This document shows, one piece after another, positions 1 through 64,000 of a stretch of DNA of 64,000 nt (the stretch's first letter is position 1; each line of letters starts with the position of its first letter). This DNA is from Neonectria sp. B-13 (taxonomy: Eukaryota; Ascomycota; Sordariomycetes; Hypocreales; Nectriaceae): contig NOKP01000003.1 of NCBI GenBank assembly GCA_002682825.1, positions 744,001 through 808,000 on the forward strand. Direction: 5' to 3'. The translations under genes were made by a program, and so were the position numbers. Under the pieces are notes generated by a model, which was not told the origin of the DNA, did no database searches, and worked only from the letters and a program-made list of their open reading frames with translations.

Positions 1-928
1 TAAGTCCCTTATTGCCTGCATTCATCATCTTCTTCAGTGAGGCCATGAACTTGGGGAAATTGGCAAAGTCGGCATCCCGCCCAGACCGATCCTTGGCTTG
101 GGGGTATTCCCAGTCCAGGTCAAGCCCATCAAAACCATAAGTGCTCATAAAGGACATTAGAGAGTTCATAAACTTCTTTTGGAGCGTCAAAGAACCCGCA
201 AGGTCGGAGAAGGTGGTGGCCGTTGCGCCCGGGTCATTGAAGGTCCACCCGCCGATGGCGAGGTAAACCTTTAGGTCCGGGTCCTTCTTCTTCAGTGCCA
301 TAAGCCGCTTGTATGTTTTGATGTCGGCATCTTCAACCGTATGAACCAAAAGTGTGAGGGGATTGATGGTGGCAAAAGCAAAGTTGATATGGGTATACAG
401 TCCGATCGGGATTTGTTCAGGCCAGAAGGCTTCACAGGGACGATTCCGCGCCCATCCCTCAAAGTAGCCAACGACACGGTTGATACCGCTGTCCTTATCA
501 CAGCTCGGGCGCTTGACCTTCTTTGAGCCGCAGAAGTCCTTGGTCGTCTACTGCATATTAGCCCCTTCTTCGTCCAGCAAGGCAATTCGGCGGGTTTGCT
601 TACGCCACAGTATCCGTGCTTGGAGCAACAGACATTCAAAGGGCATTTGTCTCCTTCAGCCCATTTTGCACCAAAGCCGGGGTTGCACTCTGACTTTCTG
701 CCGCAGTCGGAGAGACAGTTTGTTCCACAGTCTAAGTAGGGTCAGCTCTGGTCTTATTGTCTCATTAATAGCAAGCTCACAGTCAGGGCCAAAGCCACAG
801 TTGCCAGACTTATTACAACATCCATTCTTACAGCGCCTAGTCGCACTGCAGGTTGTTTCGTCCTCATCGGCGGCTGCTACGCAAAGGCATAGCAGCAGCA
901 GGCAAAGGAGCCAAATGCGCAAATGCAT
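1..928 (-). CDS. Chitinase, GH18 subgroup C, with chitin-binding domain (3' end outside window)
   Basis: Secreted endochitinase acting on chitin in fungal or prey walls. The ATG at 928 opens a Leu-rich signal peptide (about residues 1-20). A hevein-like CBM18 domain follows, with motifs CKNGCC, CGFGPDYCG and KCPLNVCCSKHGYCG. The GH18 domain shows NRVVGYFEGWA, AIGGWTF and the catalytic signature DGLDLDWEYP, with the proton-donor Glu present. Two introns are needed: 732..780 (49 bp) and 548..603 (56 bp, acceptor at the second of two nearby AGs; the first would give an in-frame stop). The frame is then open to the window edge, so the gene looks intact as far as seen. The domain order matches the fungal subgroup C ('killer-toxin-like') chitinases. 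These are often encoded beside LysM proteins, as here (two LysM genes downstream on the other strand). The C-terminal part cannot be judged. Confidence 0.93.
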
Positions 929-1010
929 ATTGGCGGCAGTACGAAGCGTACGCCCTCTGTGGGAAGAAAGGACGAATGGCCGGGTGGAATACCAGTTCAG
1001 AGGAAATGGA

Positions 1011-1571
1011 TTAAGGAATCAGAGACACAAGGATCATATAATGAGAACTGGCAGGTTCGAAAGGAACGATGAGCTCGCTTGAACAAATGAGTGCAGTTTG
1101 ACTGGCGCCTTGAAAGCAGTTAAAGCGCCTCAGAGGTGAATCTTTCACCACTGGGAAAACATCGTTGTACTCTTGGACAAGACAGATATCGTTGGTTGTG
1201 TTTCGTGCAGCTCGGTTGAATCGACTCCACTCGTCTCTCCATTCGGGCCCCCGGAGAAGCCGGGCCAACATCTGATCGGCTCGCTCGGCCCTCGACGTGT
1301 AAATGACAGCTGAAAGCAAACTCTCCCCTTGGTCTCCGTGTACAATTCTGGGTCCAGTACTACTGGGCAAAAGAATGGCCCAATGCTCACAGGGACCAAC
1401 TAGTGTGATGCCCTTTCGATCGTGGTTATCAACCCCTGCTAGCCTCGCAGAGTCGCCAGGCTTAAAAACTACCAACCAACACAGCATTACATCAGGGCCC
1501 ATGGGTTGGGGCAAAAACATACTGAGCCCTTGCAATTTCTTTTCAGCCGACTTGGCACCTACCGTGTGCAT
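1011..1571 (-). CDS. Unrecognised open frame, possible small gene
   Basis: An open frame of 186 codons from the ATG at 1571 to a stop ending at 1011, just 83 bp upstream of the chitinase ATG on the same strand. I recognise no domain. There is no signal peptide and no obvious membrane segment. The middle (around SRAERADQMLARLL and PEWRDEWSRFN) has a protein-like composition. It could be a real hypothetical gene, an exon of a decayed gene, or chance. An overlapping 110-codon frame on the other strand weakens the case. Confidence 0.28.
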   Translation of the reverse strand: MHTVGAKSAEKKLQGLSMFLPQPMGPDVMLCWLVVFKPGDSARLAGVDNHDRKGITLVGPCEHWAILLPSSTGPRIVHGDQGESLLSAVIYTSRAERADQMLARLLRGPEWRDEWSRFNRAARNTTNDICLVQEYNDVFPVVKDSPLRRFNCFQGASQTALICSSELIVPFEPASSHYMILVSLIP

Positions 1572-1692
1572 GCAAGATGCCTCGTATTCTTCACCGTCTG
1601 ATTTCCGGCATAGCAAGGGGTCTCGACCGTCCTGACCATAGTGGCACTCATATGAGCGAGAAGAATATATGTGTCATAGGCCCAAGTCGAGC

Positions 1693-1780
1693 AACTTTAT
1701 GTAGAGCATCAGGGATTCCGAAGCTATCGGCACGGAGGGAGTGCCGATGCCACGGACTCCTTGATGCTCTACATAAAATT
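1693..1780. repeat. Long near-perfect hairpin (about 40-nt arms, 7-nt loop)
   Basis: The left arm, 1693-1733, is the reverse complement of 1741-1780 apart from a few mismatches and one bulged base. The outer part reads TTATGTAGAGCATCA against TGATGCTCTACATAA. The inner part reads ATCGGCAC against GTGCCGAT around the loop GGAGGGA. It lies between the divergent chitinase and LysM genes, 156 bp upstream of the LysM start. An RNA from either strand would fold into a stem the size of a small-RNA precursor. It could also be a cruciform or a remnant of a tiny inverted-repeat element. It is far too long to be a simple operator. Confidence 0.85.
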
Positions 1781-1935
1781 AAGTTCAGCGTTGGACCAGG
1801 CCATATGGAATTCGTCCGAGGGTCTATGAATACTCAGCCGCAGGTTAATTCGGGGTCTATCTTGATCGCCACTTCTGAAAACCAGCAATTTTCAAACTTC
1901 ATCTATTCAGCTAACAAGTGGTCACCAAGCACACT

Positions 1936-3270
1936 ATGGCTATTCTCAAACACCTTGTTGCCTTTGGCCTTTTTCTTGGCGCAGGTGCCTTTCGCATCTT
2001 CGAAGTCGCTGATCTTGACAACTACGATGTTGGGGACGCATGCGTCAGCGCCTTGTCGGCTGATATCGCCTGCAATCCGTATATACGCTCCTTCATGGAG
2101 TTGAGCTATCGAGGCTCACTTGAAAACGTTACTCTGACCGACGAGATCTGCGTGGGCACCTGCTCTGGGTCGCTTCGCAAGTGGTTCGAAGCGGTTTCCA
2201 AGGACTGCGCTGGCAAAAGCTTCGGGTCCAGTGGCCGCTCTATTCCCACGAAGTACGGCGGCAACATCTGGGCCGGCTGGAATGAGACGTGTGTCAAAGA
2301 TCCTAAGACGAAGAGATATTGCAACGGTAAGTTATCGAAGGTTACAAAAGGGGAACGACGCTGACCACGATTACCAGACATCATTGATGAGTTCTCTGAC
2401 GTCGAGGAGGGCGAGGATTTTCCTCGCGCGGAGCTCTGCCACATCTGCTATCTTCGGCGCCTTGCCATGATGCAGTCCTCGCAGTACTCCCTCTACGATG
2501 AGTACTACAAGCAGGAGCTGGAGCTTGTTTACAAGACGTGCGGAGGCTCAGGGCCCACCGACATTCTACCACCTCTCAAAGAAGTAGAGGTAGAGACCCC
2601 CTTCTGCCTAACCAACAAGTACTACACGACCAAGGAGGGAGACACCTGCGACTCAATTTCCAAGGCCTCAGGCGTCTCTGGCGCTTTACTATACATGGGT
2701 AACCAAAACGCCATTGGCGACTGTCGCAAAGTCCCCGCAGGCCTCAAGCTCTGCCTCCCCATGACGTGCAAGACGTACTACGTGAAGCCTGACGAAACTT
2801 GCTTCAGCATAGAGACTTCGCAAGGCCTTCACTGGGACGATGTACAGTTCTACAACTCGTGGATCAACCGCGCCTGCACCGACCTCCAGACGGCCACCGA
2901 CTTCTACGGCAAGTCCATCTGCATCTCCGCTCTGGGCGACACAAGCTCTGTTTCAGAGGTCTCGAGCATTCAACGCAAGATCAGCAGCGGAAACGGGCCC
3001 ACCTTCGTGCGCCTTGCGCCGCCGGAAGACGCCGAGGTGGCTGAGGGCACGACGCTAAACTGTGGCCAGTGGCACATCGTCACCAAGTCGGACACTTGCA
3101 ATGACATTTGCAAGGCGAATGACATCTGCAAGGGCAACCTCATGTACGACATCAACCCTTCGTTGATGGGCAGGGATAAGTGCACTGCGAGCCTGATTCC
3201 CGGCGTGGCCTTGTGCGTGGCGCCCATTTCTGGATGGAACGTCACGTACGAATCCACCGGAGATGTTTAG
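1936..3270 (+). CDS. Secreted three-LysM protein (chitin-binding effector type)
   Basis: Exons 1936..2326 and 2378..3270 (intron 2327..2377, 51 bp, GTAAGT...CCAG) give 427 residues. The ATG at 1936 opens a hydrophobic signal peptide (MAILKHLVAFGLFLGAGA). Residues 20-200 form a Cys-containing region without LysM (ACVSALSADIACNP, CVGTCSGSL). Three LysM-like modules follow: YYTTKEGDTCDSISKASGVS, YYVKPDETCFSIETSQGL and WHIVTKSDTCNDICKAND. Each carries the GDTC/DETC/SDTC core. LysM domains bind chitin oligomers. Secreted fungal LysM proteins are known to mask wall chitin, protect hyphae or help regulate the linked chitinase. Which role applies cannot be read from sequence. Its upstream neighbour is the divergent subgroup C chitinase and its downstream neighbour a second LysM gene, which supports a chitin-handling locus. 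Confidence 0.9.
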
Positions 3271-3593
3271 AACATGACTGCGCTCAGGCTTAACAGGTTG
3301 CAACTTCCAGATTCTCTAGCTTAGCTTTCGAAATTGCACCACATGTACAATTGACTTGCCGAGGTGCTCAAATTAATTCAGTCGCTACCATTTTCTCTAT
3401 TTCCTAATCCCCCACATGTTCCTTGCGTAGAGTGAAATAGCTTGCGGTTATGTAGGTTAAATCTACAATATCGCGGTTGAACTTTGCGCGGGTTGATTGG
3501 TCAAGCAACGTTTTGCCGTTGTCGAATAGAGTTCCAAACCAACGCAAGCCTGAACATGAATTGCAACTTGTTACCGACACCGTACGACGATAA

Positions 3594-3627
<34 letters not shown>

Positions 3628-4623
3628 TTGGGAATTAACATACAGACCGCCAGTAAGTGTCATTAAGTTAAGAGGATGATCTGATAATCGCCATTAAGTC
3701 TGCCGGGCAGTTATGGAGAAGCCTTGGCAAATTCAGGCCCAATGTGACTGCTAATTAGCGCGAAGCAAACAGGTGACCGTTGGTTTTTCCCCTGACAACC
3801 AACAACTCGCTGTTCGGGCCTGTCAGCGACCCCGCAAGATGTGGAAGCAGAATTAGGCCGAGGTCGAATCGTAAGTAGGCTGACTGGGTTTAGGTGTTTC
3901 CGGTGGGGATGTTGGTTGTGGTTTATGAGTCACCTGCGTTCTACTCATTGTCATTACACTTTTGAGTTGCAGGGGCCAGAAGTGATGTTGAGGAGGGATA
4001 ATAACTTTGTTACCCTGTCTATTCGTGGCTAGACTCGTGGAAAAGTTGAAAACCAAATGCAGGGGAAATCGCCCCGCCGAAAAAGCAAAGCTACCCTACT
4101 GGGACATATGTGCGGAAAGAACCCTACGGGCGCATGCAGGACCCTTTGGCGGCCGAGCCGCTTTGCAATACCGTATCTGTACGTAAGATAGAATGACCCT
4201 TGCATGGACCACGGATCTTCCCGAGACGTCTCTTCCTGGGAAGTGACCTTCTTTTTGGTGGGCCTCTTGGCGAGTCACCCTGCCATCTCGATTCTTTCAG
4301 AGGCTACGATAATATCGAACATCCCATGTGTGTTGGCTCGCTCCATCATCGAAGTCTCCATAACACAACCAACAGACGGGCTGTCGGCCCAAACAAGCAG
4401 CCGGCTAAGTCGATGTAACAAGCAGGGTACGGGCCGCTTTGTGGTGGTGCCATTACGAGATTGACTTGTAGGGTTTTGGGGTGATCAATGAAGCTGAAAA
4501 CCTGTACTTAAGGATCTCCAAGTCTTGCTCTTACTACATACTGGTGTGTCATCGCCTCTGTCGAACTCTTCCAGTCACTTGGTCTACCCAAACAATCTTT
4601 CCTGCTAGTGTTTTCTCTGCACC
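3271..4623. other. Intergenic region between the two LysM genes
   Basis: 1.35 kb with no convincing gene; the open frames seen are short and overlap on both strands. Its one striking element is the 32-base poly-G run, listed separately. The last part before 4624 should contain the promoter of the six-LysM gene, but I see no distinct motif. Confidence 0.6.
3594..3625 (+). repeat. Uninterrupted poly-G tract, 32 bases
   Basis: Thirty-two consecutive G residues, preceded by GATAA and followed by CCTTGG. Such a run can form G-quadruplexes and is prone to slippage. It may also mark a sequencing or assembly artefact, since exact length is hard to determine. Confidence 0.95.
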
Positions 4624-6141
4624 ATGCGCTTCCCCCCTCTTCAAGGCATATTGGCCGTCGGTGTAACTGCATCCAGGGGCTTAAGGCTCCGTGCACAGAA
4701 CGGCCCAACCGACCCAGGAATCCCTTCTGATTGCACTTGGTGGGACACAGCCGTTGACGAGAGCTTCAACTGTGGCTTCTTTGAGTCAGATTGGGACATC
4801 ACACACAAACAGTTTGTGGAATACGTAAGTAGCCAACGTGCCATCCTCAGCGTGCCTGAAGGTGTTACTAACATGGTATAGAATCCCAGCGTCAAGGATG
4901 ACTGCAGCGGCATCCAGGTTGGCCATAGATACTGTATCGAGGTCAATCACGGGTTTCCTCGTGATGAAGATCTGCCCAAGGTGACGACCACTGAAGATGC
5001 CGAGCCTGAGCCCACCGAGGACTCGAAGCCCAGTCCCACGCAAGACGGTCTTATCGACACATGCACGTCCTTCTACAAGGCCAAGAAGGGAGATACGTGC
5101 ACCAAGATCATTTTACAGTATAAGACGTTCGACTTTGATGACTTCTCCAAGTGGAACCCTGCCGTCGAGAAGGATTGCAGTGGCATTTGGGCCGACACGT
5201 ACTACTGTGTAGGCGTCCCCGGAACGCCCACGAGCCCGCCCACGCAGAAGGCTGCGACTACAAAGGCCGCGGCAACAGGTGCGGCAAAGCCCAGCCCCAC
5301 CCAGGACGGCCTCATTGCGAGCTGCAAATCTTTCTACTTTGCCGCCAAGGGTGACACGTGCGACAAGATCGTGGCCAAGTACGGCACGTTCGACTTCGAC
5401 ACCTTCTTCAAGTGGAACCCGGCCGTGGGCAAGGACTGCAGCGGTATCTGGGCGAGCACCTACTACTGCGTTAGTGTTCCCGGGACGCCTACCACGAAGC
5501 CGACGACGACAGGCGGCATTGAGACTCCCTCGCCGATTCAGAACGACATGGTCAAGAATTGCAACAAGTTTCATCTAGTAAAGGAGGGTGAGAAGTGCTC
5601 AACTGTCGCTAACAAGAACAATATTTCCATTCAAGACTTCCTTAAGTGGAATCCTAAGGCTGGAAGTGGATGCACAGGCTTGAACACCAATGCTTATGCT
5701 TGTGTATCTGTTGTTGGTTTTACACCAACAAAACCCAACAACGGAGTCAAGACGCCTACACCTACACAACCTAATATTGTTGACAACTGTAACAAATTCC
5801 ACCTAGTCAAATCCGGTCAGAAGTGCTCAACTGTAGCAAACAGCAATAGCATTTCAATCCCTGACTTTCTTGAATGGAACCCAGAAGCTGGGACTGGATG
5901 CACTGGTCTAAAGACTGATGCATATGCCTGTGTGTGGACAATCAACTATAAACCTACACCTATCCAGGGTAGTATGACGAAGGACTGTAAGAAGTACCAC
6001 TTTATAGCCAAGGGTCAAATTTGCGAGGATATTCAAAAGAAGTATAGCGTTACTCTCGCAAACCTGTACAAATGGAACCCAGCTATTGGCAAGGACTGCC
6101 GCAGCATGTGGGCGGAGGTCTATCTTTGCGTCGGGGTTTAA
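4624..6141 (+). CDS. Secreted six-LysM protein
   Basis: Exons 4624..4824 and 4882..6141 (intron 4825..4881, 57 bp, GTAAGT...TATAG) give 486 residues. The N-terminus is a short, weak signal peptide candidate (MRFPPLQGILAVGVTASRG). Six LysM-type modules of about 45 residues follow. Each ends in a WNPA/WNPK-type motif and a Cys pair (for example FSKWNPAVEKDCSGIW and YYCVGVPG), with Pro/Thr-rich linkers (KPSPTQDGLI). Module 1 is divergent, lacking the canonical GDTC. Modules 2, 3 and 6 form one subtype (DCSGIW or DCRSMW). Modules 4 and 5 form another (HLVKEGEKCSTVAN, CTGLNTNAYACV) and use visibly AT-richer codons than modules 2-3. This suggests internal duplication plus a separate origin of part of the array. 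It probably binds chitin or peptidoglycan-like glycans outside the cell and lies in the same locus as the chitinase and the three-LysM gene. Confidence 0.92.
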
Positions 6142-8353
6142 TGAGCGTTTAACACCATGTATTTTTCTTGATGGCTCTTTACTCAATAAGTCCTGACGAG
6201 AACACGCCGCGTTCCAGCGTCTAGCCCAATCATATCTAATACATTCTACCCTCATATTTTATGGGGCGTAGCGCGCCACGTTCCGCGTTAATGTCAACTT
6301 CGCGCGCATCCTGACAGAACGCGCCGCGTTCCAGACGCCATAATCCTTGTTGAATCGGACGAACTACTACAGTAAAGCACCAGGCGGATTGCTTGATTGT
6401 CAACACACCAAACCTCCACGGGGCCGGGGACCTTGACGCCGACTTCCCCGAGAAGCCGGCCAAGCGCGAGACGTTTTTTGACCGCACTCGGGAGGAAAAA
6501 GAAACTCTGTCTCCCTGCTTGACGTAGCCACTGCGCCTTGCTTCGTGGCCCTGGTCCTCGGCTGCAGTGCAATGGATGTAGAGCCGCCCTGTGTTGTACA
6601 GATAGACGATATACTGTACTGTAACCTTCCGGTGACTGGGGCCTGTCATATTATCTGGGTGCCTATGTAGCCGTATTGCTGTCTCCCACCTCCCATCGTC
6701 TGGCTCCCATCACTGTATCCAGCCTTCGGTTCCGGTTTGTGAAACTTTGCCAATTACTGCCAACCAGACCGACACGAAGGATGCCACCAATACCACATCA
6801 AGTGGCGGCCACCCCGCACGAACAGCCGTCAACGACGAATGAAATGCGCAGCTTGCAATGCCGAGTGAGTTCGAGGTATGGGATAGGGCCCTAAAGTCTC
6901 TCGAAATGTCGGAGGAAGGCCATGGGATCGTCGCTAACATTAAGGGTTTGGGAGGAAGCCGGCCAGCAAAGATGCGCACAGTTAGGCCAAGGGGATTATG
7001 AAAATGATGGAGCAGAAAATCACCAATCAACAGTATGACAGGGAACAACGAGCTTGGAATATCAAAATCAGCCAGAATGAATACTCTATCCGTAGATTTG
7101 TTGAAAAAGCTTTGCGATACTGAACAAGTTCATTGCGGTTGGCGACGTTGCGGTCAGCTGTGATCCTGTCCATGCTACTCTACCATGGGCTGCTGTTCGG
7201 TTTGTTCTTGTGATGAGTGACTCTTGTCTCTACGGCGTGTAACGCTTGGGTACACGCCAAGTTCGTCATTCTAGAGTTCAGCTGACCATCTAGTCTCTGA
7301 CCGCCCACAGCGAGCTAAGCAGCCACATACTCTTTGGTCTTGCTAAAGAAAACTGCCGAAGTTAGGACGTATCCTCGCAAGTAATTGGACATCGTGTTCT
7401 AAGATATCTTTCATATGCTAAACGCGATCCTGATTTGCGCACGTCGTCAGACCTGGCCAATGTCCATAGTAGCGTCAAATCTAATCCTACTGAAATAACA
7501 TATGAAGTATCATCTCTTATGCCATTTTGTTTTAAAACTGCTTCTAAGATTCAACACACTCTCGGCCTGTCCTTATCTATTCAACATATTCTCTGTCATA
7601 ACGATTTCCCATGGCGTTTTTATGATGAAGGAGATCTACCAGCCGCTCGTCAGTGCAGTCTAGTAATAAACGAGCGTCAACGCTTCCAATTTTGGAACGT
7701 CTAGCGTTGTAGCAAATCCCTTTGACTTGAACCAAATAATCATGTCCTAGTAGTCATTAGATAGCACCTGTTGGATGCTAACATTAGAGCCTCTCCTGGT
7801 ATGTCTTAGGATCCATTGATCAAGAATCACGAAAAGCAGCCTCTGGAACTCAAGTTTCCGCATGATATAACGATAGAGTGCCCGAAAGGTTTACAATGAA
7901 TTGCAGCTGGAAAAGCTTTTCTTCTACGCAGAGACTGGTGATGGAAGATTAAGTTATAACTCGAAGTTACAAGTTAATTCTTTCTTGTTTATTGTTCATT
8001 AGCATATTCAAGGAGAAGGATACTGGTACTAGAATACAGATGGTGGTTTCTTTAACTTGAATAAGCCCCTTCTGTCAGAAACTTCTATAAAGATTTATTT
8101 CTGTCAGACTCGTAGACACAGTTAACGCTTATTGTATAACAGAGCGGTACTCTAAATAAAAAATACTACATCTAGCTTGAATCATATTTAAACTTGTGGC
8201 TCTGAATATTTGTGTTACAGCATCGAAAATGAGCCTCCCATGCCCCAACAACCCACCAGGCGCCCGAGCCGATTGATTGGATAGCCATGGCTCACCCAGA
8301 GCACTTGGGCAGATGGCCTAAAACTCTCTGGAGCCTCGGAATCATGCTGCGGT
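6142..8353. other. Intergenic region, no gene recognised
   Basis: 2.2 kb between convergent genes. Around 6195-6340 there are loosely repeated GC-rich words (CGCCGCGTTCCAG near 6206 and again near 6320). From about 7380 to 8230 the composition turns AT-rich with short broken frames, which suggests old decayed repeat DNA. I could not assign any of it to a known element. Confidence 0.5.
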
Positions 8354-11300
8354 TCATGTGCCGTTTGTAAGTTCAGCTGGACTGAATATCTGGGGACGCT
8401 CAGACGTCGTGTTATCAGCGATGGGCCACATTAAGGGAACATTAGACTTGTTTCCAGGCTTCCAGACGGGCTTGTCTCCCATGTGCGTAATGTTCATGGC
8501 CGGCGGTATAGGCGGTGCGTCCCTGCCCATGAGACGCGGCATGAATCGGAGAGAGGACGTGCTGTACGCATACAGCTGAAGAAGAATGCAGCCGCCGGTC
8601 TCTGGCGGGTCAAGAACGTACGCTCCTCCGTAACTAGACTTATGATCTGCATGCTGATCCTCGCAGGCAAAGGCCGTGTTCCAGGCTCTCTTACAGCCCT
8701 CAAAGTTCAGCTCATCCTCCGCGAACGGGAAAGCCTCCTTGGTCCCGCATCCCTTTTGGTCGGGCGCCCATTTTGCAGATACCACGACGTTGTAGCCGCT
8801 TTGTTCGAGGGCGTCGGCCTGACCGATGGTGTTGCCTGGGTCGAGAATATAGCTGGACGAGCAGAACGACCCGATCACTTCTCTTGCTTCCTCCTGGCTA
8901 AACTCGAGATAACCCTCACGGTCGACGAAGCAGTAGCCTTCGCCCTCGTCGATGGCCTTGTTGGTTGGGTATGAAATGGTTGTCGTGGATGTTTTCGTGG
9001 TTGATGAGCGGGAGGGTGATACGGTTGTCGTGGCCTCTGGGTATTTGGTGGTGGTAACCTTGATGTTTGTCACGGTAATGGAAATCGTTATGCCCACATA
9101 AGACGGCATAATGGTGGCCGATGTCCCGTCCAGTTTGGTCTTGGAAACCGATTTCACGGTGGGAATGGGGTAGGCGGTCCTGTCGATGGTTACATAGCCG
9201 CTGTTGACTGGGTAAGGCGTCGACTTGACAATGACACGCTCGGAGTAGGTTGTCTTGTACGTGGATCCCAAGTTGCTGTACTCGCCGTCTCCGTCGCCCT
9301 GGTCATCGTTCTCGGGGTCGAGTGTGCTTAATGGACAAGATGCCCCCGTCGTTGTGGCAGTTGCAGTGAGGAAGCAGCCGGTGATGACCGCGGTCGAGGT
9401 AGTGGTGCAGGATGTGGCTTCGCATGATACCCAATAGTCTGTTATCGTCGAGGTTGCACAGTCACAGCCAACGTAAGTGTTGCAGACCGTGGAGCAGGGC
9501 TGCTTGGTGCAAACCTGATGACACTCGGTGTTAGTCTCTGTGGCGCAGGTTGAGGTCTCTTCATCGTCGTCATCGTCATCGTCATCATCGTCGTCGTTGT
9601 CGTCGTCGTTATTCCCTGCGCATCCAGCACCAACACAGTTCCCTCCAGGGGGACAGCCCAAGCCAATGCAACCAGGCGAACTGCCACCTCCACCGCCGCC
9701 GCCGCCGCCTCCTCCTAGGCCACAGCCAAAGAGACAGAGGGTACCGCAGCCACTCTTGCAAATAGGCCCAGGGACCCCAGCGGTGATGTGGATGTCGCCC
9801 GGGTTATCGCCAGGCGGAGGCCCAATGTCTGTGCCGGTGGGAAAGGGCCCCGGGCTGTAGGTGTAAGTGATGTCGTGGGTGGGCTCTGTCAGTATAATTG
9901 GCGGTGGAACGATGCTGCTTCGTACAGGGACGATCTTCGAGGTGGAATCGGTCAGAATGATGTTGGACACCTCAATCTCAGTAGTTGTGACGGGCGGGAG
10001 GGTGATCCGGACGGTGATTGTGGTGGTGCGATATTTGGTAACCCCGTCGGTGGTTTCAGGCCATGTCTCTTTGATGGTCTCAGTGACGACCGGGAAGCTG
10101 ATGACGCTCGAGGAAGAGAGCGGCCATGGTGGTAGTACGAGTGTACAAGGCGGTTGGCAGCCTGCTGTTGGTGTTTTGGACTTCCAGATTGTCGGGTCAA
10201 TGTAGATGATGGAGCCGCCACTGCCATTACCATGGCCATCGCCGTCACCATCATCATTGCCACCATCGCCGTCACCATCACCTCCTGGGGTAAGTTGCCA
10301 ACATCGATTCTCCCAGAGATTAAGCGCCCCGCTGACAGGGTCGATAGAAACATAGTCGGCACGCTTATCTCCAGTCATCTGAAACAAAACAGGTTAGACA
10401 GTGAGATGCTAGGGATAACGGGATAAACCCGACTTGCCTCGGTGATTCTAATAGCAGATCCAGGAGAATCAACTCCATCGGCGAAACTCAGTGGCGTGTT
10501 CCAGCGAATAGATCCATCCTCTCGGAAACCAAGATGGTGCCAGGATCGTGAGCGGCCGGTAACGCTGCCTACCACGACATAGTCTAGACGGCCGTCGCCG
10601 TTCGTATCGGCAAATTGAACATCCCTTGCTGGAACGCCAACTCCGTCAGCAACCAAGTGCGGCAGGCCCCATGATGGTGGGTCGGTTCCGAGGTGGCGCC
10701 ACATGACGACGGCGCCGATGTCGTTGACGTAGAGGTAGTCATCGAGGCCATCACCGTCCAAGCTACGGACGCTCCGTGTTAGTCGATCCGGGCTTCTGAA
10801 AAAGGGGTTGGGTAAACTTACTCGGCAAAGCGCACATTCTTCCCCTTGAAGTTCCAACCAAACTTGCTCTCAATGGTGTCTTTGGGACCTGTGGCGAACT
10901 TGCCGCGAGACTTCCAGCCCCAGTTCCCGTCTTTGCCCAGGTTCTGCCACCAGAGGGCTCCTCCGGTCTTGTCATCGACGACGATGTAGTCCGCACGACC
11001 GCTCTTTGTGAGAACTCCCATCCGGATCTGCTCCCTCGAGTGACCTGTTCCCTCAGCGATGAGACCCAAGTCGTCCCACACGTTTTTGCCTTCTCCTTTG
11101 TTCAGGTAACCCCAGCCTTTGCCGTCGTGATCGAGCCAGAAGTAGTCGCTTGTGCCATCACCGTCCACTAGAAGCCATCGAGTTAGTGCTGGGCATGTAA
11201 CCGGGGGACTATGTGTAGGACTTACAGTCACATAGGAAGACGCCTTCTCCAGGCTGAGAGGTTCCTCCAGTGCCAGTGTTTTCCCACAGCGTCACCTTTC

Positions 11301-13319
11301 CGCTTTTCGCGTCGACAAGCAGGTAGTCCACTTTACCGTCACCCGTCATGTCTACGAACCGTACTTGGTCTTGTTTAGCACCGTCTGGCCCTTCGGCAAC
11401 GGTGAAAACTTCTGACCACGAGGGAACCAAAGTCGAGTCTTGCAGCCGGTTGATGAGCCCGTTCACCTTGCCGCCGGAGCCAACGATCATATAATCGGCT
11501 CTGCCTTCGCCTGTCAAGTCACCAAGGATAACCTTGTCTCCTTTTGTGGCTGAGGCCCCGGTAGCGATGACGCCGATTTTGTGGTAATCGGGCACGATGT
11601 CCGCGCCCGTGTTTAACCAGCCCGTCACCTCACCTGTGTTTTTGTTGACGATGCAGAAATCATCTCTTCCATCACCTATCGCGTTCCGTGATTAGCGAAT
11701 ACTGAACTGTTGAGGGATGTGGGAGTTGCTTGTGTATAAAAACAGAAAAGATCTGCTGAGTGCTCACCGTCAAGGTCCACCATTTGAAGAGTCTCATTGG
11801 TTGCGCCAACTCCCCCGGCAATCCGGCCAAGCGCCTGCCATTGCCACGCACCATCCTTCTCGAGACGGTTGATCCAGCCAGAAACCTCGCCGTTGTCGGG
11901 GTCAACATATATATAGTCGTCTCTACCATCGCCGTTCAAGCTACGTGAAGGTCAGCCGAGTAGAGTCAGAAAGAAAGGGGAATCACTTACTCGGCAAACA
12001 TGACGCCCGTCCCATCTCGGGCCTCAGCCGGCTTCGCGACAGTTCCTAGCGCTTTCCACTTTCCAGATGTCTTGCCGTCGGCGTCTGCAATATTGAGATG
12101 GACCTTTGTTGCTCCCGTCTTTGGATCAACGCAGGCATAATCCTTCAGGCCATCGCCATCGAGATCCATAAAGTGAAGCTGAGCACCAGGGCAGGCACCT
12201 TCAGCAACGACGCCTCGTTTGACCCATGTGGGCTTGAAAGGGCCATCAGTAGTAGCTCTGAAGTAAAGAGGTCAGTGTTGTTCTTGTTCGAGAAGGTTTC
12301 TTGTCCAGACGAGGGAAGGAGACTTACACCTTGGCGCCGTTGGCGATTTGGCCTACTCTGTACCAAGACGGTGTTGACTTGCACGCGTCCGGACCGGTTG
12401 GATTCGGAGCAGTCTGTGCCTTCCCTGGCTTGGAGATCCAGCCTTCCTCATCGGCAGCTTCGATGGCAGCATAGTATCGATCAGCCATCTTCGCATAGCC
12501 GCCGTCGTTGGGGTGAAGGCCGTCCGCCAAGTCGGAAGTGGAAACAGCTGTGTTCATCGACACCATCTTCACCTTCTTACCCGCCGAGACGTAATCGGAT
12601 ACCAAGTCAGGGATGGCTGCGTTAAAGGTCTCAATCCGTGGAACTGTGGAAGGATACGCACTCCGACTTGCGGGAATGATCTGACACACGAGAACGACGG
12701 TGTCAGAGTAGTGCTTGAAGATGAGGTCGATCAAGTTCTTGAGGCGTGACGGGGCGTTTGTAGGATCAATGTTATTCTTCATGTCGTTGGTTCCTGCATG
12801 AAGCAGGACGATGTTTGCGGCTGCGTAGATGCCAACTCCGCTTACATCTGTGATCTCGCTGATCACGTAGCCTCGGTGTCCTTCGTGGTTGTTATCGGCC
12901 ATGGCTCCGGTGGCCATGCCCCCGACAAAGTCGACCTTGTTGCCTCGATTTTCTAACATGTCAAAGAGCTTCTTGCGGTAGCCAGTCTCGTCTGTACTTT
13001 GCGCACCCCACGTGATAGAACTAATATACGGTTAGAAAAGTCCGATGTCAAGAGTGAAGGTAACCAATGGATGAACTACAAACAGAACGCTTGTTGCGGT
13101 AGCAATGAAAGGTGATACGTACTCTCCGATGGGAAGAACCCTCAACTCAACGCCATTGGCAATTGCTGCTCGGGGCTGCAGATTTCGTACACCTGGAGGA
13201 GCGGCGTTTGCAACCGGGATCAAGAAACTAGATGCCACCAGCGAGAGTGTTGTCAAAGTGGTCAAGACATTCCACCGTCGGCTGGTGGTCTGTCGTTGAC
13301 CAAGCGCACTCAGCACCAT
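8354..13319 (-). CDS. Secreted SGNH (CE3-like) esterase with VCBS/FG-GAP repeats and low-complexity tail
   Basis: Eight exons: 13319..13123, 13020..12328, 12257..11991, 11940..11768, 11675..11226, 11167..10822, 10762..10438 and 10378..8354. They sum to exactly 1492 codons (1491 residues). A signal peptide (about residues 1-38, ending PVANA) precedes a GDSL/SGNH hydrolase. Block I is LPIGDSITWG (Ser67), block III AGTND (Asn144) and block V DGLHPND (Asp232, His235), the complete catalytic set of CE3-type acetylesterases. From about residue 320 there are some ten VCBS/FG-GAP units (DLNGDGRDDYIYVD, DMTGDGKVDYLLVD), which usually form a calcium-binding propeller. The tail holds Gly-rich and 12-Asp runs, Ser/Thr-rich stretches, many Cys, and a folded-looking C-terminal region near EGYCFVDREGYLEF. 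The probable role is extracellular deacetylation of a polysaccharide. The intron at 10379..10437 is GC-AG (GAG|GCAAGT). The start chosen is the first ATG giving a clear signal peptide. Confidence 0.9.
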
Positions 13320-15476
13320 GTTTGCCGTCTGTACTTTGTGCAACGTGACTTTGACTTGGTTGTTAAATCACTGAGTTGCTGGCGGTATGCTGAAGAGCTG
13401 AATAACATGAGATCTCTTGTTACTTTTATCCAGAATGCCGTAGCTTTTACCGTAGCTTTTAAGTCAGCGAGTGGCATCACGGGTCCGGTCTCACGGCTCG
13501 CTCGGCCAACATGGAATCACGAGCTCTTAGCATTCATTGTGTTATCTCATGAGACCTCGGAGCGCCAAGCTTGCGGCCATGCATCAGTCAAGCTAGTCAA
13601 CCAACCGGGCCGGGCAAAGACGGGGGCTATCGGAGGGCAAAGGTCGATGCTTTCTCCTCCGATATCAGGGGAACCGGCGGTAAAGGCGGCTGAGGTAGGA
13701 TACTAACGCCGACAAAGTCTCCTACAAGGTTACAAACCTACAAAAGTTCAACGCTTGAGACGCAAGTCCACCAACGACCGGGCGATGAGCACCGTTTGGG
13801 AAACGGGGAATATCCGCCGCGCCTGTCTTGGCCAATACAGTGTTGGTGATGAGTTCCGTGCTGCGGCTGATATCGAACCATCGTTGCGGGCACCTATGGC
13901 ACTTGCGTACGGCATAGGAATACGGTGTAGTCCGTGGTGCAGGAACGCCTTGCAGAATCAATACTACCATGGCATGATCCTTTGGACAAGTCTAGGCCTT
14001 CAGCCGTGGCTTCTTGATGGTATCAGACGATCACTCGGTTGGGGCACCCCTGTTTAGGGCGATGCCTCGCTTCGGTGGGTTTGAACAAGGAGGTAACTTC
14101 TGGTATAGTCCGGAAATGTCGTAGCACAGCTAAACAAGGGCTGGTGGTAAGTAGTTGCACATGAGTCAACCTCGGCTCTATGCGGTGTTGTGACAAAAGT
14201 GGATTAAGTATTTCTCTCAATCTTTCCACATATGCCTCAGCGCTGTTGGTTGTGGGAGAGCTACATAGCCCACGGGTGGGTGAGTTTGCGCCTCTTCTGA
14301 GTCCCATCCCGCCCCCGAGGCTGTTGGTTGATAAAATGGCTCAGAAGCAACCTGGGCTAGCATACAGTACCTAGGAGCCCGGGTAGTCCGGGAAGCTCGT
14401 ATGAGATATTATTAGGTCGGCTATCAGGTGGTTGTGGTAGTGTTGTGTTGGCCTCGTTAAAGCACCGGTTGCCGCTATCCATATTAATTTAGGCAACTAA
14501 GCTTGATACAGAGGACTCATCACAGAGGAAACAAGTGACAGGCGCTTAGAGCCGTGGAAGCTCCCGCGCTTGGTCCCTAAAAGATAAGCTTAAAAAAGCT
14601 GCCAAGCTGCCGAAATTCCGTGCTGTTAGTTGTGTCTTCACCCAACTTGATCCTAGTGTGGTCTTGGCCCCCGACAGGATTCACTCGGTTAGATCTCGAC
14701 AGTAGGTCATGCCACTGTCTGTACTGTTTAACTTTATTCGGCCCGTCCTGATCAAGAGCCTTGGTTCCACTGTAAATTGTGCCTTGTTCGGGCGCTTCCG
14801 GAAACGGTCATGTTGGTTCCAACCAACAAGGATGATATAAGTGGCATGCCCACTTAGGATTTACGGCTATGACGTTGTTGGTTCTAACATCGACCATGGG
14901 GCCTTGGTAAACGGTCGGTCAATCATCGGGAGCTAGTCTAAGTTTAAGTCAAAGACGGCAATTCAACAGAATAAGGATGGCCTGGGGATAAATGGTGTCA
15001 ACCAACCGCATGAGTAGTGCAACCACCAGTCCATAATCACACAACCGTTCTGTCAACCTCCCGCTTTGATGCAGGTCACAACCAATCGGAACATCACGTA
15101 TTGCACGCAGTTTGTCACCTGGCCGTCAGGGGGCTTTGGCCCCAAGAATCTAGAACCCAGTCTTGTTACTGACTTTCTTTTTATGAAACCAACCGCTACC
15201 AACAGCATGTACCGTGGGGGCAATCTATGAACGAAAACATGCACCAGAGAGGCGTAGAAACAAGGCAGTGCGGCCCTTCGGATCGACCTCTCCGGCTAAA
15301 CCCCAAGCGGCCGCGCGGGCATCAATTAACTCGAGTTAAGCAGACAATTCTTCTCTCCCAGCCATTAATGTGGGACAACTTGGTTGCCTTTTCCACGTTA
15401 AAAGATGAACACATTCCTCCGTCGTTTCCTCTCTCCATCCTACACAAACGCTACTTTGCATCCATATTGATACACA
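13320..15476. other. Intergenic region, no gene recognised
   Basis: 2.16 kb between divergently transcribed genes. Several open frames of 60-136 codons occur on both strands. None shows a start context, a domain or a plausible intron pattern. Both ends must hold promoters: the esterase at the left, the membrane-anchored protein at the right with a CT-rich stretch at about 15410-15450. Confidence 0.5.
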
Positions 15477-16876
15477 ATGGATAGACGGTCTCAATCCTCG
15501 TGGAGGTCACTCTTCACATTTTTTCCCGTTGCTGTCCTTTCCCTTGTCCTACTCTTTTATGCTGGCCCATCTCGAACTCTTGGTCTGAACCCCCGCGTCT
15601 CTGTCACAGAGCGAAGTTTCCATGACAATGTGGTTACAAATCTCACCAAGCGGGAAGAAGACCCGGTTTATGACAGAGCTGTCGAGAAGGGAAACAATCT
15701 GCTTTGTAAGCTGGTCGTGTCTAAAGAGGCTGCTAAGGTGGCCAACAAAGGGGTTTCGCTAGAGGCTCCGGAACACTTGCAAGGCTATGGCTTAGAGGAA
15801 CTGGAAGGTTGGGACACGACCTCAACCGACGATGACGCGCCGTATTTTCGAAACTACTTGGACGCAGCATTCAGCGCTCTCGGCATAACTAAGAAGACCG
15901 TCGATATGCATTGGGTCAATTCCAGATCAGGGGATATATATGATGACCCCGACGATCCCGATCCTGATCAAGTGCAACACGGCGTGGTAAGTCATTCACG
16001 CATTTCATTAGATAAATAGGGCGACGATCTTCCTTGCAGAATCATGTGCACCAGTTAGCGGTACAGAGACAGGCAAGTGCTGACTTGAGTGAAACTACCC
16101 ACAGCCCACGGGAGCGTTCTTCACCACCTCCTTCATTCTGGATGCTGGTGTCATAATTGCAGACAATAACTTGGCAGTCAAGGCCGCAATCGATCGCAAT
16201 CCGTTCTGGATATCAGGGAGCCCTGTGACGCACATTCGCCAGGTACGTTTGGTGTCCAATTCCAATTAAATCAAAATTCCACCTTTCCAATCGACTAACC
16301 CCGAGTCTTAGTGGAGTGACGCGGCGTGGATGCAATGGGTGAGCCAACCTTCGTTCCTTTCTCTTCTTCCTCTTGATATCTGGATTTCGCTCGTTCTCTG
16401 CACTTGTTGTGGCTTACAATGCCATGAACCTTGCCTTTACCCCAATAGAGAAACCGCTAACATGCCGATTCGGGTAATTTCAGACAAGGGCCTGCGCTTA
16501 TGCAGACGCTGGCGCTGATGTCAAAAACGTCAAGTACATTATTCGGTCGCGGGTTACCAACGAATCCACCCTATCGATTTTGTTCAAGGCACTGATCAAG
16601 AAGTACGGCGGAAGCCCGACAATTGGAAAGTGGAACGACCGCTTGACACTCGACGTGAAGAAGAACCGGGAGGAATTACATGCTGTACTCGGCACCCCCA
16701 ATGGAGCAGCATCAGCATATTTCCTGCTAAACCACAAGGCAAAATTGGGAATAAAGACCATCGATAAGGTTGATATATTCGTCCCCAACATTCCCTACAC
16801 AGTCATTGGGACCAGCGTTAGTGACGTGGCGAAATCGGCTAAAATTATGCTCTTGTTTACTGTCACTACTCCATGA
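15477..16876 (+). CDS. Hypothetical protein with N-terminal signal anchor, function unknown
   Basis: Five exons: 15477..15986, 16040..16060, 16105..16242, 16312..16338 and 16484..16876 (introns of 53, 44, 69 and 145 bp), giving 362 residues. The two tiny exons (21 and 27 nt) are inferred from frame continuity and consensus splice sites, so they are less certain than the outer exons. A hydrophobic segment at about residues 14-32 (LFTFFPVAVLSLVLLFYAG) suggests a signal anchor or signal peptide. Next comes an acidic middle region (DIYDDPDDPDPDQ). The C-terminal part (FFTTSFILDAGVIIADNN, WSDAAWMQW, then a Lys-rich region) may be a globular domain. I do not recognise the family. It resembles lineage-restricted secreted proteins of fungi only in general architecture. 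Confidence 0.7.
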
Positions 16877-17472
16877 TTCCTTCGACCCTCGCGGTGGCAA
16901 TGGATCATAAACAAGGATATTAGGGCTTTATAGCGATGGTTGCAGGGCTAAGTTTATAAGTTCTTTCTAGCTTTGGCCAATATTATCAGATAGATCAAAG
17001 CAACACAGCAGACAATACACGGTGGAAAACACAGTACAATGCCATGCCCAGAAATAACAATCCTCATCATTTAGACGTAGTGAGATTTCCAGGTAGATAG
17101 TTCACGTTTATATCATATCCTGTTCTCACAATCGGTCTAGGGTATCTCTCTCCAGCCTTGATATCTAATTTATGAGAATTACGTCCCAAGCCACAGTGAC
17201 CTGGCCGTCTCTCATCAAGATGAAAGGTTAGGCCAGCCTTGTTCCCTCCATCTCAATACACCACAGCACACGACACAATGCAAGTCACTTTTTCATGAGC
17301 AAGCTGTGTCGCATTCATGAAAATCAATATTCTGATCGATTGGTAACCATCAATACTTGAGACTGACTCTAGCACTAACAGAGAAACAAGGGGAGAGCTG
17401 GACTGAAAACATGAAATATTGACTAATTTAACCTTTACTAAGTGGAATTTGAATCTTCAGAGGTAGTAGGCA
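16877..17472. other. Short intergenic region between convergent genes
   Basis: About 600 bp between the 3' ends of the gene at 15477..16876 and the F-box gene at 17473..18888. Nothing beyond presumptive 3' untranslated sequence is visible. Confidence 0.6.
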
Positions 17473-18888
17473 TTAGTCCGAAACATCCTGCCTTCCCTCC
17501 CGAAGCGCAGCTTTCAGACTTGCGACCTCCTCCGGGGGTAGAATACTTTCCCATGCAAAGATGTAAAAGCCGCGTGACATTGGCCGCCCCGGATGTAAAC
17601 TGGGAGCCAGACCGAGGAGGTGCATCCTCAGCTGATCCCAGAAGGCGAAACCCAGCGGGCGGAAAGAGTCGAACTTGACACCGATAATGGGTGTTTGAGG
17701 GCAGGCTTCCTTTTTGCGTGAGACATTTCCAAAAAACGTCACCCCAAAAGAATGTCTCTCCAAGGCGCTTTTAGTCTGGCCCCAATGAAATTCGTCCGTG
17801 AAAACTGGAAGTATGACTGGTTCGGCATCCGCTGGAACAGACGAACCTTCACCGGCTTTACGCAAAAATTGGAACTTGTTGTTCTGACGAAAGCCACGCA
17901 CAACCATCGTGTTCTCTCTTTCGTTCGGCAACGCTGTTATCCATCTGGTACTCGCTGAAGCTGGAGGTGGTCGGGGTAATCGGTAGTATACATCTTTCGT
18001 CGCGTCCCCGAGTGTTAACAAATATTGCATCGCCGTCTTGATCTCTTCTGCGGCGGAGAAACGGGTGAAGCGGATTCGGGGCATCTCCAACAAGTCTACC
18101 GGGTCCATGTCGACCAGCCTGTCGATATCTTCATCCGACCAGCCAATCGTGCCCGCCTTGTCTGCAACCAAACGCTGCACTTCACCCGTTACTTGTATGA
18201 GCCACATGGCACGCAAGGCACGCATTTCCTCTACCCAGGTAGGTTGCCCTGCATCAACCACCTTGGCGGGTCTACCGACGAACTCGCGATCCCAGGCTGG
18301 AACATCCCGAGCTGGACTTGAAGTACGTTTTCCGGGCCTGTCATAACTGTGTGTGTAGTGGGGTTGAGGATCCCAAGAGTGCAACGGCCTGAAACTCGGG
18401 GCTCTCACCCGTGCCAGACACGATTCCAAACATGCTTGCGATAGGGCGGATGCTTGGTATGCCGTTGCGACAACGGATCGAAGTACCGCTACTGGCACGG
18501 TCGAGGCCGACAGAATTTCAGGGCCAAGTGTCTTGACTACTTTGGCTTGTGGCACAGTGAAAGGAAGCATGGGGCGCATGAAATCCTCCTGGAACTCATT
18601 AAGATTCTCGAATGGAAGGACCTTGGAGCGCACAAGAATGACGCCGCGAACGAGTTCTTGGATCTTGGGTGGCAGTATCGAGTTCGGACCGGAGAGTATG
18701 CCTTCAGTAATGTCGAGGGCATGGCTGTTGAAGAGTTGCAATGTGTAAGGCGACGCCTTCAGCAAGCTCCAGAGCGTATCGAGGCCGGAAATGTTGGTGA
18801 CGATCTGAAGCAGGATCTCAGGTGGTAGTAGTTCAAGAGACGCTGGCTGGTCAGGCCGAGTAGATTTGACGATGGGTGGAGAACCCAT
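17473..18888 (-). CDS. F-box domain protein (probable)
   Basis: A single uninterrupted frame of 471 codons from the ATG at 18888. Residues 18-55 contain an F-box-like motif (LELLPPEILLQIVTNISGLDTL), followed by helical sequence as in fungal F-box proteins. The remaining 400 residues show no repeats I can identify; they include a Pro/Ser-rich stretch and end RQDVSD. F-box proteins link substrates to SCF ubiquitin ligases through Skp1. No substrate can be guessed. The high GC3 and long open frame without introns make it a credible gene. The antisense frames are shadows. Confidence 0.82.
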   Translation of the reverse strand: MGSPPIVKSTRPDQPASLELLPPEILLQIVTNISGLDTLWSLLKASPYTLQLFNSHALDITEGILSGPNSILPPKIQELVRGVILVRSKVLPFENLNEFQEDFMRPMLPFTVPQAKVVKTLGPEILSASTVPVAVLRSVVATAYQASALSQACLESCLARVRAPSFRPLHSWDPQPHYTHSYDRPGKRTSSPARDVPAWDREFVGRPAKVVDAGQPTWVEEMRALRAMWLIQVTGEVQRLVADKAGTIGWSDEDIDRLVDMDPVDLLEMPRIRFTRFSAAEEIKTAMQYLLTLGDATKDVYYRLPRPPPASASTRWITALPNERENTMVVRGFRQNNKFQFLRKAGEGSSVPADAEPVILPVFTDEFHWGQTKSALERHSFGVTFFGNVSRKKEACPQTPIIGVKFDSFRPLGFAFWDQLRMHLLGLAPSLHPGRPMSRGFYIFAWESILPPEEVASLKAALREGRQDVSD

Positions 18889-19171
18889 TTCATCGAGATA
18901 TATAGTCGTTTAGATATAAGGAAAAGGCTTTGGAGCGGAGAAGTGCGGATATGAGTGATTTTGTGTGATTGAGCAAATGTCTTGTTGGTTCTGGGTTACC
19001 AACGTGGCAACTCCCATCCTGCCGTAATGTGCATGCATGTGACATAAGGCAGGCCTGCTTTTGCTGTCCAATAAGAATGGGGTGATTTTGGCCCACAGTC
19101 TTTCCTCTTGTGGGCTACGTGTTGGACTCCGCTATTGAACCAGACCAAACGGCCTAATTGGAAACCTCAAC

Positions 19172-20890
19172 CAGCCGTTGTTATAGGGGGGCGAATTAAG
19201 CTATAATACAATTCAGAAAGCAGTTATTATATATAATTAATTGTATAATTATTATATTATATAGAAAGTTAAATAGAATATAAAAAGATAATTTAGAAAG
19301 TATAAATATTACAGCCCGGGTTAGGACCAGGCGGTTACAACTAGTAGAATCATTTTAGTACCTACTTTTTCCTTCCTATCACAGTGTATAACACTTATAC
19401 GTTGAATGAGCTCTATTCAACACAGTTCAATACTATGAGTATATGCACATTGAATAGGCACTATTTAATATAACTTAATACTATTTGACTATATTAGTCT
19501 TATGTATATATATATATTTATTTAGTATATTAGATAAGAGCCTTAAGCTCCTTAACTATTAATACTCTTACTTAATTATATAATAACTTACCTTTATATA
19601 TTACTATTATAATCTATATTACTTATTATAATATTCTAATCTACTTAATTATTAAACTATATACTTTAGATCTATCTTATACTTTTAGAATAAATCTAAC
19701 TATTATTTATAGTAATTTTAGCTTTAGTTAATATTATCTAATAGATTAAAATAATATAATAAATAATATATAATAGTTAATATAATAAGATATTATACTT
19801 AATACTATTAATCCTAATAACTTAAATATAATAAGCTTTCTTAGTAATATAGTTTATATTAATATTATACCTTAAGTCTATTTTTATAATTTATCTAAGT
19901 TCTTCTCTTTAATCTTAATATCTAATTTATAAAAAGCTTATCTTAAACTATAGTATATATAAATAACTTAATTATTTCTTATTAAGCTAATAAGTTAGAT
20001 TAGTCTTTTTCTTTCTTTTTTAATATATTATAATATAGTATAATATAACTATAATATATACTACTTTTCTAATTATCTATTATATCTTATAATTAAATAG
20101 TAAAATATAAAGTTATAAAATATATAAAATAGAATACTATTATTCTTTAGATAGAAAGATAAAAACTATTAAGTATAAGTAATACTTTTACTAAGTTAAA
20201 CTTTATAGTCTTAATAGCTTTAAGTTTAACTATATAATAATTAATACTATCTAAAAGGTATATCTAGCTATATTTAGCTATTACTTACTTCTTAATAATA
20301 AAACTATTAAGATTAATAATATTAGCTTTATTATAAAAGAGAAAATACTACTTAAAGCCCTTACTAAGCAATTAAAAGCTAGGTTAGATAATAAAGATAA
20401 TAAAGTTATTATCAAAGAATTATCTAGAGACAAATATACCCTTTAGTTCTAAGAGCTACTAGAATGCATAGAACTAGTATAGATAGCCAGCTAGTCCATC
20501 TAGAAATCAAGGGAAACAAGGATCAACAAGGGTAGGATTATGTACTAGGAATAGGGTTAAGGAAAAACTTAGACTGGATGGAAAAGGTAGATAGGTTTAG
20601 GTTAGATGCAAAGGTTAATAAAGAACTTTAAAACCAACCAGGCTTAAGACAAAGAAATCAATGCATAATACAGTAATCATTATACATTAGGTTCCCTTAT
20701 AGAGGGGACCTGACTGTTATATATAACTTTAGGCTTAAGTATTAAGCCTATTATATTATTGTTTTTTCTATTTTCTTTTATACTATTTAACCTTTAGCTC
20801 CTTCTCTAGGTATATACTACTAAGGACTATTATATCTAAATATTACCTTATGCATTAGTATAATAGTATTTCTATAGAATTTTCTCTCTG
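19172..20890. repeat. AT-rich RIP-like repeat, copy 1 (shared core 19704-20706)
   Basis: A block of extreme AT richness (long TTAATATTA, TATATA runs) with stops in all frames. The core 19704..20706 is closely similar, in the same orientation, to 33484..34480. Differences between the copies are largely C/T and G/A, the pattern expected of repeat-induced point mutation. Near 20300-20480 a faint coding trace (RLDNKDNKVIIKELSRDKY) is interrupted by TAG/TAA where the other copy has TGG. A GC-richer word (CAGCCGTTGTTATAGGGGGG, 19172-19191) also occurs at 34529-34548. It is probably a dead transposable element of unknown class; I could not identify terminal repeats or a target duplication. Confidence 0.85.
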
Positions 20891-20904
20891 TTTTCACTGC
20901 CCGC

Positions 20905-22299
20905 TTAGAATTGCACTAAGTCCCTAGAACACGGCTCTGACCCTGACCCTAAATGCACCTCTAATAACACAGCCTCGCAAGCATTAAGATCGTTAGCTTC
21001 AGTAGTCTCTATATAAGCATCGTTAGGCCGCGACCCCGGATTCGGCGGGCAGAAATCTACGCTTTCAACTTCCCTCTGGTAGCCGCACGTCTCGATGTAA
21101 AAGGACGTAATCGGCGACTGGCTCATCGCCGAGAGGATCTCCTTCCACGTGCCGGACTCAAGGTAGACGCCTCTGAGAATGACCTCGTCGAGGGCTGTGG
21201 ATTGCTGGATGAGCGCCGTGAAGGCATCGCCGGTTATCGACAAGCTCTCCAAGCTCAACGACCGCAAGCACAGAGGAGAGAATGCCGACTGGTCGAGCAT
21301 TAAGATGTCAGAGCCCTTGAGTTTTAGAGAGTGTATGTTCGGCGCGAGTGGTAGTAGCTGCCGGATGTACTTGTCGTACTTTTCGTTTGGTATTCGAAAC
21401 CGGAATTCTATGCCCTCGCCATCATCTGTGCTCTGTCCGTAGTGAAGGCTGAGATACTTGAGCTGTTGAAAAAGAGCCCTTGTTGAGTAGCCACTTGTGT
21501 CGGTGTGGTCGTCGTCCAGGATGTAACCAAAGTCGTATGCAAGAGGTAACGAGAGGTTAACTTCATCTAGCTTATCAAGCTGAGACCTGCGCATAGCCGT
21601 AGCGAATGACTCGAAGAAGTTTGCGGTGTCCTGCACGTAGCAGCACACAGGCGGCCAGACGTCCTGCTCCCGGTTGAGGTTATACGGAATATCCGCAAAG
21701 TCGAGCTTCAATACCTTGACGCCAGAGAACCTTGGCAAGGTAGTATGGATGACAATAGCTAACCGCGCGAGATATTTCAGATTCTTTTTCTTATTCTTCT
21801 TCAACCTTGCGTCGTAAAAGTCAAAGTCAGTCACAGGCTGGACTTCGACGCAGATCTCAAGGCGACGGACTAGGCGGCGCAGTGGAGGACTTTTTGATAA
21901 TTGCTGAAAATGCTGTATACCGCTGCTGCTGCTGATGACGACATGCTGAAACAGCAATGGCGTGACCAGCTGGTGGAATAGCCGGTTGACTGATCGCAGA
22001 GAACACAAGTTGGCCCGAAGGTTGATCCCTTTCAGTTCGTACCGACCCAGCGGGGGATCATATCCGCCGAAGCGATGTCTTTCAAAACCGTCGTGGACAT
22101 GCAACAGGACCTATGTTAGGTTAGCAGCGGACCTGGGGAGACTTGATGGTCTGGCTTTCACCTGTTGCAGCACTTCGGGTGGGAGTTTTACGATCATGGC
22201 TGTGACAGGGGTCTGTCCACCCCACGCATTGCTCTGCGGTCGTTTTGTATGTAGTTTTCGCGATTTTTCATATTCCCCAATTGTCACGTCAAAATACAT
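20905..22299 (-). CDS. F-box / leucine-rich-repeat-like protein
   Basis: Exons 22299..22162 and 22110..20905 (intron 22111..22161, 51 bp) give 447 residues. The F-box is formed across the splice junction: IVKLPPEVLQQ then VLLHVHDGF, followed by CSLRSVNRLFHQLVTPLLFQHVV. The rest contains irregular Leu-rich repeats (LKYLSLHYG, IHSLKLKGSDILML, LRSLSLESLSITGDAF) typical of fungal F-box/LRR substrate receptors. Met35 (ATG at 22197) just before IVKLPPE is an alternative start that would drop a non-conserved leader. It sits right beside the AT-rich repeat copy 1. Its frame is intact and not visibly hit by RIP-like changes. Confidence 0.85.
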
Positions 22300-23238
22300 T
22301 GGATTTACTCATAACTTAAATAAATTGTGGAACAACAGTAGGGGAATCGAATGAGGCCATCCAATCATTGTACACTGCGTTATTGTAGATGAAAATGGGT
22401 TGGAATGCGGCTGTCTCCAAATGTCCCTGCACACGCCCAATAATCTGGACATAGTTTTAAGTAGCCTAACTGCTATTCTGCAGTTATCCTGTGAATGCGC
22501 GTATTTGCAGGATGACTGTTCCTATGCCGGTTATTAGTTGAAGATTCCCCATACGGACGCTGACTGGGATCTACTGTTTATAGGATGACTATAGTTTATA
22601 GGATGACTGGTTGCAGGCTAATTATTATATCTTAGACTAAGCAGCAGGCGGATTTCCCCTTTCAGTGCAATACTATAATCCAGGGCTGAATCTTTAATAA
22701 GTTAGAAAGAGAACACAGTCTAAAATATCTGAACAACGAAAAGCAGTTCCCTGAGAAAGTGCACTATACATTTAATATACAAATCAGCACAGTACTTACA
22801 AGCGTCCTATTTTATATTAAAGCCAGCTATTAGGCCCCGGATCTGGATAGTAGAATCCCGTAAGGCTAAGACAAGTTGCTAGTTATCCGGCGAGAAGGCT
22901 ACTGAGTTAACAGTATTGCTATGCCCCGTGATTGTTTAAAGTATACATATGGAGCTTATCGCACCGCCTAACTAACAGCGTTCGGGTACAGCTCATCCCC
23001 TCAGCAGCTGTAGATACCTCACAGTTGGCTTGCTTAATGCCAACGTCCTAATCACACTCCAATCAAGTCCGAACGCCCCCTTGCCTATCCTATACCCTTA
23101 GGATAGACATGGAACGTTACACTTTACTCTGTTAAATTAAAAAATTTCACTAATATCAGATAAATCTCTTGTATTATATTTCCAAAACTCAAAAAATACT
23201 AAGCTGCCCAGGCTCTTTAACTAGAGCCTCTCTTATAC
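22300..23238. other. Intergenic region, moderately AT-rich
   Basis: 940 bp containing the presumptive promoter of the F-box/LRR gene. A short word GGATGACT recurs around 22510, 22583 and 22600 within TATAGGATGACT units. No gene is visible. Confidence 0.5.
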
Positions 23239-24090
23239 TTATATTCTCGGATGATACAACTCGGCGAATGGATCAGAGCTGGAATCAGTTACCCGGGTAT
23301 ACTCCATCCTGTCAGCAATAGTCTTTGCAACACTAGACCCATATACAGCCTCTATCCACGCAAAGATAACGTCAATTCCGGCACTGATACCAGAAGATGT
23401 CCAGATATTGCCATCGTGTACCCAACGCGCTTGATGTATCCATTTCACCTCGGGACGCAGCGCTACCGTTGAGTCCCACGACCGCTTGTTTGTCGTTGCC
23501 TGTTTTCCATCCAGGACCCCAGCACGTGCCGCGACGGCGGAGCCCGTGCAGACCGTGATTAGGTACTGAAGCGAGGGATATGTCTCCCTGATATACTCAA
23601 TGGCACTGCTTATGCCCGGTGCTCGCGTTCCCTGCCCGCCCGGAACCAGAAGCAAATCGAGCGGAGGGGCTATGTTAAACGTATGTGTTGGCACAATGCG
23701 TTGCCCAAAGTCAGACCCCATAGGGTTCTTATGACCAAGTAGCTTCGTTGATACAGGCTCCATAGTCTCGGAAATGATATACAGGTTCATCTTATACGAC
23801 TTTGAGAGTAAATTAAGCGCATCCAGTGGACCAAATACATCGAGTGCTTGGAAGCCTGGAAACACAATAACGCCAAAGTTGAGAGGTTTATCTTAAATTT
23901 GGTCAGAAAACAGCCCATATTATATATACTTAAGAGAGTGATTAAAGTTATAATAGCCAGCCTACTCACCGGTTTGAGATATCAGCGGATGTTGCTGATA
24001 ACTTAACCTCCTGTGGCAAGATGATTGAGGCAACACTGCTGCCGTAGGTCTTTTGGGAAATAATACATTGGCGAGATTACAACGCATCAT
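23239..24090 (-). CDS. DJ-1/PfpI family protein, isonitrile-hydratase-like
   Basis: Exons 24090..23970 and 23891..23239 (intron 23892..23969, 78 bp, GTGAGT donor, CTGAC branch) give 257 residues. The class I glutamine amidotransferase-like fold is shown by FGVIVFPGFQALDVFGP (Asp58), LLLVPGGQGTR, the nucleophile elbow TVCTGSAVAARAG (Cys155) and SSGISAGID. The Asp near the N-terminus, the Cys-Thr-Gly elbow and the GISAGID motif match bacterial isonitrile (isocyanide) hydratases and their many fungal relatives. The first 40 residues are an unconserved extension; the start at 24090 is the first ATG in frame. Isonitrile hydratases convert R-NC to R-NH-CHO. The assignment here rests on family motifs and on the two isocyanide synthase genes next door. 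Fungal DJ-1/PfpI proteins are diverse, so the activity is inferred. Confidence 0.85.
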
Positions 24091-24496
24091 CTTATTGGTT
24101 TGCCGCGACGCTGGGAGGTAATAAGGGACAAGGCCAAGATTGCAGTTTGCTATTGTGTAGGTATCTGTAGATTCAAGAAGCAAAGAGGGGAAAGGTTGAT
24201 TGATCAGCACCTTTTTAAGCAGATCTCGGTCTCGGCCGCAACACGTGAGGAGCACCCTTGTTAGACGGAAGGGTCCGGTTCCGTCGGATGACTGAGGAAG
24301 CAGGGGTCTCAGAGACTGTAGATTAGGGAAATCCCTCGCCGGTCAATCCATTAGTCATAACGACGTTATTAAGGTCGTAATTATCATCAATTCAATCAGC
24401 CTAAATTAGCATCATTTGATCATACATTTCCCGGTGCCAGAGGCACCCAACTTAGACCGTTAGATCCCACTTACGCAGTCACGAGATCTAACAACC

Positions 24497-24586
24497 TGTC
24501 AGATTGCAGTATATGGACTTAGATACGCAAGCAGGTACCAATTATAGTGGTGCACTATATTTTTAGCCTGATAGTGTAATCTGACA
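24497..24586. mobile_element. 90-bp inverted-repeat element (MITE-like), copy A
   Basis: It starts TGTCAGATTGC and ends GTAATCTGACA, giving terminal inverted repeats TGTCAGATT/AATCTGACA. It is about 85% identical over its whole length to copy B at 24715..24804, including the central AGATACGCAAGCAGGTACC. No coding capacity and no clear target duplication. It lies between the DJ-1/PfpI gene and the first isocyanide synthase gene. Confidence 0.8.
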
Positions 24587-24714
24587 ATTAAGAGTCTCGG
24601 AGGTGGAGAAAACTCTGTTGCCTGTAACTACCGTTAGAAAGAGCAGCTAATAATCTCCCAATGACCTAATAAACCAGCGTAAAGCCTCTGGAAGCCGTTC
24701 ACGCTGGGGGTGTG

Positions 24715-24804
24715 TGTTAGATTGCGGTATATAGACTTAGATACGCAAGCAGGTACCAATTATAGTGGTGTACTATGTTTTTGGCCTGACAGTATAATCT
24801 AACA
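24715..24804. mobile_element. 90-bp inverted-repeat element (MITE-like), copy B
   Basis: Same length and orientation as copy A. Its ends read TGTTAGATT and AATCTAACA. Both ends therefore differ from copy A by the mirrored change C-to-T and G-to-A in a CpA/TpG context, so the terminal inverted repeat is preserved. It lies 128 bp from copy A. Confidence 0.8.
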
Positions 24805-25235
24805 CAACCCTCACCGGCGTGGGCTTGCTTGCCCTACTATGTCTATGCAGGACTTGATGGTGTAGGTGTGTTAGAGTGCACCCTTACCAGAAGGCTCCAG
24901 ACCTCTCGATTCAGTCCAGTCCAGTCCATCCAAATCCACTCTAATGCTAATCCAGTCCAACGCGATGACTGATCTTCAGTTGATACTTTCCCCGGTGTTG
25001 CTACGGCTGGTATTCTAGAACACGAAAGATGAAGCAGATAAATCCTTTCCATGCGGATACATATGTCTTTAAGATTAATACAACCCGGAATTCATGTGCC
25101 CAGAATGATGAAACAAAAACCACTTTCAGCGAAAGTGGGAGAGACAATAGGGATGTAGGTTAAGAGCACCGTTGAGTAAAGATGAGCTAGCTATTGAAAT
25201 ATGGACCCCTTGAATGAACTGCATGTACGGCATCC

Positions 25236-26705
25236 TCAATCAAACCCTTCCAGGATGAGTCTACCCTGCACTATGGCAAGAGAAGCCAACTTCACTTTAT
25301 CCGCATCGGACAAAGGTTTTTTAACCTGTTTAAGCCCAGCAGCGTTACGCACCACTAGTCCACCTCCGTAAAGATGCTCAAACTCCACTTCCGTATCCCA
25401 CTCCCACAGCCTAGAACGCTCGCGGAAGAAGTATGGATGACCACATCTATGGACTAGTTCATGTGACTTATTCAAAGCAGCAACGTGCAATGTTTTGAAG
25501 TTCCCATAGATGTCGACGGCTACCGCACAATGCCACGGAGTCATGGAGAAGGTATCCGGCTGGGGAATCAAGGGCATTGATATCTTGGTCAGTCCAGTCG
25601 AGGGGTGGATAGAAAGTCGCACATGCTCGGGGTATTTCTCGCGAATCACTTCCGCGAATGCCTTGAGAAGTAGGAATCATGATTAGTATTCTCTGGGTTC
25701 GCAAGGTTGATATAATTGTATGCTTACAACACCTCGGGCGATCATGGCCTTTGCCGTCTCGTGGACCTTGGCTTTGAACTTCTTTCCACTCGAAACTGAT
25801 TCTCTAACCACACCGAATGCCAAGTCTTTCTTCAAAAACTTGGCGTAGCCGTCGTATGTCATTTTGTAGTCGGGATCGTTCCTGATGCAGGCCGTTGCGT
25901 CAAAATTGGGGTCGGAATAACGGCTCATCAGTTCGTTCCGACTAGGTTCCAATAAACCGATGAACCTTTCCCTGCTTATCTCAGGGTCTGAGTACAGCCC
26001 AAGAAGGTTCATAATGCGCACAAAGTGGATGCATCGATAGCCTTTGTCAGATACCATCTGGCGCAGGATTACTCCGTATTCAAATAGATCATTGTCGGTG
26101 ACTCCAGTGAGGTCTTAAAGCAAGTCTCAGTAATGAAAGTTATTATACTTCGTGAGGCCCATCATACCATTATAGCATGAACCATCAGTTGCAATAAGAA
26201 CCATGGCACCAGGTGTGTAAACCTTCTGGATTCCTGAGCAGAGATCGTTGAGACGATCCAAGGCTAGTTCTTCACCCAAGTCAGGCCTCGTTCCTAAAAC
26301 CTTTTCGACACGATTGATGCTCTTTGCCGGGAAAGCCGGGAGAACCATCGGAATCTTGCGTCCTGCGGCGACATGGCGCCTGACCCTGGGTGAAAATACT
26401 TCTCTGCCAAGGAATATGTTGTTGCCCTGCTGCTGGAGGCTGAAACTTTCGAGCACGTCCATAATCGATGTTACAGTAGTGTCAATTCCCGGGCTCTGCC
26501 CGTCTTTTACCCCGGGCTTTTTGCTTGGTTTTGGTTCTTCCGTTCCTTTGCCGTGCTCATCGTGGAGGCCTCGGAGATTGACGGCTGGCTGCTTGCTGTG
26601 AGGTTGCTCTGCAATGAACCAGGAAAGCATGTCCCGTCCCTGTGACCTGGTATAGATCTGAGCGGATGGGGATGTTGAAATCTGTGGAAACTTCAGGGCA
26701 GACAT
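25236..26705 (-). CDS. Isocyanide synthase homologue (DIT1/PvcA family), ICS1
   Basis: Exons 26705..26168, 26113..25728 and 25661..25236 (introns 54 and 66 bp) give 449 residues. Residues 1-110 are a variable, partly charged extension (EEPKPSKKPG). The DIT1_PvcA domain then shows PMVLPAFPAKS, KVLGTRPDLGEELALDRLN, IATDGSCYND, RLSIHPSTGLTKISMPLIPQ and MTPWH. These are the conserved blocks of the family that builds an isonitrile (PvcA, XanB) or N-formyl group (yeast Dit1) on an aromatic amino acid, using a ribulose-5-phosphate-derived carbon. The protein ends directly after this domain; the TauD/TfdA dioxygenase domain fused to many fungal isocyanide synthases is absent. The next gene upstream is a second homologue in the same orientation with introns at matching positions. 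The product cannot be predicted. Confidence 0.9.
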
Positions 26706-27441
26706 TTTGGTGGTTTCTTGATGGCTTTGGGTTGCTGAAATAGTCTGAGCGTGTAGATGGGAACGGCTTGTTATGATGAAAGGTCTACAGAGGACAAGAG
26801 TTGAGGCTTATATATCAAGAACTGACTGGAAAGAAAATCGGCTTGCCAGGACGCCAATAATGCATGAGGTCTACAGTTGAGCAGCCCCGAGTCATGCAAG
26901 ACTATGCCTGAAATAACTTGATCAACTCTATTCGGTGGACTTCCGGCCTTGGGGAGTAAGGATTCCGAGGTATCTTTGACATTGTGAATTTGGTATCCTG
27001 GTAAGACCAGGGTGTTAGACATGGGTGCACATCACCGACTCCATCAACATAGCCCTGATGCCAAACAGACCAGCTCATCGACATAGACTACTACGCAGTA
27101 CGTGTATCACGTCGGTATAGAGCAACGGACTAAAAAGGAAGGTAAGTAAGAGGTGGCGAAGGTGGAAGATGGATGGGTAGCATTCATTTGATCTATTTCT
27201 CTCCCTGGGTACCACCTACATGTGGCGGTGCAGAGGGGAAACTCTATATATGCATTTAATAACGCGATTTCATGCTGAATCCGAGCTTGGTAAGCGGGGA
27301 AATCAATAAGTGGTCAGGAGAGCGCAGTGAAAACGAGGCGACAGAGGAGGTCAGCAAAGCCGAGCACAGAGAGGTTGCAGAGATATTCTTGTTTACAGTC
27401 TCAATTTAAGGGAAACATAACTCCTCTCTAATACCAGAACA
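26706..27441. other. Intergenic region between the two isocyanide synthase genes
   Basis: 735 bp expected to carry the ICS1 promoter and ICS2 terminator. Short frames on the minus strand lack domains. A purine-rich stretch around 27120-27165 stands out slightly; otherwise nothing is seen. Confidence 0.5.
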
Positions 27442-28724
27442 TCATTCAAGCTTGAATCCGCGAACCTCAAGTTCCCTAAATCGCAAGGCGAGATTAGCCA
27501 GCTGAAGGTTTGAGTCCTCATCTAGGCGCTGTTCCCTTTCATCCGCAGATACATTGACTACAATGAGATGCCCCCCGTAGCTATGGCTAATGTGTACATA
27601 CGAGGGCCAATTAAAGTCAGGGTGCTTCTCCCGAAAGAAGTAAGGTTTTCCGTCTTTCGCGATCAGTTCATACCTCTCGGCATCACGGAATCCCTCCGAC
27701 GGCCCGGTCCGGTACAATCCATTTGCCGTGACCAAGATGCAGGAGTGCCAGGGTGTAAGGCCGAAGCCGCCGGGTTGCGGGATCAATGGAATCGAGATTT
27801 TGGACTTTCTTGTTGATCTGTGAATGGAAAGTCTAATGGCTTCAGGAAACTTTGCTTCCAGGGCTCCTTCGTAGGCCTGTCAAACAGTGTCATCAGCTAA
27901 TACAGTAGAAACGTGAACCCTTGTCCTACTTACCAGCAATCTTTCGGTCATGCGCTCCGCTACTCTTTGTGCCTCCGCTTCATATTTCTCGGGGTCCGTC
28001 TTGATTGTAGGGTCGACTTCCGGCCCCCATCGAAGGTCCTCCTTAGCCGACTTGACATACTTCTGATACGTCAACGCAGTATCCGGGTGCAACTCAATCT
28101 GACGCTTGAGATCAAAGTTTGAGTCAAGGAACCGTGCCTCCATCTCGCGTCGGCAACTGTCAGCCGTTGCTAGATAGTCTGCTTTGGACAGGGCATCCCC
28201 GTCGCCAAGCCCGAGCACGTCCAAGAGACGGGCAAACGTAATGTGCGAAAAGCCTTTCTCCTTGGCCATCTGGCGCAGCTGAACCCCGTAGTCGTAGAAG
28301 GTTGCATCGGGAATGCCGAGGAGATCTGTGTTTTCGGCCATCAGAATTGATCATACCATACCCGTCCTCTATCTAGTGAGTCCTTACCATTGTATACAGG
28401 GCCATCCGCGACCATGGTCAGCTGTGCGCCGTAGGGGTGGACCTTGGCCAGCTCCTCGCAAAGATGGTTCAGCCTAGCCAGGCCTAACTCCTCACCAAAG
28501 TCAGGATTTTCACTTAGGACCTTGTCTGTGTTCGGGTTCTTCCAAGGAAATGCTGGTAGGAGCAACAACAGCGGCTTTTCAGCGGCGAGGAATTTTCGAA
28601 TTTTCGTAGCAACAAGGGGCTCGTATGCTGGCGGGTGATCAGATCCAGGCTGGTCTCCATACCGGGAGAAACGCCGCAGAATAGAGAGTATCTCCTGAAT
28701 TTCTGACTCTGATAGAACGGGCAT
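27442..28724 (-). CDS. Isocyanide synthase homologue (DIT1/PvcA family), ICS2
   Basis: Exons 28724..28388, 28325..27934 and 27876..27442 (introns 62 and 57 bp) give 387 residues. It starts [16 protein letters not shown] with only about 50 residues before the core. Family blocks are [83 protein letters not shown] and LTPWHS. As in ICS1 there is no C-terminal dioxygenase domain. Both introns lie at the same codons and phases as in ICS1: one inside the Asp codon of the YND motif (phase 1), one just before A[FY]. The two genes are therefore ancient tandem duplicates, though overall similarity looks moderate and the N-termini differ. They may act on different amino acids or make two isonitriles of one product. 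The open frame continues upstream of the chosen ATG, but without another ATG in good context. Confidence 0.9.
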
Positions 28725-29282
28725 TTTTGTTAAAGTGGGGGGGTAGTGTTTGGCCAGTGTGTAAAGGAGATGATGAAGAGAAGTTCGGAAGACGCCGAAC
28801 ATTCGGTGGATTTTATGGCTTTTGACTCTACGGCTGAACTTCCCGAATATTCCTACCCTTACTAGGCTCAAAAAAAGGGTGGAAGCACCACTGGTGTACT
28901 GTGGACTGAAATTTCCAAAAGGCCGTCCTGGAAGGCTAGACAGACTGGCAAAGGGCCACTGAGTGTGCCGGCCTGGCAGGATCACCGGATAGGAAAGATC
29001 AGCAATTGGCTGTATTGTGTCACCATCTGCAAGGTGGTATCAGCTGGACATAACCCCTCTTCGAGGGCCATGGCCCACGGCGGATGCTACACGCTTCAAG
29101 GATGAACACTTTAAACGATGGAGGTCTCAGAATCCTTGGATAGACAAAGCGAGAAGTAGCTAGGTACAGGCGAGGAAGTTGAGCCTGTCGACCTTACGAA
29201 GAGACTCGACTCTATTGTGGAAGGATTCATACTCGACAGCTGCTAACGCCTCACAATACGCAGCCAAGATGCCTAATTAGAT
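28725..29282. other. Intergenic region between ICS2 and the amidase
   Basis: 560 bp containing the presumptive ICS2 promoter and the amidase 3' end. No gene or clear motif recognised. Confidence 0.5.
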
Positions 29283-31367
29283 TCACAGTAAGATCTCTCC
29301 ACCGCTTACGCTGCTCGCCCCGGTAGCCGATGTTTTGAGAAGGCCCTTCTTGGTCAATTCGACCACAAGCCCCAAGAGCATTGAGTCACAACCCCTGGCG
29401 ACTAAGAGATTAACTGTTATGGGTAGTTGCTCTGTATGATTGGTTACGGAAGAGTGGTATGGTACTTCTCCGACTGGATTGCCGTATCGTTAGCTGCTTA
29501 AACATAACAAGGTAAAAAGAGCCAAGGGAAAGGAAGAGCTATTGTGAGGCATTGCTTACTCGGAACCACAAGGTCGGGGGTCTCTCCCATCACGCTCCAA
29601 TACGAGTTTGCAAAGCCGAATGGCATGGCCGGCGGGCTCCGGTAGGAATTCCTGTACTGAGTCATTGGCGGCGTAATGTATGCTAGGATCGAAGAGGAGC
29701 ATGTTTCCGGGTCTGATCTCAGAACTTGGCCATGAAGCCAGTTCTTGAAGATGGTCTTATTTCTCAGGCCTTCAGCCAACGCATGCTGCGGGAGACCATC
29801 TCCGTAAGCCCAACGGGCCAACGGGACCGGATTGACGAATGGTTGCCTGCCGGCATGCAATCGTGCATAATGGGCATAGAAAGGGTCTCGTACAAGCTTG
29901 GCCTGCCGTTGGCTGATCAATGTCGCATAGGTCGTGTTCAGCATACTTGCAGGGTTCTCCGGCGTTTGCGGAGGCCGAGAGCTTTGCCAGAACCCCGTCA
30001 TATTGAACGACGTAATGGATCTGAGGCCGAGGAAACTCTTCAATTCACCAAGAAAGTGCTCCACTGCGGTACTGGATTCTGGACTTAGCCCTTGAGGAAT
30101 CCCGTCAACGAACAAGTGCCGGGGGTATCGAGCTGACAGATCTCCGACTGAGCCGTACAAGACATCAGATGCGTCCCGCAGAAGCAAGGCACTTCTCGCA
30201 ATAAGTCCGGCGGTATCGAACTCCGGAGCCAGGGGCAAGACATGATCAAGAGGCACAGACCCATGCGATGGCCGCAGACCATACAGACCGTGGACGCGAG
30301 CGGGACCGCGGATACTCCCCCCTGTATCCGAACCAAGCGCAAGGTCCAACCACGAATAGGACGCAACAGCCGCTCCACCACCTGCGGAAGAGAAGCTAGG
30401 ATCCTGGTATCCGTCTCCGCGCGGGTTAAAGGGCGAGTGGTAGTCGACCCAGTCCGACGTCGCATACTCTCCGTTGGCGAACTGGGCCGTCTTCTGCTTC
30501 CCCACTACGACTGCACCCGCGTCGATGAGCCTCCGAACAGCGGTTGCTGTCACATTGGCACATGGATAGACGTTGTACCAGGCTCGGTTACCGTTGCCAG
30601 TCTTGACGCCGGCGACGTCGTATATGTCCTTGACCCCAAGGCGTACGCCGGCCAGTGGCTTGTCGGGTGTCCTTTCGTAGTAGAGCCTGGAAGGCACGGC
30701 TATGGCGAGACTCTGGCCGGCGACGTTTGCGGGGAGGACGGAGTGGTTCCCGTCTGGTTGAGCATACAGGGACTCGGTGAAAGTTTGTTGGAAGTCGGGG
30801 AAGAGCCGATATGCACGGTGGAGGTTGCCCTGAAACGAGAGAAAGTAAGGGCCCTCGGGAACTTTGTCTTCCGTGCTGTTGATACGTTGATGGAAAATGG
30901 TCCGAATTCCCCAACCATGGACGGAAATATCTGGAATCTGCTCTTCGTTGCCAACGGTGGTGTTCTGTATGTAGACGACTAATAACTGTTAGGTAACGCG
31001 CAAGAAGAGACTGCGGGCAAGTGTAGAGGTCTCAATTACAATATGAAAAGTCCTCAGTCCAAACATCATCTGAAGACTGGTACCGAGAAAACTGCCGTTC
31101 AAGTGCTTCCGTCGTATCGGTTTCGGCTGCCAGATGGACCACACTGATTGGCACGTAGCCGCCCGAGGATGCGGAGTCATCAGACATGCTTGCGATGACG
31201 ACTTTCCGAGGGAGCTTCTTGACGGGCTCGGGGGGGATCCAGAATGAGACATTTCCTAGTTGGATGGTGGCACCGGTGAATAGGCGCAAGGAAGCAGCAG
31301 CAGCAGCAGCAGCAACAGGGCTACTGGCTGCGAAGATTGTGCTCAGAATCAAGTACCGTAGGAACAT
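29283..31367 (-). CDS. Secreted amidase (amidase-signature family)
   Basis: Exons 31367..31040, 30978..29560 and 29473..29283 (introns 61 and 86 bp) give 645 residues. The signal peptide ([19 protein letters not shown]) runs into a seven-Ala stretch encoded by a GCA/GCT-type microsatellite. The catalytic Ser-cisSer-Lys triad is visible: Lys226 in [10 protein letters not shown], cis-Ser306/307 in FSSAGGGAA and the nucleophile Ser331 in [11 protein letters not shown]. The last exon restores the usual amidase C-terminus ([35 protein letters not shown]). Such enzymes hydrolyse carboxylic amides. Many fungal members of this length are secreted and lack a known substrate. It lies directly upstream of ICS2 in the same orientation and is divergent from the MFS gene. 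Within the proposed cluster it could cleave an amide, or the formamide produced from an isonitrile; this is inference. Confidence 0.88.
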
Positions 31368-31484
31368 GGCTGAGAATTTCAAGGATATGAGTTGCTCGGA
31401 GAAGAGTCTCTGTCTGCAGTGGAACCTCGCCCGCATCTTTCGCCATCAGCGTTGGTGGAGCAAATGTATTACTATATAGTTTCA

Positions 31485-31627
31485 ATAAATTGAGAAGGTC
31501 TAGCGCAACGTCAGGCTACCTTGTACCTGAGCCGATTGGATGGAAGTTCGATCGGACTCATAGTTAAGTCTGGTCAAGTTGCCAAGACCGTAGTTAATTA
31601 ATCCGGCGCTAGACCTTCTCAATTTAT
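31485..31627. mobile_element. 143-bp inverted-repeat element (MITE-like) in the amidase-MFS divergent promoter
   Basis: Perfect 22-bp terminal inverted repeats at 31485-31506 and 31606-31627 (ATAAATTGAGAAGG... against ...CCTTCTCAATTTAT) enclose 99 bp of non-coding sequence. It is non-autonomous. It lies in the 553-bp region between the amidase start (31367) and the transporter start (31921), where it may influence both promoters. The rest of the region shows nothing distinct apart from a CT-rich patch near 31800. Confidence 0.85.
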
Positions 31628-31920
31628 CAAGACTTTACGGTACTACCTAGTTTGTAAGCCGATAACCGCCAAGTCGGAGCCGTGTAACACCGGAACTTAA
31701 TATCAGGCGACATCCGCGTAAGCTTAGCCGTCGATGCCGAATACGGTCTGTGATAGGGATGGTGAATCTCGTCATCCCCAGGACCGGACGACTTCACAGA
31801 GTCTTTCTCTCTTATAGCCTCCTGAGTAGCTCATCATCCCAAGCGTTCTAGTAGAGTGGTAGTAGTTTGACCATTTCGCTCACTTCTTGTAAAGAGTTTA
31901 CGGAAACTTCAATTATCACA

Positions 31921-33320
31921 ATGCGCGAGGCCACCGTGAGCCAAGCAACCGCTCCTGTCGAATCGTTAGAACATCACAGTCCTCCACAAGTCTATGACGA
32001 TGATATACCCGACGGGGGTCTCGTGGCCTGGACTCAGGTTGCCATGGGCCATTTGGTCGTCTTCAATTGCTGGGGCTACATCACGTCGTACGTCAACACC
32101 ACTACTCTCTTTCCCACATCCGGACAGACGACATGTCTAACGTTCAGCATTGAAAAGCTTCGGCTTCTTCCAACAGTACTATGTGGAGCAACTTGAACGG
32201 TCAGCTTCGGACGTGGCATGGATCGGTTCAATGCAGATGTTCCTACTGAACTTTGTCGGTATCTTCTCAGGTCGAACTGTTGACCTGGGTTACTTCCGGT
32301 ATTCTCTGCTCATCGGTTGCACACTCCAGGTTCTTGGAGTTTTTGCGACGGCATTCTCTACCAAGTATTGGCAACTGTTCGTCGCGCAAGGTGTGTGCAG
32401 CGGTCTAGGGCATGGATTCCTCTTCGCCCCCATCGTGTCCATCCTTCCCACATACTTTAAGCGGAATAGGGCATTTGCTTTCTCGCTGGCAACCTGTGGA
32501 GCTGCAACAGGGGGTATGATATTTCCCACTATTGCATATACTAGTATGTCGCGATACGGCTTCAGATGGACAGTAATTATTATGGGGTTTGTTATTACCT
32601 TTAATGCTCTTATGATCTTGACTTTTACAAAGACTCGTATCCCTATACGGAAACCACGCTCACTCTTCGACACAAGCGCCTTTGCGGAGCTATGGTATAC
32701 CCTTTTTGCGGTAGGGTCGTTCCTGTCACTTTGGGGGCTGTATTTTGCTTATTTCTATGTGAGTGTTTCGCTTGATTCCTTATTTCAATTAATAAGTGGA
32801 AGTTATCTAATACTGACTATTCAAGGTTGGCATATACGGACGCACTGTGTTGGACTTCTCCTTAACGGAATCCCTACTTGTTATTATTGTTATGAACGGC
32901 GTGGGCATCCTAGGACGAACAATTCCTTCACTGCTTGCAGATAAGTACTTTGGTATCATCAATACCTTAATACCAGCTGTAGGTATCAGTGGTATTCTCC
33001 TGCTCGCCTGGAATGGTGTCTCTTCTACTGAGGGTCTTTTTGGATGGGCTGTTATCTATGGTATTGCTGCAAATGCCACTCAGAGTCTATTCCCAGCGGC
33101 AGTGGGCGACTTGAGCACGGATCCAACTCGTGTTGGAACTAGAGTCGGCATGATTCTAGGTGTGGTTAGTATTTCAAGTTTTACTGGTCCGCCAATTGGG
33201 GGGTGGTTAGTTACTATCCACGATGGGGATTACTTGTATGCACAACTATTTGGAGGACTGTCTATGGTGGCAGCATGTCTGATTTATATATTGGTGGGAT
33301 TAAAGAGACCTAAGAGCTAA
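31921..33320 (+). CDS. MFS transporter, monocarboxylate-porter-like
   Basis: Exons 31921..32087, 32158..32758 and 32826..33320 (introns 70 and 67 bp) give 420 residues. A hydrophilic N-terminus (DDDIPDGGLVAWTQVAMGHLVVFNCWGY) is typical of the fungal MCT-like branch (MCH family). About twelve membrane segments follow, with SFGFFQQYYVEQL in loop 1, FAPIVSILPTYFKRNRAFAF, the GPPIGGWLV motif and a short C-terminus. Substrate is unknown. Members of this branch often export or import organic acids or secondary metabolites, and some lie inside biosynthetic clusters. It is transcribed away from the amidase and closes the group of genes that includes the two isocyanide synthases. Right after it the AT-rich repeat copy 2 begins. 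Confidence 0.9.
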
Positions 33321-33483
33321 GTTAAGTAAATGTTCAGTAATATATCTGTCTATTAGTCTAGCTCTGATAAGATGGGTCTTTTTACTTAAAAAGAAAACCC
33401 TGCACAGGGCTAGGAGGTAACTGCGGGCGCGAAATTAGCGGGAGAAATAATGTAAGTAGGGGCTCGAGCGATTTATATAATAG

Positions 33484-34480
33484 TATTTATAGTAATTTTA
33501 GCCTTAGTTAATATTATCTAATAGATCAAGATAATACAGTAGATAATATACAATAGTTAATATAGTAAGATACTATGCTTAATACTATTAATCCTAATAA
33601 CTTAAATATAGTAAGCTTTCCTAGTAATATAGTTTATATTAATATTATACCTTAAGCCTATTTTTATAATCTATTTAAGTTTCTCTTTCTAACCTTAATA
33701 TCTAATTTATAAAAAGCTTATCCTAAACTATAGTATATATAAATAACTTAATTATCTTTTATTAAGCTAATAAGTCTAATTAGTCTTTTTTTTTCTTTCT
33801 TAATATACTATAATATAATATAATATAATTATAATATATTCTACTTTTACTATTATCTATTATATCTTATAATTTAATAGTAAGAAATAGAGCTATAAAA
33901 AAATATAAAATAGAATATTATTACTTTTTAGATAGAAAGATTAAGTCTATTAAGTATAAAAAATAGCTTTATTAAGCTAGAATCTATAGTCTTAATAGCT
34001 TTAAGTTTAATTATATAATAGTTAGTATTATTCAAATAATATATCTAGCTATATTTAGCTACTATTTATTCCTTAATAATAGAGCTACTAAGATTAATAA
34101 TATTAGCTTTATTATAGAGAAGAAGATACTACTTAAAGCTCTTATTAAGTAATTAGAGACTAGGTTAGACAATAAAGATAATAAAGTCATTATTAATGAA
34201 TTATCTAGAGATAAATATGCCCTATGGTTCTAGGAGCTGCTAGGGTGTATAGAGCTAGTGCGGATGGCCAGCTAGTCTAGCATCGTGAAATCGGGGGGAA
34301 AAGGACTAACAAGGGTGGGATCATGTGGTGTTAAGGAAAAACTTAGACTGGATGGAAAAGGTAGATGGGTTCAGGTCAGATGCAAAGGTTAATAAAGAAC
34401 TTTAAAACCAACCAGGCTCGAGACAAAGAAATTGATGTGTGACACAGTAATCATTACACATTAGGTTCCCTCATAGAGGG
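33484..34480. repeat. AT-rich RIP-like repeat, copy 2
   Basis: Same orientation and nearly the same length (997 against 1003 bp) as copy 1 at 19704..20706. It is less degraded: where copy 1 has stops, this copy keeps TGG and CGG codons near 34225-34265 (SRDKYALWF, ELVRMAS). Both end in TTAGGTTCCCTCATAGAGGG or its variant. The word CAGCCGTTGTTGTAGGGGGG follows at 34529. In copy 1 that word lies about 530 bp upstream of the core. This suggests a larger element with that word at both termini, of which each locus keeps a different part. Flanks 33321-33483 and 34553-35059 contain no recognisable gene. Confidence 0.85.
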
Positions 34481-35059
34481 TTATATAATAGTATAAAAAA
34501 GGATTCACATGAAAAAGTCAACATTGATCAGCCGTTGTTGTAGGGGGGCGAACTGGCGCATTTGAAGACTGAAATGTCTCCAGTCCACTGCCAAATTTGT
34601 CAGGGGAAAAATGGTTAACGTGGTCGTACTCGTCATTCACAGCGCCGTCAGCCACTTATTACAGTTGTAGTCCTCCCATTGCCAAAAAGCATTTCAACAT
34701 AGAATGATCAGCGCTGCCGATATTTGCCATTCTATTGGCCAGCGCACTTTCCTTGACTAGAAAGTACAAAACTTGCTGCGAACTTGGGTGTTTTCCCAGC
34801 CTGACGGCCGCAATAATCTTAGGAGCGAGGCTCAGCTTTGACTTTAATCGGAGCTGCTAGATCATCACGACTAAACCGAAGGCTTACAGCTCGCGTATTC
34901 AAATGTTTAAAGATATATTAAAGGCGGCGGCTCTATATGAATGTGTTTCCATCTTACCTGACTTAGACAACTCGCGGAGTTGGGATAGGCACTAGCGTGG
35001 CTGACTTACCTTTGGTTGCGATGCTAAGGTTGAGTAAGTGTTCGAATCGATCTTGAGAA

Positions 35060-35372
35060 ACGTCGATCTAACCAAAGCAGCATAATTGCTGCACATAGCC
35101 TTGGGTCAAACGTTGACTGGTCCTGGACATGGGTGGACGGCGAAAAGTGCATCCACTGGCTTCAAGACCCCGACATGCTGCCTGCGAAGGTGCCTAAGTC
35201 AAGGATTATTGTGTATAATTACGAGTCGAGATAGCACGCGGACGCCCGGAAAACTTGCCTCCGGCCCTGCGGAGAGGACTTGTACACAGCGTACACTCAT
35301 TCCGCGGCGGCACCCCTAAGCGTCCAATTGTCTTCGTCGGCCATAGTCTAGGTGGAAATGTCATCGTTCATG
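35060..35372 (+). pseudogene. Fragment of an NLR-type alpha/beta-hydrolase domain, broken
   Basis: Translation gives LGSNVDWSWTWVDGEKCIHW, LQDPDMLPAKVP and SRIIVYNYESR, then TAG where a Trp codon is expected. After a shift of frame, FVGHSLGGNVIVH carries the Ser-containing hydrolase elbow. This is the N-terminal hydrolase domain found in many fungal NACHT and ankyrin proteins, truncated on both sides. The TGG-to-TAG change fits RIP. It abuts a helicase fragment with no intervening gene structure, so the two were probably joined by rearrangement. Confidence 0.7.
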
Positions 35373-35385
35373 TGGGCTCATGTGG

Positions 35386-36004
35386 CTGTCCGCGCTCTGC
35401 GTTTGGCTAACCTACAACGTCGAGGCCCTCCTATACGCCAACGACGAGGACAAATACAAGTACTTGCCGGAGGTTCTAGGCACTCCTCTTCGGGGCACGA
35501 ATGCTGACTCTGAGGACACGGACGGTGACGACGACGACGCCGAGCGCTACGAGGTTCCAGACGATCCAGCGGCTGCCCATACCGGCCAGACAGCCACCCA
35601 TTACGGCGTGGCCGTCAACGTGCTGAACCACTTGACGGCCGAATCGCTCGAGATATTCGGGCAGGTCAGCCACCGCCGCCGCCGCCGTCGCTGTAGCGGA
35701 AGAAGGGTGGTGAGATTGGACAGGAGGGGGGAAGGGAAAGCTGGTCAAAGCGGCCCAGAGCCCTGGCCCTGATGACCATGCCCAGTTCCGGTCGCCACAG
35801 CAGGAAGACGCCGTGTGGCTGGCGGCGGCTAGGGAGACTCCGCTTGTTACGGTCCTGCCTATAGGTGGCGGTAAGAGCTTGGTCTTTATGGAGCTGGCGA
35901 TGCTGGCTGGGGCTGAGGTCACTATCGTCGTGCCACCGTACGCCGAGCTGAAACGGCAGCTGGTTACTTGCTGCATCGATGCGAGCCTCGACTGCAAGCA
36001 CTAG
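35386..36004 (+). pseudogene. Fragments of a RecQ-type helicase (telomere-linked helicase kind)
   Basis: An open stretch at 35386-35690 (HTGQTATHYGVAVNVLNHLT, AESLEIFGQVS) is followed by a repeat-rich disruption of CCGCCGCCG units. The helicase ATP-binding start then appears at 35790-36004: FRSPQQEDAVWLAAA, VLPIGGGKSLVFM (motif I) and VTIVVPPYAELKRQL (motif Ia), ending in TAG after DCKH. Such sequences are common in multicopy, often subtelomeric RecQ helicase genes of filamentous fungi. Only the part around motif I is left and several frame breaks exist, so it cannot make an active helicase. Confidence 0.7.
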
Positions 36005-36390
36005 CCGGAAGCGCCACGAATCGCAGCAGCTCAGTGGTGTCTTTGTCTGTCTTTGTCTGTGGTGGCTTCGCAGTCAACCAACTCTTAGTCTTTGTCGGTT
36101 TTGTCGGAGAGGTGTTACGAATAGCTGACCTCAAAGCTAGTCCACCGCTGTTGCAGTTGTTGCTTGTAGTCGCTGATCTGTCAGAGCTATTCCCGTCTGG
36201 GCTGCCTACCTTTGGACTTGACCCCTGCCCGAGGTCACGTCCTGTCTCTCTTCCTATAACCACAATCGTAAAATTGCCCTGAATTCGTTGCCGTTACTAG
36301 AGTGTGTGCTTATTATCTCTCCGTACTTTTTTATATCTTTCCCTCGAATCGCTCCTTTTCCTGTCATTTTTGCTCAAAACACCAACAATC
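36005..36390. other. Short intergenic region upstream of the GNAT gene
   Basis: Contains a GTCTTTGTCT direct repeat at 36040-36060 and a pyrimidine-rich run (TATCTTTCCCTCGAATCGCT and on) shortly before the ATG at 36391, as in many fungal core promoters. No gene. Confidence 0.5.
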
Positions 36391-37210
36391 ATGCCTTTCA
36401 AGCTACTCAAGGTGGACACCGCCCTCGACTTTGAGGAAGTCATCGACTGCCAGTGGTCTGCATTCGAGAATCCCTACCAAAGCTTCTTCCACCTCTTCTG
36501 TCCAATCCATGGCGACAAGCCTTCTGCCCGTGCAGAGTCCCTCAAGGAATCTACAGCCCGCCAGCTGGACTGGCACAATTCGGACTCAACGAGCTACTGG
36601 GGGAAAGTGGTCGACGACAACGGCAAGATTGTGGGTGCTTGTCTGTGGAAGTTGTACCCAAATAACCCCTTTGAAGGATGTGGTGACCATTCGGAGGCCT
36701 ATTGGTACCCGGAAGGGGAGACACGGGACTACGTTAGCCAGTGTTTGCAGCAGTTTGACGCGCCAAGGCGTCAGATGGGAGCAAGACCGCAGGTTTGTAA
36801 GTCAAGAGCCCAAAGAAAAACGCCTCAATACCCTTTGTCGTCGAGCTCAAAGTTTGGCCCTATTCACCTTTGCTGATTGATGCTGATTGATGCAAGACCT
36901 CAACATCCTCTATACACACCCAGACTACCGGCGCCAGGGCGTGGCGGACTTGATGATGGCCTGGGGCAAGCAGAAGGCCGACGATATGGGCGTCGAGATG
37001 TGGCTGGACGCGACCCAGTATGGCGTCCCTGTCTATAGGAAACATGGCTTCGTCATCGTTAACGTGAACCGACTGCAACCCACCAAGGCAAGCCCTGGTG
37101 AGGCGTGGAAGAAGATTGACAAGGAGCTTCAGCCTATGACATTTTGGCAGATGTGGAGGCCCGTTGGAGGCAACTATGAGGAGGGCAAAACTGTGAAACC
37201 TTGGGAGTGA
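36391..37210 (+). CDS. GNAT-family N-acetyltransferase
   Basis: Exons 36391..36796 and 36897..37210 (intron 36797..36896, 100 bp, GTAAGT...GCAAG) give 239 residues. The fold is recognisable from the acetyl-CoA-binding motif A (LYTHPDYRRQGVADLMMAWG), preceded by WGKVVDDNGKIVGACLW (beta strands 2-3) and followed by YGVPVYRKHGF. The start MPFKLLKVDTALDFEEVID is typical of fungal GNAT proteins that act on small molecules. Substrate unknown. The splice choice joins ARPQV to YLNILYTHP and was preferred because it uses a consensus donor and keeps the conserved strand. Neighbours give no functional hint. Confidence 0.87.
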
Positions 37211-38351
37211 GTTGGATTGATATGCACTCCCGAGGGGGGGTTCATGCCTGCTGCGGTATTAGGCATGTTTGCTCCCGGATGTTTGTGTGCCGTCATTGGT
37301 GGAGGAGCTAGTGCAAAGTTACCCTAGCTACAGCGTTGTTTTAGCTACATGAACATATTGAGTTTAGGGTGTATCGAACGAAGCCATCACACGAGCTTTT
37401 GTACGTTGACTGGTGCGCATTCACAGGTCTTGAACCGACCAGGAGAGCCTCCAAATCCGTGACCTTCCCCTGAAGCGTCCAAAACCTTATTCTGTCGTTT
37501 TCCCCGTGCGCTTGCGTTGGTTTTCTTTTCATCAGGGTTGGTGATTGTATAAACGGACGGGACTACCCGGGCTTGGCAGCGGGTCCCAGGGGGCAATTCC
37601 GTCATGTGAGAGTATCCGCCTGTTAGTGGCTTGCAAAGGCGTGATACTTGGTGAGGGCTTGGTGTCCATTCCATTGGGAAGGTCAAATCGTCCAAGCGTT
37701 ACGCCACCGGCTAGATTTCGGATCGATCCGGTGTCAATGCTTGGGCTACCAAAGAATTAAGCTGGTGAGATCTTAATGACGAGCCGGTGCCGTGTTTGCG
37801 GCAGCCCAGTACCTAGAACTTGCAGATTAGGATTCGGTCGCAAGGGGATGGGGCAATATGTCTCCAGCCGCATCTCCTTTTTGACCAAAAGGCTAAGACC
37901 ATAAACCAATGTCTGACTGCACCAAGTCAAACAAGTGAAAACGGACCTGGAAATGATTATCGCCACCCATATTGCCATTTGACTCTAGGTTAGGTGAGGA
38001 CCGTGGGTTCGCAATGCTGCTTGCATGGACGTGTCTTTTCACACTCCGTCTGGTCAAAGCACGATATGAAATGAGACACAACTCTCTTTCTAGGTTAGTA
38101 AAGCCGTCGTGCCCTCTTTCCGGGCCGTTTCCAGAATACGCCTCTGCGAGGTACACTTATGGGATTTTCCACATCATGATTATTCCCTAATCTTGTTCTT
38201 GAGACCTCCCATCGTCTTTTTCACTGTGGCCCTTTTTAATACCCGCTATCCCTCTCAATCGTCATCGTTACGAGATTGATGGTTTCTTTGGACCCTCTTC
38301 GACCATTTTTTATTACGTTATGTTATTGTAGCAACTGCTACTTCGCCCCAA
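37211..38351. other. Intergenic region, no gene recognised
   Basis: 1.1 kb between two plus-strand genes. Short frames occur on both strands without domains. CT-rich sequence around 38200-38320 probably belongs to the promoter of the rhodopsin-like gene. Confidence 0.5.
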
Positions 38352-39751
38352 ATGAGTTCCACGCAAGAAGTAATCACCGACAACAACAAGTCTCCGCTTA
38401 TCCAGGTCTTAACGTTGATCTTCCTCATCACCGCTATTCTCGCATGCGTTGTCCGCACGGGAACGAAGATTCACATGATCAAAGCCCTCAGGGTTGATGA
38501 TGCCCTCACCATTGCCGCAACTGTAAGTAGAGATAGGCGCCAGTGGATTTTACCTGGCTGAATCTGCGGCGCCCCCAATCGCCAGCCATGTGCTCATGAC
38601 CGTGTCTGCAGGCTTTTGCAATTGGCCAGTCCATCGCTGTTCTCATGGGATGTGATCATGGACTAGGAAAACATTACAATTCGTTGAGCTCAAGAAACAC
38701 CGACGTTTTCTTCAAGGTAGAACGCAACCCCCAGAGCCATGGACAAAAGTATTGACCGAGTCTGTAACTGTAGAGTCAATACGCCGCCAACGCCATGTTC
38801 ATCGCCTCCCTTTTCTGCTCCAAGCTGTCAGGCACTATGACTCTCCGAACAATCAGCCAGAGAAACCAGAAATGGGTCATTTTCTGTTGTGAGGTCATTG
38901 TCGGCTTTTGGGGACTTACTGCGCTCATCGTCAACTTGTTTCAGTGTCGACTACCGACGCCGTGGAGTTATACCGATAATGATCAATGCATCAACCGAAC
39001 TGCTTTCTGGTCTTACTATTCTATCGCAAATATCGTCACGGATATAGCCATTGTTATCATCATGGGCGAAAGTGTTTTAAGAATCCAAACATCATTATCC
39101 AAGAAGGTTCTGGTAATGTGCGTGTTTGGTAGCCGCATTCTGTACGTATCAATGCCGCAATTGTTATGGAACTGTCTACATGTTACTGGATAAAAATACT
39201 AACACAGGCGTGAAAGCGTTACACCCGCAATTGCTGTTCAAATCTATTACGCTAATAGGGCTTTTGCTTCCACCGATTTCACCTTCTCCATATGGCCAGC
39301 CACTATCACCATACAGCTGGTCCAATGTCTTGCCATCGTCACGGTTTGCGTTCCCAGTCTCAAGCCCTTCCTCGACAGTTTGGAATCCGGCCAGATCCGT
39401 GTCGATGACCTACGGCGACAGGGCAAGTCCAGCAGAAATGGGTACGCAAGCAACAGGGCAGGATATGCTGGTTACAAGTCGGCACAGAGCAGTGGTCAAG
39501 GCTCCAGGTCACGGCCATCCAAGCTAATCAATATGCCTGCTACGACTGATTCTCAGCTCAGCAACGTACACGAGATGGTTGACTTGCCCAAATCCGAGGC
39601 ACAAGGAGCTGCAACGGCGATAACAGATGAGCAGGGTGCAACTTGGGATGGGCAAAGTCGCACAAGCCACTCGAGTCAAATAATCCTCATCCAGCAGACG
39701 TGGCAAGCGGAAGTGGAGGGCGTGTACGAAAGAGCTATTGGACAAGATTGA
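38352..39751 (+). CDS. Rhodopsin-like (PTH11-related) seven-helix membrane protein
   Basis: Exons 38352..38522, 38612..38716, 38774..39141 and 39208..39751 (introns 89, 57 and 66 bp) give 395 residues. Helix 1 is PLIQVLTLIFLITAILACVV, followed by RVDDALTIAAT. Later segments include VIVGFWGLTALIVNLFQC and the helix 5 region IVTDIAIVIIMG. ASTDFTFSIWPATITIQL precedes the last helix. The Cys pair and the W-x-Y-x(n)-C motif (TPWSYTDNDQCINR) fit the fungal 'rhodopsin domain' family. The soluble tail (about 110 residues) is Ser/Gln-rich. Members are thought to be GPCR-like sensors of surface or nutrient cues, but no ligand is known. A related gene lies at 45211..46488. Confidence 0.88.
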
Positions 39752-40778
39752 TGAGAGCAATTGCCTTTCTTTCTTTACTCTTGTTTACTTTCGGCGGTTA
39801 TGCTCCATAGACCCCGATTGAAGTGGGCGCTTTGGATTACATTCGCCTAGGACATTACAGACAGGCCAATCTTGTAAATTGAAAAGCTATAAGGTATCCA
39901 GCAATCAGATCCTCGATCTCGTGAAGATTGAAAGTACATCGTAGACAAAAGAGAGAAGAGGCAACTGCTAAACCCGCATCCCGCGCCTCAGGGGGTGGCA
40001 CCACGTAGATCAAATCAACAAGAACTACGGATTGGTGATTGGTGCAGGGTCAGGTCACAGGGATTGTACATTTCTGGTGGTTGTGGCGCAGTAGTTGGTG
40101 GAGATAAGCATTCAATAAAATAGCTACATTGCAGGTAGAACGCCACGATGACACGTAGGTGGTGCCGACTCGGCCGCGGCGGGAGGGATAATAGGCGAAG
40201 GCGGGAGGGATAATAGGCCGAGGCGGGAGGGATAATAGGACGAGGCAATTGAGTTAAGACCGTCCCATGGGGCTTTGGATCTGTAGTAGCACATGACGGA
40301 ATGAACCTTGTGGCCGCTGCACGTCCCGTGTAAGTAGGTATGTGGCGTCTTGTCAGGGCCTTAGCGAAGCTGCCGCTCAGTAGTGCCCAAGACACTACCG
40401 CCTACCTATTGTACTGATAGCACTTGACCTAGGACCGGGAAGCAGGGCTTCATCCGTTGAAGCCAAGCCACGTAACTGGTTCCGCCCCGACTGAGAATTC
40501 ATCAGCCTCCCCCTTAAGTTGGACTTCTTGCCTCAGGTTTCAAATCAATGTAAAGTCCGGCTGACGGCATCTATGAAACCGTTTTCCAGATAGCCACTCC
40601 CATCGTTCTAATCCCATGTGCCATTACATCGTCTTTCTTCCTGGCTTTTTCGTCTTCTTCTTTTTCTGGGTTTCTCAACATTCTTGATTCCCCTTCCACC
40701 TCCTCTGATATTCTTGCCCTTCAGTTTATTCATCGGCAAACCCCCCTTCGCCAAGCTCTCTCTTCTAGCGTCGCAAAC
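39752..40778. other. Intergenic region with a small tandem repeat
   Basis: 1 kb containing the 3 x 22-bp repeat listed separately. A strongly pyrimidine-rich stretch (40625-40710, TTCTTCCTGGCTTTTTCGTC and on) lies before the permease ATG. No gene recognised. Confidence 0.55.
40178..40243 (+). repeat. Tandem repeat, three 22-bp units
   Basis: Three head-to-tail units at 40178-40199, 40200-40221 and 40222-40243, each beginning GGCGGGAGGGATAATAGG and differing only in the last four bases. A minisatellite in non-coding DNA. Confidence 0.9.
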
Positions 40779-42574
40779 ATGAGCAGCGACACCTCTAGCT
40801 ATGAGTTGGGCAACATGGCGACCATCAAGGCCAATGACACCTACGTCGTCGTGGAGCCCGAGCCCAATTCTGCCTCTCAGTCCACGAGCGACTACATGGA
40901 CAATGATCAATTGGCACGACTGGGCAAGAAGCAGGTTCTCAAGGTACAGCATCAAGAATCGCCAACTCCCAACTTGTATTGCTCTCATTCCGCTGCTGAC
41001 AACATTGTTTCAACAGCGCAACTTTGGCTTCATGTCGACTCTTGGTTTTAGTTGCACCATCCTAATTACCTGGGAAGCCGTCGCCGTTCTTTTCGCTCAA
41101 GGCCTCAACAATGGTGGTACTCCCGGTGTCATCTACAGCTTCCTCATCGTTTGGGTCGGCAACCTCAGCATCTTCTCTACCCTGTGTGAGCTAGTCTCCA
41201 TGGCGCCAACATCCGGCGGACAGTACCACTGGGTCGCCATGATGGCACCACGATCCAGCGCCAAGTTTTTAAGTTACCTCACAGGAATGCTGACAGTTGG
41301 CGGCTGGCAAGGCTCTGTTGCTTCCAGCGCTCTTCTCACTGGAAACATGATCCTAGGTTTAGTCTCTTTGAACGATGAAAGCTTTCAGCCTAAACTGTGG
41401 CAGGGTACTCTGCTATTCTGGCTCATCTTGCTCTTCGCCGTCTTTATCAACACCCTTGTCAGTTCGGTGCTGCCTAAGTTTGAAGGCTTGATCTTGATCC
41501 TACATGTCTTAGGGTTCTTCGCCATTCTTATTCCCCTTGTTACCCTAGGCCCTCATGGAGATACCAAAGAGATCTTTACAACATTTATAAATAATGGTGG
41601 CTGGTCATCTCAGGGATTGTCCTTTATGGTCGGAATGATGGGCAATGTTTTTGCCTTCGTCGGCACTGATGCTGCTTTCCACGTACGTTTTATCCATTTT
41701 GAAAGTGTGCTTGTCATATGCTTGGCCAGGTCTATCATTACTGACTTTATTTCAGATGTCCGAGGAAACCATTAACCCCTCTGTTGTGATTCCACGATCC
41801 ATCCTTCTGAGCCTCGTCCTCAACGGTGCTTGTGGTTTCGCCATAATCCTTGCAATGGCCTTCTGCATGGGTAACTTTGACGATGCTATGAACTCTGGTC
41901 CCGGCAGGTTGGGATTCCCACACATGTACATCTTCAAGCAGGCAACAAGCTCCACGGGCGGTGCTACCATCATGGCCACCATCATTATGATCCTTGGCGC
42001 TTGTGCAACCGTCGGCATGCTCGCTTCGACTTCCCGAGTTTTCTGGTCCTTCGCCCGTGACCGCGGTCTTCCTTTCTGGCGTACCCTATCGAGTGTTGAC
42101 GATCGCACCACAGTTCCCGTCTGGGCTATTGCGGTTACCACTGTTATTTCGATGCTTCTATCTCTCATTAACATTGGGTCTCCCGTTGCGTTCCAGAACG
42201 TCACTTCTCTATCCATCTCCTGCCTCTACGCCTCATACCTCATTACCGCCAGTTTACTCCTCTACCGCCGCACGACCAAAGGTTTCACAATGCCAGGTTC
42301 CTCAGATCTACCTGCCTTGGCTAACACGACTGGCGCCGAACTGGTTTGGGGTCCCTTCCATATTCCTGGTGCTCTTGGGATTGCGAATAACATATTCGCC
42401 ATATGCTATTTGATCGTTATTGGCTTCTTCAGCTTTTGGCCTCCAGTGCTGAACCCAACCCCTGCCATGATGAACTATAGCGTGCTGGCGACTGGCTTTG
42501 TTGCCAGTTTTAGCATTGTCTACTACTTTGTATGGGCTAAGAAGGAGTATAATGGCCCTGTTATGGAAACCTGA
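40779..42574 (+). CDS. APC-family amino acid/choline (GABA permease-type) transporter
   Basis: Exons 40779..40943, 41017..41682 and 41756..42574 (introns 73 and 73 bp) give 549 residues, the usual length. After a hydrophilic start the protein shows NFGFMSTLGFSCTILITWEA (helix 1), ELVSMAPTSGGQYHWVAMM (helix 2-3 signature), TDAAFHMSEE, then SRVFWSFARDRGLPFW, as in fungal UGA4/HNM1-like permeases. About twelve helices are apparent. It probably imports an amino acid, GABA or choline at the plasma membrane. Nothing in the neighbours narrows this down. A related frame near 41645 is just the read-through of the second intron. Confidence 0.92.
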
Positions 42575-43354
42575 ATGCCAAAAGCACGGAATTGAGAATA
42601 GGGGAGAAGAGAAATGAAAGATTATTCTCAAGCGACGCTATATGGCGGTTTCTATATTAGTATTATTGTATTTATAGTGGCCAAGTTAGACTTTTCCGCC
42701 AGCGATTGTACTCAGTATGGACAAATTTTGAATGACTCCTTGTCGGCGCCCTTGTTGAGCAGCAGTGCGGCAGCCTCCTGGTGCCCGGCCGTGGCGGCCA
42801 TAGGGAGCAGCGTCCGGCTATCACTATTGTTCGTCTTTTGTCAGCGCCTGTCTCGAGCAGCAGCTCGGTCCCCCCTTTCAGTCTCAGAATATAGCTCGTA
42901 TATTCAAATATTCAAAGACGGATTAAATGCTATGGTTCTATATGAACGTGTCCACCATGTGTTTATGACTCGATTTTCGTTGCCTCGAAGGAATTCGAGG
43001 CGTCTGACGCTTAGAGAGGGGTGATTGACCACCCGGCGGTGGCAGACAGCTTTTCTTCAACTTGGAATCGTGCAAACACCGCACAGGTAAACTTGAATGA
43101 AGATAGAGACAAGTAGTTGAAGACTTGAAACAGGCACTGCGAACATCACGATTGACCGATGATATGAATACGGCCCTCTTAACTACAGACGTGAAGCCGA
43201 GCTCACACAACTACCATCCAGTAAGCCACTGAGGCTTAGATTAGATGCCTAGATTAGATACATGGGTCATTGTCAGATTCAGAAACGAAAACGTCAGCTT
43301 AAGAGAACGCAATGTGCCATTAAACCCAAGGTCGCCATATCCGAGACCATGTAG
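42575..43354. other. Intergenic region with an ankyrin remnant and a repeat relic
   Basis: Contains the broken ankyrin piece (listed separately). At 42893-42960 there is a segment similar to 34885-34955 (AGCTCGTATATTCAAATATT against AGCTCGCGTATTCAAATGTT, both followed by a CTATATGAA word). It is probably a relic of a dispersed repeat. No intact gene. Confidence 0.6.
42731..42867 (-). pseudogene. Ankyrin-repeat fragment, frameshifted
   Basis: On the minus strand one frame reads ELLLETGADK and another SRTLLPMAATAGHQEAAALL then LNKGADKESF. These are two consecutive ankyrin units out of frame with each other. No surrounding gene. A leftover of an ankyrin or NLR-type gene. Confidence 0.65.
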
Positions 43355-44795
43355 CTACGCAGTCTCGCCGAACTTGGTGTTCATTTCTCTCTTCGTTAGC
43401 AAGGGGCTTGTTGAGGTAATCTGGGGCCAATCATGTGCGTCCATGCATGCTTGTCGAGATGCCAGTACTCCAGGACGGGTCCTATCGGCAACGACGTCCT
43501 CATACTCAACCAGGGCTGCCCTCAATGCTATAGAGTCATTGAGATGCTTCAAGTGCGGCACCACGTGCTCAGAAAAATCAAGAACATCGACAATCGCATG
43601 ATTAGCACCCTCCCCTCGGTCTAGGCATATTAGTCTTGCTCGTAGTTCAAAGTAAGTGCTTGTATAGGCCAGCTTACACATTGCCATTGCATGAAATGCA
43701 TCCCCCATCAAGACGGCCTGGCCAGTCGAATGAAGGCCGGGTGGCGGAGGAAAATCTTGCGGAGCGAAGCCCTTTATGATCTCATTCTCCGGAATACTGA
43801 GGGCAAGTGTTCGGAAAGGCTCCGCCCAGGTTGCCGCCAGAGTTCGAATCAACTCAAGTTTCTCCGCATTCGAACCAGGGATTTCAATTGGAGCCGACTC
43901 TCCAAGAAAACCTTTACGGTATGGCCAAGACACGCAAAGCTGGTAGGTGTATTGCTCCGAACTCTCTGCATTGTTTCCAGGGGCATCAAGTACTGTCACA
44001 AGTGTCATTAATACCCTGACCTCCTGGGGGGTGCATGGCACTTACGACTGATGTAAGCGAAAGAGTTGTTTTTAGAAGCAGTCCCCTGCAAGAAGAAAGG
44101 ATCTAGGTCCTGGATTGGTTTCGCTTGTGCAGGGGATAAATGCAGCTTTACCCCTAACACACGAACCGGGATTTCGTACGTTTCCCATCTTTCTGCGAAC
44201 ATTAAACGTCGGACTCGAGATTGAGCGCCATCACAGGCTACCAGGAGGCGTCCATCGACCGAAGAGCCGTCTTCGAACGTGGCCGTTACTGAGTCGGAGT
44301 TTAGTTTGAGGTCTCGGAGAGGCTTCTCCCACTTCATGTACGGCCAAGTGTCAGCGAGAGGCAAAATGCACTTTCATAGATAACGGCACGCACCTCAATG
44401 TCAATCTCCGTCGCCAGCAGCTGTCTCAGCCGTTCTCGCGTTACCCTGATACGCTCAGACTGAGGGGCCTTGGGCGTTGCAGCCGTCATCTCGCCCGTCG
44501 TCAAATCGAAGAACGGAAATGTTGAGGAGGCCCCTGCGTCGACAGCGGCACGGTCAACGTAAGTATCTGGCAGGTGCTGGATGAGGTTGTCAGGTAGCAT
44601 CGCTCGCAATGCTGGGAGCGACCAGTGCAAAGTCAGACCCCACCCAAGGCCACGAGTTGCAAGGTCAGCATCACGCTCAAACACTCGATAGGGGATTCCC
44701 TCCCGACGAAGTCGCTGTGCAAGAACTAGTCCGCTGATGCCAGCGCCGATGATGAGGACGGGCTGCTCTGCAGAGGCTGCGGTTTGGGTCGCCAT
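43355..44795 (-). CDS. FAD-dependent monooxygenase (aromatic hydroxylase type)
   Basis: Exons 44795..44394, 44331..44046, 43992..43678 and 43620..43355 (introns 62, 53 and 57 bp) give 422 residues. The Rossmann motif is VLIIGAGISGLVLAQRLRR, the DG motif is VACDGAQSRVRR, and the second FAD motif GDAFHAMAMYRGEGANHAI forms only after removing the 57-bp intron 43621..43677. That intron is a multiple of three and stop-free, so an unspliced reading looks like one exon but carries a spurious insertion. The protein resembles UbiH/salicylate-hydroxylase-like enzymes that hydroxylate or epoxidise aromatic or polyketide substrates with NAD(P)H. It has no N-terminal signal. Substrate unknown. The nearest neighbours are transporters and sensors, so a catabolic or tailoring role is possible. 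Confidence 0.88.
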
Positions 44796-45210
44796 CTTGG
44801 ATGGTTGTCGAGGTAGCGGGGGAAATTCCTGATTGACGCTGCGGGGAGCTCCGTAGGCATCTTAACGAAATGAAGAGGCCTGGCATGCATCCCTGCCGTG
44901 TATCATTGAGATCCTTGCTGCGGGACGTCCCCGAAGGATGCGGATCGCTGTGTCAAGGGACCCTTGGTGCGGGATTATCGCCCCTCAGCGCATGGCGCGC
45001 CTTCACGAGGAGCACCTAAATATCCCTGCTTGTTATTAGGCTTCTCGACCCATCTTTGCATGTGGCCGAAACGTCATCACCTCATGCTCGACGAGCTTCA
45101 GACGGAACGGTAGCATACTGAGAAGATTGCTCAACAGCTAGCTATACGATTGCATTTATTTGTTCATCCATTACGGTTTCCTACTACATAGACCTCAACC
45201 TCCTAATTAA
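44796..45210. other. Intergenic region upstream of the FAD monooxygenase
   Basis: 415 bp. GC-rich words repeat (GATCCTTGCTGCGGGACGTC at 44911 and GACCCTTGGTGCGGGATTAT at 44959), possibly a short promoter duplication. Otherwise nothing seen. Confidence 0.5.
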
Positions 45211-46488
45211 TCACACATCTCTCGGAGCTGCGCTGTTGTCGCTCCCTGATTTTCCGGCATCGTCCACCTGCACTGTATAAGTCATGGATTTGGTGATGCC
45301 TCTGCCGTCCTGCAAGATGTTCTCTTCGCTCCCGCTCCGCGATTTCGTGGTTCTCGAGGTAAACACGGCTCCATCCTTTCCGTGGCTCAGGTCCCTCAAT
45401 CTGTAATGGTCGCTTCTCAGTCCATGACTTCGACTTCTCCCGCTTGGTGTTCCGTATTCGTCTGAGTGCGAGTGCTTTGAACGATACTGCTTCGCTTTAT
45501 TGACAAAAAAAGGTGCCAGGAACGGAAGAGAAGACACCATGTTCTTCATCTCACAATCAGTCCTGAGTCCGCATCTGAGCGAGTGAGTACTTACCCCGAC
45601 ATTGAACTCAATAGTTCCCCAGAGTACAAGCATGGTAGAGTTACCGTCCCCACTCTGGATTCGATCAATCTGCAGGTATCGTAGGATCGAGCAAATTGTG
45701 GTAAATAGACCAAGGCCAAAGATTGCAATAAGACCAACCTTTTTCCCCAAGCGAATTTCCAGTTTTAAGAGGACTGGAAGTGGTAGCAAGGCAACGACCA
45801 CATCGGACACGATAGTGATTACCGCATACGCCGTAAAGGATGGACCGGGTTTCAGACAGGTTCCCACCACAGTTGGATTCCAAGACATGCTGACCTATAG
45901 GTCAATAACACGGTCAGCTCCCGAACCTGAATTCACCCATGTATTCTTACCGGAGAGCATGCGAAGATGAGTGAAAGAGTGCACCCCAAATGACCAAGAA
46001 ATACAGCTGCAATTGACACCCATATGACGATACGATAAGTTCGATGATCAGTACCCCTAAGAAGGCGCAAGTAGCTGATCAGGAGCGCAATCTTGAAAAA
46101 GCTGATGCCTAACTGATATATTGGTCGGCCAGCGAAATTGACCCTCGTGTACGTCAAGAGGTTCTTATCCGGTCGCTTTTTGATAGAAAGTCCAAGGCCA
46201 TATCGTGTCTCTGTCGTCAAGTGTTCCGTGTTAGACACCCCATCCATTTCAACTTCTTCGCCGCGGGAACTTACGGGCTATGCAAAGGGCAGAGTAAAGA
46301 AGCGCAAAGGCCACCGACAACATCGACATCCAGTCATCAGATGCGAGGCTTCGAGCGCGCAAGCGGATATAGACCCGGGCTCCGACGATTATTACTGATA
46401 GTACCGACAAGACGATGCATATGGCGATGATGGTTGGGTATTGTGATTCGTCGTTGACCGCGGCGGTCGCATTTAGGACCCAACCCAT
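45211..46488 (-). CDS. Rhodopsin-like (PTH11-related) seven-helix membrane protein
   Basis: Exons 46488..46275, 46210..45951, 45894..45595 and 45543..45211 (introns 64, 56 and 51 bp) give 368 residues. It starts MGWVLNATAAVNDESQYPT, a usual N-terminus for this family, then has ARSLASDDWMSMLSVAFALL (the conserved D-D-W after helix 1), ISFFKIALLISYLRLL, and a helix 5 region SFTAYAVITIVSDVVVALLP. The last intron is 51 bp and stop-free, so it can be missed. The cytoplasmic tail (SKHSHSDEYGTPSGRSR) is Ser/Arg-rich. An orphan receptor-like membrane protein, second of two in the window. An in-frame upstream region exists, but its first ATGs give a less typical start. Confidence 0.87.
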
Positions 46489-47400
46489 AATGACAACGCT
46501 AGACCCCGACAAAATAAGGAACTTTAGAAAGAAGCCAAGACGGCGTCGTGTTTGGTGGTGAACGGCTTTGGGTTGGTTGTTCTCTGTAAATTCTGCAAGG
46601 AAGGAATCCACGTGAGCCGCAAAATACATACTCGACATTCGTGGACCTGAGCACATAATACATTGCAGAATCGCCAATGAAAGTTGCCTGGACGTGTTGG
46701 AATGACAAGGACATGCCTTTCTTACTTTTTCTCGGAGATGATGCAGCGTATCATCCTGGAACGATACTCAGCTCACACCTCTCGAGCTCGACCCAATGGA
46801 CACTCTACAAACAGATGATTTGACGCGTGACAAGTTCGCAGGCTGTCTCTCACATTCGATTCCTAACCCCCTGAAGCTGGAAACCCCTTCCCCAATGTAG
46901 CCTCATGTTGGTCGTCGCCAACATACTTTCAAATGCTGGTGGAGATACGAGCAATTTGGGAGGCAGCTGCATATAAAGACAAGGATCAGGCCCTGACAAA
47001 CACAGCGAACAGATCTTACCCCGACAACCAACATAGGTACTCCTGTCCGCAAACAGCCCACGTCCGATAAATCCAAGCCAATGAGTGAAGAATTGACCCA
47101 CACGTCTGTTAGCGACCCCTCGGGCGGCCACCACTGCCCGTCCCGAGGTTGGATCTAGATCATCGGTCGATGCACGTCGCAGTAGTAGCAGCGTAACCAC
47201 GACGAAGAAGACCCTAGATAAGTGGATCAACCTGGGGCCGTCTCATGTGGTGAGGGTTGGGTTACATTTGAATTCTGGCCTTCTTGTGGTGCCACGCTGT
47301 TCCCCGTCGCGACCACTTAATAATTACTTATCCTCTCATTGCCATCTCTTCATACACTGGACACAGTCCACCTCATCCATTCTTCATTTTCACATACACA
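46489..47400. other. Intergenic divergent promoter region
   Basis: About 900 bp between the rhodopsin-like gene (-) and the MFS gene (+). Short frames on the minus strand (46850-47230) lack family features. A CT-rich leader with ATACACA lies just before the MFS ATG. Confidence 0.5.
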
Positions 47401-49200
47401 ATGTCGCTCGAAGACGCCCAAATAAAAGACATTATCACCACACAAGTTTCGGCAACCGAAGGTACCCGCAACGATGTGGATAGTGCTTGGAAGTTCCTTG
47501 ACCACCACCGCGAGTTGGCGGCAAGCAACATGTCGGTGGACATTGACGCACTTCGACGCAAGATAGATTGGCACATTGTGCCGCTGATGTTTTGCTGCTA
47601 CACAATGCAGTTCCTGGACAAGGTCATTCTCAATGTGCGTGACACAAACCTGCCCTACGCTTGGATTTCAAAGTTGACCCGAACATTTGTATTTTGCAGT
47701 ACTCCGCTGTTATGGGCCTTACCGTAGATCTTCATTTGAAGGGCAACGAATTTTCCAACATTGCTACCTTTCTTTTCGTTGGACTGCTTTGCTTTGAGGT
47801 GCCCAACAGTGAGTTGTCTAGCGCACGCCGAGAACGAGTTTCACTGACATGAGCACAGCCTACTTTCTCCAGATGTTCCCGCCGGAAAATGGTTAGGGGC
47901 TAACGTCACACTATGGGGAATCGCAACTGCATCCGGTGCAGCTGCCCACAACTACCACACCCTGCTGGCCTCCCGCGTCTTTCTGGGCATCTTTGAGGCC
48001 ACTATTGGACCATCTTTAATGCTCATCAGTAGTCAATGGTACACCAAATCTGAACAAGCACCGCGTTTCTCGTTTTGGTACCTCGGACTTGGCCTGGGTC
48101 AGATTATCGGCGGGCTTGTATCCTTTGGCTTCCAACATATCGGACCTGGATCCACTCTCGCTGGCTGGCGCATAATGTTTCTGACTCTCGGTGCCATCAC
48201 CGTTGTTATCGGCATCTGCACATTCTTCTTCTTACCGGATACGCCAATGGATGCCAAGTGGCTATCTGATAGCGAGAAAGTTGCTCTGCTGAAGCACGTC
48301 AGTGTAAACCAGACGGGAATTCACAGCCGTAAATTCCGTCCAAAGGAAATTGTTGAGGCATTGTGTGATCCACAACTTTACCTGATGGTGGTGTCCGTTG
48401 TTCTCGTAAGTGGTCCTTGGCCCTATTTTTTCCTTCAAATTTGGTTCCTAACCTACTGCCCAAGCTCTCCGTCTCCAGCGGTGTGGTCACCACGTACTCG
48501 GCCACTCTCATTCGAAACCTGGATTACGATTCTAAAAAGGCGGCTCTTATGAACATGCCGTCTGGTGTTGTCAGCATATTCTTCACCCTTGCTGTTGGCT
48601 TTGGTATCCGCAAGCAATCCCATCGATGGGCTTGGATTCTTGCCTGCATTGTTCCTGCGTTAGTCTTATGCAGTCGTATCTCAAGTCTAAAGCTAACAGT
48701 CTAATAGGATCATCGGCGGTGCTCTCATGTCCTTTCTTGATTCCAGTAACAAATCCGGAGTACTTGCTGGCATCTATCTCGTCAATGCAGTCGTTGCGCC
48801 ATTGACAATATTCTACAACGTGAGCTTTCTGGCTATCAGCCACCCTTATACTCCCGCCCTATATTAACAAGCCTCTCAGTGGACTGTAGCAAACTTTGGT
48901 GGTGCAACTAAGCGAGCCTTTGCTGCTGCCATTGTTAGCGGCTCCTTTTCTTTAGGAAACATCATCGGTCCACAGACTTTCCAAGCGCGAGACGCGCCAA
49001 ACTTTCGACCAGCCAAGCTTGCTGTGATGGGCACGCAGGCTGGTTGCGCTATTACCACATTTACTTTGTTTCTCTACTATGTCCGCGCAAACAAGAAGCG
49101 CGGGACTCGCAGTAAGCAGATGGAGGATGCGTACATGTCCCCTGAGACGTGGTCCACAATGACAGATAGGGAAAACAAGTCGTTCCGGTATACATATTAG
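47401..49200 (+). CDS. MFS transporter, allantoate permease (DAL5/ACS) type, with unusual exon 3 start
   Basis: Exons 47401..47634, 47700..47808, 47873..48405, 48465..48658, 48708..48819 and 48880..49200 give 500 residues. The N-terminus has DIDALRRKIDWHIVPLMFCC; the loop QFLDKVILNYSAVMGL and RFSFWYLGLGLGQIIGGL are diagnostic for the anion:cation symporter family, whose members import allantoate, nicotinate or other carboxylates. About twelve helices. The third exon is odd. The expected acceptor at 47858 would add TYFLQMFP, but then the frame breaks and ends at a TAG at 47897. The acceptor at 47872, with a strong pyrimidine tract (TACTTTCTCCAG), skips these residues and restores the frame to PAGKWLGANVTLWG. 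Either splicing compensates a 1-base deletion or the gene is damaged. Confidence 0.85.
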
Positions 49201-50760
49201 GGTATGATCCTTGTCAAGGCAATTTCTCTAGTATTTGATAGAATTCGCACCGCACATTATATTGTCGAGGCTCCACATCGTGTTTCACTGCATGTCAAGA
49301 AATGGTAGAAATATTGCCGACCCTGTGCGAGAGTCCTCGCTCCGCATTGGATAGATCTTCAAATTGTGGCTCTGATTAACCGTCATCGTCCAGGGCAAGT
49401 ACATAGAGTGGCTCATGAGAAATTGGAAGCCCGGAATGGGACTTTGTTGGGACACCCCTCCCAAGGCCGAGCGATTGCATACCCATTTTGTCAACCCCTC
49501 GAACGGCGAATAAGAGAAGATAGATAAGATGATTCACGCAGTGAGGGCTAAAGGATTGATGGGTCTCTAACTGCAGAGATTCGACCGTTGAGCCATCAAT
49601 GGCGATGGCCATGTAAGTACTCGAGATCTTCAAATAACACACCATGAGCGAGAAGAATAATAAAGGCTGAGTTCAACTATACTTACCTTGGTCTACCCTC
49701 CTCTTGAGACAGTTCCGTGTATAATCTCAGCACAGTTCTACAAATGCATTTTAGCTTGCATTCGGCGATATGCAACTCCCACTCGCTTTAGAAATTTGAG
49801 AGGTAGTGGTTGTTCAAGTCGCCCAGTTTAAAATGGTTTAATGAGGCGCTTGACAGCCAGGTCGGAAGGCACTAAAGTGGTGGCCCTCCCAATGTAAAGG
49901 AAGCGTCTCTGGGTCCGCTCCGTCTTCTCCGTCACGAAGACGGAGGTAATTGCAGTGCCCAGCTCCTCGTTCGTTTGATGGCCTTCATCTGCGGCAGTTC
50001 TCTTCAGAGAGTCACCCCTCCGCTAATTACCGTTGGCGTTCTTCTGCTGCCGCGAGGTAATGATGTGTCCTGAATAGGATAGTAGGCAATGACGGCCAGA
50101 ATGGCATTGTTACGGCGGCGACGTTCATTATCCACTGTGCTGGCCTCTGGGGCTGTAAAAGCTTCGACCAAGCGTACCTGAGTGGGATGAACATCACCAT
50201 CATCCGGCGGTGGCTGAGGTGCCTCCTCGGAGGTTTGCCCATCCAGCTGCTGTTATATATCGGCTACAGCCTGCTCTGGGCACCAATTATTCCGCACCCG
50301 ATTTTGAGGATGCGAACTGTAGCACCGCCTCCCAGTTGTTGGAGGCCAGGCATGATCTCAGCGAGCCTTAGGAAACAAATGCATTCATAATTCAGCTCCG
50401 TGCTTCATATAAATCTGCGGGCCGGAGTTTCAACCCCAAACCCGAGACAAACAACCATACAATACAACATTGCTGCTTGTCATAAAAGTCATTTGACTCT
50501 TACTCTTTTGAGCACATTCAGTGCGACACCAGCCACTGCTCCCAGTCCTCCGGGAACTGTCTCAATGTTTCCCTAGCACTTGCCGCGATTGGAATACTAC
50601 TGCCCACGTAGGACAGCAATAATCCTTCAACCTGTCGTAACGTACTTCACACCGCGCCTTGGCCCTCCAGGAAGTGTCTGAAATTGTCGCCCAAGAGACA
50701 AACGCCTGCACATCTCAATTACCGGAATCCTTGCAGATGACGGAAGTCAGGCTAACCCCA
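49201..50760. other. Intergenic region, no gene recognised
   Basis: 1.56 kb between convergent genes. Several frames of 60-90 codons lack domains and starts in good context. No repeat structure is evident. Confidence 0.5.
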
Positions 50761-53700
50761 TCATTCGCTGTCTTTCCTCTGAGCCAACTCGTGATCATCT
50801 CCCAAACAACGCCCTCCAATCGTATAGCACTCTGAACAAATGTCAAAATCCCCACCGTTGCAAACTTCACACTTGTAGAAGACCTCATTTTCCGAAATAC
50901 CCAAAGTGCAAACATCGCACCATCTGGATGCCCCGTCACTAGATATCGGGATCATCTCGATAGGTTCGTCGTTATCGCAAACTGTTATTCCTCTCTTCTC
51001 TGCGTAGCCGCGTAGTGCTTGCTCGATGTCGGTATTCTCACATCTTCTCGCCCACCACCACGAAGTCCGTCCGAAACGGTCCTGAGAGTCGAGGGTGACT
51101 TGTCCAGTAGCCAGCAGCACTTTGACCATCTCTATGCGACAATTTCGTACAGCTATTGATAGCGGTGTCGAACCATAACGATCTTCCTGATCGGGACCAG
51201 AGGAATCATGGTTAAGTAATGCGATTGCGACGGTATCATGTCCGTTCTTGGACGCAATTGATAACGGTGTCCGGCCAATACTATCTTCTGTATTCGCACT
51301 GCCCTTCGCAAGCAGCAGCTTGACGATAGCCGCATGCCCGTATCCGGAGGCCCACGATAGCGGTGTCCGACCATACATCTCATCCTTTGAGTCCACATCA
51401 ACCTTCTCTATCTCAAGTAGCAGCTTGGTGATGGCCTCATGTCCGTTCAGGGCGGCCCACGATAGCGGCGGCCGACCATACTTTTTGTCTTTTGAGTTCA
51501 CATCAACCTTCTCCGTCGCAAGCAGCAACTTGACGATAGCCGCATGCCCGTTCCGAGTGGCCCACAATAGTGGCGTCAGGCCATACGTCTCATCCTTTGA
51601 GTTCACATTAACCTTTCCTGTCTCAAGCAGCAGCTTAACGACGGCTTCGTGCCCGTTCCAAGTGGCCCACAATAGCGGCGTTAGGCCATACGTCTCGTCC
51701 TTTGAGTTCACATTAACCTTCTCTGTCTCAAGCAGTCGCTTGACGATGGTCTCATGCCAGTTTTCAGAGGCCCACGATAGCGGCGTCTGACCGGAGTTAT
51801 CCTTCAAGTCCACATCAATGCCTTCAGTAGTAAGCAGCAGCTTGACTGTGGCCGCATGCCCGTTTCTGGCGGCCCACTATAGCGGCGTCCGACCGTGCAT
51901 TTCATCCTTCAAGTTCACATCAACCTTCCCTGTCGCAAGAAGCAGCTTGACGATGGCCTCATGCCCGTTCCGAGTGGCCCACAATAGCGGCGTCTGACCA
52001 GAGTTATCCTTCGAATTCACATTAATGCCTTCGGTGGCGATCAGGAGCTTGACGGTGGCCTCGTTCCCCTTTTCGGTGGCCCACGATAGCGGCGTCTGAC
52101 CATACATCTCATCCTTCAAGTTCACATCGACGCCTTCGGTAGCGAGCAGCCGCTTAGCAACGGTCTCGTGCCCGTGTCCTTCTCCAGCCGTCCGTAGTAA
52201 CCAAGCGTCGCGTAATGTTGGCGCCCTCACAACGTCAATCTTCAACTCCTTTAACGAATTAGGATCATTTGCTATTGCGTGATCCTCCCACTCGCTGGAT
52301 GCATATTCCAAGAAGGAATACTTGCGCAAGTGAGTTTGCAGTTCTTGTATAGGTGTGTTGAGCAACACATTATTCTGGCGCCTGAAAATCAACCTGCCGT
52401 TGGAGAACACATCGCTGCTCAAGTAACGCCAGCATATCTCGAACATGTGAAGATTCGCGTCACCGGAGGACATGTGGTACCATACTCCTCTTGAACCGTG
52501 ATCGTCCAGTAGAAAATCTTTCACTGATTGGTGGCAGAAGTTGGCTGTAATCTCCCTGTCGTTGCTTGCAACGTCAAGATAGATGATGGAGCTGCATGAC
52601 AAACATATGTCCATGTAGTCATGAATATCCTGGTCACCCACCACTGACTTGGTCTTCCAAAACGCGAATGATGCCGCTAGTTCCTTTTTTGTCAGAGGTC
52701 GCCGCGCAGCAACCATGCTAAGCAGGAGAAATCGAGCGTCCTCCCGCCTCTCTTTCGGAATGTTGTCGTCTAAAATCCTAGTGTAAGTTTCGTCAAGCCC
52801 TTTGGGAAGATCCTTGAGTTTGCCCTCGACCTCATGTTTCAGTGTGTTTTCTAGCTCATTGATCATCAAAGACACCCAGAGGAAGGTGCCTCCAGCTTGG
52901 CTCTCTAGAGCCTCTATGACTTTTGCTTGCAGACTTTGGCTGTACTTTTTCCTTTGCGCTAGGTCCCCAACTCTGAGGTTAATGTACTCAGAAAGATCGG
53001 CATTGACTTCGCTCGAGTCCATCCTCAAAGGCACGCCAATTTTGTCTAGCGTAAACTCAATGTCGCTTATCTCAGGTCGGCAGGTTATGAGAAATTTGAA
53101 GTTGCCTGCCGGCGCTGCTGATGCGTGAAATAGTTCCCTAACACCATGGAGCAGAGCCTTGCGGGTGGATCTGTCGCACTCGTCCAGAGCATCAATGAGA
53201 ATGAATACTTCACCAGCACGCTCATCTCGGACCATGTCTTGAAATATCCGCCAGAGAGCGGAAAAGTTCTCAAAAAGACTCTCGAAAAGACGACTATCCT
53301 TGTGCTTCTCAAAGTCCAACTGAATGTGTTCGAAAAGCTCGCTCCTTTGCAGTAGCAGTTGCCAGATGAGGCTTCGAAGCATTGCAGTTGGCGTCCTCCG
53401 CTCCTGTTGTTTGTCGTCGCAAAAGAAGTATGCAAATGCTGTGTTAGGAGATTTTTCAACCTTTCCCTTGAGGACCTCGACGAGGAAGGTGGACATCATT
53501 GTCTTTCCGATGCCCGGGGAGCCGATGAGGCGAAGAAGTTTCGAGCTATCGGTGGCTCCCCAGGCGGAGAAGTCTTTCTGCTTCAGGATCCACTTGCAGG
53601 TTTGCCCTATTCTTTTCCCTTTTTGAGTCTGGACGTCTGATATAATGTCTCGTGGGTTCGTCACCCTCATCTCTTGGAGACATGTTCGGAGACCGCCAGA

Positions 53701-55191
53701 TGCAGCGCTTTCGTCCATTGGAATAGATTTTGGGTTCCGGCGATGCTTAAGCATGTCTTCAGCATTTCGAGCCATTCGCTCAATCTCAGGGTAGACGAGC
53801 TTAAAAGAGGGATCGTCTGGCCCGTAGAATTTGTTAATCTTGAAATGGTCTGCGTGTAAAGATATCTTATGATGGCCATCAATGCAAGCACTAGTCTCAG
53901 GTACGACCTAGAGAGCCAGTCAAAAGTGTTCAGGGAAGGGTACACAGATACATACGAGTCTCCTGAAGGGGATGACATTCCCCACGACTCCCACCCTGGA
54001 CGAATAGTCTGTCGTAAGTTGTTCAAAAAAGCAGACAACGGGCACCGACTGGTCAAAGAGCCAGCGGGTAAATTCATGTAGACGATCTGTTAAGGTACCC
54101 GATTGCTCTTCTAGGTCCTTCAAAATCCTGTCTTCGGGGGCAAACTGAGGCGGTGTGAGCCATGTAACCAGACCACCCCAGGTTGCCTCGGCGCTGCCTC
54201 GGTGAGGCGTACCCAGAAAGACCACCCCGACGGTAGAGTTGGCGATGTCGGTGTACGCAGACCCGTATCGGGAGGCGGAGACGATAGCCTACCGGAAAAT
54301 TGATATAACTGAAGGGGAAGTTGGACAGTGGACGGCTACGAACCTGTTCAATGAGGTTGCCTCCAAAACTGTGACCAATAAAGATCAACGGTCTGCCCGT
54401 GGCCTGCTAAGGTCGACGGTTACCCAACAATGCCTGGATGAAGCTAGAAATGTGACGTCGGACGTACCTTATCGCGCTCGTTCCTGAGACTGTCTAATAA
54501 GTTGTCCGAAATGTTAGAGAGCCTTTGTTGGGGGGCGTTCATGAACCACTTCGAGTCATAGTTGAAGGTCATAACGCGACAAGACAATTGTTTGGACAAC
54601 AACTCAGTGGGAAGCAATTCCCGCAACCAGTTGAAATGCTTAGCCGGATACCCGGGGTGACCCGGAGGGTTGTTTTTCGGTTGCCAAACCCAAGCATAAT
54701 CCGGGTTCGCGGCAAGCCCATGCACAGCCACGATGCTGAGATGATTGTTAGGAATTTCAAGGCCATCCGAGGGCAGAGACGTACTCAATAGTTGCACTGC
54801 TGTCTTGATACAAAACCTGTATTAGATGCTCTGCACGTGGTGGAGAGCTCTTATCGCGCGACGGGCATCGTTGTCGTCGAGAGAGTGACAAGGGAAACGC
54901 CAAGCACCGACTCTGGTCTCCGTCTCCGGACGTAACGCCTCCATCACCCGAGGGCATATTATCTCCGTCTTTGGAAGATTTGGCCTGGCCGTCAGGTATA
55001 TTCTCGCCGCGGGGGGCTGGTTGAGGTCCAGGATCGCGCAGGGGAAGGAGTCCGGAAATCCATCTCGGCCAAGTAGGCCTGCTGATAGATGCAATGAGAA
55101 GACCGCAGCAAATCAAGCACACATTCCGAACAAGACCGCGAAGCCCGACGAAAACCCCGGCGATAATCCTAGGGACTGTAAAAGAAGACAT
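50761..55191 (-). CDS. NLR-like protein: alpha/beta-hydrolase, NACHT, ankyrin repeats, ZZ zinc finger; in-frame stop in the ankyrin array
   Basis: Exons 55191..54785, 54735..54468, 54403..54344, 54288..53956 and 53907 onward (introns 49, 64, 55 and 48 bp). Residues 8-32 are a hydrophobic segment. The hydrolase domain shows IVAVHGLAANPDYAWVW and GHSFGG (Ser237). The NACHT domain shows LLRLIGSPGIGKT (P-loop, about 485-492) and VFILIDALDECD (Walker B, about 590-600). Ankyrin units of about 35 residues (TPLSWATEKGNEATVKLLI) begin near residue 930. The codon at 51879-51877 is TAG where sister repeats have TCG or TTG, so translation stops at 1032 residues. The same frame then stays open for 372 more codons, with some eight more ankyrin units and a ZZ finger (CDVC, CEVC, CSEC) to 50761. 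The repeats are highly alike, as in rapidly evolving incompatibility-type receptors. Recent nonsense mutation or a shortened allele are both possible. Confidence 0.88.
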
Positions 55192-55863
55192 TGCGGTAGT
55201 CACACTCCTATCACCACTTATCGTTCGAGTCACGCTGGATGAATCCAACGGGCTGAGGATGGATGGAAATGTAGGAATTGCAGTTATGCCGACGAATGGA
55301 GCTTGACCGCAGGCTAGCAAGGCGAAGGGCTTACTAAGAAAATGTTCTTCACAAGGCTAGAATTCCCGGCGAAACGAAGAAGAACCGAGCTCTAAACCAT
55401 TGCATCTCTGCGAGGAGAAGGGCAACTGAGAGGAAATGCGAAGTGCTGACGAGGGAATGGAGGGTGAGGGGTGGAAGAAGCGGTCAAAATGTGAATAAGG
55501 CTGCGATTGATTGTGAACACGTAAGCCATGTACGCAGCTGTTGGACAGAACTGGGCAGGACAACATTGCTGACAAGTGGTCAGGTAGGAGCTGAGTCGTC
55601 CTGCGTCTTGGCGAAGCGGAAACCCAGTACCCAGCCTTGCTCTCCCAATAAAACGGTGCAAGGATGCGCCACGGCGCTTCACTTCGGTACCAATCACCTG
55701 CAACCAATTACTCCCCCCAATGGGCTTATATCGCCCGCGTTTACCGCATACCACCAGCCCGCCGAATATGCAGCAGGCTTAACAGCGGCGCCACCTCGGC
55801 AGGCAACAACATCCAGCTCGTGATTTCCGGCACTGCTTCTCATTTCAAGCACAATCCAGATAT

Positions 55864-55885
55864 AGTCAGTCAGTCAGTCAGTCAG
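55864..55885 (+). repeat. Microsatellite, (GTCA) repeated five times
   Basis: Five tandem copies of a 4-bp unit (AGTCAGTCAGTCAGTCAGTC) just upstream of the sequence GCCAACCGGCCAGC; non-coding. Confidence 0.85.
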
Positions 55886-57428
55886 CCAACCGGCCAGCTC
55901 GGGTCACTGCTACCTAGGGATTTACACCATAGTACATAACACTCCTGGCAATTATATAGGGCATCTAAGTCAACCTGCGTACCGCTGATCTCTCGGAGTA
56001 CTGTGGGCATAGATACCAAAGTGTTGCCTTACCGCACTCAAAGGGATAGCATATTCAGCTTAGCACTGTACAAGCCATTTAACACATAATTATGGTCCGT
56101 GCGGGAAACTATTAACATTGAACAGGAGGGACTGGTCCGGCAAGCGGCCCGCCAAAGGAAGCCTGGAGGAACTGTTCTAGTGTAATTAAGCTGGTGAATA
56201 AGGGGCCCAAGTGTTCAGCGTCAGTTTTTCTATTGACTCAATCTCTTTGTACGGACATTTTCGTCTGGCTAGTAGGGCACCTCATAGCCAAGCTCCCCAC
56301 AGTGCATCTGCCTGAGTCATGGTACTTGATGAGCCAAATCCGATCTATTGTCCATTTCTGGCTCCAATTTACGAATTACTGTAATCCGTGCCATGTCATA
56401 TCGAAATCCTAGCCATTATATGTACTTCTATTAAGTATGTAGTAACTGAAGTATTACAGTACTGTATGCTATGCATCTCCCTGACATTACATTCCAAGCT
56501 CCCGCAGCACTTTTTAAGTTCAAGGTAAGGTTACCAGCCCAACGGATCAATCCGCCACTTAGTGCTTAAGGTAAGATTAACCTTATTATAAGGCTGAGTA
56601 GATAAGGATTTCAACAAGGTAACTTAAAGAATCCTACAGCAAGAGTGTATCGCGCAAGTTGCTTATTATAGTTAGTGTCAAATCGGCTTAAGGATTTTCC
56701 AAGGCAACTTGAAGAATCCATAGATGATTCACAAGAGATCAGTCCCCTATGGGGTCTGTCAATGCCTTTCGAAATGAGCTTTATGGGAGATTGGGAGGCC
56801 CTTGGCAGGTGACTATCGGTGCTGATGGCATCTGTATAAGGCCAGTTTTATGCCTTTTGGGGTTTGAGACGCTGTGCACAGGCGCTAGCTTACGGGTCAG
56901 ACCCCGCGTTCAGTGGCATTACAGTTTAACCGCGTTTCGTGACCTCATCTCTTTTTTTTAAAGCACCAAACTCTTTCAATCTGAGTCTTCCTTAGGTAGT
57001 CAACATTGCACCGCTCTTCATAACTATGGATTGCTCAAGATAGAATAGCATGGCCACGGATTCCAAGCCGAAAATCTTGCCTCTGCCACTCTCTAGGACG
57101 AGCATGCTGGAGCAGGACACCCCCTTTTCAACGCCGAAGCAATCAAGCCAGATGGTGGGCTTACGGCGCAGTGTCTGTTTCATTCCTCAAGGCATAGTGG
57201 CGCAGTAGCGTTCGATTGGGGTAGTGACGCAGCGTCTGTGGTGAAGGGGATTTGGCGCGCTCCATCGGCAAAGCGAATATGGCGTGAGGATTGAGGCGAA
57301 GTTCAGAGATCTGGGAGGTAGTGGCGCAGGCGTTGAGCACGGATCGGTTAGTGGCCCGAGTTTACGGAGGGCGCGGAAGAAGGAACCTTTCGTTCCGAAA
57401 GGCATACCTGTAGCCTGCTCACCGACGC

Positions 57429-57434
57429 TATAAA
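57429..57434 (+). promoter_or_regulatory. TATA box of the tubby-like gene
   Basis: TATAAA in the context GACGCTATAAAGCAC, 110 bp upstream of the ATG at 57539, followed by a pyrimidine-rich leader. Spacing suits a fungal core promoter. Confidence 0.55.
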
Positions 57435-57538
57435 GCACTCAGAGAAGCTGATACTCTCTCCAACAAACGCTACTCATACCCTCTTCGACAAATTCTACAG
57501 CTTACAAACTATTATCATTAATCTTCTCACGACTCAAA

Positions 57539-58279
57539 ATGTCGTCTAGTACCGCGAACTTACCTCCCTACTCGGAAAAGGACCCTCCCAAAGAAACATC
57601 GGCGCCTAGTGCCCCCACCACCGCCAGCCGCATCGCCGGCACCGTACAAACATGCTCGATCCGGGACTTCCAAGTCGACTACCTCACCATCGTCCGTGAT
57701 TCCGCCACAAGCTACCACCTCTCTCTCACAGTTGACCCTACACCTCTATATCGCATCGAACTCGTCTCCTCGTCCACCAAAATCGGCAATATCCAAATCT
57801 TCCCGGCATCCGACAGCACACTTCCCGCCATCGCTGCCGCACGCCTATCAGCCAACCTCAAAAGCAAAAGCAAGCCTTCAGCCACAATATGCACTTCCTC
57901 TCCCACCCAGCCTGACGCGCTATGGCGCCCCCTAACTCGCACGGGCATGTTTTCCGTCGAGGATTATCAGAGCGCGATACCGATCGTCACGGTGCCTGGT
58001 CGAGCGGCGACACCTCACCAGTTCTCGTGGCGGACAGGCAGCCTTTCAGAGCCATTTTATCAGCTGTGGTGGGATGGTCCACTTCCGCTGGTGCCGGCGT
58101 CAATGTTTATGCAAGATCAGAGGGGATCGGAGCATGTGTTTGCGACGATGGCGAGGAAGACTGCTGACGGAGGGGACAATTTGGTGGAGATTAGGAGGGG
58201 AGGGGGCATGGATTTTGAGTTGAGTGTGATTTTGGAGTTGTTTGTAATTCTGCACTTCAAGAAGGAGCAGTTGATTTAG
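57539..58279 (+). CDS. Tubby C-terminal-like domain protein (probable), function unknown
   Basis: A single exon of 246 codons starting MSSSTANLPPYSEKDPPKET, a Pro/Ser-rich, presumably disordered leader of about 30 residues. The rest looks like one beta-rich domain (YLTIVRDSATSYHLSLTVD, LYRIELVSSSTKIGNIQIF, HQFSWRTGSLSEPFYQLWW) resembling the tubby-like/LURP fold found in many small fungal proteins. The order is strand-rich segments, the RIEL core and a final hydrophobic helix (ELSVILELFVILHF). No catalytic residues are evident. Codon use is strongly GC-ending in the first half. A TATA box and pyrimidine-rich leader lie upstream. Confidence 0.75.
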   Translation: MSSSTANLPPYSEKDPPKETSAPSAPTTASRIAGTVQTCSIRDFQVDYLTIVRDSATSYHLSLTVDPTPLYRIELVSSSTKIGNIQIFPASDSTLPAIAAARLSANLKSKSKPSATICTSSPTQPDALWRPLTRTGMFSVEDYQSAIPIVTVPGRAATPHQFSWRTGSLSEPFYQLWWDGPLPLVPASMFMQDQRGSEHVFATMARKTADGGDNLVEIRRGGGMDFELSVILELFVILHFKKEQLI

Positions 58280-58820
58280 GTAACGACGGGAAGGAGACAT
58301 GTATATAGCTGTACTTCAGCGATCCCTATTTCTGCTGCTAATTTGCAACATCAGCGGGCTGCTCAACGTCACTGCATGTATCTCTACTTTGACTGGCCTC
58401 TTGTGAGGTCCGGTACGGAAGTGTTGCCTTATGACACTCAAAGGGATGAGCATAACTAGCTTCCTCTGTACAACACACTTCCAAATTTAGACTATGCCCC
58501 ACATAGTGCTACTTTCCAACTTGAGCACTGTGTATATTTAGGATGGGCCGGGGTGGGATGCATTGCCGTGATGAGGGATCTCGAAAATTTGCTTCAGATC
58601 TCACCAGTCGGATGTCCTCCCTGCTATTCGCTCAGTGCAGTCGAAGCGACTCAAAACTGGTGTGTTAGTTTGCGTACCTAATTGTGATTGATACGGTAGC
58701 TGTATGAGCAACTATAGTGGTATTGAAAGGTCGGGTAATGATAAAGGAACAAAATGCTTTGAGACTAATAAGCCACGGAAAAACAGTATGAATTGAAATC
58801 TCCTCGAATTCGACTGCAGT
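58280..58820. other. Intergenic region between convergent genes
   Basis: 540 bp. It contains the second copy (58418-58474) of the 57-bp degenerate repeat also seen at 56018-56074. No gene. Confidence 0.55.
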
Positions 58821-60688
58821 TCAGGGTAACGAGCCTTGTTCCCCTTTGTTCACTTGGATCCACCTGTCTGAAGGTTTCCATCCGACATGTTTCTGGCGAA
58901 GAAGACATCTCTGGCACATCCTCGAGAACCTTTGTCTCTGACAATGATTGCAGCCCTCATTTCGCGCATTGCCGCTTTCAATTTCGCCCGCACACTTGGC
59001 GCAGTATTTTTGGCGCACGCACCTGCGACAAGGCTTGCCTGGAATACTGTCCTCGATCCTTCTTGTTCGCAAGGCTTCTTCGTCGGCTTCGTCTTGGAGA
59101 TCCCACTCCACGAGCCACCTGTTGAGTATCTTGGATAACATGGCTGCTCGCGTTCGGCATTCCCTGTCGCCAGTCTCCAGCATGAAGATGGCGCTCCGCA
59201 TAGATTCGCAACATGCTTGATAATGTTGACGATCCTTTGTTGGCCTCGCTCGTTGTCTGTGTAGTTCTGCGACGACTTTGGATGTGAATGAGAAAGCCTC
59301 CGTCTCAATGGTCCACTTCAAAGACCCTGTGCGACAGGGCCCATCCGCAAGACTTTTTCGGAGAGTTTGTGCCACGCCGATGGCGACATAAGGGTGGTCA
59401 AGAACGTAGTATGCAGCATAAGCGTAAGCATAACTGATGGCTACATTGGCCGCGCAACTTCTCAAGCGTAAGTCGTGCGTCTGATGCCAGACGTACTCAA
59501 ACTTGGCGGACAAATTGAGTCGTATGACAAACCGGGAAGAAAAGAATCTGCAGTAGAATGACAGCATGTCGAGAACCATGAAATTTTCGTCTCCAATTAG
59601 GACAGACATTGTCTTTATGGCCTTTACATATCCGATGCGTAGTACATTTCGAAGGTCCTTTGCATCAACGGAGCTGAGCGAGTTGACTAATCGACGAACA
59701 GGGTTGTCCTCTTTCTGCTGCTGTTTGATGATAGCAAAAAGCCGACTCATAGCTTTGGCTTTGGGGATGTGACAGTCGACTCCCTGGACACGGATGCACA
59801 GTCGCCAAAATTCAACCATGAACTCTGGGTGTCTGTAGTCATCAACAGTCGTCAGACTGTGGAAGAGATTGTCCAGTGTCATTTCTGCCTTGGCATGAAG
59901 ATTGGCACGGATCAGCAGAGCAACACCATGGCATTGGTCTGAAAGGACTCGCCAATGGTAGTCTTCAGCGCTCCTGCCGCGATTCGGATTGATGAAGCCC
60001 TCAATGTCTACAGACCGTCCCCGATTTCCCGAGTCGAACACTCCATATATGAAGTCATCCACGCTCTTCAGGACGCTCTCGTGATGTTCGAACTCCTTGA
60101 ACCGGAGAGACTCTGGCAGCTCGATGCCCATATGCATATGCAAATCGAATTCGCCATCCTCTAATGCTGAATCTGTGACATGTAAATCTGGGGCTCTGGG
60201 TGTTGCTCGAGCTACTCTCGTGCGAGGATTCTGACCCCCTGTGTCCTGATTTTTGATGACTTTCCATTCGCCGAAACGTCGTTTGTACGCGGTGCTGTCT
60301 CTGATACCACCATAGCCTGTTAGCTCAAGTCTGTGTTATCCATAGAGGCGGTATGGATAGGGGACAGGCTCGTGGACTTTTGCGGTTCAGAGGTGGAGTA
60401 AAAGACGTGCCTTTGTCCGAACTGATATAACGACCACACAATATCCGTGACGAGCCGTAATTGGTACCCACGGGAGCGGTACAAATGGACTAATTGGTCT
60501 TTCATTTGATTCCATCTTGCAGCATCCGGTCGAGTCCCCAATTTAGACACTGGTACCGAGTCTCGCTCTTCTTCTTCACGTGTTTGTTTCTTGGTCTTTC
60601 GTGCCGTTGGCCGAACAAACCCCGTTGTGAGCCCCTCAATGTAGACTAAACCGTCTACGAGGCTGGGATTGGGTTGCTCAGATGTCAT
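58821..60688 (-). CDS. Clr5-domain protein with cysteine-rich C-terminus
   Basis: Exons 60688..60411 and 60300..58821 give 585 residues. The intron 60301..60410 (110 bp) begins GC (AG|GCACGT) and ends AG; no GT donor keeps the frame. The Clr5 domain is assembled across it: AARWNQMKDQLVHLYRSRGY, then RLVTDIVW, then STAYKRRFGEWKVIKN. The N-terminus carries a basic stretch (RPTARKTKKQTREEEER), possibly a nuclear localisation signal. The central region is helical. The last 70 residues hold Cys pairs (CRRC, CAKC, CNHC, CQRC) that could bind zinc. Clr5-type proteins are fungal nuclear proteins of poorly known role, first linked to silencing in fission yeast. It is divergent from the GTPase gene, with a 748-bp shared upstream region. 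Confidence 0.82.
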
Positions 60689-61436
60689 CCTGGTGGTTCG
60701 ACGCGCGTAATGTCGCGCAGTGCCCTTCACTGTGAACAGGATGATGTCGTGTTTTGGCTCTCCAACGTGATGATGTGTGAGAGAAGTGAGACATGGGTGG
60801 GAGATTGGGCGACGGCGAGTACAAAGAAGCTGGTTTTGGGCAGCAATAGCACACGAGATGACCTGCATAGGGCATCATTATGGTCTCAAGATGCCAAAGG
60901 CGGAGGTGCCAGAATGACGCATCAGAGTGTGCCAATCAAACCCTCATCAGCCATAATCTTCACGCGGCCTGAATCTGGGTGACGCAATTGCTGTGTGCAT
61001 CCTCTACGATCATCACATCTATTGGTAGAATCACTAAAGTTCGGTCCAGCTCTGAACCAATAATTGCAGCGTACTGATCAGCCCCCACATGGTAAGAATG
61101 TCGAGTAGCACCAGACTATATATGCAGAGTTGCGGCCATCAGCTCTATCTCGACCTATCCAAACCGTCTAAAGTGAACTTTACTGCGGGTGCAAGGAAGT
61201 GGGGATACCATCCATCAGCTCTTGATGCAGGGCCAATCACTGAACACAGCCCTCGAGAGTCTCTGTCCTACACGGACACGACCAGTCGGACTGGAATCGA
61301 GGGTTTATGAGTCTTGACGGGTATAAAGACCCCGTCTCTTCCCTCTCATTAACCTCCATCATCAACCAGACACTCAGATCTCTTCTTTTACAAGCCTCCT
61401 CTTCATTCAAACACCATCACCACCGCTGTTGCCACC
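60689..61436. promoter_or_regulatory. Divergent promoter region, with TATA box at 61322 for the GTPase gene
   Basis: TATAAAG at 61322-61328 lies 115 bp upstream of the GTPase ATG (61437), followed by pyrimidine-rich sequence. The ATG has a near-ideal context (GCCACCATGG). No TATA box is clear for the Clr5 gene on the other strand. Confidence 0.6.
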
Positions 61437-63107
61437 ATGGCCATGATCCAGCATCTCAACCCCAAAGGCTCCCAAGCCTCCGTTTCTCCCGAAGCAAGAC
61501 CTGTTCCTGTCACCCAAGCCCCCCGTGGTGCGGGTCAGCCAGAAACCGCCAGTCGGGATGCCGCTTCTCCTGTGCCCGAAGTCTTCCATCTCTCAGACGG
61601 TGCTTGCGATGATGCCTCTGACGATGATGCTGAAGGGGTATCTCATCTTGCAGACGGCTCGGAACGTCCAGATGGTTGGGCCACTGGGGCGTACTTTAGC
61701 CTCAAGAAGCTCATTGCACAGTCCAAGGGGGCCGCATCGAAGCCCGTGACCAATTTCATCAAGAAATAGTGAGTAACGCGGCCTGATCGATGATCGAAGT
61801 TCTAACAAAATCCAGCCTCGGGGGAACCAAGCTCCTTTTCGTCGTGGGACAATCCGGAACAGGAAAGTCGACCCTGCTGAGCGAACTCTCTGGCCAGGAA
61901 CTGACCATTGGACATTCCCACAAGTCGGGTTAGTTTGACGTTTCATCAGCATACCAAACAAATGAATATAAGAGCTGACATATTCTCTGTAGGAACCAAG
62001 AACTATCAAGTTTGCCCAGCAATCATTGATGGCCAGCAGTATCTGTTTGTGGACACTGCAGGTTTTGGCGCAGCCGACATCGATGACATGGAAAACTTCC
62101 ATGATATTATCACTTGCCTGGATGCTCTCAGTCCCTTTGTGACCATTTCCGGGGTTTTGTTCGTGTACGGTGGCAATCAAGGTCGAATGATGAAACACGA
62201 CTCCACAACCATCCAGTGGGTGAAGTGCTTCTGCGGACCCGAATTCTACAAGCACATTACCATCGTGACAACCAAGTGGGACTCAATGAGCGACAGTGCT
62301 TTCAAGCGATCTTGGGAAGTTGACCTACCTGACCTATTGAATGACCCCAAGCTCATTGAGATTCTCAACCCGTCGCCTGTTGGTCCTCGGCGCTATCACG
62401 GAGGCATCGTTTACCACCATAGCATCAAGCAAGCCGCAACAAATGACCCGAGTCAACCAATTGAGCGACTGTCGGTGGAAGAGCATCTCGATGAAAGAGC
62501 AGAGGAGGCTAGGGCCATGATTGCTAGGCGGTATAAGGAGGCAACAAAAGTGAAGCTGCAAGTCGTTCGCGAAATGGCGAACAAGACTCGCTGGGACATG
62601 ACAGAAGCTGCAGAGGTCCTGCAACACAACCCTTCAGATCTTCATCTGGAGATAAAAAATGATCTCGTGCGTGTCTCGGTTTCAGTGGCGCCACGAACAA
62701 CACCCGGTGAACCGCTAGATGAAGCGGAACGAGCCTCAAATGCACCCCCGCCTGTCGTTGCTTCGGAGGTCAAGCACTCACAAACAACACTAAATGCAAA
62801 GGGAGTAGGAGCGACATTAGACACGAAATCGCCTCCCGGCGCCCCGGAAATCAAGAAAGCTCCTGATACACCGAAACCGAACCAAGAAAGAAAGTGCCCC
62901 GAACGTCCCTGGTTTGGACAACTTTTTGCGTGGCTCGATGTCGCAAAGGAAGCCGCGCTATTCTTTATGGAGAGTCAGCGTGCCCAAGCGAACGCGAGGA
63001 AGAAGGGCTTGGGTCAACGAAGTACTTCTTGGATTGATACATGGGGAACTCTTTCCACCTGGTGGTCAGGGCCGCAAAGTGCTCCATCTGGTGATCATGG
63101 AAATTAG
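61437..63107 (+). CDS. AIG1/GIMAP-like P-loop GTPase
   Basis: Exons 61437..61768, 61816..61928 and 61993..63107 (introns 47 and 64 bp) give 519 residues. The first 105 residues are low-complexity and acidic (DGACDDASDDDAEG). The G domain then shows G1 VVGQSGTGKSTLL (Lys128, Ser129), G3 FVDTAGFGAADI (169-172) and a G4-like TTKWDS. The order and the long conserved segment after G3 fit the AIG1/septin-like TRAFAC class, which includes GIMAP immune GTPases and many fungal relatives. Residues 330-450 are charged and Pro-rich. The C-terminus has an aromatic helix (PWFGQLFAWLDVAKEAALFF) that may be a membrane or protein contact. It lies 6 kb from the NLR-like gene; members of this group often occur with NACHT proteins in fungi. 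The cellular role is unknown. Confidence 0.85.
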
Positions 63108-63781
63108 GAGACCCGAAGGCCCTGTACTAGGATAGGAATGTCTTACCTCTTTGTCTTTCTGAGCACACGTCTTTTTGCCCCACATTAGTCTTGATTCAAA
63201 GATTTGGAGTAGCGGGAGGCAGTAACTTTCGGCGTCCGACAGATCATTTGTTCATTCCACTAGGTAGCTAGCAAGGCATCAGTCATCAGGGTCGAGAATA
63301 GTTGTCACTGTGAAGGTTGGTGTGGCTTCTTCTTATTTCTCAAACATAGCATGGGAAATGTAGTAGTGTCTTTGACATTGTTCACCATGTTGCGATGAAT
63401 GCAAATGGAAAGGGAAATAAAAAGGTGAAATACAACAGACAAGAACAAAAAGAAATTGTAGTCAGCAATAGCTTCAGAATTGGTACATTCACCCGCTAAA
63501 GAATCTTCCATTAAATCCGGACATACCAAAGATAATATTGGAACTTCTGCATCCTCCGGCGTTGAGACCGTTGGACTATAGATACACGACCGAATGTTGG
63601 ATGTAGCCTCTACCAGTTCAATACAGCGCCTTCCCATCCCAAACCAATTCCTAGTTGAATCAAACCACTTCTTTAATTTCAACCTTTACGCCATTTTCCT
63701 GAAGACTTTCCAAAAATGTGCTGGTGGCGTCAAGGGTGGATGTGGTTTGGACATTTCCCTTGCAGGCGAGCAGGCGCTCTT
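63108..63781. other. Intergenic region between two plus-strand genes
   Basis: 670 bp without a convincing gene. A minus-strand frame at 63305-63682 has protein-like stretches but no ATG in good context and no domain. Confidence 0.45.
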
Positions 63782-64000
63782 ATGGTAAAGTCTGGGACAG
63801 TAGGGTATATCATTAACGACTGATGCCCCACGAAACAGGCGCAGTACTCGCAAGGCTCTGGCTACGATGCACCTCAGCAGCCCAACCACGATAACCGCGG
63901 CCAATCACCTTACGACCAACAACACGGCGGACAATACGTGGCTACTTCGGCATATCCCGGCGGTGCTCAGGGTCAAGCGGGACCTGATGGAGAGCGAGGC
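63782..64000 (+). CDS. Glycine-zipper-type protein, N-terminal part (runs off window)
   Basis: A clear coding stretch from 63839 to the window end is rich in Gln, Gly and Tyr (AQYSQGSGYDAPQQPN, SPYDQQHGGQYV) and ends GPDGERG. This is the usual lead-in to the glycine-zipper 2TM domain in fungal proteins. I place the start at the ATG 63782-63784, joined across an intron 63785..63838 (54 bp, GTAAAG...ACAG). That gives a one-codon first coding exon, which is unusual; an upstream first exon is possible. The zipper domain itself lies beyond the window. Confidence 0.55.

Follow-up and report, generated by a model that had tools for sequence, protein, structure and literature searches.

A candidate minimal isocyanide biosynthetic cluster with two adjacent isocyanide synthases in a fungal genome

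The genes described here lie within a 64-kb stretch of fungal DNA (the window), in which Pfam profiles and GT-AG splicing identified five intact adjoining genes encoding a hydratase-like protein, two isocyanide synthases (ICS1 and ICS2), an amidase and an MFS transporter (Table 1). All five were located where the preliminary description had placed them, and each yielded an uninterrupted predicted protein once spliced. Two boundaries were revised: the 23239-23892 frame of the hydratase-like gene is preceded by a further exon, which puts the start at 24090, and a third exon moves the end of the amidase gene from 29498 to 29283. The four minus-strand genes are consecutive, with gaps of 558 to 1145 bp, and the MFS gene is divergent; gene content, intact frames and gene proximity were observed directly, as were, in the comparisons below, conserved catalytic residues and the sister relationship of the two ICSs.

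Table 1 Features of the isocyanide synthase locus, in window coordinates
Feature	Position	Strand	Length (aa)	Basis or remark
Left AT-rich, RIP-like copy of high-copy repeat	19701..20706	+		Bounds block
Hydratase-like (DJ-1/PfpI)	exons 24090-23970, 23891-23239	-	257	Pfam, splice model, PDB alignment
90-nt element, copy 1	24497..24586	+		Terminal inverted repeats (by eye); between hydratase gene and ICS1
90-nt element, copy 2	24715..24804	+		90% identical to copy 1
ICS1, single-domain isocyanide synthase	exons 26705-26168, 26113-25728, 25661-25236	-	449	Pfam, splice model, tree, conserved columns
ICS2, single-domain isocyanide synthase	exons 28724-28388, 28325-27934, 27876-27442	-	387	Pfam, splice model, PvcA 3e59, tree
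Amidase-signature enzyme	exons 31367-31040, 30978-29560, 29473-29283	-	645	Pfam, splice model, PDB matches (interim model)
Inverted repeat with 41-nt arms (83% complementary) separated by 99 nt	31466..31646	.		Amidase/MFS divergent promoter
MFS, monocarboxylate-transporter type	exons 31921-32087, 32158-32758, 32826-33320	+	420	Pfam, NCBIfam, splice model
Right copy of high-copy repeat	33481..34480	+		Same orientation as left copy; about 85-86% identical to it

ICS1 and ICS2 each matched DIT1_PvcA (PF05141) in three exons (1.2e-18 to 5.6e-30, every exon above the curated cut-off), and these matches together covered profile positions 1-272 and 1-271, respectively, of 273. With intact frames and conserved positions mostly kept, the two genes encode isocyanide-synthase-family enzymes, as had been proposed. 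In a tree of seven fungal sequences, all from one genome, ICS1 and ICS2 were sisters with support of 94/87, just below the mark for strong support, and they grouped with the other fungal ICSs apart from an ICS on contig C72 (98/97). Both of their intron positions are common to the genome's four other non-dit ICS genes. Across the columns conserved in bacterial and other fungal ICSs, ICS1 kept 40/42 and ICS2 kept 34/42, and the conserved Lys, Asp, Glu, Arg and His columns were all kept in both proteins. The four other fungal ICSs, each left out in turn, kept 42/42, 42/43, 42/43 and 42/44, a loss of 0 to 2. Aromatic Phe and Tyr are among the eight losses in ICS2, and three of the changes (S56N, P91Y and F190S, numbered along the L047 fragment) fall in columns invariant in 13/13 bacterial sequences; of the 50 columns invariant in these bacteria alone, ICS2 and ICS1 kept 37 each. 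Because all conserved charged residues are kept, ICS2 looks divergent, not dead. ICS2 also resembles the bacterial tyrosine/tryptophan isonitrile synthases PvcA/IsnA (PDB 3e59, 5.1e-28; 9dh4, 3.1e-24), but the window ICSs are 28-29% identical to a P. aeruginosa PvcA and the block has no TauD-type partner. Scores of ICS1 and ICS2 against the PvcA equivalog model NF045653 of NCBIfam were 124 and 114 bits, far under the cut-off of 600, and tyrosine is therefore not claimed as the substrate.

The neighbouring hydratase-like protein, which had been described as carrying isocyanide-hydratase motifs, was found to do so. It matched DJ-1_PfpI (1.1e-14), and its Asp58 and Cys155-Thr156 aligned with Asp17 and Cys101-Thr102 of Pseudomonas InhA (PDB 6ni5, 3non), in which roles for Asp17 and Cys101 are described (PMC10971408). 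These residues are not diagnostic, because the hydratase-like paralogues of the genome carry them too (Asp in 6/6 readable sequences, Cys-Thr in 7/7). The window protein is nearer to the ThiJ-family structure 3mgk (5.2e-37, the closest in the PDB), which is clostridial, than to InhA (3e-20), and it differs from InhA by about 40 additional N-terminal residues. Its N-terminus is basic: of 42 residues, six are Arg or Lys and one is Asp or Glu. Eight distinct hydratase-like genes were found in the genome, and the window gene was the single one near an ICS. For any one ICS locus the chance of finding such a gene within 5 kb was 0.0021, and for six loci taken together it was 0.0125; should the true genome be only half as large because of mirrored sequence, the values become 0.0043 and 0.0253. 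It is unlikely that the hydratase-like and ICS genes are close together by chance.

The amidase gave a Pfam Amidase match of 5.2e-36, which spans positions 35-210 of 445 in PF01425. By eye, its GGS, SSAGGG and VKD look like the motifs of the Ser-cisSer-Lys triad region. The enzyme had been called secreted; its N-terminus does resemble a signal peptide, as judged by eye, and secretion is putative. An apparent frameshift near 29750 suggested a pseudogene, which was rejected: tblastn with the paralogue L015 showed the frame continuing, and a GT-AG intron leads to the third exon, the encoded protein matching L015. The amidase-signature family is large in the genome (42 exon matches with the 523-aa interim model as query, mirrored copies included), and the amidase may thus be an accidental neighbour. 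The transporter alongside the ICSs was confirmed by MFS_1 matches (4.6e-20 and 1.4e-8) and an intact predicted protein; it is nearest to monocarboxylate-transporter models of NCBIfam, at scores below their curated cut-offs. The MFS family gave 89 exon matches in the genome, mirrored copies included.

The block is bounded by two copies of a RIP-type repeat that occupies at least 40 near-full-length places in the genome, mirrored copies included, from 40 of 140 candidates scored. A mobile unit between direct repeats was rejected as an account of the cluster: the repeat is high-copy, other copies are up to 91% identical to the left one, and the right copy is less close than these, so the pair is no evidence of one transposition. 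The assembly also contains a second, mirror-image copy of the block, on contig C50. Eight features were tried, and for each the coordinates in the two copies add up to 1824024; the same mirroring is seen on other contigs. A real segmental duplication was set aside on these grounds, and the second copy is probably an assembly artefact. Mirrored copies were counted once, except where counts are said to include them.

The window contains 73 non-overlapping stop-to-stop ORFs of at least 100 aa, of which 63 were scanned, including all from 2365 to 49197. None of these 63 matched a P450, methyltransferase, TauD, NRPS-like or zinc-cluster gene, in agreement with the earlier statement that P450 and methyltransferase partners are absent from the block, and AMP-binding, carrier and transferase domains were absent from the scanned ORFs of the block. 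Searches with PF00067 (P450; 92/295 candidates scored) and PF02668 (TauD; 41/41 scored) gave no match inside the window among the candidates scored. Elsewhere in the genome, a further ICS gene, on contig C72, lies beside a P450 gene and an RTA1-type gene, a dit-like content, and on contig C44 a crm-like ICS precedes AMP-binding-C, carrier and transferase domains, a candidate fusion.

The xan (xanthocillin) cluster of A. fumigatus includes a P450, and differs from the window block, which consists of two single-domain ICSs, an amidase and an MFS gene beside the hydratase-like gene and in which the scans found no TauD, P450 or methyltransferase. As described in PMC5974471, xan likewise sets an ICS beside an isocyanide-hydratase homologue, XanA, but its XanB is an ICS-dioxygenase, and it is given a methyltransferase, XanE, and no predicted transporter. 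The A. fumigatus ICS4G cluster, silent under every condition tested in that paper (PMC5974471), likewise contains a pair of ICS genes, icsA and icsB, of which one is single-domain; IcsB bears a dioxygenase domain, whereas neither window ICS does. The crm system, an ICS-NRPS-like system for a valine isocyanide in the account of PMC9381783, shares the isocyanide synthase domain and has its counterpart in the ICS on C44; in contrast, ICS1 and ICS2 have no AMP-binding, carrier or transferase domain in the scanned ORFs. The dit (Dit1/Dit2) cluster differs in that no P450 lies beside ICS1 and ICS2 among the 63 scanned ORFs. In the survey of Nickles et al. (2023; PMC10153163), GCF 1 is a family with two single-domain ICSs derived from one old duplication; the window, with two single-domain ICSs that are sisters in the tree, is a candidate member. 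Of the fungal ICS clusters in the same survey, about 60% have an MFS gene, the commonest partner, and 21.1% an isocyanide hydratase; an amidase, present in the window block, is unmentioned in its main text (PMC10153163). Two-ICS isocyanide clusters are a class already known in fungi, of which the block would be a further example.

We consider it about an even chance (roughly 0.5) that the block is a minimal isocyanide biosynthetic cluster whose five genes act jointly; every reaction, all substrates and this joint action are what we infer from the sequence. ICS1 and ICS2 would each form an alpha-isocyano acid from ribulose-5-phosphate and an amino acid, and the changes in ICS2 at several conserved positions make it probable that the two use different amino acids. 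The product would probably be an amino-acid-derived small alpha-isocyano carboxylate or a simple derivative of it, and probably stays small because no oxidase, P450 or NRPS-like partner was found nearby. The monocarboxylate-transporter-like MFS protein may carry the isocyanide, or a formyl product, across the membrane, and the hydratase would add water to excess isocyanide, yielding N-formyl compounds, for self-protection. Outside the cytosol, an amide or an N-formyl derivative would be the substrate of the amidase; this is the weakest step, and the role of the amidase is the least certain of the cluster. A fuller version, quite unlikely as a whole, would be a self-contained unit that makes, carries, hydrates and cleaves free alpha-isocyano acids, with two ICSs of different substrates, a carrier of the monocarboxylate type, an amidase that is secreted and either takes off the formyl group or releases the isocyanide from an amide conjugate, and a hydratase that, since its N-terminus is basic, may go to mitochondria and protect copper- and haem-containing respiratory enzymes. 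If true, this would mean that a fungal isocyanide pathway can lack both oxidative and NRPS-like tailoring enzymes.

The functional unit may be smaller. The large sizes of the amidase and MFS families, a promoter between those two genes whose inverted repeat is single-copy and unlike the other gaps, and the lack of a motif common to the four intergenic regions are all consistent with a unit of the hydratase-like gene, ICS1 and ICS2 only, the other two genes being chance neighbours between two repeat copies; the divergent MFS gene could be part of another unit. This reading is possible but doubtful, as the four minus-strand genes are closely consecutive, the whole block is repeat-bounded, and MFS genes are such frequent partners of fungal ICSs in the survey cited above (PMC10153163).

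The changes in ICS2 at 8/42 columns, against two in ICS1, would also fit a role for ICS2 not as a separate synthase but as a diverged partner or subunit of ICS1, tuning the substrate or forming a heteromer. That role is unlikely, given that ICS2 retains all the conserved charged and His columns and equals ICS1 at the columns invariant in bacteria alone. Very unlikely is a role like that of yeast Dit1, in which the ICSs would supply a polymer of the spore or cell wall with N-formyl amino acids, the isocyanide being only an intermediate converted by the hydratase. ICS1 and ICS2 do belong to the Pfam family of Dit1, and an adjoining hydratase would yield the N-formyl product directly; however, no P450 was found beside the ICS pair in the scanned ORFs, and the pair also groups apart from the C72 ICS. 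The spore-wall alternative, raised in the preliminary description itself, is weakened because the dit-like ICS and P450 locus is a separate one.

Fungal isocyanides are metal-binding and reactive, and are active on competing microbes. Few fungal ICS clusters are reported with a known product. The ICS clusters form the fifth-largest predictable class of fungal clusters in the Nickles et al. survey (PMC10153163). With five genes and no large tailoring enzyme found, the locus is a tractable one for studying the function of a duplicated ICS pair and for asking whether an isocyanide is acted on first by a hydratase and then by an amidase.

Mac1-, Ace1- and bZIP-like consensus sites were counted in the four intergenic regions (six motifs in each region), the Ace1-like consensus being degenerate. 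Mac1-like sites amounted to one heptamer in one promoter, which makes no pattern. Ace1-like sites numbered 7 against 2.71 expected from the window density (P 0.02). Five of them, against 1.04 expected, lie in the gap between the hydratase-like gene and ICS1 (P 0.004, uncorrected), and the other three regions have 1, 1 and 0, with no enrichment upstream of ICS1, ICS2, the amidase or the MFS gene. Because six motifs were tried in four regions with a degenerate consensus, this excess is at most a weak hint of copper control. No 8-mer was common to all four regions; one 11-mer, with one mismatch allowed, was (0.07 expected, and at most 1 in 15 shuffles), which is too thin for a shared promoter motif. 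The two copies of the 90-nt element, which with their mirror images were the only ones found by a genome search, differ at nine positions, and all nine differences are transitions.

The block was studied within the 60.9-Mb assembly (123 contigs), where the window corresponds to C50:744001-808000. Introns and gene families point to a filamentous ascomycete as the likely source. All five genes gave stop-free spliced frames. Both introns of ICS1 and ICS2, the isocyanide synthase (ICS; PF05141) genes, occupied positions common to four other ICS genes of the same genome in spliced alignments guided by ICS1 (phase 1 near residue 180 and phase 0 near residue 308, ICS1 numbering). The five genes reported in the preliminary description are real and, in these predicted models, intact, yielding read-through proteins after splicing. 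The least certain part of the models is the predicted first exon of the hydratase gene, based on one GT-AG intron and the sole in-frame start seen. The block, in which a single-domain ICS has been duplicated, is an intact member of a fungal ICS cluster class already known from passages of Lim et al. 2018 (PMC5974471) and from Nickles et al. 2023 (PMC10153163).

Features of the window in left-to-right order (window positions; protein lengths are those of predicted models)
Feature	Position	Strand	Length
LysM-domain protein	2365-3267		
LysM-domain protein	4882-6138		
Stretch with GC of 0.23	19100-20900		
DJ-1/PfpI (hydratase-like) gene		-	257 aa
Short element, copy 1	24497-24586		90 nt
Short element, copy 2	24715-24804		90 nt
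ICS1		-	449 aa
ICS2		-	387 aa
Amidase gene		-	645 aa
Inverted repeat	31466-31646		
MFS gene		+	420 aa
NACHT/ankyrin gene	50764-53907		

A maximum-likelihood tree was generated from 20 sequences, 7 from this genome and 13 bacterial (10 from 71 loci and 3 from 11 plasmid matches). ICS1 and ICS2 were sisters with support of 94/87, just under the strong mark, and the pair nested in a group (98/97) that takes in the remaining four non-dit ICSs and leaves the C72 ICS outside. ICS2 is one of three rows on long branches, which makes finer placement unsure. ICS1 and ICS2 share 35.8% identity, so their duplication probably happened long ago. This picture fits the published description of GCF 1, a gene-cluster family whose two ICS enzymes are placed in two clades derived from one ancestor (PMC10153163).

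Conservation was assessed over 42 columns shared by all four other non-dit ICSs of the genome and by 12 or more of the 13 bacterial sequences. ICS1 retained 40 of these and ICS2 34; the four relatives, each left out in turn, kept 42/42, 42/43, 42/43 and 42/44, so ICS2 clearly diverges further than these relatives do. Among its substitutions are S56N, P91Y, F190S and Y89H (numbering of the genomic fragment L047). All charged conserved columns were retained in ICS2, and at columns invariant in bacteria alone both proteins kept 37 of 50. Judged from its sequence, ICS2 would have an altered pocket rather than be a dead enzyme.

Genome-wide, PF05141 gave 25 exon matches, representing seven ICS genes at six loci once mirrored copies were set aside. 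The five other loci were viewed over ten kilobases, with 24 of 53 non-overlapping ORFs scanned (10, 10 and 4). On C1 and C80 a TauD exon comes after the ICS, and FAD-oxidoreductase genes lie nearby; on C44 the ICS precedes AMP-binding-C, carrier and transferase domains (crm-like); on C53 it is divergent from a gene with AMP-binding/carrier/transferase domains; and on C72 it adjoins a P450 gene on the same strand and an RTA1-like gene (dit-like content). The C53 locus (C53:226501-236500) resembles an unfused crm relative of Fusarium GCF 8, as far as passages on that family describe it. No such TauD, AMP-binding/carrier/transferase, P450 or RTA1-like partners were found adjoining ICS1 and ICS2. 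In the window, 63 of 73 non-overlapping ORFs of at least 100 aa were scanned (complete over 2365-49197), and P450, methyltransferase, TauD, NRPS-like and zinc-cluster proteins had zero matches among them, which, for these ORFs, upholds the earlier statement that P450 and methyltransferase partners are absent from the block. Genome-wide searches likewise placed no match in the window for PF02668, nor for PF00067 among 92 scored of 295 candidates. Within the searches made, the block's gene combination did not match any in print. No description of an amidase in a fungal ICS cluster was found, most subscription papers and all supplements lying outside the literature search. No paper was found to link an isocyanide hydratase with an amidase in a fungal cluster, and an isocyanide synthase and an amidase came up together in a single paper, on atorvastatin exposure in A. 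fumigatus.

The hydratase-like protein aligned with InhA, the Pseudomonas isonitrile hydratase (E 3e-20), Asp17 and Cys101-Thr102 included, in line with the isonitrile-hydratase motifs first noticed in this DJ-1/PfpI protein; in InhA, Cys101 is the nucleophile and Asp17 the acid/base, according to passages of PMC10971408. Another ThiJ-family protein (PDB entry 3mgk) was a better match (5.2e-37). Cys-Thr was also found in seven paralogues, and Asp in all six readable ones; the signature is nothing special to the window hydratase, but its location is. Only the window gene, among eight distinct hydratase-like genes found, lies near an ICS. Assuming uniform gene placement in 60.9 Mb, the chance of a hydratase-like gene within 5 kb of an ICS was 0.0021 per locus and 0.0125 over all six loci (0.0034 and 0.0203 at 10 kb). 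Because mirrored sequence inflates the assembly, the chances were recomputed at 30 Mb, giving 0.0043 and 0.0253 (5 kb) and 0.0069 and 0.0408 (10 kb).

Mirror-image feature pairs were observed on C50:1-1824023, which contains the window, and on C72, C114, C27, C38, C41, C74, C105 and C56. Constant coordinate sums (1824024 on C50; 1984374, the length of C72 plus one, on C72) mark large parts of the assembly as inverted duplicates, which are probably an assembly artefact. C114 and C105 show shifts of 9 and 46 bases in the sums of some pairs, and a further mirror, separate from the first, is present on C105.

The N-terminal 40 residues of the hydratase are basic, and a mitochondrial address would be a guess. 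As read by eye, four of the seven paralogues (L029, L030, L031, L035) have a Met about ten residues or less from the domain, and the start of paralogue L027 resembles a signal peptide. At L046 (C32:1348001-1358000), a paralogue lies ~3 kb from a zinc-cluster gene and an MFS gene, the latter belonging to the broad family of the window MFS, with which it shares 39% identity. The PF05141 genome search gave no ICS match on C32, and this locus is perhaps a stand-alone isocyanide-resistance unit.

The amidase matched its signature domain at 8.2e-36 (profile 35-210 of 445). With its interim gene model as query, 48 sequences of solved structure were hit at E <= 0.001, and these do not name its substrate. 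The closest models to the MFS protein were of monocarboxylate transporters, at 83.5 and 76.6 bits, far below their cut-offs of 320 and 586.1. A small-carboxylate carrier would be a good fit for an alpha-isocyano acid. Isocyanides of valine and tyrosine can occur as free products, as shown in passages of Won et al. 2022 (PMC9381783) and PMC13005658.

No common motif worth relying on was found in the four intergenic regions of the block. With a degenerate consensus, the hydratase/ICS1 gap held 5 Ace1-like sites vs 1.04 expected, and the other three regions 1, 1 and 0. For the proposed copper control these counts give, at most, a weak hint, and for common control over the five genes none.

RIP-type repeat copies flank the block on both sides, with a GC of 0.23 over 19100-20900, and transitions made up 106 of 125 mismatches between the two copies. 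Every coding stretch of the block had a negative composite RIP index (-0.16 to -0.56), and the divergent amidase/MFS promoter, where the inverted repeat with 41-nt arms is located, had a positive one (0.29). The short element between the hydratase gene and ICS1 has terminal inverted repeats, and its two copies differ at 9 positions, all transitions. Mirror aside, neither this element nor the inverted repeat was found elsewhere in the genome. Outside the block, the scanned ORFs encoded LysM proteins (two near each other), FG-GAP repeats, a GDSL lipase, fungal rhodopsin-like proteins, an amino-acid permease, a FAD enzyme, a second MFS and NACHT/ankyrin genes. A NACHT/nephrocystin-type NTPase with ankyrin repeats, a combination typical of fungal NLR-like genes, appeared as two ORFs separated by a single stop codon.
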